From Magnetospirillum sulfuroxidans (GTDB lineage: Bacteria; Pseudomonadota; Alphaproteobacteria; Rhodospirillales; Magnetospirillaceae): 64,000 nucleotides of DNA. Location of the stretch: NCBI RefSeq assembly GCF_018224925.1, contig NZ_JAGTUF010000015.1, positions 1 through 64,000 on the forward strand. Direction: 5' to 3'. Below, piece after piece: positions 1 through 64,000 of this stretch (the first letter of the stretch is position 1; each line of letters begins with the position of its first letter). A model generated the notes under the pieces. It was not told the DNA's origin. It did no database searches and was given only the letters and a program-made list of their open reading frames with translations. The translations under genes were made by a program, and so were the position numbers.

Positions 1-102
1 CGTTTGCCATGTTGAATCAGATCAGCGCCTCCTTGGGAATCCCCGCCATGAGTCGCAATTATCGGGAATTGGTATTACGCCAAACCAGCAGCAGAGCACG
101 GG

Positions 103-777
103 TCACCGCCTAGAAATATAGAAGATATTGATTGAAAAATCCGTAATGGCGCACCCGGTTGCGCCACATGCAACTCTGGCATCTGAGATAAAGTTATGAA
201 TGTTTCCGTATATGTCCCGGCTAATCAAATGCGTGCGCAACCCATCATCGCGCATTGGGCTTGCGTCCGTGATCACGAGCGCTCCGAATCTTCTCATCTG
301 CTGAGTGAAATATTCCGGGGATGTCTGTTCCTGAGTAGCTGCCGCCAGCATGCGGTAGGCTTCCGCATACCGTTCCTCTGCGCAAAATCCAAAGAAGCGG
401 ATCAGAAGATGTATCCGTGTGCTTTCATCAGTGGCGTAGTTACGCATCGACAAAGGCATCAGGGTAGAAACACCGGAAACCAAAGTCACTCCAATAGCAA
501 AGGCTCCAACGAGAGCCGCCACAGAGGTGCGCCTGCCCCCCCGATTTGGCTGAGCTTGACGTTCCAGGTACCCGACGCCATAGCACTCTGCATGGCCGCA
601 AAAGCCATCCTCAGAGGGAAGCGTCGTGTAGCGGTGGCTGGGATCTCGGCTGCACACCCATATTTCTTTATCCGTGGTAATGGGCGTGATCTTACGGATG
701 GCATCGCGTAGGTAACGCACTGATGCACTGGCCGATTTCTTCAAATGGCGGAGGATGTCGATTTGCCCGATGTGCAT
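103..777 (-). CDS. Membrane-anchored zinc-ribbon protein of unknown function
   Basis: A 224-residue protein. I chose the ATG at 777 because GAGGGAG lies about 7 bases upstream; a GTG two codons earlier is possible. Residues 42-65 carry a compact zinc-ribbon pattern, C42-x5-H48-x11-C60-x4-C65, ending in GVGYLE. One hydrophobic segment spans about 86-109, followed by a roughly 110-residue domain that resembles small NTF2/DUF4878-type domains only weakly. The same ribbon occurs in the proteins at 4,201 and 4,581, which ties this gene to the vWA operon. It lies 18 bases downstream of the transglutaminase-like gene and is probably co-transcribed with it. Function unknown. Confidence 0.65.
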   Translation of the reverse strand: MHIGQIDILRHLKKSASASVRYLRDAIRKITPITTDKEIWVCSRDPSHRYTTLPSEDGFCGHAECYGVGYLERQAQPNRGGRRTSVAALVGAFAIGVTLVSGVSTLMPLSMRNYATDESTRIHLLIRFFGFCAEERYAEAYRMLAAATQEQTSPEYFTQQMRRFGALVITDASPMRDDGLRTHLISRDIYGNIHNFISDARVACGATGCAITDFSINIFYISRR

Positions 778-795
778 GTTCACTCTCCCTCAGGT

Positions 796-1734
796 TTACC
801 TTCCGCAAGCCTGGATCAGATACTCTAGAGCTAGGTCGTACTGGTTGCTGTTTCCGGCATTGGCGAACAGCTGCAACCGATAAAGCCCGTCTTTGGGCAA
901 TGTCAGTTCGATGGTTCTGATACCCGCTCGAGGGGCGTGAAAGGCGACGAACTCGCAGCGCTGGCTGGGCAACGCCTGAATTCCGCCAATTTTGGCAAGG
1001 AGTTTGGCATCGGTGCCAGCATGGAACGAAATCGCGAGGTGACGCGGAGCGTTAATCCGCCGGTTCCTGTGGCTAGCGGGGGCGATGCCAAGGTTGAATG
1101 CAGCGACGCTAATGCGGGGCTGGTTGATGAAGGTGTCCAGATCGAGAGGCAGCGTCATCAATTGCCACGCGGGATCATCCGGAAAATGGCTGTTGGCAAG
1201 CTGATGGGGCGGAACCGCGAAATAGTGGTCCTTGAAAGAGCGACTAAAATTTCTGTCGGCATCGATGGCGCCGCTGCCCCAGGTGACGTCGACCAGACGC
1301 CAGCCCCCCTCCAGAAAGACCGCATTCCAGGCGTGGCCGCCCAGGGATCCGTTCGTCGCGAAACTATAGCCTTTGACCTTGCCCACCAGCGTAACGGCCG
1401 TCAATCCGCAGGCGTGGCATAGCGCCTCAAAGAGCCGGGCGTAGCCGCCACACATGCCCTTGCGTCGGGACAAGACTACCTGGGGATCGTCGTCGGCGAT
1501 CCGGCCGGTAAAGAAGGCCTCCACGTCATAGGCAACAAATTGAGCGATCCAACGATAGATGCCGCGCGCCTTCAGCACCGGGTGAGCAGGGCGGCCGAGC
1601 TGTTGCGCCAATTGGGAAATTGAAGCTGCCTCTCGGACCGTGTCCGCGTAGCAATCGATCGCGTGAAGGGCTTCCGCAGGAAGCCGGAGTTCCCTCGTCG
1701 GCGTCGGCTTGGTCGCTCGCTGAGGCTGGTTCAT
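796..1734 (-). CDS. Transglutaminase-fold (KY-type) cysteine protease-like protein
   Basis: A 312-residue protein with a transglutaminase-like core at about residues 60-165. The Cys-His-Asp triad is intact: C95 in GMCGGYA, H134 in GGHAWN and D149 in LVDVTWGSG. This matches the kyphoscoliosis-peptidase branch of the superfamily, whose members are often proteases rather than crosslinkers. A second beta-rich domain follows at about 180-312. No signal peptide is seen, so it is probably cytosolic. The ATG at 1,734 has GGAG 6 bases upstream; a TTG lies four codons earlier. It forms a pair with the zinc-ribbon membrane protein downstream. The substrate is unknown; an accessory peptidase of the island's conflict genes is inference. 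Confidence 0.75.
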   Translation of the reverse strand: MNQPQRATKPTPTRELRLPAEALHAIDCYADTVREAASISQLAQQLGRPAHPVLKARGIYRWIAQFVAYDVEAFFTGRIADDDPQVVLSRRKGMCGGYARLFEALCHACGLTAVTLVGKVKGYSFATNGSLGGHAWNAVFLEGGWRLVDVTWGSGAIDADRNFSRSFKDHYFAVPPHQLANSHFPDDPAWQLMTLPLDLDTFINQPRISVAAFNLGIAPASHRNRRINAPRHLAISFHAGTDAKLLAKIGGIQALPSQRCEFVAFHAPRAGIRTIELTLPKDGLYRLQLFANAGNSNQYDLALEYLIQACGR

Positions 1735-1987
1735 CCGAATCTCCAATTTTCATCCCTGTGACGAGAACAGTGAACTCCAGGCCGCAAACGAACGGGAGCC
1801 CGGCCTGCGCTGCAATCGGCTGCATCTCGCCCTGCAGGCGTGCAGCGATTTGCAGTCGGGGCCGGGGATGTGTCGGGAAAGGCGGTGGTGTGAAATGACC
1901 TTCGTCGATTCTGCCGTGGCGTGTCCGCCGGAGGGATGACCGAGCGGTGAAGACCCCGTTCAATCGAATTTGTCGAGGAGACGGACC

Positions 1988-2200
1988 ATGACCTTACAGA
2001 TCAAGCCGACGACGACTGCGAACTCTAGTACCTATTCCTGGCATCACATGGCGCGCCAGGGCCGCGCTGACGGTTCCTCTGACTGTCACTCTGGGGGCGG
2101 CGGCACGAACAGCGTTCGGTGCACCGGAAAGCACTGTAAGTGGGGCAGTTCCTGTTCGCAGTTCGGTCGCATGCCGCCGTGTGGCTTACGGATGTCGTGA
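1988..2200 (+). CDS. Small Cys/Gly-rich peptide, unrecognised
   Basis: A possible 70-residue peptide starting at ATG 1,988, preceded by GAGGAG 7-8 bases upstream, which is the main reason to list it. The C-terminal half is rich in Cys, Gly and Ser, with five cysteines at irregular spacing and a GGGGTNS stretch. No known domain is visible. Its 3' end overlaps the next ORF by 60 bases in another frame. It could be a genuine small secondary protein or peptide precursor, or a non-coding leader. Confidence 0.35.
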   Translation: MTLQIKPTTTANSSTYSWHHMARQGRADGSSDCHSGGGGTNSVRCTGKHCKWGSSCSQFGRMPPCGLRMS

Positions 2201-2679
2201 CCCTCCGCGATCACGACGGCCGCATGGACAGGGGTGAACACAAAAGTGTGGAGGGGACGAAGTTGGATGGACTTGTCGTTCTTGAGTACACCCCGGTGGA
2301 ATTCCGGGACCTCCTCGCCCGCTCCTTCCACGGCGCCCAACCGTTCAGCCGCTTGTGTTGGCTCCCGCCGACGTGGTTGCCAGGTCTGCGGACGCTCTGG
2401 CCCAACCTCTACTGTGCCTCAGCGGATCAGATCAATGGCGGCAACGATTTCCTGGGCCGCTTGGGAGTAGCCGTCGGGGCCGAGGTGCTGGCCGCCGGTC
2501 GGCATGTTTCCTCAGGCCTCCCCATTACGACTGAATTCGACGAGTGGGCATGCCCTCAAGAGGAACCGGTGTTCCTGTTTGTGCGTATGCCGACACCAGC
2601 ACGGTTCCGACGTAAACCGGAGGGAAAAGAGACAGCTCGCGGAGACAAACACCGCCCTACGATGGAGAGCTTGTGGTGA
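2140..2679 (+). CDS. Hypothetical protein, unrecognised
   Basis: A 179-residue ORF beginning at GTG 2,140, immediately after an in-frame TAA and with GGAAAG 8 bases upstream; ATG 2,224 is an alternative start. Codons in this frame prefer G or C at the third position, typical of real genes here, and the other frames are poorer. I recognise no domain. The product is Trp/Pro-rich in the middle and basic at the C terminus. It ends before a strong hairpin at 2,789-2,827, which suggests a transcription unit of its own or with the small ORF at 1,988. Confidence 0.5.
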   Translation: MGQFLFAVRSHAAVWLTDVVTLRDHDGRMDRGEHKSVEGTKLDGLVVLEYTPVEFRDLLARSFHGAQPFSRLCWLPPTWLPGLRTLWPNLYCASADQINGGNDFLGRLGVAVGAEVLAAGRHVSSGLPITTEFDEWACPQEEPVFLFVRMPTPARFRRKPEGKETARGDKHRPTMESLW

Positions 2680-2788
2680 GCACGCTTACCAATTTGGGAC
2701 AGGCGAAGAATTTACTGCAGGAAGTCCTTTGCCCATTCAGCAAACCTCTTCAAAGAATCCGTCCGACACGCCTGCGCGCTAGAACGAA

Positions 2789-2827
2789 CGGAGGTCCGGG
2801 CGGTGTTCCAACCGCACCGGACCTCCG
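2789..2827. terminator. Long perfect hairpin between convergent genes
   Basis: An 11-base arm, cggaggtccgg, pairs perfectly with ccggacctccg, and an inner gcggt/accgc extension strengthens the stem. It lies between the ends of the convergent genes at 2,679 and 2,841, so a bidirectional terminator is the simplest reading. There is no T-run, so termination strength is uncertain. Confidence 0.5.
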
Positions 2828-2840
2828 ACAGGTGGGAGGA

Positions 2841-3812
2841 TCAGAGACTGGCGGAAACGTCGGAGGGGTCCTTCTCCGTAAAATAGATGAACTTCTCGGC
2901 AAGCCAGTCGCCAGCGGTCTTCAGGCGGCTCTGGATCGCTTCCAGTTCCTGAATGGTAATTTCACGCGGCGGATGTTTTGGGCCAAGCTTGTCAAGCTGG
3001 AAGCCCAAGGGCTTCGCGCTGACGATCATGACAACCGTCGTCGAACCCGTCAGCTTGGAGGTCCGGACGTACCTGCGCTCCCCATCGGCATCCTGGGGAA
3101 AGAAGATCGGCTGCCCGCCGTGCCCATCATAGACATCGTTATTGGGAAGGATGGTCGAGGGCGCCAGCCAATACATACGTCCGCCCGGATCGATGGAAAG
3201 CAGGTAGAAATAGCTTGCTTCATCGGTACCGGGATAGGACCGGGGATACAGTCGCACACGGACCGGCCTATCGCAGGGATAGGTGTCGATCTGCGTCTTG
3301 GTGGCTTCCGGGTCGTCAGGGACCAGCATGAGGCTCGGCCCCGCGGGCTGAATCCGCTGCTCTATGTGGATCATGTCCTGATTAAGGGGCAGGAGATCAA
3401 CACTGAAAATGAAGGTATTGGCCTTGCGCCACTCCACCTCATCATAAGCGATCTTTCCGGCCCGCATCATTTCAACGCGTTCGCCCAATACCGCCTTGAA
3501 CATGTCGAAATTTTTCTCGGCGACCATCTCGGGAGTCAGCCCTGGAAACAGCAGCAGCAGCCCTTGGAGAGCATTCCTCGAAAGCTCTCCCCTGCTCTCG
3601 ATATCACCCGGAACGGCCCGTTTCTCCGGCTGATTCTTGGCCGGACGGGAAAGGGAATCGTTGATGGAGACCGGCTCGTCCTTGCCAAGAGCGGCTCCGA
3701 TGGCCCGGGGCAACCCGTCTTCGTTGGCGGGCTCATAGGGAACCTTGTTGACGTTGAGGGGGCTGAGGCACAGGGCCTCCAGCTTCATCCGTCCATAGGG
3801 AAACTCGGGCAT
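2841..3812 (-). CDS. DUF4384-like protein
   Basis: A 323-residue protein. The ATG at 3,812 has GGAGG 7 bases upstream and is preferred to ATGs further upstream. The N-terminal 130 residues are unrecognised. The C-terminal half, about residues 165-300, has the beta-strand pattern of DUF4384: sugar-like surface strands around VRVRLYPRSYPG, then YLLSIDPGGRMYWLAPS. DUF4384 commonly accompanies caspase-fold and TPR proteins, which fits the CHAT operon that starts divergently at 3,980. No signal peptide or membrane segment is apparent. The assignment rests on pattern only. Confidence 0.55.
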   Translation of the reverse strand: MPEFPYGRMKLEALCLSPLNVNKVPYEPANEDGLPRAIGAALGKDEPVSINDSLSRPAKNQPEKRAVPGDIESRGELSRNALQGLLLLFPGLTPEMVAEKNFDMFKAVLGERVEMMRAGKIAYDEVEWRKANTFIFSVDLLPLNQDMIHIEQRIQPAGPSLMLVPDDPEATKTQIDTYPCDRPVRVRLYPRSYPGTDEASYFYLLSIDPGGRMYWLAPSTILPNNDVYDGHGGQPIFFPQDADGERRYVRTSKLTGSTTVVMIVSAKPLGFQLDKLGPKHPPREITIQELEAIQSRLKTAGDWLAEKFIYFTEKDPSDVSASL

Positions 3813-3979
3813 GGCAACCTCCATCGTCATTAGCCAAACGTCTGGAATGCTACCCATACCAACTCTAGCTATCAATATACATTGCTGCAGCTAATGGCAA
3901 TAAATGCAGCTTTTTACAGTTATCAAACCCCCGTCATCATGCGCACGCATCGAATAAACCGACCAAGGAGAACGCCACC

Positions 3980-4174
3980 ATGAAAGACAAGACCACCGAA
4001 CTGAAGCTGACGCCGATCCCCCACACAAGCTGTGCCGGCCTTGGCCTCCACCCGTTTCTCGACTTCCTGATGACCAACGGCCGACGGCCAACTATGGGTC
4101 AGGATGATGGGGGCACCAATTCGCCTCGGAATTCTCCTCAGGCGGAGTCCGAAGCGGAAATAGAGCGCCGCTGA
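3980..4174 (+). CDS. Small protein at head of the vWA-CHAT operon
   Basis: A 64-residue ORF with AAGGAG 9 bases before its ATG. The middle contains DDGGTNS and the tail is acidic/charged (ESEAEIERR). No domain is recognised. It is the first gene of the tight plus-strand operon, 27 bases before the zinc-ribbon gene. The GGTNS tetrapeptide-like string also occurs in the small ORF at 1,988, which may be chance. It could be a regulator, substrate or structural subunit; unknown. Confidence 0.55.
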   Translation: MKDKTTELKLTPIPHTSCAGLGLHPFLDFLMTNGRRPTMGQDDGGTNSPRNSPQAESEAEIERR

Positions 4175-4200
4175 GTGGTAACGACAGAGGGAGTAGAGCC

Positions 4201-4584
4201 ATGCCGTTCCAATGCAGCGAAGACCACCGCCACATCATCGAAAAGTGTAGCCCGTCGGGCTTCTGTCCCCATCCCAAGTGCCGCGGGTTCTTGGTGGAGG
4301 TGTTGGAGCCGCGTCTCTGGTCCTTGAACGATCTCCTCGTGGTCCCCCTGGGCCCGCCGGACGCCGATCCGATCCCTCGAATCACCGAGGTATTTCGTGC
4401 CGCCGCTCTCGCAGTTGATTACAGCTTCTCCCGCTCGGACACAGCAGAGGCGAGATGGCACCATTTCCCCATGCCCACCCGCTTCCGTCATCACACGGAA
4501 CAAGGTGAAGCCAAACCCAGTCGGGATCTATTGCTGGCAAGTGTCAGCTGTACGGCTCTCCGACAGATCCTGGGGAGTTTATGA
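4201..4584 (+). CDS. Zinc-ribbon protein
   Basis: A 127-residue protein. The first 30 residues hold C5-x5-H11-x10-C22-x4-C27 with a SGFC knuckle, identical in spacing to the ribbon of the following vWA protein. The remaining 95 residues are unrecognised. GAGGGAG lies upstream of the ATG. The stop codon overlaps the start of the vWA gene (ATGA at 4,581-4,584), indicating translational coupling and therefore a shared complex. A zinc-dependent adaptor that pairs with the vWA protein is inference. Confidence 0.6.
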   Translation: MPFQCSEDHRHIIEKCSPSGFCPHPKCRGFLVEVLEPRLWSLNDLLVVPLGPPDADPIPRITEVFRAAALAVDYSFSRSDTAEARWHHFPMPTRFRHHTEQGEAKPSRDLLLASVSCTALRQILGSL

Positions 4585-5546
4585 CCATGCCAATCAAGTA
4601 CCAATGCACCAACGATCCATCCCACATGTTCGACCAGATGACGCCGACCGGCTTTTGTGACCGCCCGGAATGCGCCGGCGTCGGCTATCTGGTCGAGGTG
4701 ATTTCCGAGGACGAAAACCCCGCGCTGGTCGAAAACAGCAAAGCGCTGGCGGTCTATGCCCAGGCCGAGGCCGACGAAAACCGCCGCGCCATCGGGCTGG
4801 CTTCGCTGTTCATCGATCGTTCCCCATCGGTTTTCGTCCCTGTCGCCCCTCCGGCGACCGCAACCCGCGCCGACCTGTTCGTCGCATCGGCGGCTGGCGG
4901 CATCTTTGATCTTCGCGATATTTCCAACCCCATGGATGCGTATGTCGCCGTTGTCACGTTTTCCTCGGACTTGGAGGTGGTGTTGTTCGCCTCGCTGGAG
5001 GAAATCTTTTCGCGCTTCACCACCCCCGCCGATCTGGCGGCCTTCCTGAGCCAAGCGATGCGGCGCAACAACAACGGCACCAACATCAACTTGGCGCTGA
5101 ACGAGGCCAAACGGATGCGCGATAGATTGGTTAGCTCCGGCGACCTGTCTCCCTGGGGTGGTCCGAAAGACGTCAAGCCGATTATGCACACCACCTTGAC
5201 AGATGCGGGCGGCACGATCGTCGTCCCGAACTACCGTTGCGTGTTGCTGTCGGATGGCGAGCACAATGGCGGCGGCGCCCTCGCCAATCCGTTCGCCGGC
5301 GAGGGCGTGGATCCTCTGATCACCTCCTATTTCGGTGATGTCGAGGATGCCGGAGCCATTGAGCTGCAAAAAGCTGCTAGCTTCTGCCCGGAGCATAATG
5401 CCCGCCAATTCTTCGCGGTGACTCGCCCGCAGCAGATCGCCAGCCTGCGGGGGCTGTTTAAGATGGCCTCGGCTTCCAGCGGATTCTGTCCGATGTGCGT
5501 TCCCAGCCGCTCCACCACCACCCGCATGCGCGATGCGGCCGAATAA
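4581..5546 (+). CDS. vWA-domain protein with N-terminal zinc ribbon (TerY-like)
   Basis: A 321-residue protein. A zinc ribbon, C9-x5-H15-x10-C26-x4-C31, precedes a von Willebrand A domain whose metal-ion-dependent adhesion site is complete: D79-x-S81-x-S83, T167 in GTN, and D225 in LLSDGE. Such vWA domains bind partner proteins through a divalent metal. Together with the PP2C and kinase genes that follow, it recreates the TerY-P triad (vWA, phosphatase, kinase) described from comparative genomics of tellurite-resistance-type conflict loci. ATG 4,587 is an alternative start. It overlaps the upstream gene by 4 bases. Confidence 0.8.
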   Translation: MTMPIKYQCTNDPSHMFDQMTPTGFCDRPECAGVGYLVEVISEDENPALVENSKALAVYAQAEADENRRAIGLASLFIDRSPSVFVPVAPPATATRADLFVASAAGGIFDLRDISNPMDAYVAVVTFSSDLEVVLFASLEEIFSRFTTPADLAAFLSQAMRRNNNGTNINLALNEAKRMRDRLVSSGDLSPWGGPKDVKPIMHTTLTDAGGTIVVPNYRCVLLSDGEHNGGGALANPFAGEGVDPLITSYFGDVEDAGAIELQKAASFCPEHNARQFFAVTRPQQIASLRGLFKMASASSGFCPMCVPSRSTTTRMRDAAE

Positions 5547-5557
5547 CAGCGCCCGGG

Positions 5558-5590
5558 AGGTGATCGACGGGCATAACCCGCCGATCACCT
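5558..5590 (+). promoter_or_regulatory. Intercistronic hairpin between vWA and PP2C genes
   Basis: The arms 5,558-5,571 (aggtgatcgacggg) and 5,577-5,590 (cccgccgatcacct) pair over 14 bases with one mismatch and a 5-base loop. It sits in the only sizeable gap (69 bases) of the operon. No T-run follows, so an RNA processing or stability element that sets different levels upstream and downstream is more likely than a terminator. Confidence 0.45.
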
Positions 5591-5615
5591 ACCTGACAGG
5601 AAAGGGGGCGGAACC

Positions 5616-6524
5616 ATGAACAAATTGCTGAAGTTTCTCACACCGGCAAAGCCCGCTGATGCGACGGCCTTTCGTGGTGTCGGGATTGCCTGGGCTTCCG
5701 GTGACATTGTTCCGGAATTTGCCGGTCGTCGCACGTTTTCGGCGGAAGTCCATATGACCGCTGGGCCGCGCAAGGCAGATGACCAGGGATTGGGCGAGGA
5801 TGCTGGCGGCTTCCTTCTTGCGGGGAACCAAATGGGCTTTTGGGTAGCGGATGGCACAAGCGAAAGCGCGGTGATCGGTTCCCAGTTTTCCTCGCGCCGT
5901 CTGGCCCAGGATTTAGGACGGGAATTTGCCGACGCTTTTCGCCGCACACGCCGACAAAATCCGAACTTCCCAGAGCTGGTGGTGAGCGGGGTCATCTCCG
6001 CCGTGATCGACCGCTGGAGCAATACCCTCGACGACCTGATGGGCACTGCCGACGGCAGGGATCTTCTTGACCAGGCCTTCGCCCTGGATCCCGACGATCT
6101 GGCCATGACCGGCTGCACTCATCACAGCCACCTCGACTTCTCGGCGACCTTTCTTTGTGGGCGGCTCTCAACTGAAGGTGCACTGGATTACGCGATTTCG
6201 GGCGACTGCAAGTTGCTCGCGCATGGCCGCAAGGCCGCGCGGATCAGCTATCCGGAAAGCCGTCTGTTCCTTCGCCTCCGGCGTATGGACAGCGACAGCT
6301 ATCGCTTCATCACCAGCGACCCCCGTGACCTGAAGGTCGGGGGCGTCGCGGATGTGACCCTGGTGGCGGCTGGCAGCGACGGTATCGGTCGCCTGGATGC
6401 CATGATGGCGGCACAGTTGGGCCATCTGCCCAGCAACACGATCAGAGACAACCTGTCTCGATACAGGCCGTCAACGCACGACGATAAGACCCTCGTGGTG
6501 ATTGAACTGGAGGACGACGCATGA
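5616..6524 (+). CDS. PP2C-family protein phosphatase
   Basis: A 302-residue Ser/Thr phosphatase-like protein. Metal-binding motifs of the PP2C family are present in order: E61-D62, D79-G80 in WVADGTS, the DFSATFL strand near 174-180, SGDCKL near 195-200, D255-G256 in GSDGIG, and D289-D290 in HDDKTL. The length is normal for a stand-alone catalytic domain. AGGAAAGGGGG precedes the ATG. It would oppose the neighbouring kinase in a phosphorylation switch. Its last 4 bases overlap the kinase gene. Confidence 0.85.
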   Translation: MNKLLKFLTPAKPADATAFRGVGIAWASGDIVPEFAGRRTFSAEVHMTAGPRKADDQGLGEDAGGFLLAGNQMGFWVADGTSESAVIGSQFSSRRLAQDLGREFADAFRRTRRQNPNFPELVVSGVISAVIDRWSNTLDDLMGTADGRDLLDQAFALDPDDLAMTGCTHHSHLDFSATFLCGRLSTEGALDYAISGDCKLLAHGRKAARISYPESRLFLRLRRMDSDSYRFITSDPRDLKVGGVADVTLVAAGSDGIGRLDAMMAAQLGHLPSNTIRDNLSRYRPSTHDDKTLVVIELEDDA

Positions 6525-7318
6525 TGAATGCGGTGATCATCGACGGTAAGCGCCATTCCTTCGATAGCCGTAAGCTGGACTGGAAGACCCAGAACCCGCC
6601 GGCCCAGTTTGCCTTCATCGAATTGGACGGCAGGCGCTATTTCGTCAAGCGCCACAAGCACGGCTTTACCGGGTGGAACCTGCTGGTCCAAAGCTTGGCC
6701 CAACGCCAGCCGTTCCAACGTTCGCCGCGCGTCGCCGGCATCAGCCGGGATGGCGACGAGTATTACCTGTTTACGGAAGCCCTTGATGGCGTTCTGTTGT
6801 CCGAGGCCGCGCCTGGCTCTTACGATCCGGCCCAGATCGCCTCTGACGTCTTCGTTGCACTCTTTGATGCCAACCGTCGCAAGCATTGGTACTCTGATCT
6901 ATGCGACCGGAACGTCATGATCACCACTAGTGGCCGAGGGTATCTCATCGATATGGATTCCTGCCTGCCCCACAGCGCGCCCTATTCGACCAAGCTGCCA
7001 GTGTCCTACCAGTATGCCGGCTTGCTCGGTCATTACGCCAAGCAGCAAGGAATCCAGGGCTTTCGAATCAGTAACATCCCGGGCGAGGTGATCAATCAGT
7101 CAGAGGCGTTGACCATGGCGGTTAGGCTGATGGCGGGCAAGCGCATGTCGGGTCCGATAGCAGCTGCAACCGCCCATGAATGGATGAAAACGGCGTGTGA
7201 GCCGGTATATCGGGGGGTTTTGGGAAGGCATGTGCAAAGGCGGCAAGACTGGGTGGAAACGAGAAAGCTGCTCGATGTGGCCACATCCTTTGAGTCTGGG
7301 AATTATGAGGCAGCATGA
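6521..7318 (+). CDS. Degenerate protein kinase-like protein
   Basis: A 265-residue protein with a minimal kinase fold: an ATP-binding lysine candidate K43 in YFVKRH, a catalytic loop YSDLCDRN with D126 and N131 at correct spacing, and the metal-binding D144 in LIDMDS. The canonical HRD is YSD and the DFG is DMD, and there is no obvious glycine-rich loop, so activity may be altered or AMPylation-like. It overlaps the PP2C gene by 4 bases and the CHAT gene by 4 bases. In TerY-P triads the kinase and phosphatase act on common substrates; which protein is modified here is unknown. Confidence 0.7.
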   Translation: MMNAVIIDGKRHSFDSRKLDWKTQNPPAQFAFIELDGRRYFVKRHKHGFTGWNLLVQSLAQRQPFQRSPRVAGISRDGDEYYLFTEALDGVLLSEAAPGSYDPAQIASDVFVALFDANRRKHWYSDLCDRNVMITTSGRGYLIDMDSCLPHSAPYSTKLPVSYQYAGLLGHYAKQQGIQGFRISNIPGEVINQSEALTMAVRLMAGKRMSGPIAAATAHEWMKTACEPVYRGVLGRHVQRRQDWVETRKLLDVATSFESGNYEAA

Positions 7319-10300
7319 AGGGCTGGCGCCAAATAGATATATCCAAGTGGCGCACAAACGACTTCGCCTTTTTGCATGGCGAGGCAGTGCTCCCATCTGT
7401 TTTCCCTCATTATTTTGATATTTATTTTGAGGAAGGATCCGCGCCGCAAAAGTGTAGGGGTAGCCCATCCGCCACGGAAAACGAGCGCACCAGAACATTG
7501 GTTTGGGACATGTTTGGCAGCCTGCGCCATCGGCATGGTGCTATGGAATGGGATGGTGTGCCACACGAAAGTCGATGTAAATCCGGCTATTATGACATAC
7601 CGCCACCATTCAGCTTTGACGATAAGGATGCGGCGCACCACAATTTCATGGGCATTTATTACTCCGTTTGTGATCATTGGCGCGCGGCAATGGAGGCGTT
7701 CTCAAAAGCAGTTTCACTCGATCCAGAAAATCATGAGTATTGTTTTAATTATGCGTACGTGAGGTCGCGTGATGAATCCCGGGTGGGAGTGATATCTCAG
7801 TCGCTATATAGCTTTGATTTGGAAACAAAAGCGTTAATGCAGAGGGCGTACCGCTCAGCAAGTGGCCACATCGGTTACAAGATCGGCCTGGCTGTCTGCT
7901 ATTTTAATGTAGATGAATATGATCTATCTGCAGACTTATACCTGGAATCATATCGTGATATATCTTCCAAGTTAAAAATAGTGGGGCAGCATGCGAATGG
8001 TTTGGCTCTGTATAACGCCATAGCATCATATGCCTTAGCTGATAGGTGGTCGACAGTAAGGCATTTATGTCGCGAATTACTTAACTACCTTCAAGTTGAG
8101 CCCAGCGCTCTGAACGATCACCATATAGATGCTACCGTTCACATGCGGGAGCTTGCGCTTCAGCACGAACATGGCAACACAGGGCCGATCAATCTTATAG
8201 CGAGGCTATCCCTTAGCGAAGCACTCGAGAAGTCGCCTTATTTTAGGCGGATTAGACAAGAAATGCGTAATGACCTTGAAGCTTCAAAAGGAAGTGCTCG
8301 AAGCGCAAACTCGATAAATCAGGAACAAATTCGTGAACTAGTTGGTCATATTGAGAGTGTTTTGGAGGTGGCTGGCGATAGGGTGTCCCAACTCGCGAAC
8401 GCCACGGCCGCCGCAGCAGCTGCGATGTTGCCCCCTCCGGCCATTCTTTCAGACTACGCCCAATCCAATGCTGACCTGAAGTCCCATCTGGGGGGCAATC
8501 CCCTTGACGCCACAGCGCACGAGACGCTGTTCCGCCTACGCGACCGATACGGCCGTGCGACCCGCCTTGACAGCGCCCATCATCTGGCGGCGGCCTATTT
8601 CGATGAGGGCTACCGCGTCGACGCGGTCCTATTGTTGGGCGCGACGCCGCCATGCCTATCACAGCTTGATGTCTCGATTTTCTCGGAGGATGAACGAGCC
8701 GTGTTGGGGCGGGGCATATTCTTCGGCTTTTGCTATTCACTGGAACCGAGTGATGGCCCGGCCCTTCTGTGTGAGGCGCTGGGGCATTTTGCCAAATTGA
8801 ATTTTGAAGACGAGCGCTTCACGCCTCTCCTTCCTCTGCTGGTCTTCGCGGCCCGACTGCATCTAGCCGCGTCGGAAATGTTTTCTGACGCTGACGGCGC
8901 CAAGGTGCCGTGGAAGGAGCAGAGTCACTGGCTGTCCAGCATTGGCGTGGCCGAGGACACCTATGACAGCTACTCCCGCTATTACCGCGCCCACCCCCGC
9001 GATCTCCGCGACTTCAACCGGGCCGTGGCGCTGACCGAGAGGGCTGTCACCTTGGCAGAGAAGGCGGGTGATCCGCAATTGCCGGCCTATCGGACCGAAC
9101 TGGCTGGGCTGCTGCTGAAAGCCTTCGCCCGTTCCAGTCACCGCGAGGCGCGAATTCGGGCCTACGGCATCCTGGACGATATGTTGGCCGGTGGTCATCT
9201 GGACGTTCTTGCCGGGCACATGGGCCGGTTGGTCGCCGATGCGGGGCGTCTTCTGGAGGCCCCCAAATATTTGCCCCAGGCCGCTTTGCGAATCGGCCGG
9301 CGGCTTCGCGACGCCACCGACCTCTTCGATCGGCTTGGTGAAATCGCCCGCATCCTGCGGCGCAATCTTCCGATGCGTGAAGACAAGGAACATTGGATCG
9401 GCGCGAGTGAAACGCTCGGGCGGATGGCCGCCCATGCCTGGTACCTGCGCGGCAAACCGGAGCGTGCCGTGGCCTGGCTTGAAGCGGGACAGGCAAGTCT
9501 TCAATCGGACCTGCTGCGCCTATATGAAGTTAATCTGGGTCACCTGCCCGACGCGTGGCAGGCGGTGCAGCTGGACTATGAGACGGCGCGCGACCGCTGG
9601 GTGGAGGCCGGCCGTAATGGCCGAGCCGCCGAAACACAGGCTGCGTGGCGTGCCCTCGAGAAGATCACAGGCGAGCTCGAGGAGCTGGGCTTCGGCCCAC
9701 AGCTTGCACCCGCCGCTGCCGGCGCAGCACGGGCGGCGGCGAGGGCCATGGGCAAGCCCCTAGTTTACCTTTCGGCAACCGATCACGGCGTGCTGGCCTT
9801 CATGGCGACGCCCAAGGGCCGCGTCATCGGCACGAAACTGTCCGTGGATGGTAAATGGCTAAGTCAACGATTGCATCGACACCTGCGCCGTTACGACGAT
9901 TTTCGCACTGCGTTGCAGGCCTGGAAGGCGTTGCGCGAGGCCAAAGGGCTTGATGATCTGGCAAACCAACGCCATCCCGCCATGACATGGATCACGGACG
10001 CAGAGGACGCCGATATCGCCCGTTCTCGGCTGGAGCCTCGTATCACTCATTTCCTCGACGATCTCGAACTTTTGTCGCGGGACTTGGTCGAAGTGATGGC
10101 GCCACTGGTTGATATGGTGAAACGCTACGGCTTTACGTCCGTGGTGGTGGTTCCTTGTGGGGAGTTGGTACTGCTGCCGCTGCAGCTGGCCGCCTATCGA
10201 CCAACGCAACAGCGCCGTCTTCGTCGGCTGGTTACCGCCTTGGGCTTGGCCGATACCGTTAAATGCCACCCCGGAAAAGGCCACTGCGGGCTGGAACCGC

Positions 10301-11142
10301 CGCAAGAGGCGGTGTTGGACAAGATTAGCCTGGTTTTCAGCCCCAACGCCTCGGTGCTGTTGCGCCGGAAGGAGGTTGGGGAACGCCCAAGCATTGGCGC
10401 CTATGGTCTGTGGGACGATGAACTCGATAGCAAAGGCCAGGCGACCTGCGAAATTGTCGCTCGCCACACCCCGCATGCCGCCGAAGAGAATCGCGACTTG
10501 GATCCCGAAGAGGTGCTTGCCCGCCTGCGCTCCGCCCGACACTTCGCCTACCTGGGCCACGGTTCCGCCGTTGCCGGCCCCCGGGCCCTCGACCTGTCCG
10601 GTTTGGCCTGGAAAGTCGGGCGGCACTGGACACGGCTATCGATCCGCTCCTTGCTGGCTGATGAATTCCCCCATCTCGATCACGCCGACCTCACGGCATG
10701 TGACGGAGCGCGAGCGAATCCGGACGTCCCGTCCGAGGTGGTCTTGTTGCCAACGGCGCTTTTGTACGCTGGGGCGCGCACTGTCTCCGCCCATTCCTGG
10801 ACCGTACTCAACAGTCATGCCATTGAGCTGTCCAGGCGTTTCCACCAACGTTGGGCCGCCAACCCCGAAGCCGACCGTGCTGAATTGCAGCGCCAGATAC
10901 AGGTCGAATACCGCGATTCCAACGTTGCGCCCAATCTGACGGGGCGACATGCATTCGACGTGTCAGTCGTCATTACCGAGGAAGAAGCCGAAGCAATAGC
11001 CGAGGCGATGGAAGATCCCTGGCCCGATCCCACCAAGCGACTGCCGTCTGGGCATCCCTATGCCTGGGCCTCGGTGCAATGCTGGGGAATGGCTATGGGG
11101 GGGCTGGGGCATGGAATGCAGGGAGGCGGAGATGTCGGCTGA
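7315..11142 (+). CDS. Giant TPR-CHAT caspase-like protease, copy 1
   Basis: A 1,275-residue protein. Residues to about 340 are encoded by AT-rich DNA and include TPR-like helices near 100-150 (FMGIYYSVCDHWRAAMEAFSKA). From about residue 380, GC-rich sequence encodes further helical repeats. The C-terminal roughly 330 residues are a CHAT peptidase domain, with catalytic H1082 in YLGHGSA and C1129 in LTACDGA. CHAT proteins are relatives of caspases and separase that cleave partners or effectors. From about residue 537 it is clearly paralogous to the next gene. It overlaps the kinase start by 4 bases and the next gene by 11. Confidence 0.85.
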   Translation: MKGWRQIDISKWRTNDFAFLHGEAVLPSVFPHYFDIYFEEGSAPQKCRGSPSATENERTRTLVWDMFGSLRHRHGAMEWDGVPHESRCKSGYYDIPPPFSFDDKDAAHHNFMGIYYSVCDHWRAAMEAFSKAVSLDPENHEYCFNYAYVRSRDESRVGVISQSLYSFDLETKALMQRAYRSASGHIGYKIGLAVCYFNVDEYDLSADLYLESYRDISSKLKIVGQHANGLALYNAIASYALADRWSTVRHLCRELLNYLQVEPSALNDHHIDATVHMRELALQHEHGNTGPINLIARLSLSEALEKSPYFRRIRQEMRNDLEASKGSARSANSINQEQIRELVGHIESVLEVAGDRVSQLANATAAAAAAMLPPPAILSDYAQSNADLKSHLGGNPLDATAHETLFRLRDRYGRATRLDSAHHLAAAYFDEGYRVDAVLLLGATPPCLSQLDVSIFSEDERAVLGRGIFFGFCYSLEPSDGPALLCEALGHFAKLNFEDERFTPLLPLLVFAARLHLAASEMFSDADGAKVPWKEQSHWLSSIGVAEDTYDSYSRYYRAHPRDLRDFNRAVALTERAVTLAEKAGDPQLPAYRTELAGLLLKAFARSSHREARIRAYGILDDMLAGGHLDVLAGHMGRLVADAGRLLEAPKYLPQAALRIGRRLRDATDLFDRLGEIARILRRNLPMREDKEHWIGASETLGRMAAHAWYLRGKPERAVAWLEAGQASLQSDLLRLYEVNLGHLPDAWQAVQLDYETARDRWVEAGRNGRAAETQAAWRALEKITGELEELGFGPQLAPAAAGAARAAARAMGKPLVYLSATDHGVLAFMATPKGRVIGTKLSVDGKWLSQRLHRHLRRYDDFRTALQAWKALREAKGLDDLANQRHPAMTWITDAEDADIARSRLEPRITHFLDDLELLSRDLVEVMAPLVDMVKRYGFTSVVVVPCGELVLLPLQLAAYRPTQQRRLRRLVTALGLADTVKCHPGKGHCGLEPPQEAVLDKISLVFSPNASVLLRRKEVGERPSIGAYGLWDDELDSKGQATCEIVARHTPHAAEENRDLDPEEVLARLRSARHFAYLGHGSAVAGPRALDLSGLAWKVGRHWTRLSIRSLLADEFPHLDHADLTACDGARANPDVPSEVVLLPTALLYAGARTVSAHSWTVLNSHAIELSRRFHQRWAANPEADRAELQRQIQVEYRDSNVAPNLTGRHAFDVSVVITEEEAEAIAEAMEDPWPDPTKRLPSGHPYAWASVQCWGMAMGGLGHGMQGGGDVG

Positions 11143-14100
11143 AAACGAAGCGGAAAAGCTCTATCAGGAAGGGATGCGCTATTTAAAATCCGGAGCGCAG
11201 AAGATCGCGGCGAAGAAATTTCGGCAGTGCTTGGAGCGCAATCCCACGCACCGGGGCGCCGCCGCGGCCCTTCGCAAAGATGATGGTAGCGTGATAATCA
11301 GCACAAAGCCGGCTTCACAATTTTCTGAGTCCAATAAAAAAGAAATAGATCCTGATTTTGAGAACGGAGACTGGATACACCGATTTTTCTCTTTAAGATT
11401 TGTATTTGAAGATAAGCGCTTGGCTAAAATTAACTATCCCCGGGTGCGGCCTGAAGTTGACATGCTGTCATTGGAGGTTGTTTCAAGGAACCTCTCCGAG
11501 GATGACATCTATATGTTTCTATCTTATTTGTCTGCCATGCGACATGGGCGGCTGCATGAAGGAAAGGATGCTCTAGCTGGGCTTCTGCTGAAGCATAAAA
11601 GTAGAGTTGCGAATTTTTCTTATCCTGATAACAGCATAATTGACGGTGTAGATTTTGATCGAGAAGTGAGTTGCGAGTCTCTTCTAAATAGATATTGCGC
11701 TGGCAGCGAGGCTGTTAAAAATATTTTATTTTTATCTTATACTGGGGAATACGATGAGGCTGCTAGGCTGGCGCACTCGTCGGATGACAAGTACACTGAT
11801 CCGCGTATATTTCACTTGCTTGGTTGCCTTCAGCGGGAGTCATTTGATGCGACAATCAATTACATGGATGCGTCGATAATTATAGGCGATACAGTTGATG
11901 GTCTTAGTTACGTGAGTAAGGCGTGCTTACTTCGTGATCATCATAAATATCAAGACGCTGAGAGATTCTTTATCAAGGCATTGAGGCGCTCGAATGGCAT
12001 ATTTACTCTGTTTGAGTATGGCGCCTGCCTCTTGCGGCAGCATAAGTATGAGTTAGCAATTTCATTCATTGAAATGTCAATAAAAAAGGAAATTGAAGGT
12101 AGATTGCTGATGCGCCGCAGCGGAGCCTTTAATGACAGCCAAAGAATGCCTGTTTTGTCGTCGTGGCGTGCGTCTGATGCTAGTTGCAGCACATTTCATC
12201 AAGCGATTGCGTATTGTCTTTCTTCTCTTGGGCGCCACCTTGAAGCGGAGTTGAATCTGATTGCAGCTGGATTTCTTAACCCATTTCATAGCGATGTATC
12301 GGAATATCTATTGTCAAGCCTATACGGTCAGCGTCGATTTGATGCTGCGATCGCCGCTTACCGCACGTGCGGTGATGAGTTTTCCAAAAGTTGCTATGGG
12401 TTGCTGCAGGGCGCGAATGCAGAGCGTGCCCGTAAGAATGATGTGGACGCAAACAAACTGTTTAGTGCGGCGGTGAGTTCAGGAGATTTCAAAAAAACAC
12501 GTGTTGTCCGTGGATTAAGCCTGGTTTCTGGAGTTGGGTCATATGATGCCCATGGGGGGCGTCAAATTAGTTCCGGGATTGGGGCGTCTGGCGCAAGGGC
12601 ACACATTAGAGTGGGGCGGGGAAACGTTTCATTCTACGGAGCTCCATCTGAAGGTATTTTTATTTGTGCCAGCGGGGACTTGAGTGGATTGCAGCCCTCT
12701 GACGCGGATACATTCTTTACGCTAAGTCCTCGCGACAGCTTTTATTTTGTTGCAATTGCGCTGCAATTTTCTGAGGAATATGTCCATACCCGGAAGTACA
12801 CAGGGAATGGGAAGAAGGATGACGTGATATCTGTAAGTTATGGGGACGAAAAGTTATTTTTGCAGGCGGTGGATTATCCGAAAATAGTACAAAAACTTGA
12901 ATCAAAAATATCTATAGCAACATCAAAAGCCATCGGGCTTGCTATTTATTTTCAGAAAATTTGTTGTGATGATTGCTTTTGTATTTATGAGGCAATTGGA
13001 AATATTAGGTTAGTGTGTGGCCTCGATAAGATTGCAGAGCAAGCATATCCTGTATTGAGGGAGTTTGCTCGTGCACATATTCATCTCTACGACCTGTTTT
13101 CCAATCGCGCTGAAATCTGGCCTAGTTTTGAAGATCAAGCTCATTGGCTTGCAATACCGGGTCTGGCCGAGGAGACATACAACGAAATTTCGGCCTACTA
13201 TCGCACTGCTCCTGATGGCATTCGCGACCTTGACAAGGCTTTGGAGATGGCGGAGCTCGCTGCGAAGTCTGCTGAGCTGGCCACCGATCCGGAACTACCC
13301 TTCTATGTGGCTGAATTGGCCAGTACGCTGATGAAGGCGTTTGGCGCTAGTGACGACCCTGTCCTGCGCGACCGCGCCTTCGCCATCCTCGACCGTCTCA
13401 TCGAAGGCGGCCATCTCGACGTAGTCGCCAATCAGATGGCGGTGATGGTTGAAGACGCCGGCAAGCTAGTGGAGCGCAAGCGCTTCGCCGAGGCTACCGC
13501 CCTGTTCGCCAAGCTGGGCGAGGTCGCCCGCATCCTGCGCCGGGCCTTGCCCCGGCGCGAGGACAAGGAGCAGTGGATCGGTGCCACCGAGAAGCTGGCC
13601 CGTCTCGCCGCCCATGCCGAACAGATGCAGGGCCATGCCGACAAGGCGGTGTCGTGGCTGGAGGGGGAGCAGGCGAGTCTACAGGGGGACATCCTGCGCC
13701 TGTTCGAGATCGACCTCGACGCTCATCTGTCAGGGGCGGAGCTCCAAGATCTCCGCAAACGCTACGATGATGCCCGCACCCGCTGGACCTCTACCGTTCA
13801 GGCCAAGAACGGCGATGCCGCTACGGTCAAAGCGGCCTGGGCCGATCTGGAGCGGTCGGTCGCGGAACTCGAAAAGATTCCTGGCCTCGAGCGGCACTTC
13901 TCGCCCCCTGACGCCTCAGCGGCCCGGGCTGCGGCGCAGGCAACCGGCAAGCCGCTGGTCTACCTGTCGGTGACATCTTTCAGCGGCTGGGCCTTCATCG
14001 TCCCACCTGACGGGACTATCACTGCCGAACGACTCGCCGCCCCCGGCTGGGAGATCGAGAACCGCCTCCAGGCCCATCTCAATCTCTACGGGGATTTCTC

Positions 14101-15298
14101 CACTGCCTTGCAGGCATGGGAGACGTTAGAGGCCGCCGACGGCTTCAATGAACTGCGGAGGGCCAACCATGTTGCCCTGGCCTGGATCGGCGAGGCCGAG
14201 AGCGCCGATGTCGCCCGTGCTATCCTCGAGACCAAGATCACCCCTTATCTCGACGACCTGGAGCAACTTTCCGACTGGCTGGCCGGCATGACTGCGCCGT
14301 TGGCCGATGCTGTGTCGAAGGCGGGATTCGCGTCCATGCTGATGGTGCCGTGTGGCCCCTTGGTCCTGCTGCCGCTACAGGTGGCCGGCTACCGTTCCCC
14401 ACTGCAGCGCCGCCTGCGTCGGCTGATGACGGCCCTACGGTTGGGCAAGGCTGTCAACCGTTGGCCATGGCTGGCGGCCCGTTGCGGCTTGACCAAGCCC
14501 ACCGATGCCCTGCTTGACAAACTCAGCATCGCTTTCAGCCCCAACGCCTCGGTGCTGCTGCGCAGGAACCGCACCAAGAGCGCCCCGACCGAAGCCTATG
14601 GCCTGTGGGATAATTCCATCGCGGGGGCGGAGGCGGCAGTTCTGGAGATTTCAGGCCGCCACTCTCCCTTTGTTGCCGAAGCAAACAACCATCAGGTACC
14701 GGAAGAGGTGCTGCGCCGCCTAAGATCGTGTCGCCGATTCGAGTATATTGGCCACGGCACCGCAGTTGGTGGCCCGGATGGGCTCGACCGCTCGGGCTTG
14801 GGCTGGGAGGCCTCCCACGTTGGTTGGCGCCGCCTCTCGATCCGGTCTCTGCTGACCCAGCGCCTTCCCGACCTGGAATATGCCGGTCTCACTTGCTGCG
14901 ATGGCGCCCGGGCCAATCACGACTTGCCGGCGGAAGTGGTGATGCTTCCATCCGTATTCCTGCATGCCGGCGTTGAAACCGTTACTGCTCATTCATGGAC
15001 GGTGTTGAGCACCCATGCCATCGAGTTGACGCGGCGGTTCCATCAACGTTGGGCCGCCAACCCCGACGCTGACCGCGCCGAACTGCAGCGGCAGGTCCAG
15101 ATCGACTACCGCAACGCCAACATTCCCGCCATCCCGGAAAATACCGGCACCCATGCCCTTGAGATTGGCGTCGTAACCGAGGAGGAGGCTATGGCCGAAA
15201 TCAGTAAGAAGGGCTCCTGTAAGCACAGGGATCCGACACAACGACTGTCCTCAAGTCACCCCTATTGCTGGGCATCGGTCCAGTGCTGGGGCGGATAG
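11132..15298 (+). CDS. Giant TPR-CHAT caspase-like protease, copy 2
   Basis: A 1,388-residue protein. I chose ATG 11,132 because GGAGGCGGAG lies directly before it and the product then opens with a TPR (LYQEGMRYLKSGAQKIAAKKF). Residues about 50-660 come from strongly AT-rich DNA and look helical and repeat-like. From about residue 670, GC-rich sequence encodes helical repeats and a CHAT domain with H1208 in YIGHGTA and C1256 in LTCCDGA. The C-terminal half matches copy 1 almost block for block, while the N-terminal halves differ. It is the last gene of the operon. Two proteases probably act as a pair or recognise different triggers (inference). Confidence 0.85.
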   Translation: MSAENEAEKLYQEGMRYLKSGAQKIAAKKFRQCLERNPTHRGAAAALRKDDGSVIISTKPASQFSESNKKEIDPDFENGDWIHRFFSLRFVFEDKRLAKINYPRVRPEVDMLSLEVVSRNLSEDDIYMFLSYLSAMRHGRLHEGKDALAGLLLKHKSRVANFSYPDNSIIDGVDFDREVSCESLLNRYCAGSEAVKNILFLSYTGEYDEAARLAHSSDDKYTDPRIFHLLGCLQRESFDATINYMDASIIIGDTVDGLSYVSKACLLRDHHKYQDAERFFIKALRRSNGIFTLFEYGACLLRQHKYELAISFIEMSIKKEIEGRLLMRRSGAFNDSQRMPVLSSWRASDASCSTFHQAIAYCLSSLGRHLEAELNLIAAGFLNPFHSDVSEYLLSSLYGQRRFDAAIAAYRTCGDEFSKSCYGLLQGANAERARKNDVDANKLFSAAVSSGDFKKTRVVRGLSLVSGVGSYDAHGGRQISSGIGASGARAHIRVGRGNVSFYGAPSEGIFICASGDLSGLQPSDADTFFTLSPRDSFYFVAIALQFSEEYVHTRKYTGNGKKDDVISVSYGDEKLFLQAVDYPKIVQKLESKISIATSKAIGLAIYFQKICCDDCFCIYEAIGNIRLVCGLDKIAEQAYPVLREFARAHIHLYDLFSNRAEIWPSFEDQAHWLAIPGLAEETYNEISAYYRTAPDGIRDLDKALEMAELAAKSAELATDPELPFYVAELASTLMKAFGASDDPVLRDRAFAILDRLIEGGHLDVVANQMAVMVEDAGKLVERKRFAEATALFAKLGEVARILRRALPRREDKEQWIGATEKLARLAAHAEQMQGHADKAVSWLEGEQASLQGDILRLFEIDLDAHLSGAELQDLRKRYDDARTRWTSTVQAKNGDAATVKAAWADLERSVAELEKIPGLERHFSPPDASAARAAAQATGKPLVYLSVTSFSGWAFIVPPDGTITAERLAAPGWEIENRLQAHLNLYGDFSTALQAWETLEAADGFNELRRANHVALAWIGEAESADVARAILETKITPYLDDLEQLSDWLAGMTAPLADAVSKAGFASMLMVPCGPLVLLPLQVAGYRSPLQRRLRRLMTALRLGKAVNRWPWLAARCGLTKPTDALLDKLSIAFSPNASVLLRRNRTKSAPTEAYGLWDNSIAGAEAAVLEISGRHSPFVAEANNHQVPEEVLRRLRSCRRFEYIGHGTAVGGPDGLDRSGLGWEASHVGWRRLSIRSLLTQRLPDLEYAGLTCCDGARANHDLPAEVVMLPSVFLHAGVETVTAHSWTVLSTHAIELTRRFHQRWAANPDADRAELQRQVQIDYRNANIPAIPENTGTHALEIGVVTEEEAMAEISKKGSCKHRDPTQRLSSSHPYCWASVQCWGG

Positions 15299-15326
15299 GA
15301 CGTTGGGAAATGGCACAGCTCCAGTT

Positions 15327-15881
15327 TCAACCGATGAGTTCGGCGGTAATGAAATCGGCTCCTTCGTTGGTCACGCAGGCATACCCAAGACCGAGAAGCT
15401 GTTGCGGAAACTGATTGACGAGGGCTTGGTCGTGGCCGTGCTTGCTGGCCGAAAGCAAATAATCAAAAAAATTCGTTCGGTGAGGAGTTTCTTCCGCAGT
15501 CGGTTCGCCATCGGACCAAATCCAGAGGGTCTTGCCAGTAATCCAATCGCTTCTATGGGTGTTGATCAGTGATTTTACCCGAACAAGGTCAATGCCTTGC
15601 CTCAGGGCATAGTCACGGCGCCACCTATCGAGTGCTGCAGGGAATGTAGGGTGTTCGGCAAGAAGCTGAAGAAACTCCTTTGTCTCACTGATAGTTGCGT
15701 CTTTCATGAAATTCCCATTGTTGATTATCTCAAAGATAATGTCTTCACCTTCCATTGCTAGTATTTCTTCATACTTCATGTTGTCCCCCGCTTCTGAATT
15801 TTTATAGAAAATTGCACTTCCCGCACCGGACGCTGTAATGGATTTGGAATTTTCACTCACTCGCTTTGCCGGATGCTTCAT
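15327..15881 (-). CDS. Hypothetical cytosolic protein, last gene of the envelope operon
   Basis: A 184-residue protein with no signal peptide or membrane segment and no recognised domain. It is mostly alpha-helical in appearance, with an acidic middle (EEILAMEGEDIIFEI). The start at 15,881 overlaps the upstream stop codon (ATGA), which favours it over an internal ATG at residue 35. DNA in the 5' half is more AT-rich than its neighbours. It ends 29 bases from the convergent CHAT gene. Confidence 0.6.
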   Translation of the reverse strand: MKHPAKRVSENSKSITASGAGSAIFYKNSEAGDNMKYEEILAMEGEDIIFEIINNGNFMKDATISETKEFLQLLAEHPTFPAALDRWRRDYALRQGIDLVRVKSLINTHRSDWITGKTLWIWSDGEPTAEETPHRTNFFDYLLSASKHGHDQALVNQFPQQLLGLGYACVTNEGADFITAELIG

Positions 15882-16876
15882 TCAAGTTCCATTACCCCAT
15901 CAAGCTGAATTGGGTGCCCACCTTTCCGGTCGACAGCATCGATCAGCTCGATTGCATATCCGTGACCCTGGCTGAGATAACGACCACGGACCTCGGCAAA
16001 GTCATCGAGAGTAGCCCCCTTGCTCTCTATCGCATTTTGTACAAAGCTCCAAAGAACCTTGTCGAACCAAACGGATGGAACAAGAACCACCTGATCACGG
16101 CGCAGTCCAGGGTCGAGCTGGGTGTTGGAAAGAGCCGCCGCAATTAATTTGCCATCGACGGCATGGGGGCGCTCGATGGCCATGAGGTTGCGCGTGCCGG
16201 TGAAAACCGTCACCTTTCGGGCCACCAGGTCGACCGGTGGCCCCAATCTGTCATTGGTGCGGGTGAAGAACCAGCCGCCCTGGCGAACCATGAGAGCAAC
16301 ATAGTTTTCGAGACCGAGCGTCTCCTCCCAGTTGAAGTGCAGGACAGGAACCGTTCCCTTGCGGCTCACGGAGGGCGCAGCCGACATAGCCGCGACCTGC
16401 TGATCCCCCGGCGCCGCCGGTGGTGCAGGGGCCATGTCCACCGGCTGGGCCGCAGGCGCTGAAAGTTGCGGCAACGGCTGCGCCTGTTCCACGGGTTTCG
16501 CGGTTGGTACGGATGCCATTGTGCGTTTCGGCTTCGGCCGAAGGGAGGGCTGTTCCGACTTCTTCGGTGCCGGCGAGCTGCCTTCACGCTCGGAAAAAGC
16601 AATCGGCATCGACCCGACCTCGAACACCTGGACGTTGAACGCTACCGGCGTAACCCTCTGCGGCTGGGGGAGGACAACCGATACAGCCGCATCAGGAGAG
16701 GGCGGATGGTCCCCTGACGCGGCAGCGCCGGTCGATTGCGACTGCTCGAACAGCATTTCCCGGTCCTCGGAGGGGGGGCGTGCCTTCCAGAGCATCAGCA
16801 GGCCGACGATCAGCGCCAGGCCGACGACGGTCATGGTCTTTGGACGGCGTACAATTGCCTGTTCAACGGCGTGCAT
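15878..16876 (-). CDS. Inner-membrane-anchored Pro-rich protein with C-terminal globular domain
   Basis: A 332-residue protein. A basic N terminus and one membrane segment at about 15-31 are followed by a Pro/Ala-rich linker to about 170, then a folded domain of about 160 residues (LHFNWEETLG through ELIDAVDRKGG). The topology is like TonB or TolA: anchored inside, with a flexible periplasmic reach. GAGGGAAAG precedes the ATG. It overlaps the downstream gene by 4 bases. No family was recognised. A periplasmic partner of the TolQ/TolR-like pair is inference from position. Confidence 0.6.
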   Translation of the reverse strand: MHAVEQAIVRRPKTMTVVGLALIVGLLMLWKARPPSEDREMLFEQSQSTGAAASGDHPPSPDAAVSVVLPQPQRVTPVAFNVQVFEVGSMPIAFSEREGSSPAPKKSEQPSLRPKPKRTMASVPTAKPVEQAQPLPQLSAPAAQPVDMAPAPPAAPGDQQVAAMSAAPSVSRKGTVPVLHFNWEETLGLENYVALMVRQGGWFFTRTNDRLGPPVDLVARKVTVFTGTRNLMAIERPHAVDGKLIAAALSNTQLDPGLRRDQVVLVPSVWFDKVLWSFVQNAIESKGATLDDFAEVRGRYLSQGHGYAIELIDAVDRKGGHPIQLDGVMELE

Positions 16877-16883
16877 CTTTCCC

Positions 16884-17642
16884 TCACTGGCGATTGGGAA
16901 TCGTATTCAGCGATTGAAGCGCCCGATCCTGCGACGACACGATTTTCTGCAAAGGGGTCAGCTCCGGGCGCAGCGTCACGCTTGGTTTTGAGTTGTGCGA
17001 AATGTCGCTGGCTTGGCGTCCAGGATCTATCATCGGTGGCTCGCTTCGCACCACCGCAGTAACAGGATGGACCTGACCAGTTTCGGCCTTGGCGGGCAGG
17101 ACAGCCGGCATCGCCGTAACATTGGATGGTGTGCCGGAATGATGCTCGGCGGCGGGCTCGGTGCGGCTGTTCTGTGCCGGTTGTGTGGGCGGTTCGCTAG
17201 CTGAAGCAGTGTGTTTCGACCGCTCGGAAGGCAAGGCTGTCGGGCGAGCCGGCGCCGTGATCGCCGCTTTCGCAACCGACCGCTCGCGTGTGGCTTTGGT
17301 TTCCCGGGGCTTCTCTTCACCAGATTTCGGCTGCGATTGCGTCCCCATCTCGGGAACAGAAGGATGCTGGGGAGAAGCTACAGCGTCTGGATGGGGGGCG
17401 ACAGCCGCGACGGTCTCTTGCCGGTCGGCTGGAGCAGGCTGGGGAGCTGTGGCGGACTGTTGTCGCGCATCCGCTTGCTCGCCCACGGCCGCCACGGCAT
17501 TGTCGGTGTCTGTCCTTGCCGCGAGATAGCCGGCCGTCCCGATGGTGGCCAGGGCGGCAAGAACGAGCGCCTGTCGATGGGCCATGCGTCGCAAGGCGCG
17601 GATATTGCTTTTCAGATCGTCGTTGTCGCTTTTGGTGTTCAT
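16884..17642 (-). CDS. Single-pass membrane protein with long Ala/Pro/Ser-rich periplasmic region
   Basis: A 252-residue protein with a cytosolic N terminus of about 24 residues, a membrane segment at about 25-43, then some 170 low-complexity residues rich in Ala, Pro, Ser and Thr. A short conserved-looking tail (LRPELTPLQKIVSSQDRAL) ends it. GGGAG lies before the ATG, and the start overlaps the upstream stop by 4 bases. Architecture resembles TonB/TolA-type linkers but no catalytic or binding motif is visible. Confidence 0.6.
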   Translation of the reverse strand: MNTKSDNDDLKSNIRALRRMAHRQALVLAALATIGTAGYLAARTDTDNAVAAVGEQADARQQSATAPQPAPADRQETVAAVAPHPDAVASPQHPSVPEMGTQSQPKSGEEKPRETKATRERSVAKAAITAPARPTALPSERSKHTASASEPPTQPAQNSRTEPAAEHHSGTPSNVTAMPAVLPAKAETGQVHPVTAVVRSEPPMIDPGRQASDISHNSKPSVTLRPELTPLQKIVSSQDRALQSLNTIPNRQ

Positions 17643-18151
17643 CGCTCTGCTCCCCGCAACATGCCATCCAGAACCGAGCTGGCACTGGTCAATTTGCGTT
17701 GAATATCCATGGGGGTGTAGGCGCTTTCCCTTTCCACTATGGCAGGTGCAGGCTTGCGCTGCACTTCCGCGACGGGCCGCTCGTCGGGAGCGGGCGGCGG
17801 AAGCATGCGGGGCGTGGGTCGGGGGCGCACCACATGCTCCTCTAGCGGCGGCAAAGCGATCGGCTTTTCGGCGATGACGGTCGGTAAAGCGGCCTCAGTG
17901 CGACGTATACCTCCAACTGGGGAACCCGCCGCCGGGGAAGGGTTGGGCGAAGGTAGGGGGGCGGGGGCAGGTGATACCTGCTCGTCGCGCGCTGCTATTG
18001 CCGCAGGCGCCGTCGTCGTACTTCCGGTCGGCGGACCAACAAGAAGCGCATCGATCTTGGGAATTGCGCGGTCTAGCTTCTCCCATTCCTGAGAGACCCG
18101 ATAGGCCAAGGCGACCCCGATACCGAGGAGCAGTGCGAGAAGGATTTTCAT
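17639..18151 (-). CDS. Single-pass membrane or exported Pro-rich protein
   Basis: A 170-residue protein. A short hydrophobic N terminus (KILLALLLGIGVALAYR) is followed by Pro/Ala-rich sequence to about 125 and a short helical C terminus (PMDIQRKLTSASSVLDGML). That tail resembles the tail of the next protein (DRALQSLNTI), suggesting a shared docking element. AGGAGGCACAGAG precedes the ATG. Start and stop codons overlap both neighbours by 4 bases, so the stoichiometry is probably coupled. Confidence 0.55.
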   Translation of the reverse strand: MKILLALLLGIGVALAYRVSQEWEKLDRAIPKIDALLVGPPTGSTTTAPAAIAARDEQVSPAPAPLPSPNPSPAAGSPVGGIRRTEAALPTVIAEKPIALPPLEEHVVRPRPTPRMLPPPAPDERPVAEVQRKPAPAIVERESAYTPMDIQRKLTSASSVLDGMLRGAER

Positions 18152-18564
18152 CTCTGTGCCTCCTTCTGCTTGGCCAGCGTGGCGAGTCCCACTGAGATCT
18201 TGGCGTTTAGGAAGGGGGTCGCCGCATCGACGTATTCCGTGATGGGGTGGTCCTTGGGGATGGCTAATGCCACTCCGTCCTTCAACCGCTCGTGCGGTAG
18301 GTCAAGGACCTGCTGGTAGGTAAAGTTCTCGCCATTCTGGGTCGTATAGGTGATCAACTCACCAGTCGGGACGGGCATCAGGATAAGGGGAGATAATTGG
18401 CTCGCGTGATCTGTCGGGCGGCTAGCCACATCCGCTTGGGTAAACAGGACCTTACGGGCATCCGGTGTCACCATGGTCAGCACGATAAAAATCGTGATCA
18501 AAGCCATGTCCAGTGCGGAGGTCGGGGGCCGCAATCCTTCCCGTCGCATGTTGGCGTTGTTCAT
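18148..18564 (-). CDS. TolR/ExbD-like proton-channel subunit
   Basis: A 138-residue protein. The ATG at 18,564 has AAGGAGG 5 bases upstream. One N-terminal membrane segment at about 18-36 begins with D19 in LDMALITIFIV, the position of the proton-carrying aspartate in ExbD/TolR. The periplasmic part ends with a LAIPKDHPITEYVDA stretch reminiscent of the TolR periplasmic fold. It immediately follows a TolQ/ExbB-like gene, the usual partner. In this family the pair converts proton flow into force on periplasmic partners. The assignment is by motif and context. Confidence 0.6.
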   Translation of the reverse strand: MNNANMRREGLRPPTSALDMALITIFIVLTMVTPDARKVLFTQADVASRPTDHASQLSPLILMPVPTGELITYTTQNGENFTYQQVLDLPHERLKDGVALAIPKDHPITEYVDAATPFLNAKISVGLATLAKQKEAQR

Positions 18565-18565
18565 G

Positions 18566-19132
18566 TCACCCTCCTTGTGTCTCATCGTCGGGAATCAGCC
18601 CCTCGACAAAGAACCCGGTGAGTTGCACTACTTGGCCAGCAATGCTCGTCCCGACAGCAAGGCCGAAATTGAGCAAAAGCGTGGACAGAGCTCCAGCTTC
18701 ACCCTGCGTCCCCATGTAGCCAACCAGCGCCATGACAATGGCCACGCCGGTAAAGAGGAAGCCAAGAGATGTTCCGGCCTCACGATTGCGGTAGGTGAAA
18801 TCATCGAGGATACGCCAAGCCTTGCGCGTGAGCTTGATGGCGCCGACCCGTTGAAGCCCAGCCACGCAGCCGACCCACAGGCAGGCGATCCACATCGCAA
18901 GGAAAACCGGCCAGAACTTCCCGACATAGGTGTCGAGTGCCGAAAACCAGGCGGGCCCCGGTCGCGTGCCGGTCATGGCTATGACAAGCCAAGCGGCAAG
19001 TAGCAGAAGCAGGCCGACCCCGAGGGCCGAAAGCAGCAAACCACCGGCCTGGGTGACAGCGAAAACGCGCAATGCCGAGACTTCCAGGCGGTTCAGTTTG
19101 TGCGGATGCTTGGGGCGATTGCTTTCAGCCAT
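18566..19132 (-). CDS. MotA/TolQ/ExbB-like channel subunit
   Basis: A 188-residue protein. The ATG at 19,132 has GGAGG 6 bases upstream. Four hydrophobic segments lie at about 32-53, 73-92, 121-141 and 152-175. The last two resemble the paired TolQ/MotA helices (LGFLFTGVAIVMAL and GLAVGTSIAGQVVQL). Its stop codon lies inside the ribosome-binding site of the TolR-like gene, implying coupled translation. Family TolQ proteins have three membrane spans, so the extra segment is unusual. Known relatives drive motility, Tol-Pal, TonB and Zorya-type defence machines. Confidence 0.55.
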   Translation of the reverse strand: MAESNRPKHPHKLNRLEVSALRVFAVTQAGGLLLSALGVGLLLLLAAWLVIAMTGTRPGPAWFSALDTYVGKFWPVFLAMWIACLWVGCVAGLQRVGAIKLTRKAWRILDDFTYRNREAGTSLGFLFTGVAIVMALVGYMGTQGEAGALSTLLLNFGLAVGTSIAGQVVQLTGFFVEGLIPDDETQGG

Positions 19133-19134
19133 GG

Positions 19135-19545
19135 TTACCTCCTGCTCTGAAAGAAGTTGGTCGGTCCCGTCTCGGAGGGCAGCCAATACTCGACGCCGGC
19201 AAGCGCACCGAATGGATTTTGGAGGTCTGAATAGGCGAAGCCACAGGCCTTAAGCAGCAGATAGACGGGAACTTCCGAGTAATAGGCAGGGCTATCATCA
19301 CCAGCACCCTGCCCCTGCAAGCTCTCGATCTGTAGCTTGGTGGTCATATACAACTGGGCGGACTTGCGAACTGCACGGTCGCTGGCTGTCCCCTGGCGAA
19401 CGAAAGTCGTCAGAACTTCTTCCGAATGGATCAGCAAATCCCGTTCGAGACCACGAGCCAAATTTCTGGAGACGTCATCGGCAGCAAGCCCGGACAAGGG
19501 CGTCATGATCAAACCTGCTGCCATAGCCATGAAAGTCTTTCTCAT
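19135..19545 (-). CDS. Exported protein, unrecognised
   Basis: A 136-residue protein. ATG 19,545 is preceded by GGAGG. A signal peptide (residues 1-22, cleavage after GLAA) is clear. The mature part is about 114 residues, helical in its first half, and ends two bases before the TolQ-like gene. No domain recognised. As first gene of the TolQ/TolR unit it may be its periplasmic regulator or ligand-binding component (inference). Confidence 0.6.
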   Translation of the reverse strand: MRKTFMAMAAGLIMTPLSGLAADDVSRNLARGLERDLLIHSEEVLTTFVRQGTASDRAVRKSAQLYMTTKLQIESLQGQGAGDDSPAYYSEVPVYLLLKACGFAYSDLQNPFGALAGVEYWLPSETGPTNFFQSRR

Positions 19546-19583
19546 TTCGGCCTCCGGTATCATGGTGGAAGTTCAAGACTAAC

Positions 19584-19593
19584 GGGGGGGGGG
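19584..19593. repeat. Homopolymer tract of ten G (C on the coding strand)
   Basis: Ten consecutive G residues lie 39 bases upstream of the start codon at 19,545, in the 174-base gap before the exported-protein/TolQ/TolR genes. Tracts of this length are prone to slipped-strand changes, and at this distance could alter promoter spacing or the 5' untranslated RNA. Confidence 0.6.
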
Positions 19594-19719
19594 ACTCCGG
19601 GACGACAGGGGCTGAAACTGCAAAGCGCTGCATGGGGGGATTAAGATGGTAACTGCTATGAATAGGTCAGGGCGGCGATGCAGGCGACCTCGCTTGCTAA
19701 AGGAAGGCCGCCCAGATAG

Positions 19720-20688
19720 TCATCGCCACGACTTCACCGCATTCAGCTGTTCCTGAAGGCCATAAGAGCCGGACGCCTGGAGGATGTCGTGTTCAAGGTC
19801 ACTCGACGGAGAATCGTTGTCCAGGAAATCGCCATAGATGAGGCGACTAACCCCGTCGAACCAACTCGTCACCGTACTAATCCCCTTGCCTGCACCACCT
19901 GCCGCATTTGTCATGACGCCTATGGTTGTCGACGCTTTGTTGTATTCAATCGTGTCTTTCAGGCGTTCTGCCGCAATTTCGATCGATCGCTTTAGCTCGC
20001 CCGTCTGAATCGCGGCCTGGGCAACGATACTCTTGTCGTGCATAATCTTGCCGACGAGGGCATCCATGTTCTTTCCGTTCTTCAGGCGCCGAGCGAGACT
20101 CTCCCGTTCATTGTAAACACGCGTGAAGGTGGTCTTCATCGCAGCCAGCAGAGCCTTCGTCGTGCCGCTGTCGGGCGAGCGCTCGAATTCCAAAGTCACC
20201 TTCTCCAGCGCCTCCGCCTGCAGCTTCGCCTTGTTCGTATAAGCCTGAAGATCTTGGGACAGCTTTGCCGTATCCTCAGTGTTGCGACGGGAACGCATCC
20301 GCGTCCCGACGGCATCCAGGTTGTCGTAGGCCACGCCGAGGATTTCGTGGTACGTGGAAACGACCTTGTACGTGGCGGCCAGTTGGACCGCGACGGCCTC
20401 GGTAAGCTCGCTCTTGAGCGCTTGCTGGGTCAGGCGGTCGCGTTTAGACGCAGATTTCAGCTGTTGCTCGATTGCGGAAATCGCACGGGTCTTTTCCTCG
20501 GCATCGGCCATTTCGGCCTCAAGCCGGGCAGCGAGTGTCGATGTTTTCGTCTCGAAGACCTGCTGCTGCTGGTCCAGATCCTGCCCCAGATCACCCATCC
20601 CGTTGATGGAGTTTTGCTGGGCAAGGCTTGGCGATGCCCCGAGGATGAGACTGCATAGCGCAGTCGTTGCAAGAAGCTTCTTCAGCAT
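19720..20688 (-). CDS. Exported coiled-coil protein
   Basis: A 322-residue protein with a signal peptide (about 1-23, cleavage after SLAQ). Long heptad-rich helices run from about 40 to 250, then a Gly-rich turn (NAAGGAGKG) and a short C-terminal region. No catalytic motif. AAAGGAA precedes the ATG. It lies between the lipoprotein gene and the TolQ/TolR unit. The shape suggests a periplasmic rod or scaffold that could connect the inner-membrane complex with the outer-membrane lipoprotein; this is inference. Confidence 0.6.
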   Translation of the reverse strand: MLKKLLATTALCSLILGASPSLAQQNSINGMGDLGQDLDQQQQVFETKTSTLAARLEAEMADAEEKTRAISAIEQQLKSASKRDRLTQQALKSELTEAVAVQLAATYKVVSTYHEILGVAYDNLDAVGTRMRSRRNTEDTAKLSQDLQAYTNKAKLQAEALEKVTLEFERSPDSGTTKALLAAMKTTFTRVYNERESLARRLKNGKNMDALVGKIMHDKSIVAQAAIQTGELKRSIEIAAERLKDTIEYNKASTTIGVMTNAAGGAGKGISTVTSWFDGVSRLIYGDFLDNDSPSSDLEHDILQASGSYGLQEQLNAVKSWR

Positions 20689-20712
20689 TTCGGATTTCCT
20701 TTCGGGTTTGTG

Positions 20713-21267
20713 TTAGCGCGCCATAGCCGTGGCAAGATTGTCGTCTCCTCGCGGGCAATTCGCCGAGGGTCGATGCTGACCCAGCCGCTGATAGACGCAG
20801 ACGGGGAGGATCATCCCAGGCGGCATCGCCGCTCCGGGATGCTTGATGCGCGACAAGGCTTCGGCGGCCGCAGCACGTGCCGCGTTAAGGTCTCCTGCTT
20901 TAAGAGCCAAGGTCGCGATTCCAGCGTAGGCACGAGCCACCAGCTCGGGATTGGCCTCTCCGCCGGTGCTAAGCTTCGTCTTGATTTCGTTCATGGCGAG
21001 GTCAAACCTGCCGAATTGAGCTTGCGCCCAGGCGTCAGCGACGGCCGCCTGAATCGGGTCAAAATGGTTCAGGTCTTCGGGGCGAGCTGGAATACGCTTG
21101 CTCTGTAAGGCCGGCGGCATGGCTGGCCGCGAAACCATCACCTGGGTCGAAGCAGGCTTGTCGGAACCGAACCAACTACCAACGGACCCGACATCCATCG
21201 TCTCACAGGCGGACAGGAACAGTAGTCCGGGAATGATAAGCGCTTTCTTGAAGAGCGTCGTGAGCAT
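20713..21267 (-). CDS. Lipoprotein, TPR-like
   Basis: A 184-residue protein. The signal peptide ends in a lipobox, LLFLSAC with Cys at about residue 20. The central part (DAWAQAQFGRFDLAMNEI ... ARAYAGIATLALKAGDLNAA) resembles two helical TPR-like repeats. AGGAGGG precedes the ATG. It is the first gene of the minus-strand envelope run and probably sits in the outer membrane. It may be the outer anchor of the TolQ/TolR-like machine. Confidence 0.65.
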   Translation of the reverse strand: MLTTLFKKALIIPGLLFLSACETMDVGSVGSWFGSDKPASTQVMVSRPAMPPALQSKRIPARPEDLNHFDPIQAAVADAWAQAQFGRFDLAMNEIKTKLSTGGEANPELVARAYAGIATLALKAGDLNAARAAAAEALSRIKHPGAAMPPGMILPVCVYQRLGQHRPSANCPRGDDNLATAMAR

Positions 21268-21424
21268 GTGTCCCTCCTGGCTATGATCGCAAGGAATCTA
21301 TAGCGGCCCACAACCGCTCATCCATGTCGTGGCAAGCTGCATCTAACTGCAAAGACTGGCCGCCATTCCGAGCGCCGTTGCCCCACACACCTTTGCTGGA
21401 AAATCATTACGGCGAGCGGTGCAA

Positions 21425-21590
21425 AAGGTAACGATCCAGGTGCAGATGTCGCCGTCCCAGAGGTTCGAATACATCAGACCGGGAACAGGGCACGACTTCT
21501 GCGTCTAGGTCCTCGACAAGGCCATTCTGCGCTTCGACCCGCCCGAGATCATGAACACCGACCTGGGCAGCCAGTTTATGAACTGCCCTG
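21425..21590 (+). mobile_element. IS3-family transposase remnant
   Basis: Reading DFCV-stop-VLDKAILRF, then PPEIMNTDLGSQFM at about 21,500-21,582 matches the conserved end of the IS3 orfB integrase core, where the usual string is close to DFCVEAL...PEIFNTDQGSQF. An in-frame stop and the absence of the rest of the gene and of inverted repeats show it is a decayed fragment. The remainder of the 21,268-21,729 gap holds nothing else I recognise. Confidence 0.65.
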
Positions 21591-21729
21591 AAAGAATTGA
21601 GTATCGGTCTGGGGAGCTGGCTTGAGCCTCAATCCATGTCGCTACGTGCAGGCCGCATCGATAAAAAGTTGATTGCAATCTGTTGTTTTGCCATCATGAC
21701 GATCCTCTGCCCCAGGGTATGCAGCGCCA

Positions 21730-23016
21730 ATGTGGACAGCGTATCTATTCGCCCCTCTCTGTCTGAATGAGGCTGATTACGAGCGCTTGAAGGAAGTCGG
21801 CTGGCGCCCCTGGGTAACCAGAATCCCCAACCAACAGGCTGATTCAGTTGCTGCGGACAGCGAATTTTTTATCCCCAGCGCCCGCTCCTGGTACATGCCG
21901 GCGACATTCGATAGCCGTACTTCCAAGCGCTGGACCTTCCCGCTGGAAGTTTGGCAAGAGACCCCGCATATGATCGGGAGTGATGGTGCCGCATTGGCCG
22001 AGGTCACATGGGTGGATCTGTTCCGCTTCCCCGAGACCGCCATCCTTGTCGTTCGCCTGTCTGCCTGCGGCCCGCTTGATGATGCCAAAATTCGCTGGCT
22101 GTCCAAAACGGCATCCGAGTGGCTGCCGAAGTTCGAGGGTGACAAGCTCGCTGCTTGGCATGCCGGCGGGTGCGACGTCGGCACCCTTAGGGACTGGGTA
22201 ATGGCGAAGCTGCTCAAGCTCAACGACGAAGAGGACACCCGCCGGGTCAACGGCGCGCTGCATTGGTTTGGCAACGCCGCCCCCGCTTTGATCCTGCTCC
22301 CCCGTCCGGAGGTCCCTGACTGGACTTCGCCGGACCTGACCAATCTCATCACCCATATCAGCCTCGGCATCGAGGATGAAGTCGAGCAGTACGGTCCCAG
22401 TAAAAACATCAGGTCCGCCATCGCCGATCAGTTCGTCCAGGAGTGGGAAAACTGGCGTCTGCATGAATGGCGGAACCGGATGGTTCTGGTCCATGGCGGC
22501 GAGGCGCGGGGCGGTCAGCCGGAAAACACCCATCGCTACTATGTGCCTATGATCGCCTCGGTACTTTATCAGCGCATCACTATCACCGCGTACCTGGACC
22601 GGTTCATGGGCGGCGCCGAAGACGATGGCGCATTGCGGCGCACGTTCACCCGCTTCCGCCGGGAATTTCTGGCGCATCGCATCTCAAGTTACCCCATGGG
22701 CAATCGGGTGTACGAGTTCCTGCGAGAGGTGAACCAAATCCCTGAGACCTTCAAGGACGTGGAAGACGAACTCCACGCCGCCGACCAGCTTACCCGGCTG
22801 GACCTCGAGCGCCAGGAAACCGGACTGATCCGCAACCTGACCATCCTCGCGGCCCTGTTCGTGCCGGTATCTGCCATCAGCAGTATCTACGGCGCACACG
22901 AAGCCCAAATTTACGAGCTCGACACTTGGTTCTGGAAGATTTCCGGCACCGTAACCCTGCTGGTGGGCGGAGCGCTGTTCTACGCAATCCGCAAATTGAA
23001 GAAGGCACGTGGCTAA
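21730..23016 (+). CDS. CorA-like membrane protein
   Basis: A 428-residue protein. A large N-terminal cytosolic region is followed by two C-terminal membrane spans at about 368-386 and 400-420, the layout of CorA/ZntB channels. The signature GMN after the first span is replaced by YGAH (387-390), so magnesium selectivity is unlikely. It ends two bases before the SMC-like ATPase, so the two are co-translated. A membrane effector gated by the ATPase is the likely role by analogy with other two-gene defence cassettes. No strong ribosome-binding site is seen. Confidence 0.65.
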   Translation: MWTAYLFAPLCLNEADYERLKEVGWRPWVTRIPNQQADSVAADSEFFIPSARSWYMPATFDSRTSKRWTFPLEVWQETPHMIGSDGAALAEVTWVDLFRFPETAILVVRLSACGPLDDAKIRWLSKTASEWLPKFEGDKLAAWHAGGCDVGTLRDWVMAKLLKLNDEEDTRRVNGALHWFGNAAPALILLPRPEVPDWTSPDLTNLITHISLGIEDEVEQYGPSKNIRSAIADQFVQEWENWRLHEWRNRMVLVHGGEARGGQPENTHRYYVPMIASVLYQRITITAYLDRFMGGAEDDGALRRTFTRFRREFLAHRISSYPMGNRVYEFLREVNQIPETFKDVEDELHAADQLTRLDLERQETGLIRNLTILAALFVPVSAISSIYGAHEAQIYELDTWFWKISGTVTLLVGGALFYAIRKLKKARG

Positions 23017-23018
23017 CC

Positions 23019-26000
23019 ATGACCAACGGCGACAAAACCCCCAACATCCAAGCCTCGGGCCTGACCACTGACGATCTGCTGGCCTTGCTGGCCTGCGGCG
23101 AAACCCTGGACCTGTCCAACGGGACATCCTTTGTCATCGAGGATGAGAAGGCGCGGATGGCCTTGGCCTGGTTCCTTGGTGACCCGGTAGGAAAGCGGTA
23201 CCTGGCGTCGCCCCCTGAAAAGGGGAGTGTGGATATGGCGGGCCTTGTGACCTGGATGGCAAAGGGCAGGCTTCCTGCTAAACCAGCGGTCGCTGTCTTG
23301 GCGGATGATCAGCGGGTGTGGTCGCTGGTTTCTTTGACGATCCGGCAATTCGGGGGTCTTCAGCCATTCTGCATGCCCGATGGGTCCGATGCCCCAGATA
23401 TCCCCATTCTCATCTCCCGCCCGCTGTTCCTTGCCCAAGGTCCCAATGGAGCCGGCAAAAGTTCGCTGGCGCGGGTGCTGACCTTCCTGCTGACCGGAAA
23501 GGTGTCGAGCACGCCGGACTTCGAGCACTTCGCTGATGCCGGGCAGATCAACGATTATACTCTGGACAACGGTATCACTCTGCCTTTGCCGAGCGTCGTT
23601 CCGATGCCAACCCTTGCCCAATATGAAGCTCGCTTCGGCAAGGCTGAGTTCGTGACTACCGCAGTGACTGCCTTGTTTGAAGCCGATGACGGCACGAAAA
23701 CCACGATTTGCCGGAAGGTCGTACAGGGAAATAAGAACGTTTTCTCCACCATTTTGGAGAAAGATGGTGCGGTCTTTGACGGACATTTCGCAACCGCCTT
23801 GGGAATATCACCTCTGGCCGTCGACCTGAGTGCGCTGCACATGGCCCGGCTTGCCCACCTGAAGCTGGGTCAGAAGGAATCGCTGGCCGATGGCGTCCGA
23901 GCGTTAACCGGCTTTCGGGAAGTGGCCGGACTGGCTGAGAAAACCGCCCTAAAAATGAAGGAATATCTGGGGAAGACCTATCAGAAGACCCTGAAAACTG
24001 CCGCAGACAAAGAAGCGGCGGGGTTCAAGCAGCAGATCGCCGTTCTTGCTGAAGTCTTCAAGGATGCCGCATCCCCACCTATGCCGCCCGTGCCCGATGG
24101 GAATGGAAGCGAGTGTCAGGCCAAGCTGGCCGAACTCGAGAAAGACCTGGATGAGCGAGCTTCTAAGGTGCGCGCGGCCGTCGCGGCTGCGGCCGGGGTC
24201 GAGGAGGACAAGGTCGAACTGGACGGCCTGGACGATGATCTTGTCAGGGTGATCGACTTGCTGTCGGCACCGACGCTGGACTCCGCCGGCTTAGCGGCCC
24301 TGGTGGCTGCAGCCGAGAACCTGTCCGACGAGGATGTCGACAACGTGCGCGGTGCGATCGCGGAGACGGTGAAGCGGGCGAACGACTTCGCCGCCCTTCA
24401 GGCCGAGGAACTCAAGATTAAGCGTCGGCGGCATCACGCCCGCATCGCCGCCGGCCTGAAGGAGGATGGGTTAGCGATCCCACCTGCGGATTGTCCCACC
24501 TGTCTCCGCGCACTGGATGATACGGTCGTGGATGATGTTCTGGGAATGCCCGTGGCCGCCGCCATCGCGGCAGGTGCGGCGGAGACTGAGGATATAAAGT
24601 TTACGCCGGAGGATTTTATCGTCTCTGCGCGGACGGAACTGCTGGAAGGCATTCCCGAAGCTGTCAAGGCGTGCACAAAGCTTTGGGGGAAGCAGGATAG
24701 AGCTCCATCGCCCGCCGGATGGGCGGTATCGGTCGCAGGGAATGTCGATAAGGCCTTGGCCACATTCTCGGCCCTTAAGCATCTGACGGCCCAGGCCACC
24801 ACTGCATTTGAGGCTGCAGCGGTGGCTCTGCCCCCGTGCCCCGTTTCCGCCTTGCCTGCACTGGATCCAGTTTTTGAAGGAACAAGGATCGACAAGGCCA
24901 GCCAAGTGCTTAACGGCCTGCTGGACCTGCGAAGCTGGGCACTCTCGACCAGGGAAGCCCGGGCGACGCTGGTGAATGAGGCCTACGGTGTCGCAGAAGC
25001 CATCCCCGCTGAGAGCCTGGCCGGCAAGGTCCGCGAACTACGCTCGCTGCTCAAGGACTATCGTCCCGTCGGCCAAGCCCGGGAAATCCTCAAGGCCCTT
25101 ACCAACCACTACGACGCCTGGATTGCGGCAAGAAAGGCGGCCGAGGACGCCGTCGCAGCGGCGGAAGCCGTGGGCAGGCTGGCGGCACTCAAGCGCGTGG
25201 TCGATGTTCAGGTGGACGGGCTGTTCCGCGACCTGAATACCGAGATGGACCGTTATTGGCGGGATTTCTACCAGGCACCTGGTTACGCGGGGCCTGAGGC
25301 GGGATTGGTCCGCTATGACGGTGTCGCTCTCCATATCCCGGCAGAGGTCGAAGGTGCCAGAGGGAGCGCCAACAACATCGCCAACTCGTCACAGGTCAGG
25401 GCGTTGCTGTTCAGCTTCGTCCTCGCCCTGCTGCAAAGCGTCTGGAAACGGAGCGGCGGTTTGTCGCTGGTCCTGCTGGACGATCCGCAGCTTCTGTTCG
25501 ACGAGCGCAATCAGGTCCGGTTGGCGAAGGGGATTGTCAGCTGCACCAGCGAAGGCTTCCGTCCGTTGATCATGACCTTCGACCGGGTATTCACGGCCCG
25601 GGTTGCACGTGCGGGCGACTGCCGCATGGGCGCCGCGCTTAGCGACCAGATGGAGGCGTATCGGATCGTTCCACGGGGCAAAATCCAGGAATGTGTCCGC
25701 CTGGAGTTGGATGAGCTGACGCTGAACTCTTACAGGGACGAGTGGCGGCGCGACGAGACGAATGGAGCCAAGATCAAGGTTTTCTGCAATGAAGCCCGTT
25801 CCTTCATGGAGCACACCTTGGTCAACCTGTTAGCCGAGGCTGCAGAGCCCGTTCACGACCACCCGACCCTGGACCCATTACGCGTTCGCGTTCAAAACTT
25901 GGTGAAGCGTCCCGGCGCGGTTCAGAACGCCGAGCCTTTCCGCCAGTTGTTGGACCTGTTACCCGACGGCAATCCTGCCAAGGAAACCTTGGCTCAAGCC

Positions 26001-27005
26001 TTGCAGTGGTCTCACCATTTTCAGGGATATGAAGACCTGACACTGACCCACGCCAAGGCCGTGGATGACATGCTGGACCGCTTCATGGATCTGCGGGAAC
26101 AGTGCCTGGATATCCTGGTCAACAGGGTTGCGCCCAAGCCTGTGCCGATGGCGGCGAATGCGAATAACCCGATCGTCGGCGCCCCGGCACCTGCGGCGAT
26201 GGTGACGGTCATCGGTCTCGCGGCCGCCAGCGAAGGAGACACAGGCCCTGGCGCGGATGTGGCCGTCCCAGAGGTTGGAACACAGAAGGCCGCTACGGGG
26301 GACGAGTATCGGCTGGAGGCCGACCTGCCGCCGGTCGGGGACCAGATCCGCACCATTAGCCCGGAAACGCATCATGCCTTCGGCGTGGGGAAGGCGGCAC
26401 AGTGGCTACCCTTTCCCCTCCAGGAATCCAGCATGGTGATTTGTGAAAGGGATTCCCGCGCACCGAAGAAGGGCGAGTTCGCTGTCGTCGCCGACAGGAA
26501 CCTCGGCAAGGCGCATATCGGGTGGTGCCGGATGGACGGAGATAGCATTCTCGTCGCTGGCTTTGGAGGGAAATCCATCTCAGCGATTGCTGCGGCGAAT
26601 TGCGACGTCTTCCCTGTTGTCGGCGCCATTTTCGAGGGAGGTGCGACCGAGCAGACCCCATGCCACCCTCTGGACAGGCCGGACCTGATGGGGCGCTTTG
26701 GAAACGCCGCTGAAATTTCCGAAGGCGACAGCGCCGAGCCACTCATGTTCAAGGGTGATCTCGTCCTTCTCGATTCAGAGGTCCCCGGCGAAACCGTGTT
26801 CAGCGCGGCGGAAGGATCGATCTTCGCCGTCCTACTCGGCGACGGGCGCTGGGTGATCAAGCGCGTATCGGGCCCCGCCAACAAGCCGTACCGGCAGCTT
26901 CTGCCACTGGGCGTGCAGGGCACTGGTGAAATCGTGACGACGGCGCCTGGTGAAGTCGGTCTGACCATCGCCAGGGCTTTCCTAGTGGTGGGATTCTTAA
27001 GATAG
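23019..27005 (+). CDS. SMC/Rad50-like ATPase with zinc hook and S24-like tail
   Basis: A 1,328-residue protein. Walker A is at 141-149 (GPNGAGKSS). Charged, coiled-coil-prone regions flank a CPTC motif (C492, C495) typical of a Rad50-type zinc hook. Walker B is LVLLDDP, with D821-D822, so the ABC-type head is split as in SMC proteins. The last 200 residues contain strands resembling LexA/S24 peptidase folds (KGDLVLLD, then a lysine in WVIKRV). ATG 23,019 follows the CorA-like stop by two bases. Similar SMC-like proteins sense foreign DNA in Lamassu-type defence. The S24-like tail is an uncommon addition. Confidence 0.75.
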   Translation: MTNGDKTPNIQASGLTTDDLLALLACGETLDLSNGTSFVIEDEKARMALAWFLGDPVGKRYLASPPEKGSVDMAGLVTWMAKGRLPAKPAVAVLADDQRVWSLVSLTIRQFGGLQPFCMPDGSDAPDIPILISRPLFLAQGPNGAGKSSLARVLTFLLTGKVSSTPDFEHFADAGQINDYTLDNGITLPLPSVVPMPTLAQYEARFGKAEFVTTAVTALFEADDGTKTTICRKVVQGNKNVFSTILEKDGAVFDGHFATALGISPLAVDLSALHMARLAHLKLGQKESLADGVRALTGFREVAGLAEKTALKMKEYLGKTYQKTLKTAADKEAAGFKQQIAVLAEVFKDAASPPMPPVPDGNGSECQAKLAELEKDLDERASKVRAAVAAAAGVEEDKVELDGLDDDLVRVIDLLSAPTLDSAGLAALVAAAENLSDEDVDNVRGAIAETVKRANDFAALQAEELKIKRRRHHARIAAGLKEDGLAIPPADCPTCLRALDDTVVDDVLGMPVAAAIAAGAAETEDIKFTPEDFIVSARTELLEGIPEAVKACTKLWGKQDRAPSPAGWAVSVAGNVDKALATFSALKHLTAQATTAFEAAAVALPPCPVSALPALDPVFEGTRIDKASQVLNGLLDLRSWALSTREARATLVNEAYGVAEAIPAESLAGKVRELRSLLKDYRPVGQAREILKALTNHYDAWIAARKAAEDAVAAAEAVGRLAALKRVVDVQVDGLFRDLNTEMDRYWRDFYQAPGYAGPEAGLVRYDGVALHIPAEVEGARGSANNIANSSQVRALLFSFVLALLQSVWKRSGGLSLVLLDDPQLLFDERNQVRLAKGIVSCTSEGFRPLIMTFDRVFTARVARAGDCRMGAALSDQMEAYRIVPRGKIQECVRLELDELTLNSYRDEWRRDETNGAKIKVFCNEARSFMEHTLVNLLAEAAEPVHDHPTLDPLRVRVQNLVKRPGAVQNAEPFRQLLDLLPDGNPAKETLAQALQWSHHFQGYEDLTLTHAKAVDDMLDRFMDLREQCLDILVNRVAPKPVPMAANANNPIVGAPAPAAMVTVIGLAAASEGDTGPGADVAVPEVGTQKAATGDEYRLEADLPPVGDQIRTISPETHHAFGVGKAAQWLPFPLQESSMVICERDSRAPKKGEFAVVADRNLGKAHIGWCRMDGDSILVAGFGGKSISAIAAANCDVFPVVGAIFEGGATEQTPCHPLDRPDLMGRFGNAAEISEGDSAEPLMFKGDLVLLDSEVPGETVFSAAEGSIFAVLLGDGRWVIKRVSGPANKPYRQLLPLGVQGTGEIVTTAPGEVGLTIARAFLVVGFLR

Positions 27006-27060
27006 GTGTCCCAGGGACGTCAACGACGGCATACATATTTAGCCAGGGGGAATGATCCCG

Positions 27061-27573
27061 TTATCCGGCGTCTCCACGGGGACTTCCCGCCAAAGGAATA
27101 ACACTCGACACTTCATCCGTAGGGATATTTTTTGATCGACACAAGATGCAGCACCCCGTCACATGAGACGCATCCACGGCATAGCCCCGGAAGACAGTCC
27201 CGACGTCAACTGAATGCCGAATGAGCCTCTCGTAAAGGTCGGCTAGGTGACGGTGCAACTGGGCAATCTCTGCGTCTTTGGACTGCACGGTTTCCTGAAG
27301 CAGGGCGTTGCGCTCCTTTAGGGCCTCGATCGAAGCGGATCCGTCACGGTAGCGCCGCCGAGCCTGAATTTCAGCGAGGGCCATGGTAACGACCGCTTCA
27401 TTGCGAAGCAGTGTGCTGCGGGCAATCCCCAAATCCCGCGCTATCTCACTCGCATTATAAACGTAGCGTTCCCCGCGGCTTGCCGCTTCGTCAGCGCGTG
27501 CGCGAATTGTCTCCACGATTTTATCGCGGAGCTTCTGCCCACGCATGTGCGACCGGCCAGACTGAGCGCTCAT
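27061..27573 (-). CDS. Small HTH/coiled-coil protein, TnpC-like
   Basis: A 170-residue protein. A helix-turn-helix candidate lies at about 38-60 (ASEIARDLGIARSTLLRN), followed by a coiled coil at about 82-115. Two CxxC-like cysteine pairs occur near 140-150 (GCCILC). Size, position and layout agree with TnpC of Tn554, an accessory protein that influences orientation or frequency of transposition. Its start overlaps the stop of the large recombinase gene by 4 bases. Confidence 0.65.
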   Translation of the reverse strand: MSAQSGRSHMRGQKLRDKIVETIRARADEAASRGERYVYNASEIARDLGIARSTLLRNEAVVTMALAEIQARRRYRDGSASIEALKERNALLQETVQSKDAEIAQLHRHLADLYERLIRHSVDVGTVFRGYAVDASHVTGCCILCRSKNIPTDEVSSVIPLAGSPRGDAG

Positions 27574-29723
27574 CCCTTGATCTCCTCAAGAATTCGCTCC
27601 GTCGTCTTCCGCACGTTTTCATAATGCGCGAACTGGGGCGAGGCGGTCATGCTGTCCTCGGCCATGATCGCTGTTATGGCGGCTGCGTTCCGGTTAACTC
27701 GCTCGATCTCTGCAACCTGCAGCGGATCTTCCCTGTCGATAATGAGGAATTCACAAGGTTGTGGCTCGGCGCGTTCGTTCTTCGTGCAGCTCAAGCAACT
27801 CAGGGAATGCGGGCAGACCTCTGACGCCCAGTTGAGCAGGCAAATGCCGTGGGGCATGGGATTGTAGAACTTGGTGGCGGTGGCCAGATAGGTCTCAGCG
27901 TCTTCCGGGCTTTCCTGCGCGAGACGTGCATGCGCCGAAGCGGCATGGCCTAAAACCAAGCCATCTCGGACCGACTGCCTGATCCGCTCCGCACGCACCT
28001 CGGCGCTTGTGTGGAGATATCCCGCATTGGCCGCGACAGATTTCCGGTTGAACAGAATGGCAATCTGATCCTGGGTGAGCCCGCCATCCTCATAGGCCGT
28101 GTTCAGCCAGTGCCGGATGTCGTGAACGGTGATCTTCGCGATCTGACCTGTCCGTGGGTCACGGATTTGAAAGCGGTTGAAAACGGAATCGGTATCCTTC
28201 CCGGTGTTTTGGTCCCGCGTATAACCGCCAAGCCAATGGTTTAGATGGTTTGCGCCACGAATTGTGAATCTGTCCGTGTTGACCCAATGTGCCGGCGAGA
28301 ACTGGTTCTTGAGGGTCACAAAAAGCGCATCTGGAGCATCAAGGATGATGCGCCCCGTGTCCGGATCACGGAGAACAGAGGTGTCCAAGCGGAACAAATC
28401 TTCAATTTCTTCGTCCCATGCCGGTGCGTCGAAATGGCGCTGCTTAATCTGGCACCAAGCGGCCTCTTCAATGATTTTGGGAACCGCATCGATCCTCCTT
28501 GCCGACAGGGCAATCTGATCTTCAAACGTCAGCACAGAAACGATGCGCTTGTCGGTGTCGAAGCTTTTTAGGGATTCGACTGTCCTCGAGCCAAAATCAA
28601 ACTTACCCCTTCGCGACGCGGCAGTTTGCGCAAGGAGTTTTGGAATCGTGTTTCGGTTAACTCCCAAGTCACGAGCAATAGCCGACGCATTTCCCTGATG
28701 CCGTTCGTATGCGTCTTCGATCGGCAACCATCTGGATGTCTTTGAGTACCAAGCCATGCGTGGATCAATGAGACGGTTTTCAGGGGCTTCAATGAAGTTT
28801 TTGGCCCAGCGCCTGACAAAGTAAGAAATGGTTTCGGAGCTTTCTGACGCGAATACGCGACCCCAATCGATCGACCTCGTTTGCTGCAGCCTACGGGCGA
28901 GTGCTCGTCCTTCCGCCGTATGCTTCCGTATGAACGACACGGCCTCCTCGACCACATCCCTAAGCTCGGGGACGACCGGTCGAGCAAACTCTCGACCATT
29001 CTTCGCGGGGAAATGCCGAATGAGGAGTGCCCGCTCGTCGTTGATCAGGCAATCCACCGGAAGTGTCATGAGCTCCGAAACCCGAAGGCCGGTAGCAATC
29101 GCGATCGCCAAGGCTGAGATATAGAAGCGATCGCGCTCCGAGGTTTCCGTACCGATCCGATAGGAAAGGATTTCGGAAAGAATTTCGTTGGGGATGAGTT
29201 TTTCACATCGTCCCTGCTCAGATCCGGTTCGACCGTAATCAAGGGCGCTGGATCGTGGCGCCTTAAAGACCACATGCAGGCCCAGATGCAAGTTGAGCCA
29301 TACGCCATGGCGCGCCAAATCCGAAAGATGCCGACCTGCAGTTTTCTTGGACACTTGATATGCAATGTCGCGGGCCCGTTGGAAGTCGTCGGAGGTCAAG
29401 GTCATGACCGACCGAGCTTGGAGGACCTGTGAGAGGAGCGCAAATGCGGAACAGGTCAACGCGGCGGCCGTCGGGGCAATTCGACGTCGAGTAATGAGCT
29501 CCGCCACACGGATTTTCGCAAGCTCCCGGAGGTCCAGGTTGCCAATTCTCCCAAAATCAATGTTGAAGGTTCGAACCTTGGATGAGCGATGAAGCGGCGC
29601 GAGGTTCCAGACGTCGTCGTCGAAAGATACGCCAGACGGCAGGCCGGCGACGAAGCGAGGCATAGACGCGAGGAGATCTGCTCCGTGCGGGATGCGTTCG
29701 AGGAGTGGTTGGGAGGCCGTCAT
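27570..29723 (-). CDS. Large tyrosine recombinase, TnpB-like
   Basis: A 717-residue site-specific recombinase. Catalytic motifs are visible: Arg in TGLRVSELM, His-x-x-Arg in VHDIRHW and the Tyr nucleophile candidate in NAGYLHTS. A C-terminal extension has a cysteine cluster (CPHSLSCLSC) that may bind zinc. An internal HTH-like segment (ASAIARDLGVNRNTI) resembles the HTH of the small protein encoded downstream. It overlaps the middle recombinase gene by 4 bases. Confidence 0.8.
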   Translation of the reverse strand: MTASQPLLERIPHGADLLASMPRFVAGLPSGVSFDDDVWNLAPLHRSSKVRTFNIDFGRIGNLDLRELAKIRVAELITRRRIAPTAAALTCSAFALLSQVLQARSVMTLTSDDFQRARDIAYQVSKKTAGRHLSDLARHGVWLNLHLGLHVVFKAPRSSALDYGRTGSEQGRCEKLIPNEILSEILSYRIGTETSERDRFYISALAIAIATGLRVSELMTLPVDCLINDERALLIRHFPAKNGREFARPVVPELRDVVEEAVSFIRKHTAEGRALARRLQQTRSIDWGRVFASESSETISYFVRRWAKNFIEAPENRLIDPRMAWYSKTSRWLPIEDAYERHQGNASAIARDLGVNRNTIPKLLAQTAASRRGKFDFGSRTVESLKSFDTDKRIVSVLTFEDQIALSARRIDAVPKIIEEAAWCQIKQRHFDAPAWDEEIEDLFRLDTSVLRDPDTGRIILDAPDALFVTLKNQFSPAHWVNTDRFTIRGANHLNHWLGGYTRDQNTGKDTDSVFNRFQIRDPRTGQIAKITVHDIRHWLNTAYEDGGLTQDQIAILFNRKSVAANAGYLHTSAEVRAERIRQSVRDGLVLGHAASAHARLAQESPEDAETYLATATKFYNPMPHGICLLNWASEVCPHSLSCLSCTKNERAEPQPCEFLIIDREDPLQVAEIERVNRNAAAITAIMAEDSMTASPQFAHYENVRKTTERILEEIKG

Positions 29724-31249
29724 GCCTTATCCCTTTCCATCTCACGATCGATGCGGTCCATGACGTCTTGGATGCCGGCGGCTGTGCGCTCGAAATCCTT
29801 CATAGCCTTGGAGCGTGATGCGCCAATCTCGGTATCTCGCCACCTTTGGTATTCGTGTTCAATGAAATCGAGCGCTTTCATGTGATTGGCCTGCCGGAAG
29901 GCCAGAAAGTACTGGCAGAGATAGCAACTGAAGAGTGGATGGTGTTGGCAGGAGGACGCACTGCCGCACGCGCCGACAACGGCAGGGGCCGCTGCCCCTG
30001 GAACAATTATCGGCGGGCCGGCGGAACGATTGGTGTCAATAATTCGCCCTTGAAACCAAGCGTTCTTGAGGTCGGAAAAGCGCGATCCAAGCCGGTCGCT
30101 CATCTGCTCAAATAGTGGGAGGGTATCCGCGCCGACAGAGTCGATATAGGCCTGGGCCGACTGGGGGCTGTCGTGTTGCAGGACATCCTGGATGAGTTGC
30201 CGAGAGTATCCTTGCATCGCCAATTGGGTGGCTCCGGTGTGGCGAAGCCGCGTTGTCGCAAATGCCATCAACCTTTTTGTCCGGGGGCTGGTCATGGCCT
30301 GCCGGGAGAACCATGCTTTGCAAACGCTGTTGAAATAGGCAGTGCTGAGCTCGGCCTCTTCGCAGCCCCAGACGATGTGTGGCAATAAGATGCCGCTTTT
30401 TTGGCACACAGGCTGGACGTTTGGCCGCGCTCTATAGTTTTGGATGTCCTTGGCAAGCGAAGCAGGGATGCATTCCCATTCGTTGCTCTCGCCCGCTTGG
30501 GCTTTGACCTTGGGGATATTGAGGAAGAATTGGCTTCCTATCGCACTGTTTATTTCGCGAAAGCCATCAGCCGGAATTTGCAGGATCTGAGAAGGGCGCC
30601 GCAAAGTCGCAAGGAATATGCGCAAGGATACACGGACGAAATGGTCCGCAGCTGTCTGGTCACTCGTCGGATCCTCGAGGACACGGCGCAGAACCTCAAG
30701 TTCCGATGTTGAAAGAGCGCCGGCGTCGGGGTCCCACTGAAGAACGGCCCGGAGAGTTTGAATATCATTGCGCGCTTTCCACCCAGTTATTCGGTCAGCT
30801 ACATAGCGGGTGGCTCCGCACAAGTTGCGGTCTGTTAAATTTCTATAAAATTCCCGAAACGTAATTCTATCACTCGCATTCAGTTCAGCCCAAATTAACT
30901 CTATTGACGTTATAGCGCTAAGCTCCACCAAATCAATAGACGGTCCATACTTCCCCTTGATGCGCGCCAGAGAATTCAGGAGAAGATCATACTTCTGCAA
31001 TGAGCTAGGGCATCGTTTTTTCATTCGCTGATGAACGATCAGGCGGGCAGCCGAGGAAAATTCCTCCGGAAGCTGGGGCGGCCAGGAAAGGATGTGTGTG
31101 ACATTTTGGTATCGGGTTCGCCATTCCGTCGACCCGGCCAATATCCATATCGGCGATTCTTCCCGGAAAACGTTCTTGATGAAGCGCTCACCGGTATCGG
31201 CCACCCAATAGTCGCTTTCCGGATCATATTTCAGCGAAGAGATGTCCAT
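29720..31249 (-). CDS. Middle tyrosine recombinase of the trio
   Basis: A 509-residue recombinase. Arg lies in LATLRRPSQ, the second box is TTRLRHTGAT and the nucleophile candidate is the Tyr of SAQAYIDS, with a His in LQHDS upstream. The first His of the canonical HxxR is Thr, so catalysis may depend on partners. A Cys-rich patch (ACGSASSC, then CYLC) lies at about residues 435-460. It overlaps the first recombinase gene by 19 bases and the third by 4, so all three are probably made in fixed ratio. Confidence 0.75.
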   Translation of the reverse strand: MDISSLKYDPESDYWVADTGERFIKNVFREESPIWILAGSTEWRTRYQNVTHILSWPPQLPEEFSSAARLIVHQRMKKRCPSSLQKYDLLLNSLARIKGKYGPSIDLVELSAITSIELIWAELNASDRITFREFYRNLTDRNLCGATRYVADRITGWKARNDIQTLRAVLQWDPDAGALSTSELEVLRRVLEDPTSDQTAADHFVRVSLRIFLATLRRPSQILQIPADGFREINSAIGSQFFLNIPKVKAQAGESNEWECIPASLAKDIQNYRARPNVQPVCQKSGILLPHIVWGCEEAELSTAYFNSVCKAWFSRQAMTSPRTKRLMAFATTRLRHTGATQLAMQGYSRQLIQDVLQHDSPQSAQAYIDSVGADTLPLFEQMSDRLGSRFSDLKNAWFQGRIIDTNRSAGPPIIVPGAAAPAVVGACGSASSCQHHPLFSCYLCQYFLAFRQANHMKALDFIEHEYQRWRDTEIGASRSKAMKDFERTAAGIQDVMDRIDREMERDKA

Positions 31250-32487
31250 GCTTCCTGCTGCCCTTGCCAGATCGCGAGTGCATGGGCCGCCCGATGTTTG
31301 CGAGCCCTGTTTGTATAAATATCAAGGCTCTTTGGGCTGGACCAACCTCCCCAATAGACGAGGTCATTGATTCGAACATTTTGCTCGGCAACTTCCGGAA
31401 TGCGTCCGATTGCCGCGTAGGCTCGGTTAAAAAAGGCATGGCGCGCCAGATGCCAATGGAACGGCACCCCCGTTTCCTTGGAGATGCGGGTCGCGAGACT
31501 GCGTGCCGTAACGTGCGGCAATGGTGCCCCGTCATCGTTGACCAGCAGATAAGGGTGCAGGACTTGGGGGCTCTTTCTCTTGGAACCGTCCGACCTAGTT
31601 TTCCAGGTGACCCGATATTCGCTGATGTAGCGTAACACAAATTCGGGAAAAGCCGAGTTGGCCAGAAGAATGCCGAGAGATCGCCCAAGGGTTTTTGGCC
31701 GAGGTGCATAGGTCCTCCGGGGGTCCACATGGTCCCGATCTTCCATCCTGACAATCTCAAAGGTCGGGCGGTGTCGGTTTGGGCAGTCTTCTACACGAAG
31801 GGCCAGAATTTCGCCGATTCGCATCCCGAATTCGATTGCCAAGCGCCAGATCAAGAAGGTTCTGACCCACATGGGATCGGCGTTTGCTGACATCGCAGCG
31901 TTAGCCAAGAACCCATCAATCCTGCGAATGTCCTCTTCGTCCATATCTGGGGCTACAGGCTTTTCCTTCACACGCTTTGCCACGTGCGCCCACGCCGCTT
32001 TTTGAGTCGCTAGGACGTTCTGGATCTCGTAGCCACGCAGCACCGGATCATCGGCCGTCCAATACATCGTGATGAACCATGCTTCCGCGATTCGGGCTTG
32101 AAGCAGGGTGGCATTGAACGTCCGACGGGATGCCTGCGACATAATACCGTCGGCCTTGCCATAGCGCTGCTCAAGCCAGAGCGCGAACGCGCGAATGAGC
32201 TTTGGTTCAATGCGCTCTCCCTGAAGGAGGCGCCCTTCCAGGTCATGGCCGCATTCATCAGCAAACGACAGAAGTGCCCGCAATCCTTTGAGAGCACCTT
32301 CAATGGTGTTTGGGCTGTCATAGACCCCGGCCAAGTGCGCTGCATAAAGGCAGCCCGCTGGCGACGGCGTTCCAGTTACGCGGCTTTTAACAACGTAGCG
32401 AGGCCGAGATGTACCGTCATTTATTGGAACGCCAGCATAGGCAAATTTCGCATCGTGCTTTCGCAACACCCTGCTCCATCCAGACAA
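31231..32487 (-). CDS. Short tyrosine recombinase, TnpA-like
   Basis: A 418-residue integrase with an N-terminal core-binding region and a C-terminal catalytic domain. Arg is in FGMRIGEIL, HxxR in HWHLARHA, Trp in YWGGW and the Tyr nucleophile in LDIYTNRA. It is the first gene of the trio and reads from the island's right edge inward. Length and motifs fit TnpA of Tn554-type elements and the first gene of recombinase-trio elements. Confidence 0.8.
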   Translation of the reverse strand: MSGWSRVLRKHDAKFAYAGVPINDGTSRPRYVVKSRVTGTPSPAGCLYAAHLAGVYDSPNTIEGALKGLRALLSFADECGHDLEGRLLQGERIEPKLIRAFALWLEQRYGKADGIMSQASRRTFNATLLQARIAEAWFITMYWTADDPVLRGYEIQNVLATQKAAWAHVAKRVKEKPVAPDMDEEDIRRIDGFLANAAMSANADPMWVRTFLIWRLAIEFGMRIGEILALRVEDCPNRHRPTFEIVRMEDRDHVDPRRTYAPRPKTLGRSLGILLANSAFPEFVLRYISEYRVTWKTRSDGSKRKSPQVLHPYLLVNDDGAPLPHVTARSLATRISKETGVPFHWHLARHAFFNRAYAAIGRIPEVAEQNVRINDLVYWGGWSSPKSLDIYTNRARKHRAAHALAIWQGQQEAWTSLR

Positions 32488-32600
32488 CGAAGCAAGCCAT
32501 CTAGCCGCCTGATTTAAAAGGGTGCCTTAGATGATCTTCAGACGCTACATATTTCAGTCAACATAACCTACGACCGGCTTTTTCAGAAAAGATGGGGGCC

Positions 32601-32640
32601 GAAATAAAATAGCGCCGCCAAGTCAAAGACTTGGCGGCGC
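32601..32640 (-). terminator. Intrinsic terminator of nrdJ
   Basis: A perfect 13-base stem (gcgccgccaagtc / gacttggcggcgc) with a 3-base loop is followed on the minus strand by TATTTTATTTC. It lies about 50 bases after the nrdJ stop codon and marks the core side of the island junction. Confidence 0.85.
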
Positions 32641-32692
32641 CACATCGACAGGACCTAACGTTTCAGAGCCAGGCTAACGCAACATTTTTTTG

Positions 32693-35011
32693 TTAACCAC
32701 CACACTTGGAATAGCCGCACGAGGTGCAGGTGTCGCAGCCCTCCTGGCGCAGCAGGGCCGGCTGGCCGCATTTGGGGCAATGGCGCAGTCGGGCGCCGGA
32801 CAGGTTGACCACTTTGCGTTGGTCCACGTCGTCGGGTTCGGTGTCGGCGTCATCGTCGGTTTTGACGAAGCCGATGGCGATCATGTGGCGCTCAATCACC
32901 TCGCCGATGGCGGCCAGCAAGGACGGCACGTATTTGCCCCCCATCCATTGACCGCCCCGGGGATCAAACACCGCCTTTAATTCCTCGACGACGAAAGCGA
33001 TGTCGCCGCCACGGCGGAACACGGCGGAAATCATCCGGGTCAGCGCCACCGTCCAGGCGTAATGCTCCATGTTCTTGGAGTTGATGAACACTTCGAACGG
33101 CCGGCGGCGGTTGTTTTCGATGATGTCGTTGATGGTGATGTACATGGCGTGGTCGCTATCCGGCCACCGCACCTTATAGGTGGCGCCGGGCAAGGCCTCG
33201 GGCCGATCCAGCGGCTGGGTCATGTGGATGATGCCGCCGGCTTCCAGGTCGTCCTCGGGCCGTGGGGCGGGCTTGCCCAGGGGCAGGTGCGGCTGGTTCT
33301 CGACCTTGGGCTCTTCCTTCTTCACCGTCAGCACCGAGCCGGTGATGTCGTTGGGGCGATAGGTGGTGCAGCCCTTGCACCCGCCCTCATAGGCCTGTTC
33401 ATAGACATGGCGGAAATCCTCGAACGAGATGCTTTCCGGCACGTTGATGGTCTTGGAAATGGACGAGTCGATGTATTTCTGCACGGCCGCCTGCATGACC
33501 ACATGCTCGGTCGGCGACAGCTGTTGCGCATCGACGAAGGCGGCGGGCAGCGGGGTGTTTTCGCCTTTGAGCAGACGGAACAGACGATAGGCGTAGTCGC
33601 TGACCTCTTCCTCGCGCCGGCTGCCGTCTTTTTGCAGCACGGCGCGGGTATAGGTGAAGCTGAACACCGGTTCCAGCCCCGACGACACGTTGTCGGCGAA
33701 CAGGGAAATGGTGCCGGTGGGGGCGATCGAGGTCAGCAGCGCATTGCGAATGCCGTGTTCGGCGATGGCGGCTTGGACGTCGGCATCCAGCGCCCGGATG
33801 GTTTCGCCGGCTAGATAAGGCTCTTGTTCATAGAGCGGGAAAGCGCCCTTTTCCTTGGCCAAGGCGACCGAGGCCAGATAAGCCTCGCGCCGGATCGCCG
33901 CCATCCATTGCTCGGTCAGGCGCAAGGCATCCTCGCCGCCATAGCGGGCATTGCACAAGATCAGGGCGTCGGCCAGTCCGGTGACGCCCAGACCGATCCG
34001 GCGCTTGGACTTGGCCTCGTCCTCGTGCCGGGGCAGCGGGAAGCGCGACACGTCGATGACGTTGTCCATCATCCGGACGGCGACATGGACCAGATCACGC
34101 AATTTCGCCATGTCCAGTCCGGCCGCGCTTTCGAACGGATCGACCACCAGCTTGGCCAGGTTGATGGAGCCCAGCAGGCAGACGCCGTAAGGCGGCAGCG
34201 GCTGTTCGCCGCATGGGTTGGTGGCGTGGATGGTTTCGCAATAATGCAGATTGTTCAAGCGGTTGATGCGGTCGATGAAGATCACGCCCGGCTCGGCGAA
34301 AGCATAGGTGGCGTGCATGATCTTGTCCCACAGCGCGCGTGCCGGCAGGGATTTATAGACCACGCCGTCGAACACCAGTTCCCACGGCAAGTCATGCTTG
34401 ACCGCGTCCATGAACGGATCGGTGACCAGCACCGACAGGTTGAACATGCGCAACCGGCCGGATTCATGCTTGGCGTCGATGAATGCTTCGATGTCGGGAT
34501 GGTCGCAACGCATGGTCGCCATCATGGCGCCGCGGCGCGAACCGGCGCTCATGATGGTGCGGCACATGGCGTCCCACACATCCATGAACGAAAGCGGTCC
34601 CGAGGCGTCGGCGCAAACGCCCTTGACCGGGGCGCCCTTGGGGCGAAGGGGGGAGAAATCATAGCCGATGCCGCCGCCCTGCTGCATGGTCAGCGCGGCT
34701 TCCTTCAGATGCTCGAAGATGCCGGCCATGTCATCGGGAATGTCGCCCATGACGAAGCAATTGAACATGGTGACGCGGCGGCCGGTGCCGGCGCCCGAGA
34801 TGATTCGGCCGGCCGGCAGAAACTTGAAATCGGCCAGGGCCTCGGCGAAACGGGTTTCCCAGGCGGCGGGGTCTTTTTCAACGCTGGCCAGGGATTGGGC
34901 GATGCGCTTCCAGGTGTCTTCGATGGTTTTGTCCACAGGTGTATTGTCGGCGTCTTTAAGCCGGTACTTCATGTCCCAGATTTGCTGGGAAATGGAGGCC
35001 ACCTGCGTCAT
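32693..35011 (-). CDS. nrdJ: Adenosylcobalamin-dependent (class II) ribonucleotide reductase
   Basis: A 772-residue enzyme that reduces ribonucleotides to deoxyribonucleotides with a B12-derived radical. Family hallmarks are the FNCFVMGDI and GGGIGYDFS segments, the active-site NPCGEQPL, the substrate-binding APTGTIS loop and a C-terminal cysteine-rich tail (CPKCG ... CDTCTSCGYSKC) that acts as redox shuttle. ATG 35,011 has GGAG upstream; an in-frame TTG at 35,059 is less likely. It is monocistronic, ending at a strong terminator. Oxygen-independent activity suits a facultative lifestyle. Confidence 0.95.
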   Translation of the reverse strand: MTQVASISQQIWDMKYRLKDADNTPVDKTIEDTWKRIAQSLASVEKDPAAWETRFAEALADFKFLPAGRIISGAGTGRRVTMFNCFVMGDIPDDMAGIFEHLKEAALTMQQGGGIGYDFSPLRPKGAPVKGVCADASGPLSFMDVWDAMCRTIMSAGSRRGAMMATMRCDHPDIEAFIDAKHESGRLRMFNLSVLVTDPFMDAVKHDLPWELVFDGVVYKSLPARALWDKIMHATYAFAEPGVIFIDRINRLNNLHYCETIHATNPCGEQPLPPYGVCLLGSINLAKLVVDPFESAAGLDMAKLRDLVHVAVRMMDNVIDVSRFPLPRHEDEAKSKRRIGLGVTGLADALILCNARYGGEDALRLTEQWMAAIRREAYLASVALAKEKGAFPLYEQEPYLAGETIRALDADVQAAIAEHGIRNALLTSIAPTGTISLFADNVSSGLEPVFSFTYTRAVLQKDGSRREEEVSDYAYRLFRLLKGENTPLPAAFVDAQQLSPTEHVVMQAAVQKYIDSSISKTINVPESISFEDFRHVYEQAYEGGCKGCTTYRPNDITGSVLTVKKEEPKVENQPHLPLGKPAPRPEDDLEAGGIIHMTQPLDRPEALPGATYKVRWPDSDHAMYITINDIIENNRRRPFEVFINSKNMEHYAWTVALTRMISAVFRRGGDIAFVVEELKAVFDPRGGQWMGGKYVPSLLAAIGEVIERHMIAIGFVKTDDDADTEPDDVDQRKVVNLSGARLRHCPKCGQPALLRQEGCDTCTSCGYSKCGG

Positions 35012-35210
35012 TCCATTTTCTCCGTAAGCACTGCCGCCAAGAATTTCACTATCTTGCAAACAGTTTGAATTTTAAGGAAAAACTGCTGTTTTTCCGGTTT
35101 TGGCGCGGCAGTCTAGGCGTTTGGTCGCGCTGGCGTCAAGCAGCATTGTTCTATTTTTGTTTCCACAAGGCAAGTGTTTGATTTTTATGGCGACGCCCGA
35201 CTTATCCGAC

Positions 35211-35219
35211 TTATCCACA
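35211..35219 (+). promoter_or_regulatory. DnaA-box-like site upstream of nrdJ
   Basis: TTATCCACA matches the consensus DnaA box exactly and lies about 200 bases upstream of nrdJ, preceded by the near-repeat TTATCCGAC. DnaA control of ribonucleotide reductase genes is established in Escherichia coli. A single 9-mer can occur by chance. Confidence 0.4.
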
Positions 35220-35221
35220 CA

Positions 35222-35254
35222 CAAAAATGTGGACGGAGGCGAGCTCCGTCCACA
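35222..35254 (-). terminator. Intrinsic terminator of the beta-glucosidase gene
   Basis: An 11-base perfect stem (tgtggacggag / ctccgtccaca) with a 5-base loop is followed on the minus strand by TTTTTGTGTG. It lies 55 bases beyond the glucosidase stop codon. Confidence 0.85.
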
Positions 35255-35308
35255 AAGTTTTCCACAGACTTGATAACTAAGCCGAAGCCGCTGAATGGCT
35301 TGGATTTT

Positions 35309-36709
35309 TTACAGCCCGCGGGCCTGTTTGACGAAATCGGCGTACCATTTGTAGCTGTCCTTCGGCGTGCGTTTTTGCGTGTCGTAATCGACGCGGATCA
35401 GGCCAAAGCGCTTGGACAGGCCGAACGACCATTCGAAATTGTCCAACAACGACCAGGCCAGATAGCCCTTGACGTTGGCGCCGTCGCCCAGCGCGCGGCC
35501 GACTTGAGCGATGTGTTCTTGCAGGAATTGGGTGCGTTCAAGGTCGTGCACCTGGCCATCGGCGGCGACCACATCGTCATAGGCCGAGCCGTTCTCAGCG
35601 ATGAAGGTGGCCGGATTGCCATAAAGGTTCTTGAATTCCATCAACAGGTCATACAAGCCGTCGGGCTGCACCGGCCAGCCCATGAAGGTATAGCGCTCGG
35701 CCTTGGGATCGCCCCACCACACCTGGAACATGTGATCGGGGTCGTATTTCATGGTGCAGCGGCTGTAATAATTGATGCCCAGAAGGTCGATGGGAAACTT
35801 GATGTTCTCAAGGTCGCCGGCCTGGACGATGGGGGCCATCTGTTCGGCCAGAACATCGGGAAGCTGGCCGCGCAACAGGCCATCGACGGTGACCCGGTTC
35901 CACACCGCGTCCCAGCGGATGGCGGCGGCGCGGTCGGCGGCGGAATCGGTGTCGGGGCGGACCGGCTGGATATTGGTCACCGTGCCCAGGCGCAGATCGG
36001 CATGTTCGGCGCGGATGGCCCGCAACGCCGCGCCTTGGGCCAGGTTTTGGTGGTGCAGCGCTTTCAGCACGCCCATTTCGCCCAAATTCAGACCCGGCGC
36101 CTGATCGGTCAGGCCGTAGCCGAAGATGGAAACCACGTTGGGTTCGTTCAGCATCATCCAGTCCTTGACCCGGTCGCCCAGGCGCGCGGTGACGATGCGG
36201 GCGTATTCGGCGAACGGGCCGATGACCTCGCGGCCTTGCCAGCCGCCCTTGTCTTGCAACGGCTGCGGCAAATCCCAGTGGTAGAGGCAGGCCATGGGTT
36301 TGATGCCGGCCTTGAGAATTTCATCGACCAAACGGTCATAGAAATCCAATCCCTTGGCGTTGATGGCGCCGGTGCCGGTGGGGACGATGCGGGGCCAGGC
36401 GATGGAAAAGCGGTAGGCGTTGAAATGGGCGGCCTTCATCAACGCCACATCTTCGGGGTAGCGGGTGTAATGCTCGCACGCCCGTGCGGCGCTGGTGCCG
36501 TCGGTGATGCGGCCCTGCTTGGTGTAGGTGTCCCAGATATCGGGGCCGCGACCATCGACGTCGAGCGCGCCTTCGATCTGATAGGCAGAGGTTGACGCCC
36601 CCCACAAGAAGTCCTGGGGGAAGGTCTTGGGCGTCAATTGAGCGGCGAAAGCGGGGGTAACGGCCATGGCGGCGGCTCCGGCTAGGAATTCACGTCTCTT
36701 CAGTTTCAT
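35309..36709 (-). CDS. Tat-exported family 1 beta-glucosidase
   Basis: A 466-residue protein. The N terminus has a twin-arginine signal (KLKRREFLAG, then a hydrophobic stretch ending AFAA), so it is probably exported folded. The rest is a full-length GH1 barrel: WGASTSAYQIEGA near the start, the acid/base Glu in MLNEPN and the nucleophile Glu in IAENGSA. It hydrolyses beta-glycosides. GH1 enzymes are usually cytosolic, so export is notable. ATG 36,730 is an alternative start. A strong terminator follows. Confidence 0.9.
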   Translation of the reverse strand: MKLKRREFLAGAAAMAVTPAFAAQLTPKTFPQDFLWGASTSAYQIEGALDVDGRGPDIWDTYTKQGRITDGTSAARACEHYTRYPEDVALMKAAHFNAYRFSIAWPRIVPTGTGAINAKGLDFYDRLVDEILKAGIKPMACLYHWDLPQPLQDKGGWQGREVIGPFAEYARIVTARLGDRVKDWMMLNEPNVVSIFGYGLTDQAPGLNLGEMGVLKALHHQNLAQGAALRAIRAEHADLRLGTVTNIQPVRPDTDSAADRAAAIRWDAVWNRVTVDGLLRGQLPDVLAEQMAPIVQAGDLENIKFPIDLLGINYYSRCTMKYDPDHMFQVWWGDPKAERYTFMGWPVQPDGLYDLLMEFKNLYGNPATFIAENGSAYDDVVAADGQVHDLERTQFLQEHIAQVGRALGDGANVKGYLAWSLLDNFEWSFGLSKRFGLIRVDYDTQKRTPKDSYKWYADFVKQARGL

Positions 36710-36732
36710 CCCAAACCTGTCCTTTGTCATCC

Positions 36733-37011
36733 TCAGAAGGTGGGCCGCTGATGAAAGCCGGCGGCGGGAATGTCGGCGCAGTTTTCGACGCCGACGGTGC
36801 TGACCTGGGCGGCGGCGGGGCCTTGCCAGCAGGCGTCAATCATGGTCTGGACCCGGTCGGCGGCACCGTGAAACAAGGCTTCAACGCCGCCATCGGACAG
36901 ATTTCGGACCCATCCGCTCAGGTTCAAGGCCTGGGCCTGCTGAACCGTCCATCCGCGATACCAGACGCCTTGGACACGGCCATGGATCAAGACCCGTTTG
37001 CTGATGATCAT
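36733..37011 (-). CDS. acyP: Acylphosphatase
   Basis: A 92-residue enzyme, normal for the family. The phosphate-binding loop GRVQGVWYR with its catalytic Arg, and the Asn in GWVRNLSDG, are present. It hydrolyses acyl phosphates such as carbamoyl phosphate. It lies 23 bases upstream of the glucosidase and may share its transcript. Confidence 0.9.
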   Translation of the reverse strand: MIISKRVLIHGRVQGVWYRGWTVQQAQALNLSGWVRNLSDGGVEALFHGAADRVQTMIDACWQGPAAAQVSTVGVENCADIPAAGFHQRPTF

Positions 37012-37134
37012 GCTCCCTCCTGATCATTAAAAAGTGTGCATAATTTTATGAAAATAAGTAGTCAATAAAAAATATTGAACAATCTGCCTGATGAAATTAA
37101 TTTCATCACGGGTACATGTTCGGGGACAAATTTT

Positions 37135-37506
37135 ATGCTGCGTATAATCGCTGCAAAAACACTAGCATTACTGGTCGGTGTTTTCATATTTACTGGTAGT
37201 GCATTTGCTTCTGATGTCACCGTCGCTTCGTGGTATGGGGATAAATACCACGGGCGACGGACCGCCAGCGGCGAGATTTTCAACGCGCGCGCCTTGACCG
37301 CGGCTCACCCCACTTTGCCGTTGGGCAGCGTGGTCGAGGTGCGGCGGCTTGATAATGGGCGTGCGGTGCAGGTGCGGATCAATGACCGCTGTGGCCGCTG
37401 CGGCATCGATCTGTCGCGGGCCGCCGCCGATCATTTGCGGATGCGCGGCGATGGCCGGGCAACCGTCAGCGTCAGCCCGGTGACTCGGGTGGCGTGGGCT
37501 GACTGA
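37135..37506 (+). CDS. RlpA-like septal/lytic double-psi barrel protein
   Basis: A 123-residue exported protein with a signal peptide of about 24 residues (ending SAFA). The double-psi beta-barrel of RlpA follows: [17 protein letters not shown], the LPLGSVVEV strand and [13 protein letters not shown] with the catalytic-type Asp. It lacks the SPOR domain and lipobox of full-length RlpA, so it is a short form. ATG 37,135 begins the signal peptide; the 5' DNA is AT-rich. Confidence 0.8.
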
Positions 37507-37545
37507 TCTCTTGCCAAACGGTCTTGGCCGTGCCACCAAGAATGC

Positions 37546-37941
37546 ATGATGACTGGTCAGACCTTGACGGCGTTGCTGTGGGTAGGAGCGGGCGGAGGCT
37601 TGGGGGCCTGCGCCCGTTACCTGTCCATGGCCGTGTTGGCGCAATGGATCGGCACCGGTTTTCCGTGGGGCACCTTGTTTGTCAACATCGTCGGCAGTTT
37701 CATCATGGGGGTGTTGGCGGAACTGGGGGCGCTGGCTTGGCAGCCGAGCCAGGACGCCAAGCTGTTCCTGCTGACCGGGGTGCTGGGGGGATTCACCACC
37801 TTTTCCACCTTTTCCCTTGATGTCGCCTTGTTGGTGGAACGGCACGACTGGATGGTCGCCGGGCTTTATATCGCCACCTCGGTGACGCTGTCGATCATGG
37901 CGCTGTTCGCGGCCATGGCGTTGGTGCGTAACCTGGTGTAG
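37546..37941 (+). CDS. crcB: Fluoride channel FluC (CrcB)
   Basis: A 131-residue protein with four membrane helices. FluC motifs are clear: GGGLGACARY, GTLFVNIVGSFIMG and the GGFTTFSTFS pore signature. It forms a dual-topology dimer that exports fluoride. No fluoride riboswitch is seen in the 39 bases upstream. The rluC start lies 10 bases downstream, a common alphaproteobacterial pairing. Confidence 0.93.
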   Translation: MMTGQTLTALLWVGAGGGLGACARYLSMAVLAQWIGTGFPWGTLFVNIVGSFIMGVLAELGALAWQPSQDAKLFLLTGVLGGFTTFSTFSLDVALLVERHDWMVAGLYIATSVTLSIMALFAAMALVRNLV

Positions 37942-37951
37942 GTTGCCGACC

Positions 37952-38956
37952 ATGAGCACCGTACAAATCCTGGCCGTCGCCGAAGAAGATATCAATATCC
38001 GTTTGGACCGCTGGTTCAAGCGGCATTTCCCGATTGTGGGCCATGGCCAGCTGGAAAAATGGCTGCGAACCGGACAGGTCCGCGTTGACGGCAAACGGGC
38101 CAAGGCCAGTCAGCGGCTGGATCCGGGGCAGCATGTGCGCGTGCCGCCGCTTCCCGAGGATGAGGCGCCAAAATATCTGGTGGGTGATCGTGCCCGACCG
38201 CCAGTGGACGACAAGATTGCCCGTATGCTGCAAGATGCGGTCTTGTACATGGATGATGATGTCATCGCCTTGAACAAGCCGGCGGGAATCAGCGTCCAAG
38301 GCGGCACCGGCACCGGCGACAAGCATATCGATGCTTGGCTGGATGCGCTGAAATTCGAACGCGACGACCGTCCGCGTCTGGTTCATCGTCTGGACAAGGA
38401 TACGTCCGGGGTTTTGCTGTTGGGGCGTTCGGCCAATGCCACCGCCAAGCTGGCCGCCGCTTTCAAAAGCCGGGCGGCGCGCAAGTGCTATTGGGCGTTG
38501 GTGGTCGGCGTGCCGAAAATGCGCCAAGGGCGCATTGATGCCGCCTTGGCCAAACTGCCCGGCCGAGCTGGCGAAAAGATGGCGGTTGACGAAGACGAGG
38601 GCAAGCGCGCGGTGACCTGGTACCGGGTGGTTGATAGCGCGTTGCGCAAGACGGCGTGGTTGGAAATGGAACCGCGCACCGGGCGGACCCATCAATTGCG
38701 AGCCCATTGCGCCCTGATCGGCACGCCGATCTTGGGGGATGGCAAGTATGGCGGCACCGAGGCCTTTATTTCCGGCACCGGCGTATCGCGCAAGATGCAC
38801 TTGCACGCCCGCGCCGTCAGGCTGCCCCATCCGCGTACCGGCAAGGAGCTGGTGGTGATGGCGCCGCTGCCCGAACATATGGACAAGTCGTTCGAATTCT
38901 TTGGCTTTGACCAAGCCGATGCGGGCAAGCCTTTCGCCGCTTTCGAGCAAGATTAA
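37952..38956 (+). CDS. rluC: 23S rRNA pseudouridine synthase RluC-type
   Basis: A 334-residue enzyme. An S4 RNA-binding domain occupies about 15-75 (IRLDRWFKRHF ... KWLRTGQVRVDG), followed by the RluA-family catalytic domain with the Asp nucleophile in HRLDKDTSG, and GRTHQLRAH. It converts uridines of 23S rRNA to pseudouridine; the exact sites cannot be read from sequence. It is coupled to crcB and followed by a strong terminator. Confidence 0.9.
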   Translation: MSTVQILAVAEEDINIRLDRWFKRHFPIVGHGQLEKWLRTGQVRVDGKRAKASQRLDPGQHVRVPPLPEDEAPKYLVGDRARPPVDDKIARMLQDAVLYMDDDVIALNKPAGISVQGGTGTGDKHIDAWLDALKFERDDRPRLVHRLDKDTSGVLLLGRSANATAKLAAAFKSRAARKCYWALVVGVPKMRQGRIDAALAKLPGRAGEKMAVDEDEGKRAVTWYRVVDSALRKTAWLEMEPRTGRTHQLRAHCALIGTPILGDGKYGGTEAFISGTGVSRKMHLHARAVRLPHPRTGKELVVMAPLPEHMDKSFEFFGFDQADAGKPFAAFEQD

Positions 38957-38960
38957 AAAA

Positions 38961-38983
38961 GGGGGCCGCTGGCCCCCTTTTAT
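38961..38983. terminator. Intrinsic terminator after rluC
   Basis: gggggcc-gct-ggccccc is followed by TTTTA on the plus strand and preceded by AAAAAA, so it works for rluC and may also serve the convergent gene that ends at 39,120. Confidence 0.9.
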
Positions 38984-39119
38984 AACGTTTTTCCGTGCGA
39001 TTTGGCCTTATACCGCCCGGTCAATGAACTGATCCGTTGGATCAATTCATGCCGAGACGGTGGGGCTCTGACGCCGCTTGCCGGTCGCCGGAACGGATCA
39101 TTTCAAAGGGCGGCCGGTC

Positions 39120-39794
39120 TTACAGCTTGACCTTGTGGGTCATGCCGCCCTTGCCGTTGGCGGTGAAATCGACGGTGGCCTTGACGGTCTTGCCACAGGC
39201 TTGGAAGGTCCAGACTTCCTGCCAGGCGCCCTCGATCAACACCCCCTTGGGGTTGACCTTGCGCGGCTTGGTTTCCTTGCTGACGACGGTGTCGAACGGG
39301 ATGATCTGGCTGACATCGGTGCATTTCTTCGCCGCTAATCCGCCAATCACGTCCTTGAGCACCAGATTCTGCGTCGGCGGCGTGGCCGCGCTCAGGCCTG
39401 GCATCATCAGGGCAATCTTGGGCTGAGCGCTGGGCTGAGCCTCCATCAGGATATTCTGATAGGCGGTCTTGCCGCAGCTATCCATGCGGATCCGGTCCTG
39501 CCAAATCCCGCTGACCGGATGCAGTCCCTGGTCGAATTGCGGATAGGCGTAAAAGATCAACTCGGCCCGATTCATGGCCTTTTGGTCTTTGCAGGCCGGA
39601 TTGGAAACGCTTGCGCCCATCACCGCCATCTGACCGATGGCTTTTTTGTAGCCCTCCGAGGTGGCATAAGCCTCGAAGCGCTGGGCGGCATTTTGCGGCT
39701 GGGCGGCAGGGGCCGGTTGCTCGGCGGCGGTTTGAGCAAAAGCGGGGACCGTGACTGCCAGGGTTGCGGCAAAAGCAAGGAAACCGAAACGCAT
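39120..39794 (-). CDS. Exported protein of unknown function
   Basis: A 224-residue protein with a signal peptide (cleavage after AFAQ near 21) and an Ala/Pro/Gln-rich linker to about 40. The remaining globular domain has four cysteines (NPACKD, DSCGKT, KKCTDV, FQACGKT) that could form two disulfides. No family recognised. It is flanked by convergent rluC and upstream HPF, with its own promoter likely. Confidence 0.65.
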   Translation of the reverse strand: MRFGFLAFAATLAVTVPAFAQTAAEQPAPAAQPQNAAQRFEAYATSEGYKKAIGQMAVMGASVSNPACKDQKAMNRAELIFYAYPQFDQGLHPVSGIWQDRIRMDSCGKTAYQNILMEAQPSAQPKIALMMPGLSAATPPTQNLVLKDVIGGLAAKKCTDVSQIIPFDTVVSKETKPRKVNPKGVLIEGAWQEVWTFQACGKTVKATVDFTANGKGGMTHKVKL

Positions 39795-39881
39795 GGTTGC
39801 GGGAACTCCGTGAAAGATAATGGCGGACCTTACTCTAACCGCCGCGGCGGTGCAAAATATCCTGTAGCACGGCAGCCATCC

Positions 39882-40217
39882 TCAATCACCGACCCGGCGG
39901 GGATCTTGATCGCGCAATTGTCCCAGCGTGTTCTCGAGCAGCCGGGCCAATTTATCGGCGCCGCCTTTGACCGCAAGACCAAGTGTCGCCGCCTCATGCG
40001 TGATGGCCAAGGGCTGATGCCCTCTGAGGCGCGCTTCCATGGTGCAATGGATGTCGCTTTGCCCGCCCTTGCCGGCGCTTTCATCGCGCAGGTGGACTTC
40101 AATCCGGGTGATCTGATCGCTTTGCCGGTCAACGGCTTTTTTCACCACCTCGCTGATCCAAGTGATCAGAGCTTGGTCGCTGTCGATGTGGTGGCCGGTA
40201 TTGATCTGGATTTGCAT
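39882..40217 (-). CDS. HPF/RaiA-type ribosome-associated protein
   Basis: A 111-residue protein. The beta-alpha-beta pattern of the ribosome hibernation family is visible: QIQINTGHHID, VDRQSDQITRIEVHLRDE, KGGQSDIHCTMEARLRGHQPLAI, then an alpha helix AVKGGADKLARLLENTLGQL. AAAGGA lies upstream of ATG 40,217. It lacks the C-terminal dimerisation domain of long HPF, so it is a short form. It lies just downstream of a broken ATPase beta fragment. Confidence 0.7.
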   Translation of the reverse strand: MQIQINTGHHIDSDQALITWISEVVKKAVDRQSDQITRIEVHLRDESAGKGGQSDIHCTMEARLRGHQPLAITHEAATLGLAVKGGADKLARLLENTLGQLRDQDPRRVGD

Positions 40218-40326
40218 GATGCTTTTCCTTTTATGGACGGAGATTGCCCAGGATTTCGTGGGATGATCCGATTCCGGCAAGAACGCCATCAGCGCCGTGC
40301 GGGCGATGTGGATGAGCGTCGTACGA

Positions 40327-40557
40327 TCATCGTCGGCCAAGCTTTGCGCCGCGTCCTGGACTGCCTGTCCGGATCGGACCATCAGCGACAACCTCGATGA
40401 TGATGGCCTGGTCGGTCCCGGCGCGCAGGAGCGAATTAATCGGGGGGAGCCGAGTCTCGAACCGTGCATCGACGACGCTGCCACGCACCGAGACGACCGT
40501 TCCAAGATTGGGAGGGGCGCTTGCGTCGTTCGTGTCCCCATCGGTGGCGGCCGTCAT
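40327..40557 (-). pseudogene. Truncated F1-ATPase beta-subunit (N-ATPase AtpD-like) fragment
   Basis: The 76-residue reading starts normally at ATG 40,557 with AAAGGA upstream. Residues about 18-60 (NLGTVVSVRGSVVDARF, LPPINSLLRAG, AIIIEV) match the N-terminal beta-barrel of F-type ATPase beta subunits, most like alternative N-ATPases with an Ala/Ser-rich leader. The match stops after about 60 residues; nucleotide-binding domains are missing. It is a relic of a deleted operon, or a stand-alone barrel peptide. Confidence 0.6.
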
Positions 40558-40897
40558 GCAGACCATCCTTTCCCACGGCGACAAAGGTTGCGGCGTGGTT
40601 GATACTACGCGTCAGCCGAGCGGGTCCGCAAGGTTGGCAATCTTCTCAAGGGATCGTCGCACGGGCCGTGCGCCGTCAACAACACCCGCGGATTTCCCCC
40701 AGGGAGAGGCCAAAGTCGCCGAGACGGAAAAAAGCTCTCATCTTTCCGTGCCGTCCATTTCAGCAAGCCACTTGGAAATCAAAGGCCAAAGGCTGATGAC
40801 GTCACGTTTTTCTTGACCCCGGCCGACAGCGGACGAAATACTTGCCAATCGTGATCAACCGGTCACGCTGGGGTAATAATCGTAGAGTCTTCTTGCC
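40558..40897. other. Intergenic region without recognised features
   Basis: These 340 bases separate the ATPase fragment from the HAD gene. I see no convincing ORF, RNA gene, repeat or terminator. The last 100 bases become AT-richer and probably hold the HAD promoter. Confidence 0.4.
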
Positions 40898-41581
40898 TTG
40901 GACGAATTACGCATAGTCGTTTTCGACGTGGACGGAACCCTCATCGATTCCGAACACAATATCGTCACCGCCATGACCGAGGCCTGGGCTCATATGGAGC
41001 TTGGCGTCCCCGATCCCGCCGACGTGCGCCGCATCATCGGCTTGTCATTGGTGGAAGCCTGTCAGGTTTTGCTGCCGTGGGCGCCGGGCAATCTGCATCG
41101 GGCGGTGGCTGAATCCTATAAGGAAGCCTTTCGTGCCCTGCGCTTGCTGCCCGAACGCGAGGAACCCTTGTTCCCCGGCGTCCGCGCGGCGCTGGAGGAG
41201 ATGGAGGCCGCCGGCTGGCTGTTGGGGTTGGCCACCGGAAAGTCCCTGCGCGGGGTGCATTCCATGCTCGACAGTCACGCCCTGCATGGGCGCTTTGTCA
41301 CCATCCAGACCGCCGACGACAATCCGGGCAAACCCAATCCCGGCATGCTGCTGCGCGCCGCCGCCGAAACCGGGGTGGATGTGTCTCGCATGGTGATGAT
41401 CGGCGACACCGCTTATGACATGCAGATGGCCCGATCGGCCAAGGTTGCCGGGCTGGGGGTGTCGTGGGGCTATCATGGCCTGGAGGAATTGCATGAGGCC
41501 GGGGCTGCCCTGGTGGTTGATAGCTTCGAAAATCTGGCGGATATCGCCGCGTCGTTGATCGGAAAACCCCCATGCGCTTGA
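40898..41581 (+). CDS. HAD-superfamily phosphatase, phosphoglycolate phosphatase-like
   Basis: A 227-residue HAD-IA hydrolase. Motif I is FDVDGTLIDSE with the nucleophile Asp, motif II LATGKS, motif III Lys in GKPNPGM and motif IV GDTAYDM. The start is TTG. Substrate cannot be fixed; Gph-like is the closest family. It overlaps the AsmA gene by 10 bases. In related genomes an HAD gene commonly sits between rluC and ATP12, which matches here apart from insertions. Confidence 0.85.
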   Translation: MDELRIVVFDVDGTLIDSEHNIVTAMTEAWAHMELGVPDPADVRRIIGLSLVEACQVLLPWAPGNLHRAVAESYKEAFRALRLLPEREEPLFPGVRAALEEMEAAGWLLGLATGKSLRGVHSMLDSHALHGRFVTIQTADDNPGKPNPGMLLRAAAETGVDVSRMVMIGDTAYDMQMARSAKVAGLGVSWGYHGLEELHEAGAALVVDSFENLADIAASLIGKPPCA

Positions 41582-43743
41582 GTTTCGCCGTCAAGCTGGT
41601 CGCCGCCGGGGCGGTCGCGGTCACCGTGGCGCTGATCGCCGCCACCAAAGCCATCGATTTCGACACCTACAAGGGCTATGTCGCCGATCTGGTCGAAGCC
41701 GAGACGGGCCGCAAACTGACGTTTGGCGGGCCGGTCAAGTTGCGCCTGGGGCTGGTGCCGTCGCTGATCGCGGAAAATATCACCTTGTCCAACGTGGCGG
41801 GCGGCTCTCGTCCCGAGATGATCACGATCGAGCGCATCGAGGCCGAGGTGGCCCTGCCGGCTTTGCTGCGCAAGGAAATCCTGATTCAGCGGCTGATCCT
41901 TTCATCCCCCCATATCTTGCTGGAAAAGGGCAATTGGCGCTTGGCCGACACCGGCAAGCCTCAGGTTACCGGCACGCCGACCCGCTTCAATCTGCGCGAA
42001 TTGAAGATCAAGAACGCCAAGGTGACGTGGCGCGACGATGGCGGCCGACAGACCACCATCGGGGTGCATAAATTGGCGCTGATGCCGGAACAAGGCAACG
42101 CGGGGGCGGTTGGTGTTTCGGTGGTCGGCGATGCCATCGGCAAGAATTTTGAATTCACCGGTAAGATCGGCAATCTGGCCGCGGCCTTGGCTGGAAAGCC
42201 TTGGCCGGTGACGCTGAAAGGTTCCGCACCGGGGATCATTATCGCCGTGGATGGCGCCATCGGCAATTTGGCCGACTTTGCCGGGTTAGACCTGAAAGTC
42301 AGCTTTCAGACCGATGAAATGGGCGATCTGCTGCGCTTGACCGGTTTGCAGGGGGCGGGCAATGGTTCCATGGGGCCGATGCGGCTGTCCGCCCGTCTTG
42401 GCGATGGCGGCGGGGTGATCGGGATCAGTGATCTTGATGCCAGCGCCGGGCGTCGCGACGTCATGTTCGCCAGCGTCAAGGGGGCGGTCAGGGATGTGGT
42501 CGGCTTGGCTGGCATCGAGGTTTCGGTTCAGGCTGAAACCGATGATCTGGCCCGTCTGGGCCGGGTCCTTGGCCATGACTTGCCGTCCATGGGACCCTTG
42601 CGGTTGGGCGTCACCTTGCGCGATGGCAAGGACATGTGGGCGGCATCCGACCTTAAGCTTCACGCCGGGTCCAGCGATGTGACCGGCGACATCACGCTTT
42701 ATTCCGGCAAACGGCCAAGGCTTAAGGCTGATTTAGCCGCACCGCAGCTGAATGTGAGTGATTTTTTGGGCAAACCCACCGCCGCGGTCGATGGCGGCCG
42801 GGTCATTCCGGCGGCGGCGGTGCCGGTGGATCTGTTGCGCGCTTACGACGCCGAGATCGGACTGAAGCTGGAAAAGCTGGTGCTGTCGACGGTGACGTTG
42901 AACGCGGTCACGGCCGAGGCGATTTTACAAAATTCCACCCTGACCGTTCCGGCCTTTCACGCCGCTTTTGCCGGCGGCGCGGTCGAGGGCGGGCTGACCG
43001 TCGAGGCCCGGCCAGCGCGGCCGGTGGTTTCGTTGCAGATGACCGCCACCGGGGTGAATTTCGGTAAGGCGGCGCACGATGCCGGCAGCGATCTGTTGAG
43101 TGGCGGCATCGGCGATCTGAAGCTGGCGTTGAAAGGCAATGGCGGCGATCTGCGGGCGCTGATGGCCAGCGCCAATGGCTCGGCGGTGCTGAACCTTGGC
43201 CCCGGGCAGGTGAATAACCAGGCTTTCAGTTGGGCCGGCGGCGATGTGATCAGCCATGTTCTGGCTATTTTGAACCCGTTGGCAAAATCGCGCGAGACCA
43301 CCCAGATGAGCTGCGCCATCGTCAATTTCAGGGTCAAGAACGGTTTGGCCGCCACCGATAAAGGCATCGCGGTTCAGACCGAAGGCATCGACGTGGTCGG
43401 AGCCGGCACCATCAGCTTACACGATGAAAGCCTGGACTTGGGCTTCACCCCGCGCGCCAAGGAAGGGTTGGGGCTGTCGGTGGGGGGGCAATTCGCCGGA
43501 CTGACCCGTCTGCGCGGAACCCTGATGTCCCCCAGTCTGTCGGTGGATGAAATGGGAACGGCACGCGCCGCCTTGTCGGTGGGGGCGGCGGCGGCCACCG
43601 CCGGTCTGTCGCTCTTGGGCGAATTGTTGATGGATAAAGTCATGGCGGACGACAATCCCTGCCGGACGGCCTTAGCCATGGGCAAGGCGGCGCCGACGGC
43701 CAAGGGCGGCGGCGGCGTGTTGGAAAGCTTGTTCGGACGCTGA
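41572..43743 (+). CDS. AsmA-family protein
   Basis: A 723-residue protein with an N-terminal membrane anchor (about 7-24) and a long beta-rich periplasmic part. The N-terminal AsmA pattern is clear (FDTYKGYVADLVEAETGRKLTFGG), and the C-terminal AsmA region includes LLSGGIGDLKLALKGNGG and FTPRAKEGLGLSVGG. AsmA-like proteins are implicated in phospholipid transport to the outer membrane. It starts inside the HAD gene end, so the two are co-translated. Confidence 0.85.
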   Translation: MRLSFAVKLVAAGAVAVTVALIAATKAIDFDTYKGYVADLVEAETGRKLTFGGPVKLRLGLVPSLIAENITLSNVAGGSRPEMITIERIEAEVALPALLRKEILIQRLILSSPHILLEKGNWRLADTGKPQVTGTPTRFNLRELKIKNAKVTWRDDGGRQTTIGVHKLALMPEQGNAGAVGVSVVGDAIGKNFEFTGKIGNLAAALAGKPWPVTLKGSAPGIIIAVDGAIGNLADFAGLDLKVSFQTDEMGDLLRLTGLQGAGNGSMGPMRLSARLGDGGGVIGISDLDASAGRRDVMFASVKGAVRDVVGLAGIEVSVQAETDDLARLGRVLGHDLPSMGPLRLGVTLRDGKDMWAASDLKLHAGSSDVTGDITLYSGKRPRLKADLAAPQLNVSDFLGKPTAAVDGGRVIPAAAVPVDLLRAYDAEIGLKLEKLVLSTVTLNAVTAEAILQNSTLTVPAFHAAFAGGAVEGGLTVEARPARPVVSLQMTATGVNFGKAAHDAGSDLLSGGIGDLKLALKGNGGDLRALMASANGSAVLNLGPGQVNNQAFSWAGGDVISHVLAILNPLAKSRETTQMSCAIVNFRVKNGLAATDKGIAVQTEGIDVVGAGTISLHDESLDLGFTPRAKEGLGLSVGGQFAGLTRLRGTLMSPSLSVDEMGTARAALSVGAAAATAGLSLLGELLMDKVMADDNPCRTALAMGKAAPTAKGGGGVLESLFGR

Positions 43744-43789
43744 TTTTGCCGTATTTCGGCAGCTTTCTTTCGCCACGAGGATCGGGGCC

Positions 43790-44494
43790 ATGCTGGGTAA
43801 GACCATAAAGCGCTTCCATAAACAGGCCGGCATCGCCGCCAGCGATGCCGGCTTCGCCGTGCAATTGGATGGGCGCGGCGTCAAAACCCCGGCGGGCCGC
43901 GCGCTGCAAGTCCCCAGCGAAAAACTGGCCTGGGCCATCGCCGCCGAATGGGATGCGCAAGACGGTGAAATCAAGCCGTATTCCATGCCGCTGACCCAAT
44001 TGGCCAGCACCGCACTGGATCGGGTGGGGCCGGAACGGGCGGTGATCGTCGACCAGATGGTTGCCTATGCCGCCACCGATCTGTTGTGCTATCGGGCCGA
44101 ATCTCCGTCCGATCTGGTGGCGTTACAGACGCGAGAGTGGCAGCCGTTGCTGGATTGGAGCCAGGCGCATCTGGCCGCCGGCCTGCGTGTCACCACCGGG
44201 GTGATCGCCATCGACCAGCCGGCGGCGGCGCTGACCGCCTTGCGCGCCCGGCTTGATGGCTATGACCTCTGGCGGCTGACGGTGGCGCAGGCGGCGTGTT
44301 CCGCCTCGGGCTCGTTGGTGCTGGCCCTGGCCCTGACCGAGGGGCGGCTGAGCGGCGAGGAATGTTTCACCGCCTCTAATCTGGACGAAGCCTATCAGAT
44401 GGCATTGTGGGGCGACGATTACGAAGCCGCCGACCGCCGGGCCGAATTGCTGCGCGATATTCAGGCGGCGGCGGATTTGTTGTCGCTTGTTTAG
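43790..44494 (+). CDS. ATP12-type F1-ATPase assembly chaperone
   Basis: A 234-residue protein. ATP12 family signatures are present: KRFHKQAGIA, VQLDGRGVKTPAGRAL, AAEWDAQDGEIKPYSMPLTQLASTALDR and the C-terminal SLVLALALTEGRLS. It assists assembly of F1-ATPase alpha subunit in mitochondria and alphaproteobacteria. Forty-six bases separate it from AsmA. It converges on the membrane protein gene that ends at 44,496, one base after its stop. Confidence 0.92.
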   Translation: MLGKTIKRFHKQAGIAASDAGFAVQLDGRGVKTPAGRALQVPSEKLAWAIAAEWDAQDGEIKPYSMPLTQLASTALDRVGPERAVIVDQMVAYAATDLLCYRAESPSDLVALQTREWQPLLDWSQAHLAAGLRVTTGVIAIDQPAAALTALRARLDGYDLWRLTVAQAACSASGSLVLALALTEGRLSGEECFTASNLDEAYQMALWGDDYEAADRRAELLRDIQAAADLLSLV

Positions 44495-44495
44495 A

Positions 44496-45524
44496 TTAGT
44501 TGCCGCCGAATAAGTGTTTGACTTTTTCAAGGTTTGAATCGCGCAACATCTGGCATATCAAAAATCCAGCAAGAGCCGCGCCGAAAATGCCAAACAACTT
44601 TATGTTCACAAATAGAAATCCGCTGCTCGACATATCAATTAGCAAAACTAAGAGCACGGCAAAGGATAGGACAACGAATTTTTTCAAGACATAGTACCCT
44701 ATTTTTCTTCTGGCTATTGACATGGCAATACGTTTATTCAGCGGCAAATTTTCGATTTTGTGTTCTATATCTTCATGAAAAAACTGCCATACTATCGACA
44801 AAATGCCGCCGAAGATCGCGCCGACAAATGTCCAAACGAGAGGTGTTTCAAATTTTATTTTGTGGGTAAAGGAGAATGGGTAGGTTAACGGATTTTTTGT
44901 GTTTTCTTTATTATTTTGACTATCAGTTGCGTTACTTTCATTTGTCAACATATTGACGGTGCCATCAATTTTAACGCTTTGCTCCATTTCCGGCCGGTCA
45001 ATTAGATATTCTGGGATGGATATTTTCGGAGAGCACTTCCATCGCAAGACAGCATCGTGGCCGGTTGATAATATAATTTGTTCCGTGTCATCACTGGCGC
45101 AAGTGTTGTCACTATTGGCGCTGTGTTGAACGCCTTTTGTGCTGATGAATTCTTCATTATTATTTGTTGTAGAATTGACTGGAAGTTTAATTGATATTTT
45201 TTTGGGGTCAATTCCGATAGAAACTGGAAGATTATTTTCAATTCTTAAGTCTAAAATGAAAAAATTACCAAAAGAAGCTCGTGTCGGTGTTGGTATCACA
45301 TTAAAAGATATAGAGCGCTTTGCGAGCATTCTTATTTCATTCATTCGAGTAGTGTTGTTGTGATCTTTTTCTTCCTTGACTGCTGCATTCACTATTTTTC
45401 TGACATAGTCATCGTATTCAGGCAAAGAGCATCCCCCGGCTTTGGGTGTGGCCGTATGGGAGGTGTCGGCTGTCGCGGTATGGGTCAGCGCTAGAAAAAT
45501 AAAAGTTATAAGGGTGATGCGCAT
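44496..45524 (-). CDS. AT-rich membrane protein of unknown function
   Basis: A 342-residue protein. ATG 45,524 begins a signal peptide (ITLITFIFLALTHTATA), followed by a roughly 210-residue Asn/Thr-rich periplasmic region and three C-terminal hydrophobic segments at about 232-252, 282-300 and 305-325. No family recognised. Base composition is far more AT-rich than both neighbours, and codons end in A or T, pointing to recent transfer. It is a single-gene insertion between core genes. Confidence 0.6.
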   Translation of the reverse strand: MRITLITFIFLALTHTATADTSHTATPKAGGCSLPEYDDYVRKIVNAAVKEEKDHNNTTRMNEIRMLAKRSISFNVIPTPTRASFGNFFILDLRIENNLPVSIGIDPKKISIKLPVNSTTNNNEEFISTKGVQHSANSDNTCASDDTEQIILSTGHDAVLRWKCSPKISIPEYLIDRPEMEQSVKIDGTVNMLTNESNATDSQNNKENTKNPLTYPFSFTHKIKFETPLVWTFVGAIFGGILSIVWQFFHEDIEHKIENLPLNKRIAMSIARRKIGYYVLKKFVVLSFAVLLVLLIDMSSSGFLFVNIKLFGIFGAALAGFLICQMLRDSNLEKVKHLFGGN

Positions 45525-45992
45525 GACCGAATACAGCTCCGTGAGTCTGGTATTCAGATTTATCAATTAAAGGTAGATCATTCAATGGGGATGAATCTGT
45601 TTTGAGAGGGGCATCATTCAACCCTTGGAATGCGACGGATTCCCGGACGGCCTAAATTCTCGCGATCCGAGGGCTGAAAACCTTCCACTTACCGGTAATA
45701 ATCTTGCGGCAGCGCCTGATTTCGGCCGTGGCGGCTAATTCGGCAGTTTTCTGCCGCTTTGCGGTAAATAATTTGGTATTCGTGGGCCGTGTTTTTTCGG
45801 TGGCATGACAGTCGTGGGAATGGTATCTGCACTTCCCTGACCATAAGGGTGGGGGCTTTACTGACCCCATCGACGCCGAACGGCGAAGCCCTGATACCGG
45901 TGCGGCGTGGCCGCGCAGTTCAATCAAGTTGGGTGGCCCGTCAATCCCGAAAGCGAAACGCGCTTTCGGGGCGGGACACCAGGGGGAATCGG
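45525..45992. promoter_or_regulatory. Upstream region of pccB with hairpin
   Basis: The 468-base gap holds no convincing gene. A perfect 10-base stem (cccgaaagcg / cgctttcggg, 5-base loop) lies at 45,946-45,970, 23 bases before the pccB start, with no T-run. It could affect translation initiation or RNA stability. The divergent gene's promoter must also lie here. Confidence 0.4.
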
Positions 45993-47525
<1,533 letters not shown>

Positions 47526-47539
47526 TGGGGGGACCCCGC

Positions 47540-49528
47540 ATGTTCACCAAGATTCTGATCGCCAATCGCGGCGAAATCGCTTGTCGTGTCATCAAGACCG
47601 CCAAGAAAATGGGCATCAAGACGGTGGCGGTGTATTCCGACGCCGACAAGGATGCGCTGCATGTGCAGATGGCTGACGAAGCCGTGCATCTGGGCCCGCC
47701 GCCTTCGGCCCAGTCCTATCTGCTGGCCGACAAGATCGTCGAAGCCTGCCAGAAGACCGGCGCCCAGGCGGTGCATCCCGGCTATGGCTTCCTGTCGGAA
47801 AAGCGCGAGTTCCAAGAGAAGCTGGCGGCTGCCGGCATCGCCTTCATCGGTCCCGATGGCCATGCCATTTTCTGCATGGGCGACAAGATCGAGTCGAAGA
47901 AGCTGGCCCGCCAAGCCGGCGTCAACACCGTTCCCGGCCACATGGATGTCATCACCGATGCCGAGCATGCGGTCAAGATCGCCGGCGAGATCGGCTATCC
48001 GGTGATGATCAAGGCCTCCGCCGGCGGCGGCGGCAAGGGCATGCGTCTGGCGTGGAACGAAGCCGAAGCCCGCGAGGGTTTTGTCTCGGCCACCAACGAA
48101 GCCAAGTCGTCCTTTGCCGATGATCGCGTCTTCATCGAAAAGTTCATCGAACAGCCGCGCCACATCGAAATCCAGGTCCTGGCCGACAGCTTCGGCAACA
48201 CCATCTATCTGGGCGAGCGCGAATGCTCGATCCAGCGGCGTCACCAAAAGGTGATCGAAGAAGCGCCGTCGCCCTTCCTCAGCCCGGAAATGCGCAAGGC
48301 CATGGGCGAACAAGCCTGTGCCTTGGCCAAGTCGGTGCAGTACAAATCGGCCGGGACCGTCGAATTCATCGTCGGCGGCGCCACCGGCGAGTTCTATTTC
48401 CTGGAAATGAACACCCGCTTGCAGGTCGAGCATCCGGTGACCGAAATGATCACCGGCCTTGATCTGGTCGAGCTGATGATCAAGGTCGCCGCCGGCGAAA
48501 AGCTGCCGATCACCCAAGAACAGGTGAAGCTGAACGGGTGGGCCATGGAAGCCCGCGTTTACGCCGAGGACCCGTTCCGCAACTTCCTGCCTTCGACCGG
48601 TCGTCTGACCCGCTACCAGCCGCCGGCCGAAAGCCCGCAGGTGCGCGTCGATACCGGCGTCTATGAAGGCGGCGAGATCAGCATGTTCTACGATCCGATG
48701 ATCGCCAAGCTGATCACCTATGGTCCGACCCGCGACGCCGCCATCAATCACATGCGCGACGCGCTCGACGCCTATTACATCCGTGGCCTGTCGCACAACA
48801 TTCCGTTCCTGGCCTCGCTGATGAGCAAGGATCGATTCGTTAAGGGCAACATCACCACCAATTTCATCGCCGAGGAATATGCCAACGGCTTCCACGCCAA
48901 CGATCTGCCGGCCGATGATCCGACCGTGCTGATCGCCGTGGCGGCGGCGGTCAAGGCGGCCATCAGCGCCCGTAACATCAAGGTGAGCGGGCAGTTCCCC
49001 GGTCACGAGATGAAGGTGCCGGTTCAGTGGACGGTGGTGCTCAACGGTCAATACCATGACGTCGAAACCCGGCCGGCCGAAGGCGGCTTTGCCGTGGTCA
49101 TCGGCGGCGAGGCGGTCAGCGTCAAGACCGACTGGCAGATCGGCCAGCCCCTGTTCCGGGGCACCATCGAAGGCCGCAACGTTTGCGTTCAGGTCGATCG
49201 CGACGGCGTGTCCTATACCTTGGCCCATGCGGGCAGCCGGGTGAAGGCCATCGTCCTCACCCGTCAGGCGGCAATTTTGAACAAGCTGATGCCGTTCAAG
49301 GCGCCGCCGGATATGTCCAAGTACCTGCTGTCGCCCATGCCCGGCCTGCTGCGCGCGGTCGAGGTGGTGGAAGGTCAGGAAGTCAAGGCCGGCGAGGCTT
49401 TGGCCGTGGTCGAAGCCATGAAGATGGAAAACATCCTCAAGGCTGAACGCGATGGCACCATCGGCAAGATTCACGCCCAGCCGGGTGAATCGTTGGCGGT
49501 GGATCAAAAGATCATCGAATTCGCCTGA
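47540..49528 (+). CDS. pccA: Propionyl-CoA carboxylase alpha (biotin carboxylase/carrier) subunit
   Basis: A 662-residue protein. The biotin carboxylase domain starts KILIANRGEIACRV, has the ATP-grasp Gly loop KASAGGGGKGMR and the EMNTRLQVEHPVTE signature. A linker domain follows, and the C-terminal biotinyl domain has the acceptor Lys in EAMKMEN. It carboxylates biotin using ATP and bicarbonate. It ends just before an intrinsic terminator. Confidence 0.95.
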   Translation: MFTKILIANRGEIACRVIKTAKKMGIKTVAVYSDADKDALHVQMADEAVHLGPPPSAQSYLLADKIVEACQKTGAQAVHPGYGFLSEKREFQEKLAAAGIAFIGPDGHAIFCMGDKIESKKLARQAGVNTVPGHMDVITDAEHAVKIAGEIGYPVMIKASAGGGGKGMRLAWNEAEAREGFVSATNEAKSSFADDRVFIEKFIEQPRHIEIQVLADSFGNTIYLGERECSIQRRHQKVIEEAPSPFLSPEMRKAMGEQACALAKSVQYKSAGTVEFIVGGATGEFYFLEMNTRLQVEHPVTEMITGLDLVELMIKVAAGEKLPITQEQVKLNGWAMEARVYAEDPFRNFLPSTGRLTRYQPPAESPQVRVDTGVYEGGEISMFYDPMIAKLITYGPTRDAAINHMRDALDAYYIRGLSHNIPFLASLMSKDRFVKGNITTNFIAEEYANGFHANDLPADDPTVLIAVAAAVKAAISARNIKVSGQFPGHEMKVPVQWTVVLNGQYHDVETRPAEGGFAVVIGGEAVSVKTDWQIGQPLFRGTIEGRNVCVQVDRDGVSYTLAHAGSRVKAIVLTRQAAILNKLMPFKAPPDMSKYLLSPMPGLLRAVEVVEGQEVKAGEALAVVEAMKMENILKAERDGTIGKIHAQPGESLAVDQKIIEFA

Positions 49529-49590
49529 AATCGGCCTGAATCATCCCGGTTTTGGCCGGGATGATTGCGGACGAAAGCGCGAAAGCAAAA

Positions 49591-49620
49591 ACCCCGGAGC
49601 GATCATGCTCCGGGGTTTTT
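49591..49620 (+). terminator. Intrinsic terminator of pccBA
   Basis: accccggagc-gatcat-gctccggggt, a 10-base perfect stem, followed by TTTTT. It lies 62 bases after the pccA stop. Confidence 0.92.
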
Positions 49621-49717
49621 GCTGTGGGCGCGATGAAATACAACTTTCTGGTGCCGCCATCATCTGTATCATATGTCCTATGTGGAATGGCCACATGGGA
49701 TAGAAATGGAGCGGGTG

Positions 49718-50047
49718 ATGGGAAAATACGTGATCGAGACGGCAAAGAACGGCGAGTTCTTTTTCAATTTGAAGGCTGGGAACGGAGAAAAAATCCTGAC
49801 CAGCGAGACCTACAAAGAAAAGGCGGGGGCGAAGAAGGGCATCGAATCCGTTCGTGTAAATAGCGCCCTTGACGCTCGCTATGACCGCCTTGCTGCCGCC
49901 GGCGGCAAACATCGCTTTGTTCTCAAGGCCGGCAATCACGAGATTATCGGAACCAGCCAGGCCTATGAAAGCGAGCAAGGCATGGAAACCGGGATTAATT
50001 CGGTGAAGGCCAATGGCCCCGATTCCGAAGTGGTGGACAATACTTGA
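49718..50047 (+). CDS. YegP-like protein with two DUF1508 repeats
   Basis: A 109-residue protein with two tandem repeats: about 1-50 (GEFFFNLKAGNGEKILTSE, GIESVRVN) and 52-100 (HRFVLKAGNHEIIGTSQ, GINSVKAN). This is the two-repeat layout of YegP. The repeats form a small beta-alpha fold of unknown function. ATG 49,718 has GGAG 6 bases upstream. Confidence 0.85.
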   Translation: MGKYVIETAKNGEFFFNLKAGNGEKILTSETYKEKAGAKKGIESVRVNSALDARYDRLAAAGGKHRFVLKAGNHEIIGTSQAYESEQGMETGINSVKANGPDSEVVDNT

Positions 50048-50092
50048 TCCTGCCCGCGCGGGTCCTTGCAAAGGGTGAGCGGGAAGAAGATT

Positions 50093-50127
50093 GTCCCGAG
50101 GGCGGAGACGGCCTCGGGACTTTCTTC
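50093..50127 (+). terminator. Terminator after the YegP-like gene
   Basis: gtcccgagg / cctcgggac, a 9-base stem with a 10-base loop, followed by TTTCTTC. It lies between convergent genes. Confidence 0.65.
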
Positions 50128-50320
50128 AGCCGACGCTGATCCGGGGCCCCAGCTTGGCCCAAGCCTTGTCGTGCAGGTGGCTGGCGACGACGTTGCACAC
50201 CGGTTCGATCAGTGCGATCAGCCCTCCCAGGGCCAGGGATCCGGTCAAGGCATAGGTGACGGCCACGGCGACGACCAGATGCAAGCTCAGCTGGCTGGTC
50301 ATCTTCATCATCTTGATCAT
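50126..50320 (-). CDS. DUF2061 small membrane protein
   Basis: A 64-residue protein with two hydrophobic segments and the family pattern (LSLHLVVAVAVTYALTG, then a His-containing tail LHDKAW). Function of DUF2061 is unknown. AGGAGAG precedes the ATG. It is divergent from irr and shares the palindrome-rich region with it. Confidence 0.75.
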   Translation of the reverse strand: MIKMMKMTSQLSLHLVVAVAVTYALTGSLALGGLIALIEPVCNVVASHLHDKAWAKLGPRISVG

Positions 50321-50402
50321 GGCCTCTCTCCTGTCCCGGTATTTCCTGGGGCTGATGATACGGAGAGGCGGGTGATCGGTGAAATGGATTAAAATTTAAA
50401 AC

Positions 50403-50445
50403 TAATCGATAAAAACGATTATAGTTTATCTTGGAACCATTCCAA
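50403..50445. promoter_or_regulatory. Two palindromes in the irr promoter region
   Basis: TTGGAA-CCA-TTCCAA (50,431-50,445) is a perfect 15-base palindrome with the half-site length and 3-base spacing of the iron control element recognised by Irr. TAATCG-ATAAAAA-CGATTA (50,403-50,421) is a second one. Both lie in AT-rich DNA upstream of irr, which suits autoregulation; the match to the published consensus is partial. Confidence 0.45.
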
Positions 50446-50542
50446 TAAGGCCCATCTTACCTTGAATGATTCCATGTTACGGACGTACCATCGCCCTATG
50501 CCCAGCCACACGGGCATCCCCTTTGGTGGGAGGTTTCGATCC

Positions 50543-50962
50543 ATGCTTGTCCGCCATCAAGCACCAGAACAAAATATGCTGCGTGAGGCCGGTATCCGTC
50601 CGACCACACCGAGAATGACCATTTTGCGCGCTATCCTTGACGGGGGTCACCGCCATCTGACGCCGGAATCCTTTCATCAGGAACTGGTCGATGCGGGCCA
50701 TGAATTTTCCCTGGCCACGGTCTACAACACCCTCAACCATTTTTCCGAGGCGGATTTACTGCGTCGAGTCGGCTGTGGGGATCGTCATTTTTTCTGCACC
50801 AACACCAAGGAACATCATCATTTCTATGATGCTCGGACCGGCCGCATCGAGGATATCCCCGATCCGCAGCCGCTGATCGCCGGCTTGCCCGAGCCGCCGC
50901 CGGGCATGATGATCGAAGCGGTGGAGGTGGTTATCCGCTTGCGTCGGCTTCCGCATAGCTGA
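50543..50962 (+). CDS. irr: Irr, Fur-family iron-response regulator
   Basis: A 139-residue protein. The N-terminal winged helix has LREAGIRPTTPRM and VSLATVYNTLNHF-like signatures (here FSLATVYNTLNHFSEADLL). The haem/metal-sensing HHHFYD segment, typical of Irr rather than Fur, follows, then GRIEDIP. Irr represses haem and iron-use genes of alphaproteobacteria under iron limitation. ATG 50,543 has GGGAGG upstream; an in-frame upstream extension is possible. Confidence 0.85.
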   Translation: MLVRHQAPEQNMLREAGIRPTTPRMTILRAILDGGHRHLTPESFHQELVDAGHEFSLATVYNTLNHFSEADLLRRVGCGDRHFFCTNTKEHHHFYDARTGRIEDIPDPQPLIAGLPEPPPGMMIEAVEVVIRLRRLPHS

Positions 50963-50980
50963 ATTTGGCGCGTCTTGCGC

Positions 50981-51015
50981 CCATCATCATTCCCGCATTG
51001 GGGGAATGATGATGG
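50981..51015. terminator. Bidirectional hairpin between irr and the cytochrome gene
   Basis: ccatcatcattccc pairs perfectly with gggaatgatgatgg over 14 bases, lying between convergent genes. No T-run is present on either side, so its efficiency is uncertain. Confidence 0.55.
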
Positions 51016-51102
51016 GGTGTGCGGCATAAGCCGCCCGGCCCCGTGGGCCTAACCAAATCCCGATGAATTTCACCATGAGTTTTCACCCACGGGGATTTGG
51101 CG

Positions 51103-52221
51103 TTACTTCTCTCCATCCTTGGCTTGACGTTGAAGATCGGTCAGCAACAAGCCGGCCTCGGCGTCGCTGAGCGGCGTCAGCCGCTTCATGGAATTCATAT
51201 GGCCGACCCAATCATTGGCCAGATAAGCCGCGGCCGGGCGACGGACATGGCACAAGGTGCAATTATCCTCGGCCATGCGGTCGGCGTAATCCCAAAGCGG
51301 CTGGGGATCACGCAGAAATCCGCCGGCTGGAACCCAGGCTTGCAAATGCGTTTCGGTCCAGGTTTGGCCGGTATCGGCGTCTTCGACCTCGCGGCCGGGA
51401 CGCAATCGCGCCAGGGCCGGTTCTTCCAGAATGGCCAAGGTGATGCGTTTGCCTTGACGGGCATAGAGAACGCTTTGGGTGCCATCGCGGCGCCAGCCGC
51501 CGATGTCGATCTTGACGAAGCCTTCCGCCACATCCACCACCCGGACAGCGTGCCCGGCCATCAACTGTCCCTCTGATGGGGCATGCGGGGTTGGAGAAAG
51601 CGGCCGGCTTTCCACCCCGGTGACCACGTCGCCAACCGCGGGGAGTGTCTTTGCCGCAATGGCTGACAGGGCGGTGAACATGCGGCGGTGATGGGCGGTG
51701 ACGTCCGGCATCTTGTGGGCGATCGCCTTATGGCAATCGATACAGGTCTTGCCGTCCTTGGCCGCGTCGCGCATGGCGCGGGCGGCTTTGATGGATTGTT
51801 TATGAAAGGCCATGGCCTCGAAGGAATGGCAGTTGCGGCATTCTTGCGAATCGCCGGCCCGCATGCGGTCCCATTCCCGTACAGCCAAGGTGTGGCGCTT
51901 GGCTTCGAACTTTTCCGGGCTGTCGATGGAGCCGATGGCCCAATGAAACACTTCGCCGCTGGCTTGCATCTTGCGGATCAGTTTGTGCGACCAATCGCGC
52001 GGCACATGGCAATCGGCGCAGGTGGCGCGGATTCCGGAGGGGTTGAGGAAATGGGACGATTGCTGATACTCGCCATAAACGGTATCGCGCATTTCGTGAC
52101 ACGAGATGCAAAACGCCATCTGGTTGGTGGCTTCAAGCGCGGTGTTGAAACCGCCCCAGCCGATTATTCCGGCGAATATGCCGGCCAGACCGATCAGCAC
52201 CCATTTCCGCACAGCCCGCAT
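51103..52221 (-). CDS. Pentaheme c-type cytochrome of the NapC/NirT/TorC family
   Basis: A roughly 372-residue membrane-anchored cytochrome. One N-terminal membrane helix (WVLIGLAGIFAGIIGW) is followed by a NapC-type tetraheme domain with CxxCH sites CISCH, CADCH, CRNCH and CIDCH. A C-terminal domain carries a fifth, CTLCH, as in TorC. Such proteins oxidise quinol and pass electrons to periplasmic reductases. No TorA-type reductase is next to it; the neighbouring peroxidase is a possible acceptor. The start is uncertain, since a longer start at 52,254 falls in a hairpin. Confidence 0.85.
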   Translation of the reverse strand: MRAVRKWVLIGLAGIFAGIIGWGGFNTALEATNQMAFCISCHEMRDTVYGEYQQSSHFLNPSGIRATCADCHVPRDWSHKLIRKMQASGEVFHWAIGSIDSPEKFEAKRHTLAVREWDRMRAGDSQECRNCHSFEAMAFHKQSIKAARAMRDAAKDGKTCIDCHKAIAHKMPDVTAHHRRMFTALSAIAAKTLPAVGDVVTGVESRPLSPTPHAPSEGQLMAGHAVRVVDVAEGFVKIDIGGWRRDGTQSVLYARQGKRITLAILEEPALARLRPGREVEDADTGQTWTETHLQAWVPAGGFLRDPQPLWDYADRMAEDNCTLCHVRRPAAAYLANDWVGHMNSMKRLTPLSDAEAGLLLTDLQRQAKDGEK

Positions 52222-52239
52222 CCCCTTTGCTGAAACACT

Positions 52240-52271
52240 GGGGCCGGACGACATTATTGTCGTCCGGCCCC
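52240..52271 (-). terminator. Hairpin between peroxidase and cytochrome genes
   Basis: ggggccggacgac / gtcgtccggcccc, a perfect 13-base stem with a 6-base loop. It lies 66 bases past the peroxidase stop and just before the cytochrome start. It may attenuate read-through or be an mRNA-processing site; there is no T-run. Confidence 0.5.
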
Positions 52272-52336
52272 AGCCATAATGGCAGGCAGATACCGGCCAA
52301 GAATGTTGGCCGGCATCACCCGCCCCACCCGACGGA

Positions 52337-53323
52337 TCAGTCGAAGGGCTTGGGCTGCGGGGTTGAATCGTTGGACGGCGGCAGGATCGGCAGCATGAAA
52401 GCGGGCTGATCGCCGGTCAGGGTCTTGAGGAAGGCGACGATCTTGCCGTTTTCCTCGGCCGAGAATTTCTTGCCCAACTGAATGCGGCCCATGGTGTCCA
52501 CGGCGCTGGACAAGGTGGTTGCGGCGCCGTCGTGGAAGTAGGGATAGGTCAGTTCGACATTTCGCAGCGTCGGCACCTTGAAGAAGAAGCGGTCGGCTTC
52601 ATCCTTGGTGACGGCAACGCGGCCTTCGGCCGGGCTGGAGGCGGTGTAGGGCTCGACCACGCCCATCTTCTGATAGGTGTTGCCACCGGCGGCGGCGCCG
52701 TTATGGCAGGCGGTGCAGCCAGAATCCTTGAACAATTCATAGCCGGCCAGTTCAGTGGCGGTCAGGGCCTTCTTGTCGCCCTTCAGCCATTTGTCAAAGC
52801 GGGCATTGGGGGTGACCAGGGTTTCTTCGAAGGTGGCAATGGCCTTGGTGACGCCATCGACGGTGATCTTGTCCGAATTGAACACCTTCTTGTACTCGGC
52901 CACATAGGCGGGGATCGATTGCAGCACCGACAGCGCCAGGGTGTGGGTCGAAGCCATCTCGCCCGGATTGGCGATGGGGCCGCCAGCCTGGTCTTGCAGG
53001 GTCAGGGCGCGGCCGTCCCAGAATTGGGCCAGGTTCAAGCTGGAATTGAGCACGGTGGGGGCGTTGATCGGCCCCTTGTTCCAGTTGTGACCAATGGAGG
53101 TCTTGAGGTTGTCGGTCCCCCCCATGGACAGGTTGTGGCACGAATTACACGAAATGAAGCCCGACTTGGACAGGCGCGGATCGAAAAACAGCTTCTTGCC
53201 CAGTTCGGCCATGGCCGGGTTGGCGATCTTGGCGGCCGCGATCGGCTGGATCGGCTCGTCGGCGGCGAAGGCGGCGGAAGCCGTCATGGTGATTGCAAGG
53301 GCAATCGGGAATAAAGAGCGCAT
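52337..53323 (-). CDS. ccpA: Dihaem cytochrome c peroxidase
   Basis: A 328-residue periplasmic enzyme with a signal peptide (about 1-21, ending AFAA). Two haem sites are present, CNSCH at about 59 and CTACH at about 203, along with the family segment APTVLNSSLN and YFHDGAATTLSSAVDTM. It reduces hydrogen peroxide to water with electrons from small cytochromes. AT-rich DNA at 53,324-53,470 probably carries its promoter. Confidence 0.92.
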   Translation of the reverse strand: MRSLFPIALAITMTASAAFAADEPIQPIAAAKIANPAMAELGKKLFFDPRLSKSGFISCNSCHNLSMGGTDNLKTSIGHNWNKGPINAPTVLNSSLNLAQFWDGRALTLQDQAGGPIANPGEMASTHTLALSVLQSIPAYVAEYKKVFNSDKITVDGVTKAIATFEETLVTPNARFDKWLKGDKKALTATELAGYELFKDSGCTACHNGAAAGGNTYQKMGVVEPYTASSPAEGRVAVTKDEADRFFFKVPTLRNVELTYPYFHDGAATTLSSAVDTMGRIQLGKKFSAEENGKIVAFLKTLTGDQPAFMLPILPPSNDSTPQPKPFD

Positions 53324-53509
53324 GGGAAAAATCCCCCTAAAGGACGTACGATTTCAACCCTCCGATCATGCGCAGCCTGAATTATTCTTCACAAATCGAG
53401 TAATTCTAAAAAGGCATGTAAACTCGTTAAGAATCAGGTTATTACAGTGGTTTAGGTAATTTGGAATAATGCTAAAATGATGGCGGTTGCTTGCGGCCAA
53501 GGCGTCAGG

Positions 53510-54808
53510 CTACCCCTGACCATCCTGCTTTTTGGCGCGCAGCCGATCCCAATAGTCCAGACGCTTTTTCACCTCGCGTTCAAAGCCGCGCTCTGGCGGG
53601 TCGTAGAAGCGCCGCCGGTTCATGCCGTCGGGGAAATAGTTTTGCCCGGAAAAGCCCTCGGCGGTGTCGTGGTCGTATTGATAGCCGGCGTTGTAGCCCA
53701 GATCCTTCATCATCCGCGTCGGCGCGTTCAAGATGTGCATGGGCGGCATCAAGCTGCCGGTCTCCTTGGCCGATTTGCGCGCCGCCTTATAGGCGGTATG
53801 GGCGGCGTTGGATTTGGGCGCGGTGCCGAGATAAACCACCAATTGGGCCAGGGCCAATTCGCCTTCGGGACTGCCCAGACGTTCATAGATATCCCAGGCG
53901 GTCAGCGCCTGGACGGCGGCGTTGGGGTCGGCCAGACCGATATCCTCGACGGCGAAGCGGGTCAGCCGGCGGCAGATGTACAAGGGATCTTCGCCGCCTT
54001 CCAGCATGCGGGCCATCCAATACAGCGCGGCGTCGGTGTCGGACCCGCGCAGGGATTTATGCAAGGCGCTGATCAGGTTGTAATGGCCTTCGCGGTCCTT
54101 GTCATAGGCGGGGGCGCGTTGCTGCACCACCTTGGCCAGGGCGGCGGCGTCGAGCGCCGGTTCGGCCGGCAGGATCGACAATGCCTCGATCAGATTAAGG
54201 AAATAGCGGCCATCGCCATCGGCCATGGCCTTCAAGGCCGCGCGTGAATCGGTGGTCAGCGGCAGCGTGCGGCCCAGCTCGGTTTCGGCTCGATCAATCA
54301 GGGCGTCCAAGGCGTCGTCGTCAAGACGTCGCAGCACCAACACCTGACAGCGCGACAGCAACGCCCCGTTCAGTTCGAAGCTTGGGTTTTCGGTGGTGGC
54401 GCCCACCAGCACCACGGTGCCGTTTTCGACAAAGGGCAGGAATCCGTCTTGCTGGGCGCGGTTGAAGCGATGAATTTCATCGACGAACAAAAGCGTGCCG
54501 CGTCCGGTTTCCTTGCGCTTGGCGGCGGCGTCGAACACCTTGCGCAGATCGGCGACGCCGGAAAAAACCGCACTCAGGGGCTCGAAATGCAAATCGGTGC
54601 GCGCCGCCAGCAGGCGGGCGATGGTGGTCTTGCCACAGCCGGGTGGTCCCCACAAGATGCTGCTGGTCAGTCGTCCGGCGGCGAGCATGCGCCCCAATGG
54701 ACCCTCGGGGCCGATCAGGTGGTCTTGTCCGACCACCTGCTCCAACCCGGCCGGCCGCATCCGGTCGGCCAGGGGACGATCTTGCGGACGCTCGAATAAA
54801 GAGCTCAA
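53510..54808 (-). CDS. rarA: RarA/MgsA replication-associated AAA ATPase
   Basis: A 432-residue protein. Walker [10 protein letters not shown], Walker [12 protein letters not shown], sensor [10 protein letters not shown] and arginine-finger region SRCQVL are present. RarA acts at stalled replication forks and is a relative of clamp-loader subunits. It overlaps the Do-like protease gene by 4 bases, an arrangement common in alphaproteobacteria. Confidence 0.93.
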
Positions 54809-56217
54809 CCGCCCACCTGCAAACTCATTTTCTCGCCATCGCGTTCAATCGTCAGCACCCAGGATTGGGCGTTGACAGATAAGGCCTTGCGGGCATCGGC
54901 GACGGAGGCGACGGGGATGTCGTTGATCCGCAAGACGATGTCGCCGGGTTCGATGCGCAGACGATGGGCGATGGAGCCGCGCTTGATCTTCAGCACCACC
55001 ACGCCGGCGGCCGTGCTGTTAAGGCCGATTTCCTCGGCCAGGGCCGGGTTGAGGTTGGCGATCACCGAACCGGTAAAGGGATTGGCGCCGCCAACTTCGG
55101 TCACGTCGCGTGCCGGGGTTTCCGGCGGCGCGATCAGGTGGACGGCCAGCACCCGTTCGGCCCCGTCACGCAACAGCGTCAGCCGGGCATCCGCCCCCGG
55201 CCCCAAGGTGGCCAAACGAAAGCGCATGCCCTCGGGGTCATCGACCTCGCGCTCGTTGATGGCGGTGATGACGTCGCCGGATTTCAAGCCGGCGCGGGCG
55301 GCCGGGCCGTCCTTGTGGATGTTGTTGATCAAGATGCCCACCGGTCGGGCCAGACCGATGGCCTGGGCCAGTTCGTTGGTCACCGCCTGCCCCGACGCCC
55401 CCAGCCATGGCCGGATCACCTTGCCGCTTTCCTTGATGCTGGCCAGGACCGTGCGGACCAACGAGGTGGGAATGGCGAAGCCGATCCCGTTGGAACCGCC
55501 GCCTTTCGAGAAGATGGCGCTGTTGATGCCGATCAACTGGCCATTCATGTCGACCAGGGCGCCGCCGGAATTGCCGGGATTGATGGCGGCGTCGGTTTGG
55601 ATGAAGGAACGGTAATCGGTGATGCCGATATTGGTGCGGGCCAGGGCGGAAACGATGCCGCTGGTCACCGTCTGGCCGACGCCAAAGGGATTGCCGATGG
55701 CGATGACCAGATCGCCCACTTCCAAGGCGTCGGAATCGCCCATGGGCAGGACCGGCAGGGATTCCTTGCCCGGCTCGATTTTCAGGACGGCGATGTCGCT
55801 GCGTTCATCCGAGCCGACGATGCGGGCCTCGAATTCGCGGCGGTCGGACAGCACCACGGTGACCTCGTCGGCGCCCTTGACCACGTGGTGGTTGGTCACC
55901 ACCGTGCCGTCATGGGTGACGATGACGCCCGAGCCCAGGCTGTTTTGCACCCGCTCTTGCGTCATCCCCTGGGGCAGGGAATCACCGAAGAAGCGCCGGA
56001 AGAACGGATCGTTGAGCAGCGGCGAGGTGGCGGTTCGCACCACGCGCTTGGTGTAGATGTTGACCACCGCCGGCGCGGTTTGCTTGACCACCGGGGAAAA
56101 GGATTGCTGGAGTTGCGGCCGCGAGGTCGGCACGCTTTGCCCCCAGGCCGGCAAAGCCACGGTGGCGGCCAAAAGCATGGCGGCGGCCAGCGGAGTACAC
56201 AAACGCAAGGCGGTCAT
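54805..56217 (-). CDS. Do-like (DegP/HtrA) periplasmic serine protease
   Basis: A 470-residue protease with a signal peptide. Catalytic His lies in VTNHHVV, Asp in SDIAVLK and Ser in GNSGGAL. Two PDZ domains follow at about 275-365 and 385-470. It degrades or refolds damaged envelope proteins. The Q-linker and two PDZ domains fit DegQ/DegP-type proteins. It overlaps rarA by 4 bases. Confidence 0.92.
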   Translation of the reverse strand: MTALRLCTPLAAAMLLAATVALPAWGQSVPTSRPQLQQSFSPVVKQTAPAVVNIYTKRVVRTATSPLLNDPFFRRFFGDSLPQGMTQERVQNSLGSGVIVTHDGTVVTNHHVVKGADEVTVVLSDRREFEARIVGSDERSDIAVLKIEPGKESLPVLPMGDSDALEVGDLVIAIGNPFGVGQTVTSGIVSALARTNIGITDYRSFIQTDAAINPGNSGGALVDMNGQLIGINSAIFSKGGGSNGIGFAIPTSLVRTVLASIKESGKVIRPWLGASGQAVTNELAQAIGLARPVGILINNIHKDGPAARAGLKSGDVITAINEREVDDPEGMRFRLATLGPGADARLTLLRDGAERVLAVHLIAPPETPARDVTEVGGANPFTGSVIANLNPALAEEIGLNSTAAGVVVLKIKRGSIAHRLRIEPGDIVLRINDIPVASVADARKALSVNAQSWVLTIERDGEKMSLQVGG

Positions 56218-56273
56218 TGGATAATCCCATCAAGACGAATCGCCTTAATAGTATGGGGGGTTTGCCGGTACGA

Positions 56274-56654
56274 TCAATCCAGCCGTTTCAGTAATTCGCG
56301 CCCTTGTGCCCCCCCATCGTCGGTCAGGCGGTGGCTGATGACGGTTTGCATGGAGTGCAAGAGGCGGAAAATGCCGCTTTGCGGGGGCGAAGGGGCGTGC
56401 AGCATCTGGCAAAGACGGGTGCCGATGGCGGTGACCAACGGATAGCCGAAGGTGGCCGCCTGACCCTTGATGTCGTGGACGATGGTGTACAAGCGGGAAA
56501 GATCACCGCTGTCGAGACAGGCTTGGGCGGCGGCCAAATCGGCTTCGACCCAGCGCAGATAATCATCGCTCAGTCGGGCCAGGGCGGCTTCGGCTCGGGC
56601 CAAGGCATCGGGAGACAGATCGACGGAATCATCCTTGTCGACGCTGTCGGTCAT
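56274..56654 (-). CDS. HPt-domain phosphotransfer protein
   Basis: A 126-residue protein. The phosphorylatable His lies in IVHDIKGQAATFG, the canonical HPt helix. No other domain. It follows the receiver-domain gene by 4 bases and probably relays phosphate with it. The cognate histidine kinase is not in this window. Confidence 0.8.
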   Translation of the reverse strand: MTDSVDKDDSVDLSPDALARAEAALARLSDDYLRWVEADLAAAQACLDSGDLSRLYTIVHDIKGQAATFGYPLVTAIGTRLCQMLHAPSPPQSGIFRLLHSMQTVISHRLTDDGGAQGRELLKRLD

Positions 56655-56658
56655 GATC

Positions 56659-57090
56659 TTATTCCGCCGCGGAGCGCGCGGCGCCGCCGCGACGGGCGCT
56701 TTCCGCCAGCAAGGCCCCGGCCCGCTGGATGACTTCAATGGCTGAGATGGGTTTGCCGATCATCTCATCGACGCCGGATTCCCACGCTAATTCCAGCATG
56801 GCGTGGTGCCCGCTGGAGGAAATGCCGAGAACCGGGGTGTGGCGGTCGCCGAATTCGCCTCGCCGTAGCCGATGGACGAACAACAAGGCCTCGGTGGCGT
56901 CGCCGCTCAGATCGATGACGATCAGATCGGGCAGATTCTTGAGAATCATCGTCGCCGCCTGGATGGTGGTGCGGGCTTCCTCGCAGAAGCGGACGCCCAC
57001 GGCGGTCATCAGGGTGATGACGAGGCGACGCATATGGGCGCTGGCGTCGATGACCAGAACGCGGGCCTTGGTGTCGTCTAGCCTTAACAT
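56659..57090 (-). CDS. Stand-alone receiver-domain protein
   Basis: A 143-residue CheY-like protein. The acceptor Asp lies in IVIDLSGDA, an acidic residue is at VLVIDASAH, and the conserved Lys is in GKPISAIE. No output domain. It is paired with the HPt gene, so it is probably an intermediate in a phosphorelay. Confidence 0.8.
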   Translation of the reverse strand: MLRLDDTKARVLVIDASAHMRRLVITLMTAVGVRFCEEARTTIQAATMILKNLPDLIVIDLSGDATEALLFVHRLRRGEFGDRHTPVLGISSSGHHAMLELAWESGVDEMIGKPISAIEVIQRAGALLAESARRGGAARSAAE

Positions 57091-57275
57091 CCTCGGGCCA
57101 GCCCTTTACATTGGGGTTCCGGGTCGTGACGCATCACTGTTTATAACGCGTTCAGCAAACATACAGGCTTGACCCGATGTGCGCAACTGAACTTGGGGAG
57201 ATCAACCATCAGTGATACCCAGAGTATAGTTTTGGGCGGTGCGTATCAACTTTGCGTCCCCGAGAGGATGATTTC

Positions 57276-57803
57276 ATGTTCAAGCGTTTGATTTCAGCAG
57301 GGGCGGCGGTGATTGCGGCTTTGACCTCGGCGTGCGAGGACGGTCCGGCCACTGTTCCCGGCGGGTGGCGCAGCGCGGCGGCGTGGAGTTCCATGGTGCA
57401 TGCCAGCGCCTCGGGGGCGCTGTGGCTGGATGTTCACGGCCACCCCTTCGCCGCCGCCGAAGGGGTGGCGGATGCGGCGGCGGCGGCCATGACCAATCAA
57501 TTGGTCGGCCGGCAACTGGCGTTCACGGCGCGCCGCGACCAGGCGGGCAAACCCGATTTCCGCGTCGTCTTGGTCTTTAATCCGCCGGCCAATGCCGATC
57601 CGCGCGATCTTTGCGCCGGGGTCATCGCCACCGCCGCCGCCGCCGATCCTGGCGACAAGATCACCGTCCTGGCGGCGTTTTGCGATCAATCCGGCCTGTT
57701 GTCGTCGGTGCAGGGCTGGGTTGCCAAGGTCGGCGGTCCCCATGATCCGCGCTTTCGCCGCCTGCTCGGCCAAGTGACCCGCGATCTGTTCGGCACGCCG
57801 TAA
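57276..57803 (+). CDS. Lipoprotein or exported protein of unknown function
   Basis: A 175-residue protein. The N terminus (LISAGAAVIAALTSAC) looks like a lipobox signal peptide, with the Cys at about 20. The mature part is Ala-rich. No family recognised. GAGGATG lies upstream of ATG 57,276. Confidence 0.6.
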   Translation: MFKRLISAGAAVIAALTSACEDGPATVPGGWRSAAAWSSMVHASASGALWLDVHGHPFAAAEGVADAAAAAMTNQLVGRQLAFTARRDQAGKPDFRVVLVFNPPANADPRDLCAGVIATAAAADPGDKITVLAAFCDQSGLLSSVQGWVAKVGGPHDPRFRRLLGQVTRDLFGTP

Positions 57804-57897
57804 TTGTGGCCACGGAATCTTGACCGCTTTGAATAAGGCTTAAAAAGCCGCATAGGCCTTTGAGTTCTTGACGGAAGTCAAGAGCCGCTGCCGGCGC

Positions 57898-58146
57898 TTA
57901 TTTCTTGCGAACCACCAGCCGATGCGGGCCGTGGGCGGCGTCGCCGTCTTCGGCTTGAATGCTGACAATTTCATGGCCTAGTTCCGCCAGTGATTTGGGG
58001 ACGTTGGTCAAAGGTTCCGTGCCTTGCAGCCTGATTTCGGCCACCTGACCAGCGGTCATTTTTTCGATCAGCAATTTAGCGCGGACGAAGGTCATCGGGC
58101 AGACGTCGTTAGTTATGTCAAGGCAGTAGTTGAATTGTTCAGTCAT
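57898..58146 (-). CDS. TusA-family sulfur-carrier-like protein
   Basis: An 82-residue protein. The active Cys lies in TNDVCPMTFVRAKLL, the CPxP-type signature in which the usual second Pro is replaced. The C-terminal beta-strand layout fits the two-layer TusA fold. TusA relatives carry sulfur for thiouridine or sulfur-oxidation pathways; which one is unclear. Confidence 0.8.
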   Translation of the reverse strand: MTEQFNYCLDITNDVCPMTFVRAKLLIEKMTAGQVAEIRLQGTEPLTNVPKSLAELGHEIVSIQAEDGDAAHGPHRLVVRKK

Positions 58147-58245
58147 GCGTTTTACGCCACTTAGATTGTTGCTATTGGATATTGCGAGCGGAATAATAAG
58201 GAACTATATAAGGCCCACTCGTCTTAACCGGAGGCATGCTCTTAA

Positions 58246-58668
58246 ATGTCGGAGCGTTCGAACACCAGCGACCTTTTGTCCCTGACCACGGAAATCGTGG
58301 CGGCGCATGTCGCCAATAATACCGTGGCAGTCAGTGATTTGCCGCAGCTGATCAACGAGGTTTTTCGCACCCTGGCTTCCGTCGGCAGTGCGCCGGTGGC
58401 GCCCGAGCGCCCGCAGCCGGCGGTGCCGGTGAAGAAGTCGGTCAACCCCGATTACATCATCTGCCTGGAAGACGGCAAGAAGCTGAAGATGCTGAAGCGT
58501 CATCTCAAGACCGCCTATAACATGAGCCCGGAAGAATACCGCGAGCGCTGGGGTCTGCCGGCCGATTATCCGATGGTCGCCCCCAATTATGCCGCGCATC
58601 GTTCGTCCTTGGCCAAGAAGATCGGTCTGGGCACCAAGCCGCGCAAGCGGCCGGTTCGCCGCGCCTGA
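58246..58668 (+). CDS. mucR: MucR/Ros-type zinc-finger regulator
   Basis: A 140-residue protein. The Ros/MucR zinc-finger helix segment (ICLEDGKKLKMLKRHL, then YNMSPEEYRERWGLP) is present and complete in layout; the second Cys of the finger is replaced by Asp, as in several MucR proteins. MucR is an H-NS-like global silencer in alphaproteobacteria. It could silence the AT-rich genes in this window (inference). A terminator follows. Confidence 0.9.
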   Translation: MSERSNTSDLLSLTTEIVAAHVANNTVAVSDLPQLINEVFRTLASVGSAPVAPERPQPAVPVKKSVNPDYIICLEDGKKLKMLKRHLKTAYNMSPEEYRERWGLPADYPMVAPNYAAHRSSLAKKIGLGTKPRKRPVRRA

Positions 58669-58690
58669 TCATCGCCATAATTTTTTTGTG

Positions 58691-58728
58691 GGCGCCGCAG
58701 GGATTTCGCTTGCGGCGCCTTTAGTTTA
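58691..58728 (+). terminator. Terminator of mucR
   Basis: ggcgccgca / tgcggcgcc, a 9-base stem with an 11-base loop, followed by TTTAGTTT. Confidence 0.7.
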
Positions 58729-58763
58729 TGATCTGCCCCGAATGAACCTGACCAAGGGCCGCC

Positions 58764-59195
58764 ATGGTTTCGCGTATTGAGCAGCGTTGCATCGACAAGG
58801 GCATGAAGATGACCGACCAGCGTCGGGTCATCGCCAAGGTCCTTTCCGATTCCGAGGATCATCCCGACGTGGAGGAGGTCTATCGCCGCGCGACCACCCA
58901 AGATCCGCGGATCTCCATCGCCACCGTTTACCGGACGGTGCGGCTGTTCGAGGAGGAAAATATCCTTGAACGCCATGATTTCGGCGATGGCCGCGCCCGT
59001 TACGAAGAGGCGCCGAGCGAACATCACGACCATCTGATCGACGTCAATTCGGCTCGGGTGATCGAGTTCACCAGTCCGGAAATCGAGGTGTTGCAACGCG
59101 AGATCGCCCGCCAACATGGCTTCCGTCTGGTTGGCCACCGTTTGGAATTGTACGGAGTTCCGTTGACTTCCAGCGTCGATTCCGACGACAAATAG
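58764..59195 (+). CDS. Fur/Mur-family metal regulator
   Basis: A 143-residue protein. Fur DNA-binding signature ISIATVYRTVRLFEE and metal-site EHHDHLIDV are present, with GVPL at the C terminus. A canonical Fur or the manganese-responsive Mur cannot be told apart by eye. Together with irr at 50,543 the organism uses two Fur-type regulators, as is usual in alphaproteobacteria. Confidence 0.88.
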   Translation: MVSRIEQRCIDKGMKMTDQRRVIAKVLSDSEDHPDVEEVYRRATTQDPRISIATVYRTVRLFEEENILERHDFGDGRARYEEAPSEHHDHLIDVNSARVIEFTSPEIEVLQREIARQHGFRLVGHRLELYGVPLTSSVDSDDK

Positions 59196-59249
59196 CCAAG
59201 GCGGAGCTGGGGGCTTTTCCTTGGCGTCCATTCAATCAGGCGAGGATGC

Positions 59250-60062
59250 ATGAGTTCGCAGGAGAACGGGGCCGAGGCCGGGGGTTCGCGCCTTGAGGTT
59301 CGGTTGGCTGCCAATGATGAGGAAATCATTGCGGCCCAGGCGTTGCGCTACCGCGTCTTCTACGAAGAAATGGGGGCCAAGCCGTCCGCCGAAATGGCGG
59401 CAAAGCAGTCTGATTTCGATCCCTTCGACGATATTTGCGATCACCTGCTGGTGCTTGATCCGGCCCGCGGCAGTGGTGGCCGCGCCGTGGTCGGCACCTA
59501 TCGCCTGATCCGCCGCGAAGTGGGCGAAGCTCACGGCAAGTTCTATACGGCCAGCGAATACGATATCGCCAAGATTCTTGATAAAGGCGGCAAGTTCATG
59601 GAACTGGGCCGTTCATGCGTCGATGTCGATTATCGCACCGGCACGACCATGCAGGTCATGTGGTCGGGCATTGCCAATTACGTCTGGGATCGCGGCATCG
59701 AACTGATGTTCGGGTGCGCGTCGTTGCCGGGCACCGATCCGGCGGCGCTGGCGACGCAATTATCCTATCTGCACCATCACCACCTGGCGCCCGAGGAAAT
59801 CCGCCCCCGTGCCTTACCCGATCTGTATGTGGACATGAATTTGGCCGACAAGGACAGCCTTAATCCGCGCCGCGCCTTGGCCTCGCTGCCGCCGCTGATC
59901 AAGGGTTATCTGCGCTTGGGCGGCTTTGTCGGCGATGGGGCGGTGATCGACCATCAGTTCAACACCACCGATGTCTGCGTCATGGTCAAGACCGAGCTGG
60001 TGACGGCCAAATACGCCAAGCACTATGATCGTACCGGCCGCGATGTCTCGGGCCAGCAATAA
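59250..60062 (+). CDS. olsB: Ornithine N-acyltransferase OlsB-like (GNAT)
   Basis: A 270-residue GNAT-type acyltransferase. OlsB/hemolysin-like features are AAQALRYRVFYEEMGA, VVGTYRLI and FMELGRSCVDVDYRTG. It transfers a 3-hydroxyacyl chain from ACP to ornithine, giving lyso-ornithine lipid. The O-acyltransferase follows 9 bases later, so this pair makes ornithine lipids, phosphorus-free membrane lipids. Confidence 0.85.
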   Translation: MSSQENGAEAGGSRLEVRLAANDEEIIAAQALRYRVFYEEMGAKPSAEMAAKQSDFDPFDDICDHLLVLDPARGSGGRAVVGTYRLIRREVGEAHGKFYTASEYDIAKILDKGGKFMELGRSCVDVDYRTGTTMQVMWSGIANYVWDRGIELMFGCASLPGTDPAALATQLSYLHHHHLAPEEIRPRALPDLYVDMNLADKDSLNPRRALASLPPLIKGYLRLGGFVGDGAVIDHQFNTTDVCVMVKTELVTAKYAKHYDRTGRDVSGQQ

Positions 60063-60071
60063 GGGCCGGTC

Positions 60072-60881
60072 ATGACCAATCGTTTCGTCGGCATTGTCCG
60101 CTTTCTCGGCTTCGTCTTCTGGACGCTGATCGCCATGGGGCCGTATCTGGTGCTGCTGGCGCTGCGGCCGCACAGCTGCATCGGCTACACACAGCGCTAT
60201 TTTCACATCGTCGCCCGGATCTGTGGCTTTAAGGTCAAGACCCGAGGCATCCCGGTTTCGGTGTCGGGGCCGGTGCTGTATGTGTGCAATCACGCCAGCT
60301 ACCTTGACATCATTGTCTTGGGCAGCGTCATCAAGGCCAATTTCATCGCCAAGGCGGAAGTGGCGGGCTGGCCCGGCTTCGGCTTTCTTGCCCGCATCGC
60401 CCGCACCGTCTTTGTCGCCCGCAAGCGCGGCGGCACGGCGGGAGAGCGCGATGCCCTGGCCAATCGGCTGAAAGCCGGCGATTCGTTGATGCTGTTCCCC
60501 GAGGGAACGTCCAACGACGGCAACCGGGTGCTGCCGTTCAAAAGTTCGTTGTTCGCGGTGGCGGAAATGCGCGGCGCCGATGATGCCCCGCTGCCGGTGC
60601 AGCCGGTTTCCATCGCCTATACCCGGCTGGATGGCATGCCGTTGTGCCGGGCCTTGCGGCCGTTTTACGCGTGGTACGGCGACATGACCTTGGGCGGACA
60701 TTTGTTGGACGCCTTGAGCTTGGGCGAGGTGGTGGTCGAGGTGATCTTTCATCCGGTGGTCAATCTGGCCGAATTCGGTGACCGCAAGGCGCTGTCCAAC
60801 CATTGCCACGATGTGGTGACGCAAGGGGTGGTGATGGCCTTGGCCGGTCGGCTGGACGCCCCGGTCCCGCTGGCGCATTGA
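60072..60881 (+). CDS. olsA: OlsA/PlsC-type O-acyltransferase
   Basis: A 269-residue protein with N-terminal hydrophobic segments. Acyltransferase motifs are NHASYLD (HX4D), FPEGTSNDGNR and VARKRGG. In tandem with olsB it is most likely the lyso-ornithine lipid O-acyltransferase rather than the housekeeping PlsC, although this is inference from position. Confidence 0.85.
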   Translation: MTNRFVGIVRFLGFVFWTLIAMGPYLVLLALRPHSCIGYTQRYFHIVARICGFKVKTRGIPVSVSGPVLYVCNHASYLDIIVLGSVIKANFIAKAEVAGWPGFGFLARIARTVFVARKRGGTAGERDALANRLKAGDSLMLFPEGTSNDGNRVLPFKSSLFAVAEMRGADDAPLPVQPVSIAYTRLDGMPLCRALRPFYAWYGDMTLGGHLLDALSLGEVVVEVIFHPVVNLAEFGDRKALSNHCHDVVTQGVVMALAGRLDAPVPLAH

Positions 60882-61011
60882 AAGTGTCACCTGTGGATAT
60901 CTTGACTCCTGGGGCGGCGATGTTAGCTTTTAACCCTTATGGCGGACGATTTTCCCTCGGCGCGGACCAATGTGGCATTGGCGGCGTCGGCGGCGAAAAG
61001 GCCGCAGGCAG

Positions 61012-62343
61012 ATGGCATTGACCAAGAAACTTTTCGTCAAGACTTATGGCTGTCAGATGAACGTCTACGACTCGGCGCGTATGGCGGATGTTTTGGCGCC
61101 CTTGGGCTATGGCCCCGGCGAGACGCCGGAAGATGCCGACATGGTTATCCTCAATACCTGTCATATCCGCGAAAAGGCGTCCGAGAAGGTGTTCTCGGAA
61201 CTGGGGCGGTTGCGTCAGATCAAGGCGGACAAGGATGGCGGGCTGATCATCGCCGTCGCCGGTTGCGTCGCCCAGGCCGAGGGCGAGGAAATTCTGCGCC
61301 GCGCCCCCTTTGTCGATATCGTGCTGGGGCCGCAGACCTATCACCGTTTGCCGGAAATGGTGGCGCAAGCGGCGCGGGCCGGCGGCGCCGTGCTTGATAC
61401 CGAATTCCCCATCGAACCCAAATTCGATTTCCTGCCCGATGCCCGTGCCGATGGTCCGGCGGCGTTTTTGTCGGTGCAGGAAGGCTGTGACAAGTTCTGC
61501 ACCTTTTGCGTCGTCCCCTATACCCGTGGCGGCGAATATTCGCGCCCGGCGCCGGCCATCTTGGCCGAGGCGCGCAAGCTGGCCGATCAGGGGGTGGTCG
61601 AAATCACCTTGCTGGGGCAAAACGTCAATGGCTGGCACGGTGACGGCAAAAGCTTCGGCTGGCTGATCCGTCAGGTCGCCAAGATCGATGGAATCGAGCG
61701 GATCCGCTTCACCACCTCGCATCCTCGCGACATGGATGACGATTTGATCGCCGCCCATGGCGAGGTGTCGAAATTGATGCCATTCCTGCATCTGCCGGTG
61801 CAGGCGGGCTCGAACCGCATGCTGGAGGCGATGAACCGTCGCCACGACCGCGATTTTTACTTCGGGCTGGTGGAAAAGTTGCGGGCGGCACGGCCGGATT
61901 TGGCGTTGTCGTCGGATTTTATCGTCGGCTTCCCCGGTGAAACCGATGCTGATTTCGCCGATACCTTGGACCTTGTCCGCCAGGTTGGCTTTGTTCAGAC
62001 CTATTCCTTCAAGTATTCATCCCGTCCCGGCACCCCGGCCGCCGGCATGCCCCATCAGGTGGACGAAGCGGTCAAGGAAGCCCGCTTGGCTGAATTGATG
62101 GACCTGTTGCAAGACCAGACCAACCGGTTCAACGCCCATTGCCTGGGGTTGGAAATGGCGGTGGTTCTGGATCGCGTCGGCAAGCATCCGGGGCAGATGA
62201 TCGGACGCTCGCCCTATATGCAGCCGGTGCACGTTGACAATGTCGCGCATCTGGCGGGCAAGCTGGTCAATGTGCGCATCAGCGAAATTCACCCGCGCAG
62301 TTTGAGGGGTGAAGTCATCCACAGCGAAAGGATCCGCGCGTGA
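61012..62343 (+). CDS. miaB: tRNA-2-methylthio-N6-dimethylallyladenosine synthase
   Basis: A 443-residue radical SAM methylthiotransferase. The N-terminal iron-sulfur Cys are in YGCQMN, NTCHIRE and AGCVAQ. The radical SAM cluster is [13 protein letters not shown] domain ends the protein. It modifies A37 of tRNAs. ATG 61,012 was chosen because it begins the canonical [13 protein letters not shown]. It overlaps phoH by 4 bases. Confidence 0.95.
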
Positions 62344-63320
62344 GCGACATCTCGCCCCGGCAAACCACCCTGCTGCGCGAGTTCACCAACAACGCTTTGT
62401 CGCAAGTGCTGTTCGGTCCCCACAACGTCAATCTGGACCGGATCGAACGCTTGCTCGGCGTGGCTTTGAACGCGCGTGGGAATTCCGTGTCCATTTCCGG
62501 GACGCCGGAATCGGCGGCGGAAGCGGCTCGCGTTTTGGATGATCTTTATGCCCTGGCCGGCCGCCAAGGGCATCTGGAAACCGCTGATGTCGATGCCGCC
62601 ACGCGGATGAACGAGCCGCGTCCCCATACCGACGAGCTGGTGCTGCGCACGCGCAAACGCCACATCGCCCCGCGCACGCCGACGCAGGCCGATTATCTCA
62701 CGGCGCTCAACCAATGCCCGCTGGTGTTCGGGCTGGGGCCGGCCGGGACCGGCAAGACCTATCTGGCGGTGGCTAAGGCCGTGGCGCTGATGCTGGCCGG
62801 CGAGGTCGACCGGATCATCTTGTCGCGGCCGGCGGTGGAGGCGGGCGAGCGTCTGGGCTTTTTGCCCGGCGATCTCAAGGAAAAGGTCGATCCCTATTTG
62901 CGGCCGCTTTATGACGCCCTGCACGACATGCTGCCCGGCGATCAGGTGATGAAGAAATTGACGGCGGGCGAGATCGAAGTGGCGCCGTTGGCCTTCATGC
63001 GCGGGCGCACGCTGGCCAATTCGTTCATTATTTTGGACGAAGCGCAAAACACCAGCCCAATGCAGATGAAGATGTTCCTGACCCGGATGGGCGAGCATTC
63101 CCGCATGGTTATCACCGGCGATCTGTCGCAGACCGATTTGCCGCCGGGCACACGCTCGGGGTTGCGCGACGCGCTGGATACCCTGATCGACATTCCCGGC
63201 GTATCCTTCATCAATTTCACTGACCGCGACGTGGTGCGCCACGATCTGGTCACCCGCATCGTCCGCGCCTATGACCGGGCCGAACGCGACCGCAAGCAAG
63301 GCAAGGGAGAACCCGTTTGA
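62340..63320 (+). CDS. PhoH-like ATPase
   Basis: A 326-residue protein with GTG start. Walker [10 protein letters not shown] and Walker [11 protein letters not shown] are present, with [16 protein letters not shown] between them. PhoH/YbeZ is an ATPase of RNA metabolism. It is usually encoded next to ybeY, as here, with a 4-base overlap at both ends. Confidence 0.93.
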
Positions 63321-63838
63321 GCAGCGCCGAAATCGACGTCGCCATTTCCATCGAGGACGAGGCCTGGACCCAGGCATTGCCAGGGGTCGAGGAATTGTGC
63401 CGAACCATGGCGGTGGCGACGGTCCAGATGGCCGGCGGCGTCCTGGACGGGCCGATGCTGGAAATCAGCGTGGTGCTGAGCTCGGATCAGGCGGTTCAAA
63501 ACCTCAATCGGGATTGGCGCGGCCAGGACAAGCCGACCAACGTGCTGTCCTTCGCCGGGCTTGATGATGACGAAGCGCCGGTGGTGATCGGGGCGCCGGT
63601 CTTGTTGGGGGATGTCGTTCTGGCTTTCGGCGTGTGCGCGCGCGAAGCGGCCGAGCAAGGCAAAAGCCTGTCCCATCACGCCGCCCATCTGGTGGTGCAC
63701 GGCACCTTGCACTTGCTGGGCTGGGACCACGAGGAAGACGAGGTCGAAGCCGAGGAAATGGAACAGATGGAGACGGCTATTTTGGCCGGCTTCGGTATCG
63801 CCAATCCTTATGCCGAGGGAGAGGGCCTGGGATCATGA
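63317..63838 (+). CDS. ybeY: Endoribonuclease YbeY
   Basis: A 173-residue protein with TTG start. The zinc-binding HGTLHLLGWDH motif is complete, with LSHHAAHLVV before it. YbeY takes part in 16S rRNA maturation and ribosome quality control. It overlaps phoH and the following gene by 4 bases each. Confidence 0.93.
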   Translation: MSSAEIDVAISIEDEAWTQALPGVEELCRTMAVATVQMAGGVLDGPMLEISVVLSSDQAVQNLNRDWRGQDKPTNVLSFAGLDDDEAPVVIGAPVLLGDVVLAFGVCAREAAEQGKSLSHHAAHLVVHGTLHLLGWDHEEDEVEAEEMEQMETAILAGFGIANPYAEGEGLGS

Positions 63839-64000
63839 GCGAACCCCATAGTCGCCCGCCCCGTGAAAACGGGGCAAACGTGAAGATGTCCCGTGAAAAC
63901 GGGGCAAACGTGAAGATGTCCCGTGAAAACGGGGAATCCGGTGGGTCGGGGGCGTTGGCCGACGATTCGCTGATGGATGTGGTGCGCGGCTGGGTGCGGA
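63835..64000 (+). CDS. CorC/HlyC-like transporter-associated protein, 5' part
   Basis: The gene begins at ATG 63,835, overlapping the ybeY stop by 4 bases, and runs off the window after 55 residues. Position after ybeY predicts CorC (CBS-domain magnesium/cobalt efflux protein). The visible N terminus is odd: a 10-residue unit, RENGANVKMS, is repeated twice with a third partial copy, then an acidic stretch (ALADDSLMDVV). Only the start can be judged here. Confidence 0.6.
   Translation, partial: MSEPHSRPPRENGANVKMSRENGANVKMSRENGESGGSGALADDSLMDVVRGWVR
63855..63930 (+). repeat. In-frame 30-base tandem repeat in corC
   Basis: cgtgaaaacggggcaaacgt with its following ten bases recurs twice perfectly, and a third partial copy follows, each keeping the frame and encoding RENGANVKMS. 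Repeat arrays of this kind near a start codon can change length by slippage. Confidence 0.7.

Follow-up and report, generated by a model that had tools for sequence, protein, structure and literature searches.

The run of nine genes at positions 15327–21267 (minus strand) of the window, i.e., the whole stretch of 64,000 nucleotides of Magnetospirillum sulfuroxidans DNA that was analyzed, is likely to encode a divergent accessory ion-driven 5:2 motor of the MotAB/TolQR/ExbBD family, with its own partners toward the outer membrane. Two of its products, P4 (Q) and P5 (R), are homologous to this motor family, and the topology, the membrane-helix Asp, the conserved operon and the island location were computed. 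The motor is probably driven by protons and, as read from the sequence, the machine apparently lacks a cytoplasmic motor domain. The seven-gene set shared with other genomes is, as a whole, not recognized by protein-family libraries, and no title or abstract describing it was found within the one paper library searched. According to an excerpt of a 2025 survey, more trans-envelope systems with such motors are still to be discovered (PMC12204202), and this set looks like one such further system.

Organization of the Operon

The nine genes (Table 1) are organized as an operon, with intergenic gaps from P1 to P9 of 24, 156, 2, −20, −4, −4, 7, and −4 nt, where the second value was counted to the more upstream of two P3 start codons (ATG at 19563) and becomes 174 with the preferred ATG at 19545. 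A fair ribosome-binding site was recognized by eye at seven of the nine starts, the exceptions being P5 and P9, while the start of P4 was taken as the ATG following AGGAGG and the upstream TTG was set aside. The genes named by the original prediction are present on the minus strand, with overlaps at several joints; P9 is absent from its description. Taken singly, P1–P9 show no convincing family match, and PADLOC returned just two weak matches among them (E 0.038 and 0.01).

Table 1. Genes of the motor operon and the convergent neighbor operon in the window.
Feature	Description	Coordinates	Strand	Basis or remark
P1	Lipoprotein, 184 aa, very weakly TPR-like	20713..21267	-	Lipobox LSAC; relatives' profile
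P2	Putative exported protein, coiled-coil-looking, 322 aa	19720..20688	-	Hydrophobic start; relatives' profile
P3	Small putative exported protein, 136 aa	19135..19545	-	Hydrophobic start; weak match of relatives' profile
P4 (Q)	Short TolQ/ExbB/MotA-type motor subunit, 188 aa	18566..19132	-	Relatives' and family profiles
P5 (R)	TolR/ExbD-type subunit, Asp26 in single membrane helix, 145 aa	18148..18585	-	Family profile; invariant Asp
P6	Single-pass Pro-rich protein, 170 aa, 15.9% Pro	17639..18151	-	Place and topology
P7	Second single-pass Pro-rich protein, 252 aa, 11.1% Pro	16884..17642	-	Window only
P8	Single-pass protein, Pro-rich linker and conserved C-terminal domain, 332 aa, 9.9% Pro; proposed force transducer	15878..16876	-	Relatives' profile
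P9	Protein without membrane segment, 184 aa	15327..15881	-	4-base overlap with P8; window only
Neighbor operon	Zinc-ribbon-like, vWA-like, PP2C-like, kinase-like, and two TPR-CHAT protease genes	4201..15298	+	Convergent; not considered a component of the machine

Conservation of the Gene Set

Among 317 genomes of the same order, five others were matched at E 1e-3 or better, and the order P1-P2-P3-P4-P5-P6-P8 (seven genes) recurs at four other loci (L213, L214, L215, and L216), where the joints from P4 to P8 range from −23 to +4 bases. This repetition indicates that the run is more than a chance assembly. One of the genomes matched at this threshold (G975) contributed a contig-end fragment without other operon genes and was left out of the locus count, and two weaker matches (G801 and G969) were dropped for the same reason. 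P7 and P9 have no counterpart at the four loci.

Profiles built from three of the four other loci only were run on the 760 ORFs of the window and L214. The syntenic window ORF was placed first for P1 (E 0.022, a weak match), P2 (sole match, E 0.002), P3 (sole match, E 0.14, weak), and P8 (E 3.2e-23, mostly over the C-terminal domain), and second for P4 (E 3.9e-9) and P5, where the syntenic L214 ORF came first. The P6 profile retrieved nothing syntenic from these ORFs; P6 at all loci, as well as P1, P2, P3, and P8 of L214, was assigned by place and topology, which for P6 are the same at all five loci. Moreover, all five members of the P1 family carry a lipobox.

Searches beyond these relatives returned little. 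Window P4 recovered only itself at E 1e-3 from 385 genomes of the class and 55 of the family (54 of the 54 other family genomes being without a match), and window P2 found only itself when compared with 61 relatives. Among 398 genomes of the phylum, matches of P4 at E ≤0.1 in 37 other genomes, none of them at ≤0.001, were taken as chance, since none of the 16 places examined held a second operon gene. Single-protein and small-alignment searches of viral contigs, genome contigs, plasmids, and phages gave nothing. Since window P4 is a divergent member of its family and served as the query, these absences understate the spread of the set.

P4 and P5 as a Probable Motor Pair

The window P4 sequence alone matches neither Pfam nor a home-made TolQ profile, scoring no better than a shuffled sequence, whereas the profile of the five-member P4 family matches the TolQ profile in hhalign (77%, E 2e-5, 68 columns). 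Its score of 38.2 compares with 22.8 for the best of 100 column shuffles, a null that breaks membrane helices and, thus, flatters P4 more than P5. The P5 family matches the ExbD/TolR profile (93%, E 3.1e-7) over 108 columns located mostly outside the membrane helix, with a score of 44.9 against 19.5 for the best of 100 shuffles; crossed pairs and the four other families tried gave 0.06–1.15%. The membrane-helix Asp (Asp26 in the window) is invariant in all five P5 members. Of the two relatives scanned with Pfam, the P4 protein of L214 passes the MotA_ExbB (PF01618) cut-off (27.1 vs. 22.9 bits) and that of L215 stays below it (15.0 bits); the former also matches DUF2269, below the cut-off of that family. 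No Pfam ExbD match was obtained for P5 of the window, L215, or L214, nor an OmpA-type Pfam match for P5, and window P5 alone scores among shuffles against motor profiles.

The family profiles were also searched against 13,741 ORFs from 219 loci, a set rich in motor genes by choice of loci (92 ORFs match the TolQ profile and 82 the ExbD profile). At E ≤0.05, matches outside the families led from P4 to ExbB/TolQ genes and from P5 to ExbD genes, those of P5 and P8 arising from five-member profiles only, with none from three-member ones. An hmmsearch of both families against the PDB recovered no motor protein, and models predicted for P4 and P5 from single sequences were of low quality (mean pLDDT 61 and 45) and retrieved no similar fold at E ≤0.001. 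A chance resemblance of P4 and P5 to TolQ and TolR, as membrane proteins of other origin with a like hydrophobic composition, would agree with the failure of the single window sequences and with the Pfam ExbD result for the L215 and L214 R proteins. However, the extent of the two family alignments, the L214 Q protein above the Pfam cut-off and the recovery of the right families from the ORF set make such a coincidence highly improbable.

The failure in profile searches that the original prediction named as refuting its TolQ-like reading occurs with the single window protein but not with the family profile, and the profile–profile matches of both families support a TolQ/TolR-type pair. Its search for the same set in other genomes is answered by the seven-gene order at the four loci, with the partners of the pair conserved. 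The set is also distinct from the other motor genes of the genome, as four other PF01618 (MotA/TolQ/ExbB) and two other PF02472 (ExbD/TolR) genes lie elsewhere.

Across its five members, P4 is 171–188 aa long. Three hydrophobic segments exceed the cut-off in window P4 and four do so in each of the four relatives, and about 24–30 residues separate segments 2 and 3. Thus, P4 seemingly lacks the space for a cytoplasmic domain such as other motors of this kind have. In an excerpt of PMC12505986, the A subunit of these motors is described as having either a torque interface or a condensed cytoplasmic domain made up of two or three helices. Judged by length only, P4 appears to have neither, a variable trait of A subunits and not a mark of superfamily membership. 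The Thr column of the second TolQ helix is occupied by Thr in four of five P4 members and by Cys in L214. At the second pore-helix Thr site, an invariant Ser is found one residue away from the aligned Thr.

Candidate Partners and Proposed Mechanism

The helix and linker of the five-member P8 profile matched TonB-looking proteins among the same ORFs of the 219 loci (E 0.001–0.045), and P8 of the window and L215 gave no vWA match in Pfam. As the SHLS motif, by which TonB and TolA dock, occurs in none of the 11 P6, P7, and P8 proteins, the attachment of these proteins to the motor is only proposed. The L215 operon ends with a lipoprotein-like protein that is weakly GNA1162-like (16.3 bits, cut-off 25.9); it has positional counterparts without a Pfam match in L213 and L216, and no match in the window.

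In the mechanism that we infer, which comprises the stoichiometry, the proton flow, the force transfer, the binding partners, and the load that is moved, P4 would form a ring of channel subunits around a P5 dimer, whose membrane-helix Asp26 would relay protons, and the passage of ions would drive a rotation or ratcheting of P5 relative to P4. Force would cross the periplasm through P6, P7, and P8, each of which has one N-terminal helix as an anchor and an extended linker in the periplasm. P8 may then act, by way of its conserved C-terminal domain, on the lipoprotein P1 and the periplasmic proteins P2 and P3, a step modeled on the action of TolA on TolB–Pal. Since P4 appears to leave no room for a cytoplasmic domain, the load should be periplasmic. 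Ton, Tol, Mot, Agl, and Zorya share a motor design that has come to serve many loads; the set with its short P4 would be a naturally reduced motor in which to study the conversion of ion flow into periplasmic force, and would serve to test whether defense or competition recruited such motors more than once.

Genomic Neighborhood and Possible Functions

The operon sits on a mobile island of at least 32.7 kb, and integrase-type genes are found on the same contig at two of the five loci (the window and L216). In the convergent neighbor operon, the vWA-like call was made by the original prediction and by eye and has no Pfam match, the PP2C-like call lies below the cut-off, and the kinase-like call was made by eye. 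A standing link between this vWA-CHAT operon and the machine is not supported, the operon being absent from the 10–20 kb stretches examined at all four other loci. When CHAT was used as bait, 20 of 384 other genomes of the class were matched at E 1e-3, and none of these 20 stretches carries the machine. An isolated weak P8 match at one CHAT-bait locus (L049, E 0.009) disappeared with the family profiles.

The likeliest role of the set is that of an accessory envelope device on mobile DNA, in envelope defense, competition, or export, and not in housekeeping. A defense role is possible. In its anti-phage or abortive form, which is doubtful, the motor would sense an envelope disturbance and switch on neighboring clan CD proteases, following a Zorya-like logic with other parts. 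Such a device would fit the convergent clan CD protease at the same end of the operon at two of the five loci (CHAT in the window, caspase-like at L214), the DUF4384 protein in both neighborhoods (24.4 bits in the window, below the cut-off of 27, and 54.5 bits at L214), the CorA-like and LmuB-like genes of the window on the side away from the CHAT operon, the WYL regulators adjoining L213 and L215, the KAP NTPases adjoining L215, and the mobile setting. Nevertheless, no clan CD protease was found in the Pfam-scanned flanks of L213, L215, and L216 (whole short contigs for L213 and L216), the protease genes are convergent and stand outside the operon, two of five is a small number, and P1–P9 give just the two weak PADLOC matches. 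It is rather unlikely that the set defines a new class of conflict systems, in which a proton-driven motor that faces the periplasm and has no cytoplasmic motor domain would sense or counter envelope attack with exchangeable clan CD protease effectors (CHAT, caspase-like).

A machine for the export, assembly, or surface display of a polymer, adhesin, or lipoprotein, in which P1 or CsgG/GNA1162-like lipoproteins would provide the outer-membrane part and the motor the force, may be entertained tentatively in view of the terminal protein of L215, with its positional counterparts, and of a CsgG/DUF4384 protein near L214. However, the GNA1162 and CsgG matches (the latter with 17.9 bits, cut-off 20.8) fall below their cut-offs, the counterparts lack a Pfam match, the window has no match to the L215 protein, and none of the genes in the operons was recognized as encoding a porin, secretin, ATPase, or substrate. 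An envelope-maintenance variant of Tol-Pal/Ton, kept as a spare copy for special conditions, would share the kind of motor, the single-pass transducer, and the lipoprotein, and an extensin-like gene lies near L213. This variant is, nonetheless, improbable given the missing TolB, Pal, TonB-dependent receptor, and SHLS motif, the lack of a P4 match at E 1e-3 in all 54 other family genomes, and the island location.

Comparison with Known Systems

As described in an excerpt of PMC12905483, TolQRA-Pal and ExbBD-TonB resemble the set in their adjacent Q/R-type pair, their lipoprotein partner, and a single-pass transducer composed of a linker and a C-terminal domain behind its membrane helix. They differ from it in that P4 seemingly has no cytoplasmic domain and, in the relatives, contains four helices, P6, P7, and P8 lack SHLS, and the set has its own exported partners P2 and P3. 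Among P1–P9, no TolB, Pal, TonB-dependent receptor, or TonB C-terminal domain was detected with Pfam. In the part of PMC12204202 consulted, vWA transducer clusters beside tolQ/tolR-like genes likewise comprise uncharacterized motor genes and a transducer with a C-terminal domain that bears no relation to those of TolA/TonB, and some include a TPR gene. In contrast, P8 has neither a Pfam vWA match nor SHLS, and nothing equivalent to P2, P3, or P6 appears in the clusters described there (PMC12204202).

With respect to AglRS and Zorya, ZorC–ZorG were not found by PADLOC among P1–P9 or the nine neighbors scanned. PADLOC includes Zorya models. Glt proteins are the partners of the AglRS gliding motor, whose gene content presumably differs from that of this set. 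AglRS is similar in being a TolQR-type motor with dedicated envelope partners (PMC12505986, in excerpt). Zorya (ZorAB), according to an excerpt of PMC11890865, also contains a MotA/MotB-family motor; however, P4 is too short for the cytoplasmic tail of ZorA, the partners face the periplasm, and P5 has an ExbD-like periplasmic domain with no peptidoglycan-binding match of the ZorB type. The resemblance to Zorya logic that had been proposed is not borne out, as no Zorya part was found among the genes scanned, P5 has no OmpA-type match, and P4 is too short for the ZorA tail. A weak Zorya-like echo may be seen in the convergent caspase-like protease of L214 and in the DUF4384 protein that occurs in both neighborhoods.

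A probable divergent motor operon and its gene products

The nine minus-strand genes P1–P9 (21267 to 15327, P1 first in transcription order) are organised as an operon that probably encodes a divergent trans-envelope motor, driven by protons, together with lipoprotein and periplasmic partners of its own. The P2–P3 gap becomes 174 rather than 156 bases if P3 starts at 19545, and the ATG at 19132, which has an AGGAGG ahead of it, is most likely the P4 start. P2 looks like a coiled coil, and hydropathy detects three segments over the cut-off in P4, whereas four are found in P4 of each of four relatives.

Genes of the probable motor operon (minus strand), their predicted products and the spacing to the following gene
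Gene	Coordinates	Product	Basis	Spacing to next gene (bases)
P1	20713-21267	lipoprotein	motif	24
P2	19720-20688	exported	hydropathy	156
P3	19135-19545	exported	hydropathy	2
P4 (Q, TolQ-type)	18566-19132	three hydrophobic segments over cut-off	hydropathy	-20
P5 (R, TolR-type)	18148-18585	one hydrophobic segment	hydropathy	-4
P6	17639-18151	single N-terminal hydrophobic segment; 15.9% proline		-4
P7	16884-17642	single N-terminal hydrophobic segment; 11.1% proline		7
P8 (proposed force transducer)	15878-16876	single N-terminal hydrophobic segment; 9.9% proline		-4
P9	15327-15881	zero hydrophobic segments	hydropathy	

Homologous operons in related genomes

When P4 was used as a query against 317 genomes of the same order, five other genomes matched at E 0.001 or better. 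The operon is present in four of them, at loci L213 (G896), L214 (G971), L215 (G1029) and L216 (G1047), while the fifth match is a contig-end fragment. All four loci open with the lipoprotein, then a larger and a small exported protein, followed by Q and R and by two single-pass proteins, the second of which has a C-terminal part; the genes from Q to P8 are closely joined (-23 to +4 bases). An extra protein follows P8 in L213, L215 and L216; P7 and P9 were seen only in the window among the five loci. Matches to P4 were lacking in the class, family and phylum genomes, a result obtained with the divergent window P4 and hence not a measure of true rarity.

Profiles built from L213, L215 and L216 alone were searched against the window and L214, 760 ORFs in total. 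For P1 (E 0.022), P2 (0.002), P3 (0.14) and P8 (3e-23), the top hit was the syntenic window ORF; for P4 (E 4e-9) and P5 (E 0.0014), this ORF came second and the syntenic one of L214 first. Neither the P6 profile nor that of the extra protein found a syntenic counterpart among these ORFs. In L214, P4 and P5 were the only ORFs recovered. P6 and most of the L214 genes are thus assigned from their position and topology.

Probable identity of P4 and P5

Searched singly against Pfam, PADLOC, NCBIfam and PHROGs, none of the nine proteins gave a convincing match, the top one being P8 to MXAN_5187 of NCBIfam (19.4 bits, cut-off 200). Compared with TolQ and ExbD profiles built from relatives, window P4 and P5 alone scored within the range of their shuffled versions, and they stayed below 1% in hhalign. 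Thus, the TolQ-like identity originally predicted fails in profile searches with the single window sequence, but it holds for the family, as the P4 family profile matches the TolQ/ExbB/MotA profile (77%, E 2e-5) over 68 columns spanning the last two helices. The P5 family matches the ExbD/TolR profile (93%, E 3.1e-7) over 108 columns including the periplasmic domain. The scores of 38.2 (P4) and 44.9 (P5) compare with maxima of 22.8 and 19.5 in 100 column shuffles, and crossed pairs and four other families tried gave 0.06–1.15%. The Asp of the P5 membrane helix is invariant in the family (window D26). The column of the Thr in the second TolQ helix holds Thr in four members (window T128) and Cys in L214, and at the second Thr site an invariant Ser (window S163) lies one residue off the aligned Thr.

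In Pfam, P4 of L214 exceeds the MotA_ExbB cut-off (27.1 against 22.9 bits), P4 of L215 falls under it (15.0 against 22.9 bits), and neither of the two R proteins scanned (L215, L214) matches ExbD. A wider search, with matches taken at E up to 0.05, covered 13,741 ORFs of 219 fetched loci, a set enriched in motor genes by its selection, with the operon loci excluded from the listing. The three- and five-member P4 profiles alike match ExbB/TolQ genes there, and the five-member P5 profile matches ExbD genes, both groups being confirmed with the TolQ and ExbD profiles; the three-member P5 and P8 profiles gave zero matches in these ORFs. Elsewhere in the genome, PF01618 matches four genes and PF02472 two, every one of them on a different contig; judged by pairing and size, they are Tol and Exb genes and two genes of the Mot type.

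Comparison with known motors and possible roles

Non-flagellar motors of the family, according to PMC12505986, feature a two- or three-helix cytoplasmic domain, for which P4, by its length, seems to have no room. A Tol/Ton-like role is very doubtful. The SHLS motif, with which TonB and TolA dock onto their motor (PMC12905483), occurs in none of the 11 P6, P7 and P8 proteins. In the 13,741 ORFs, the five-member P8 profile matches genes that look by eye like TonB, over helix and linker only. The conserved C-terminal domain of P8 has no Pfam match over the cut-off in the window and L215, and a sequence comparison of the P8 family with the PDB found no relative. The closest precedent among the publications consulted is a motor-driven vWA transducer family adjoining tolQR-like genes (PMC12204202), from which the P1–P9 machine differs in its partners and seemingly in C-terminal fold.

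The motor might instead serve export, which is conceivable though not probable: upstream of the L214 operon, a gene (2067-3587) encodes a protein in which the DUF4384 domain is clear and another part resembles CsgG, below the cut-off. The window's own DUF4384 match is below cut-off and about 11 kb from the machine. A protease-linked defence role is unlikely. In L214, a caspase-like protease (30.7 against 21.4 bits) occupies the same convergent place as the window's CHAT operon; no clan CD protease was found among the Pfam-scanned flanking genes of L213, L215 and L216. The vWA-PP2C-kinase-CHAT operon (4201-15298, plus strand) is convergent and therefore a separate operon from the machine, and a standing link between the two is not supported, the former being absent from the stretches covered at the four other loci, two of which (L213 and L216) are short contigs included in full. 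The flanks of L213, L215 and L216 also carry housekeeping genes, with WYL regulators at L213 and L215 and DUF4258 genes at L215 and L216 (Pfam). In L215 (3-3908 and 5300-8079), two KAP NTPase genes are followed by the WYL regulator, a weak PcfJ-like gene, the DUF4258 gene and then the operon.

Genomic island setting

The machine is accessory. In all nine loci fetched from the 12 other genus genomes searched, alignment with the window at this site begins only at base 32,700, with the ribonucleotide reductase gene, and extends outward from there; a single short additional alignment was seen elsewhere in this comparison. A stretch present beyond the reductase in six of the nine is located in this genome at the start of another contig, behind a gene that reads like an IS5-type transposase. 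The island therefore measures at least 32.7 kb. Three consecutive tyrosine-recombinase-like genes (27570-32487), two of them over the Pfam cut-off, adjoin the reductase gene where synteny resumes. Third-position GC is 0.50–0.76 in all 15 island genes computed, against a higher 0.78–0.85 in four core genes. The 13.5-kb contig of L216 likewise bears genes for a primase and a phage integrase.

Read by eye, a broken IS3-like transposase remnant (about 21495-21590) separates the machine from a CorA-like gene. The CorA-like membrane protein and the large AAA/RecF-like ATPase that follows it (21730-27005; PADLOC CorA 46.6 bits, LmuB 37.1 bits) may form a defence pair of their own, Lamassu-like or of CorA type. 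The same island encodes a transglutaminase-like protein (799-1746; PF01841, 51.5 bits). Two paralogous TPR-CHAT proteases (7315-15298), 54% identical over their aligned C-terminal parts, both retain a His (GHG) and a Cys (CDGARAN); two collection scans found no relative. Finally, a zinc-ribbon-like pattern (GFC...C.G) lies near the starts of three proteins (106-783, minus strand; 4201-4584 and the vWA-like 4581-5546, plus strand), which resemble a TerY-P-type group.
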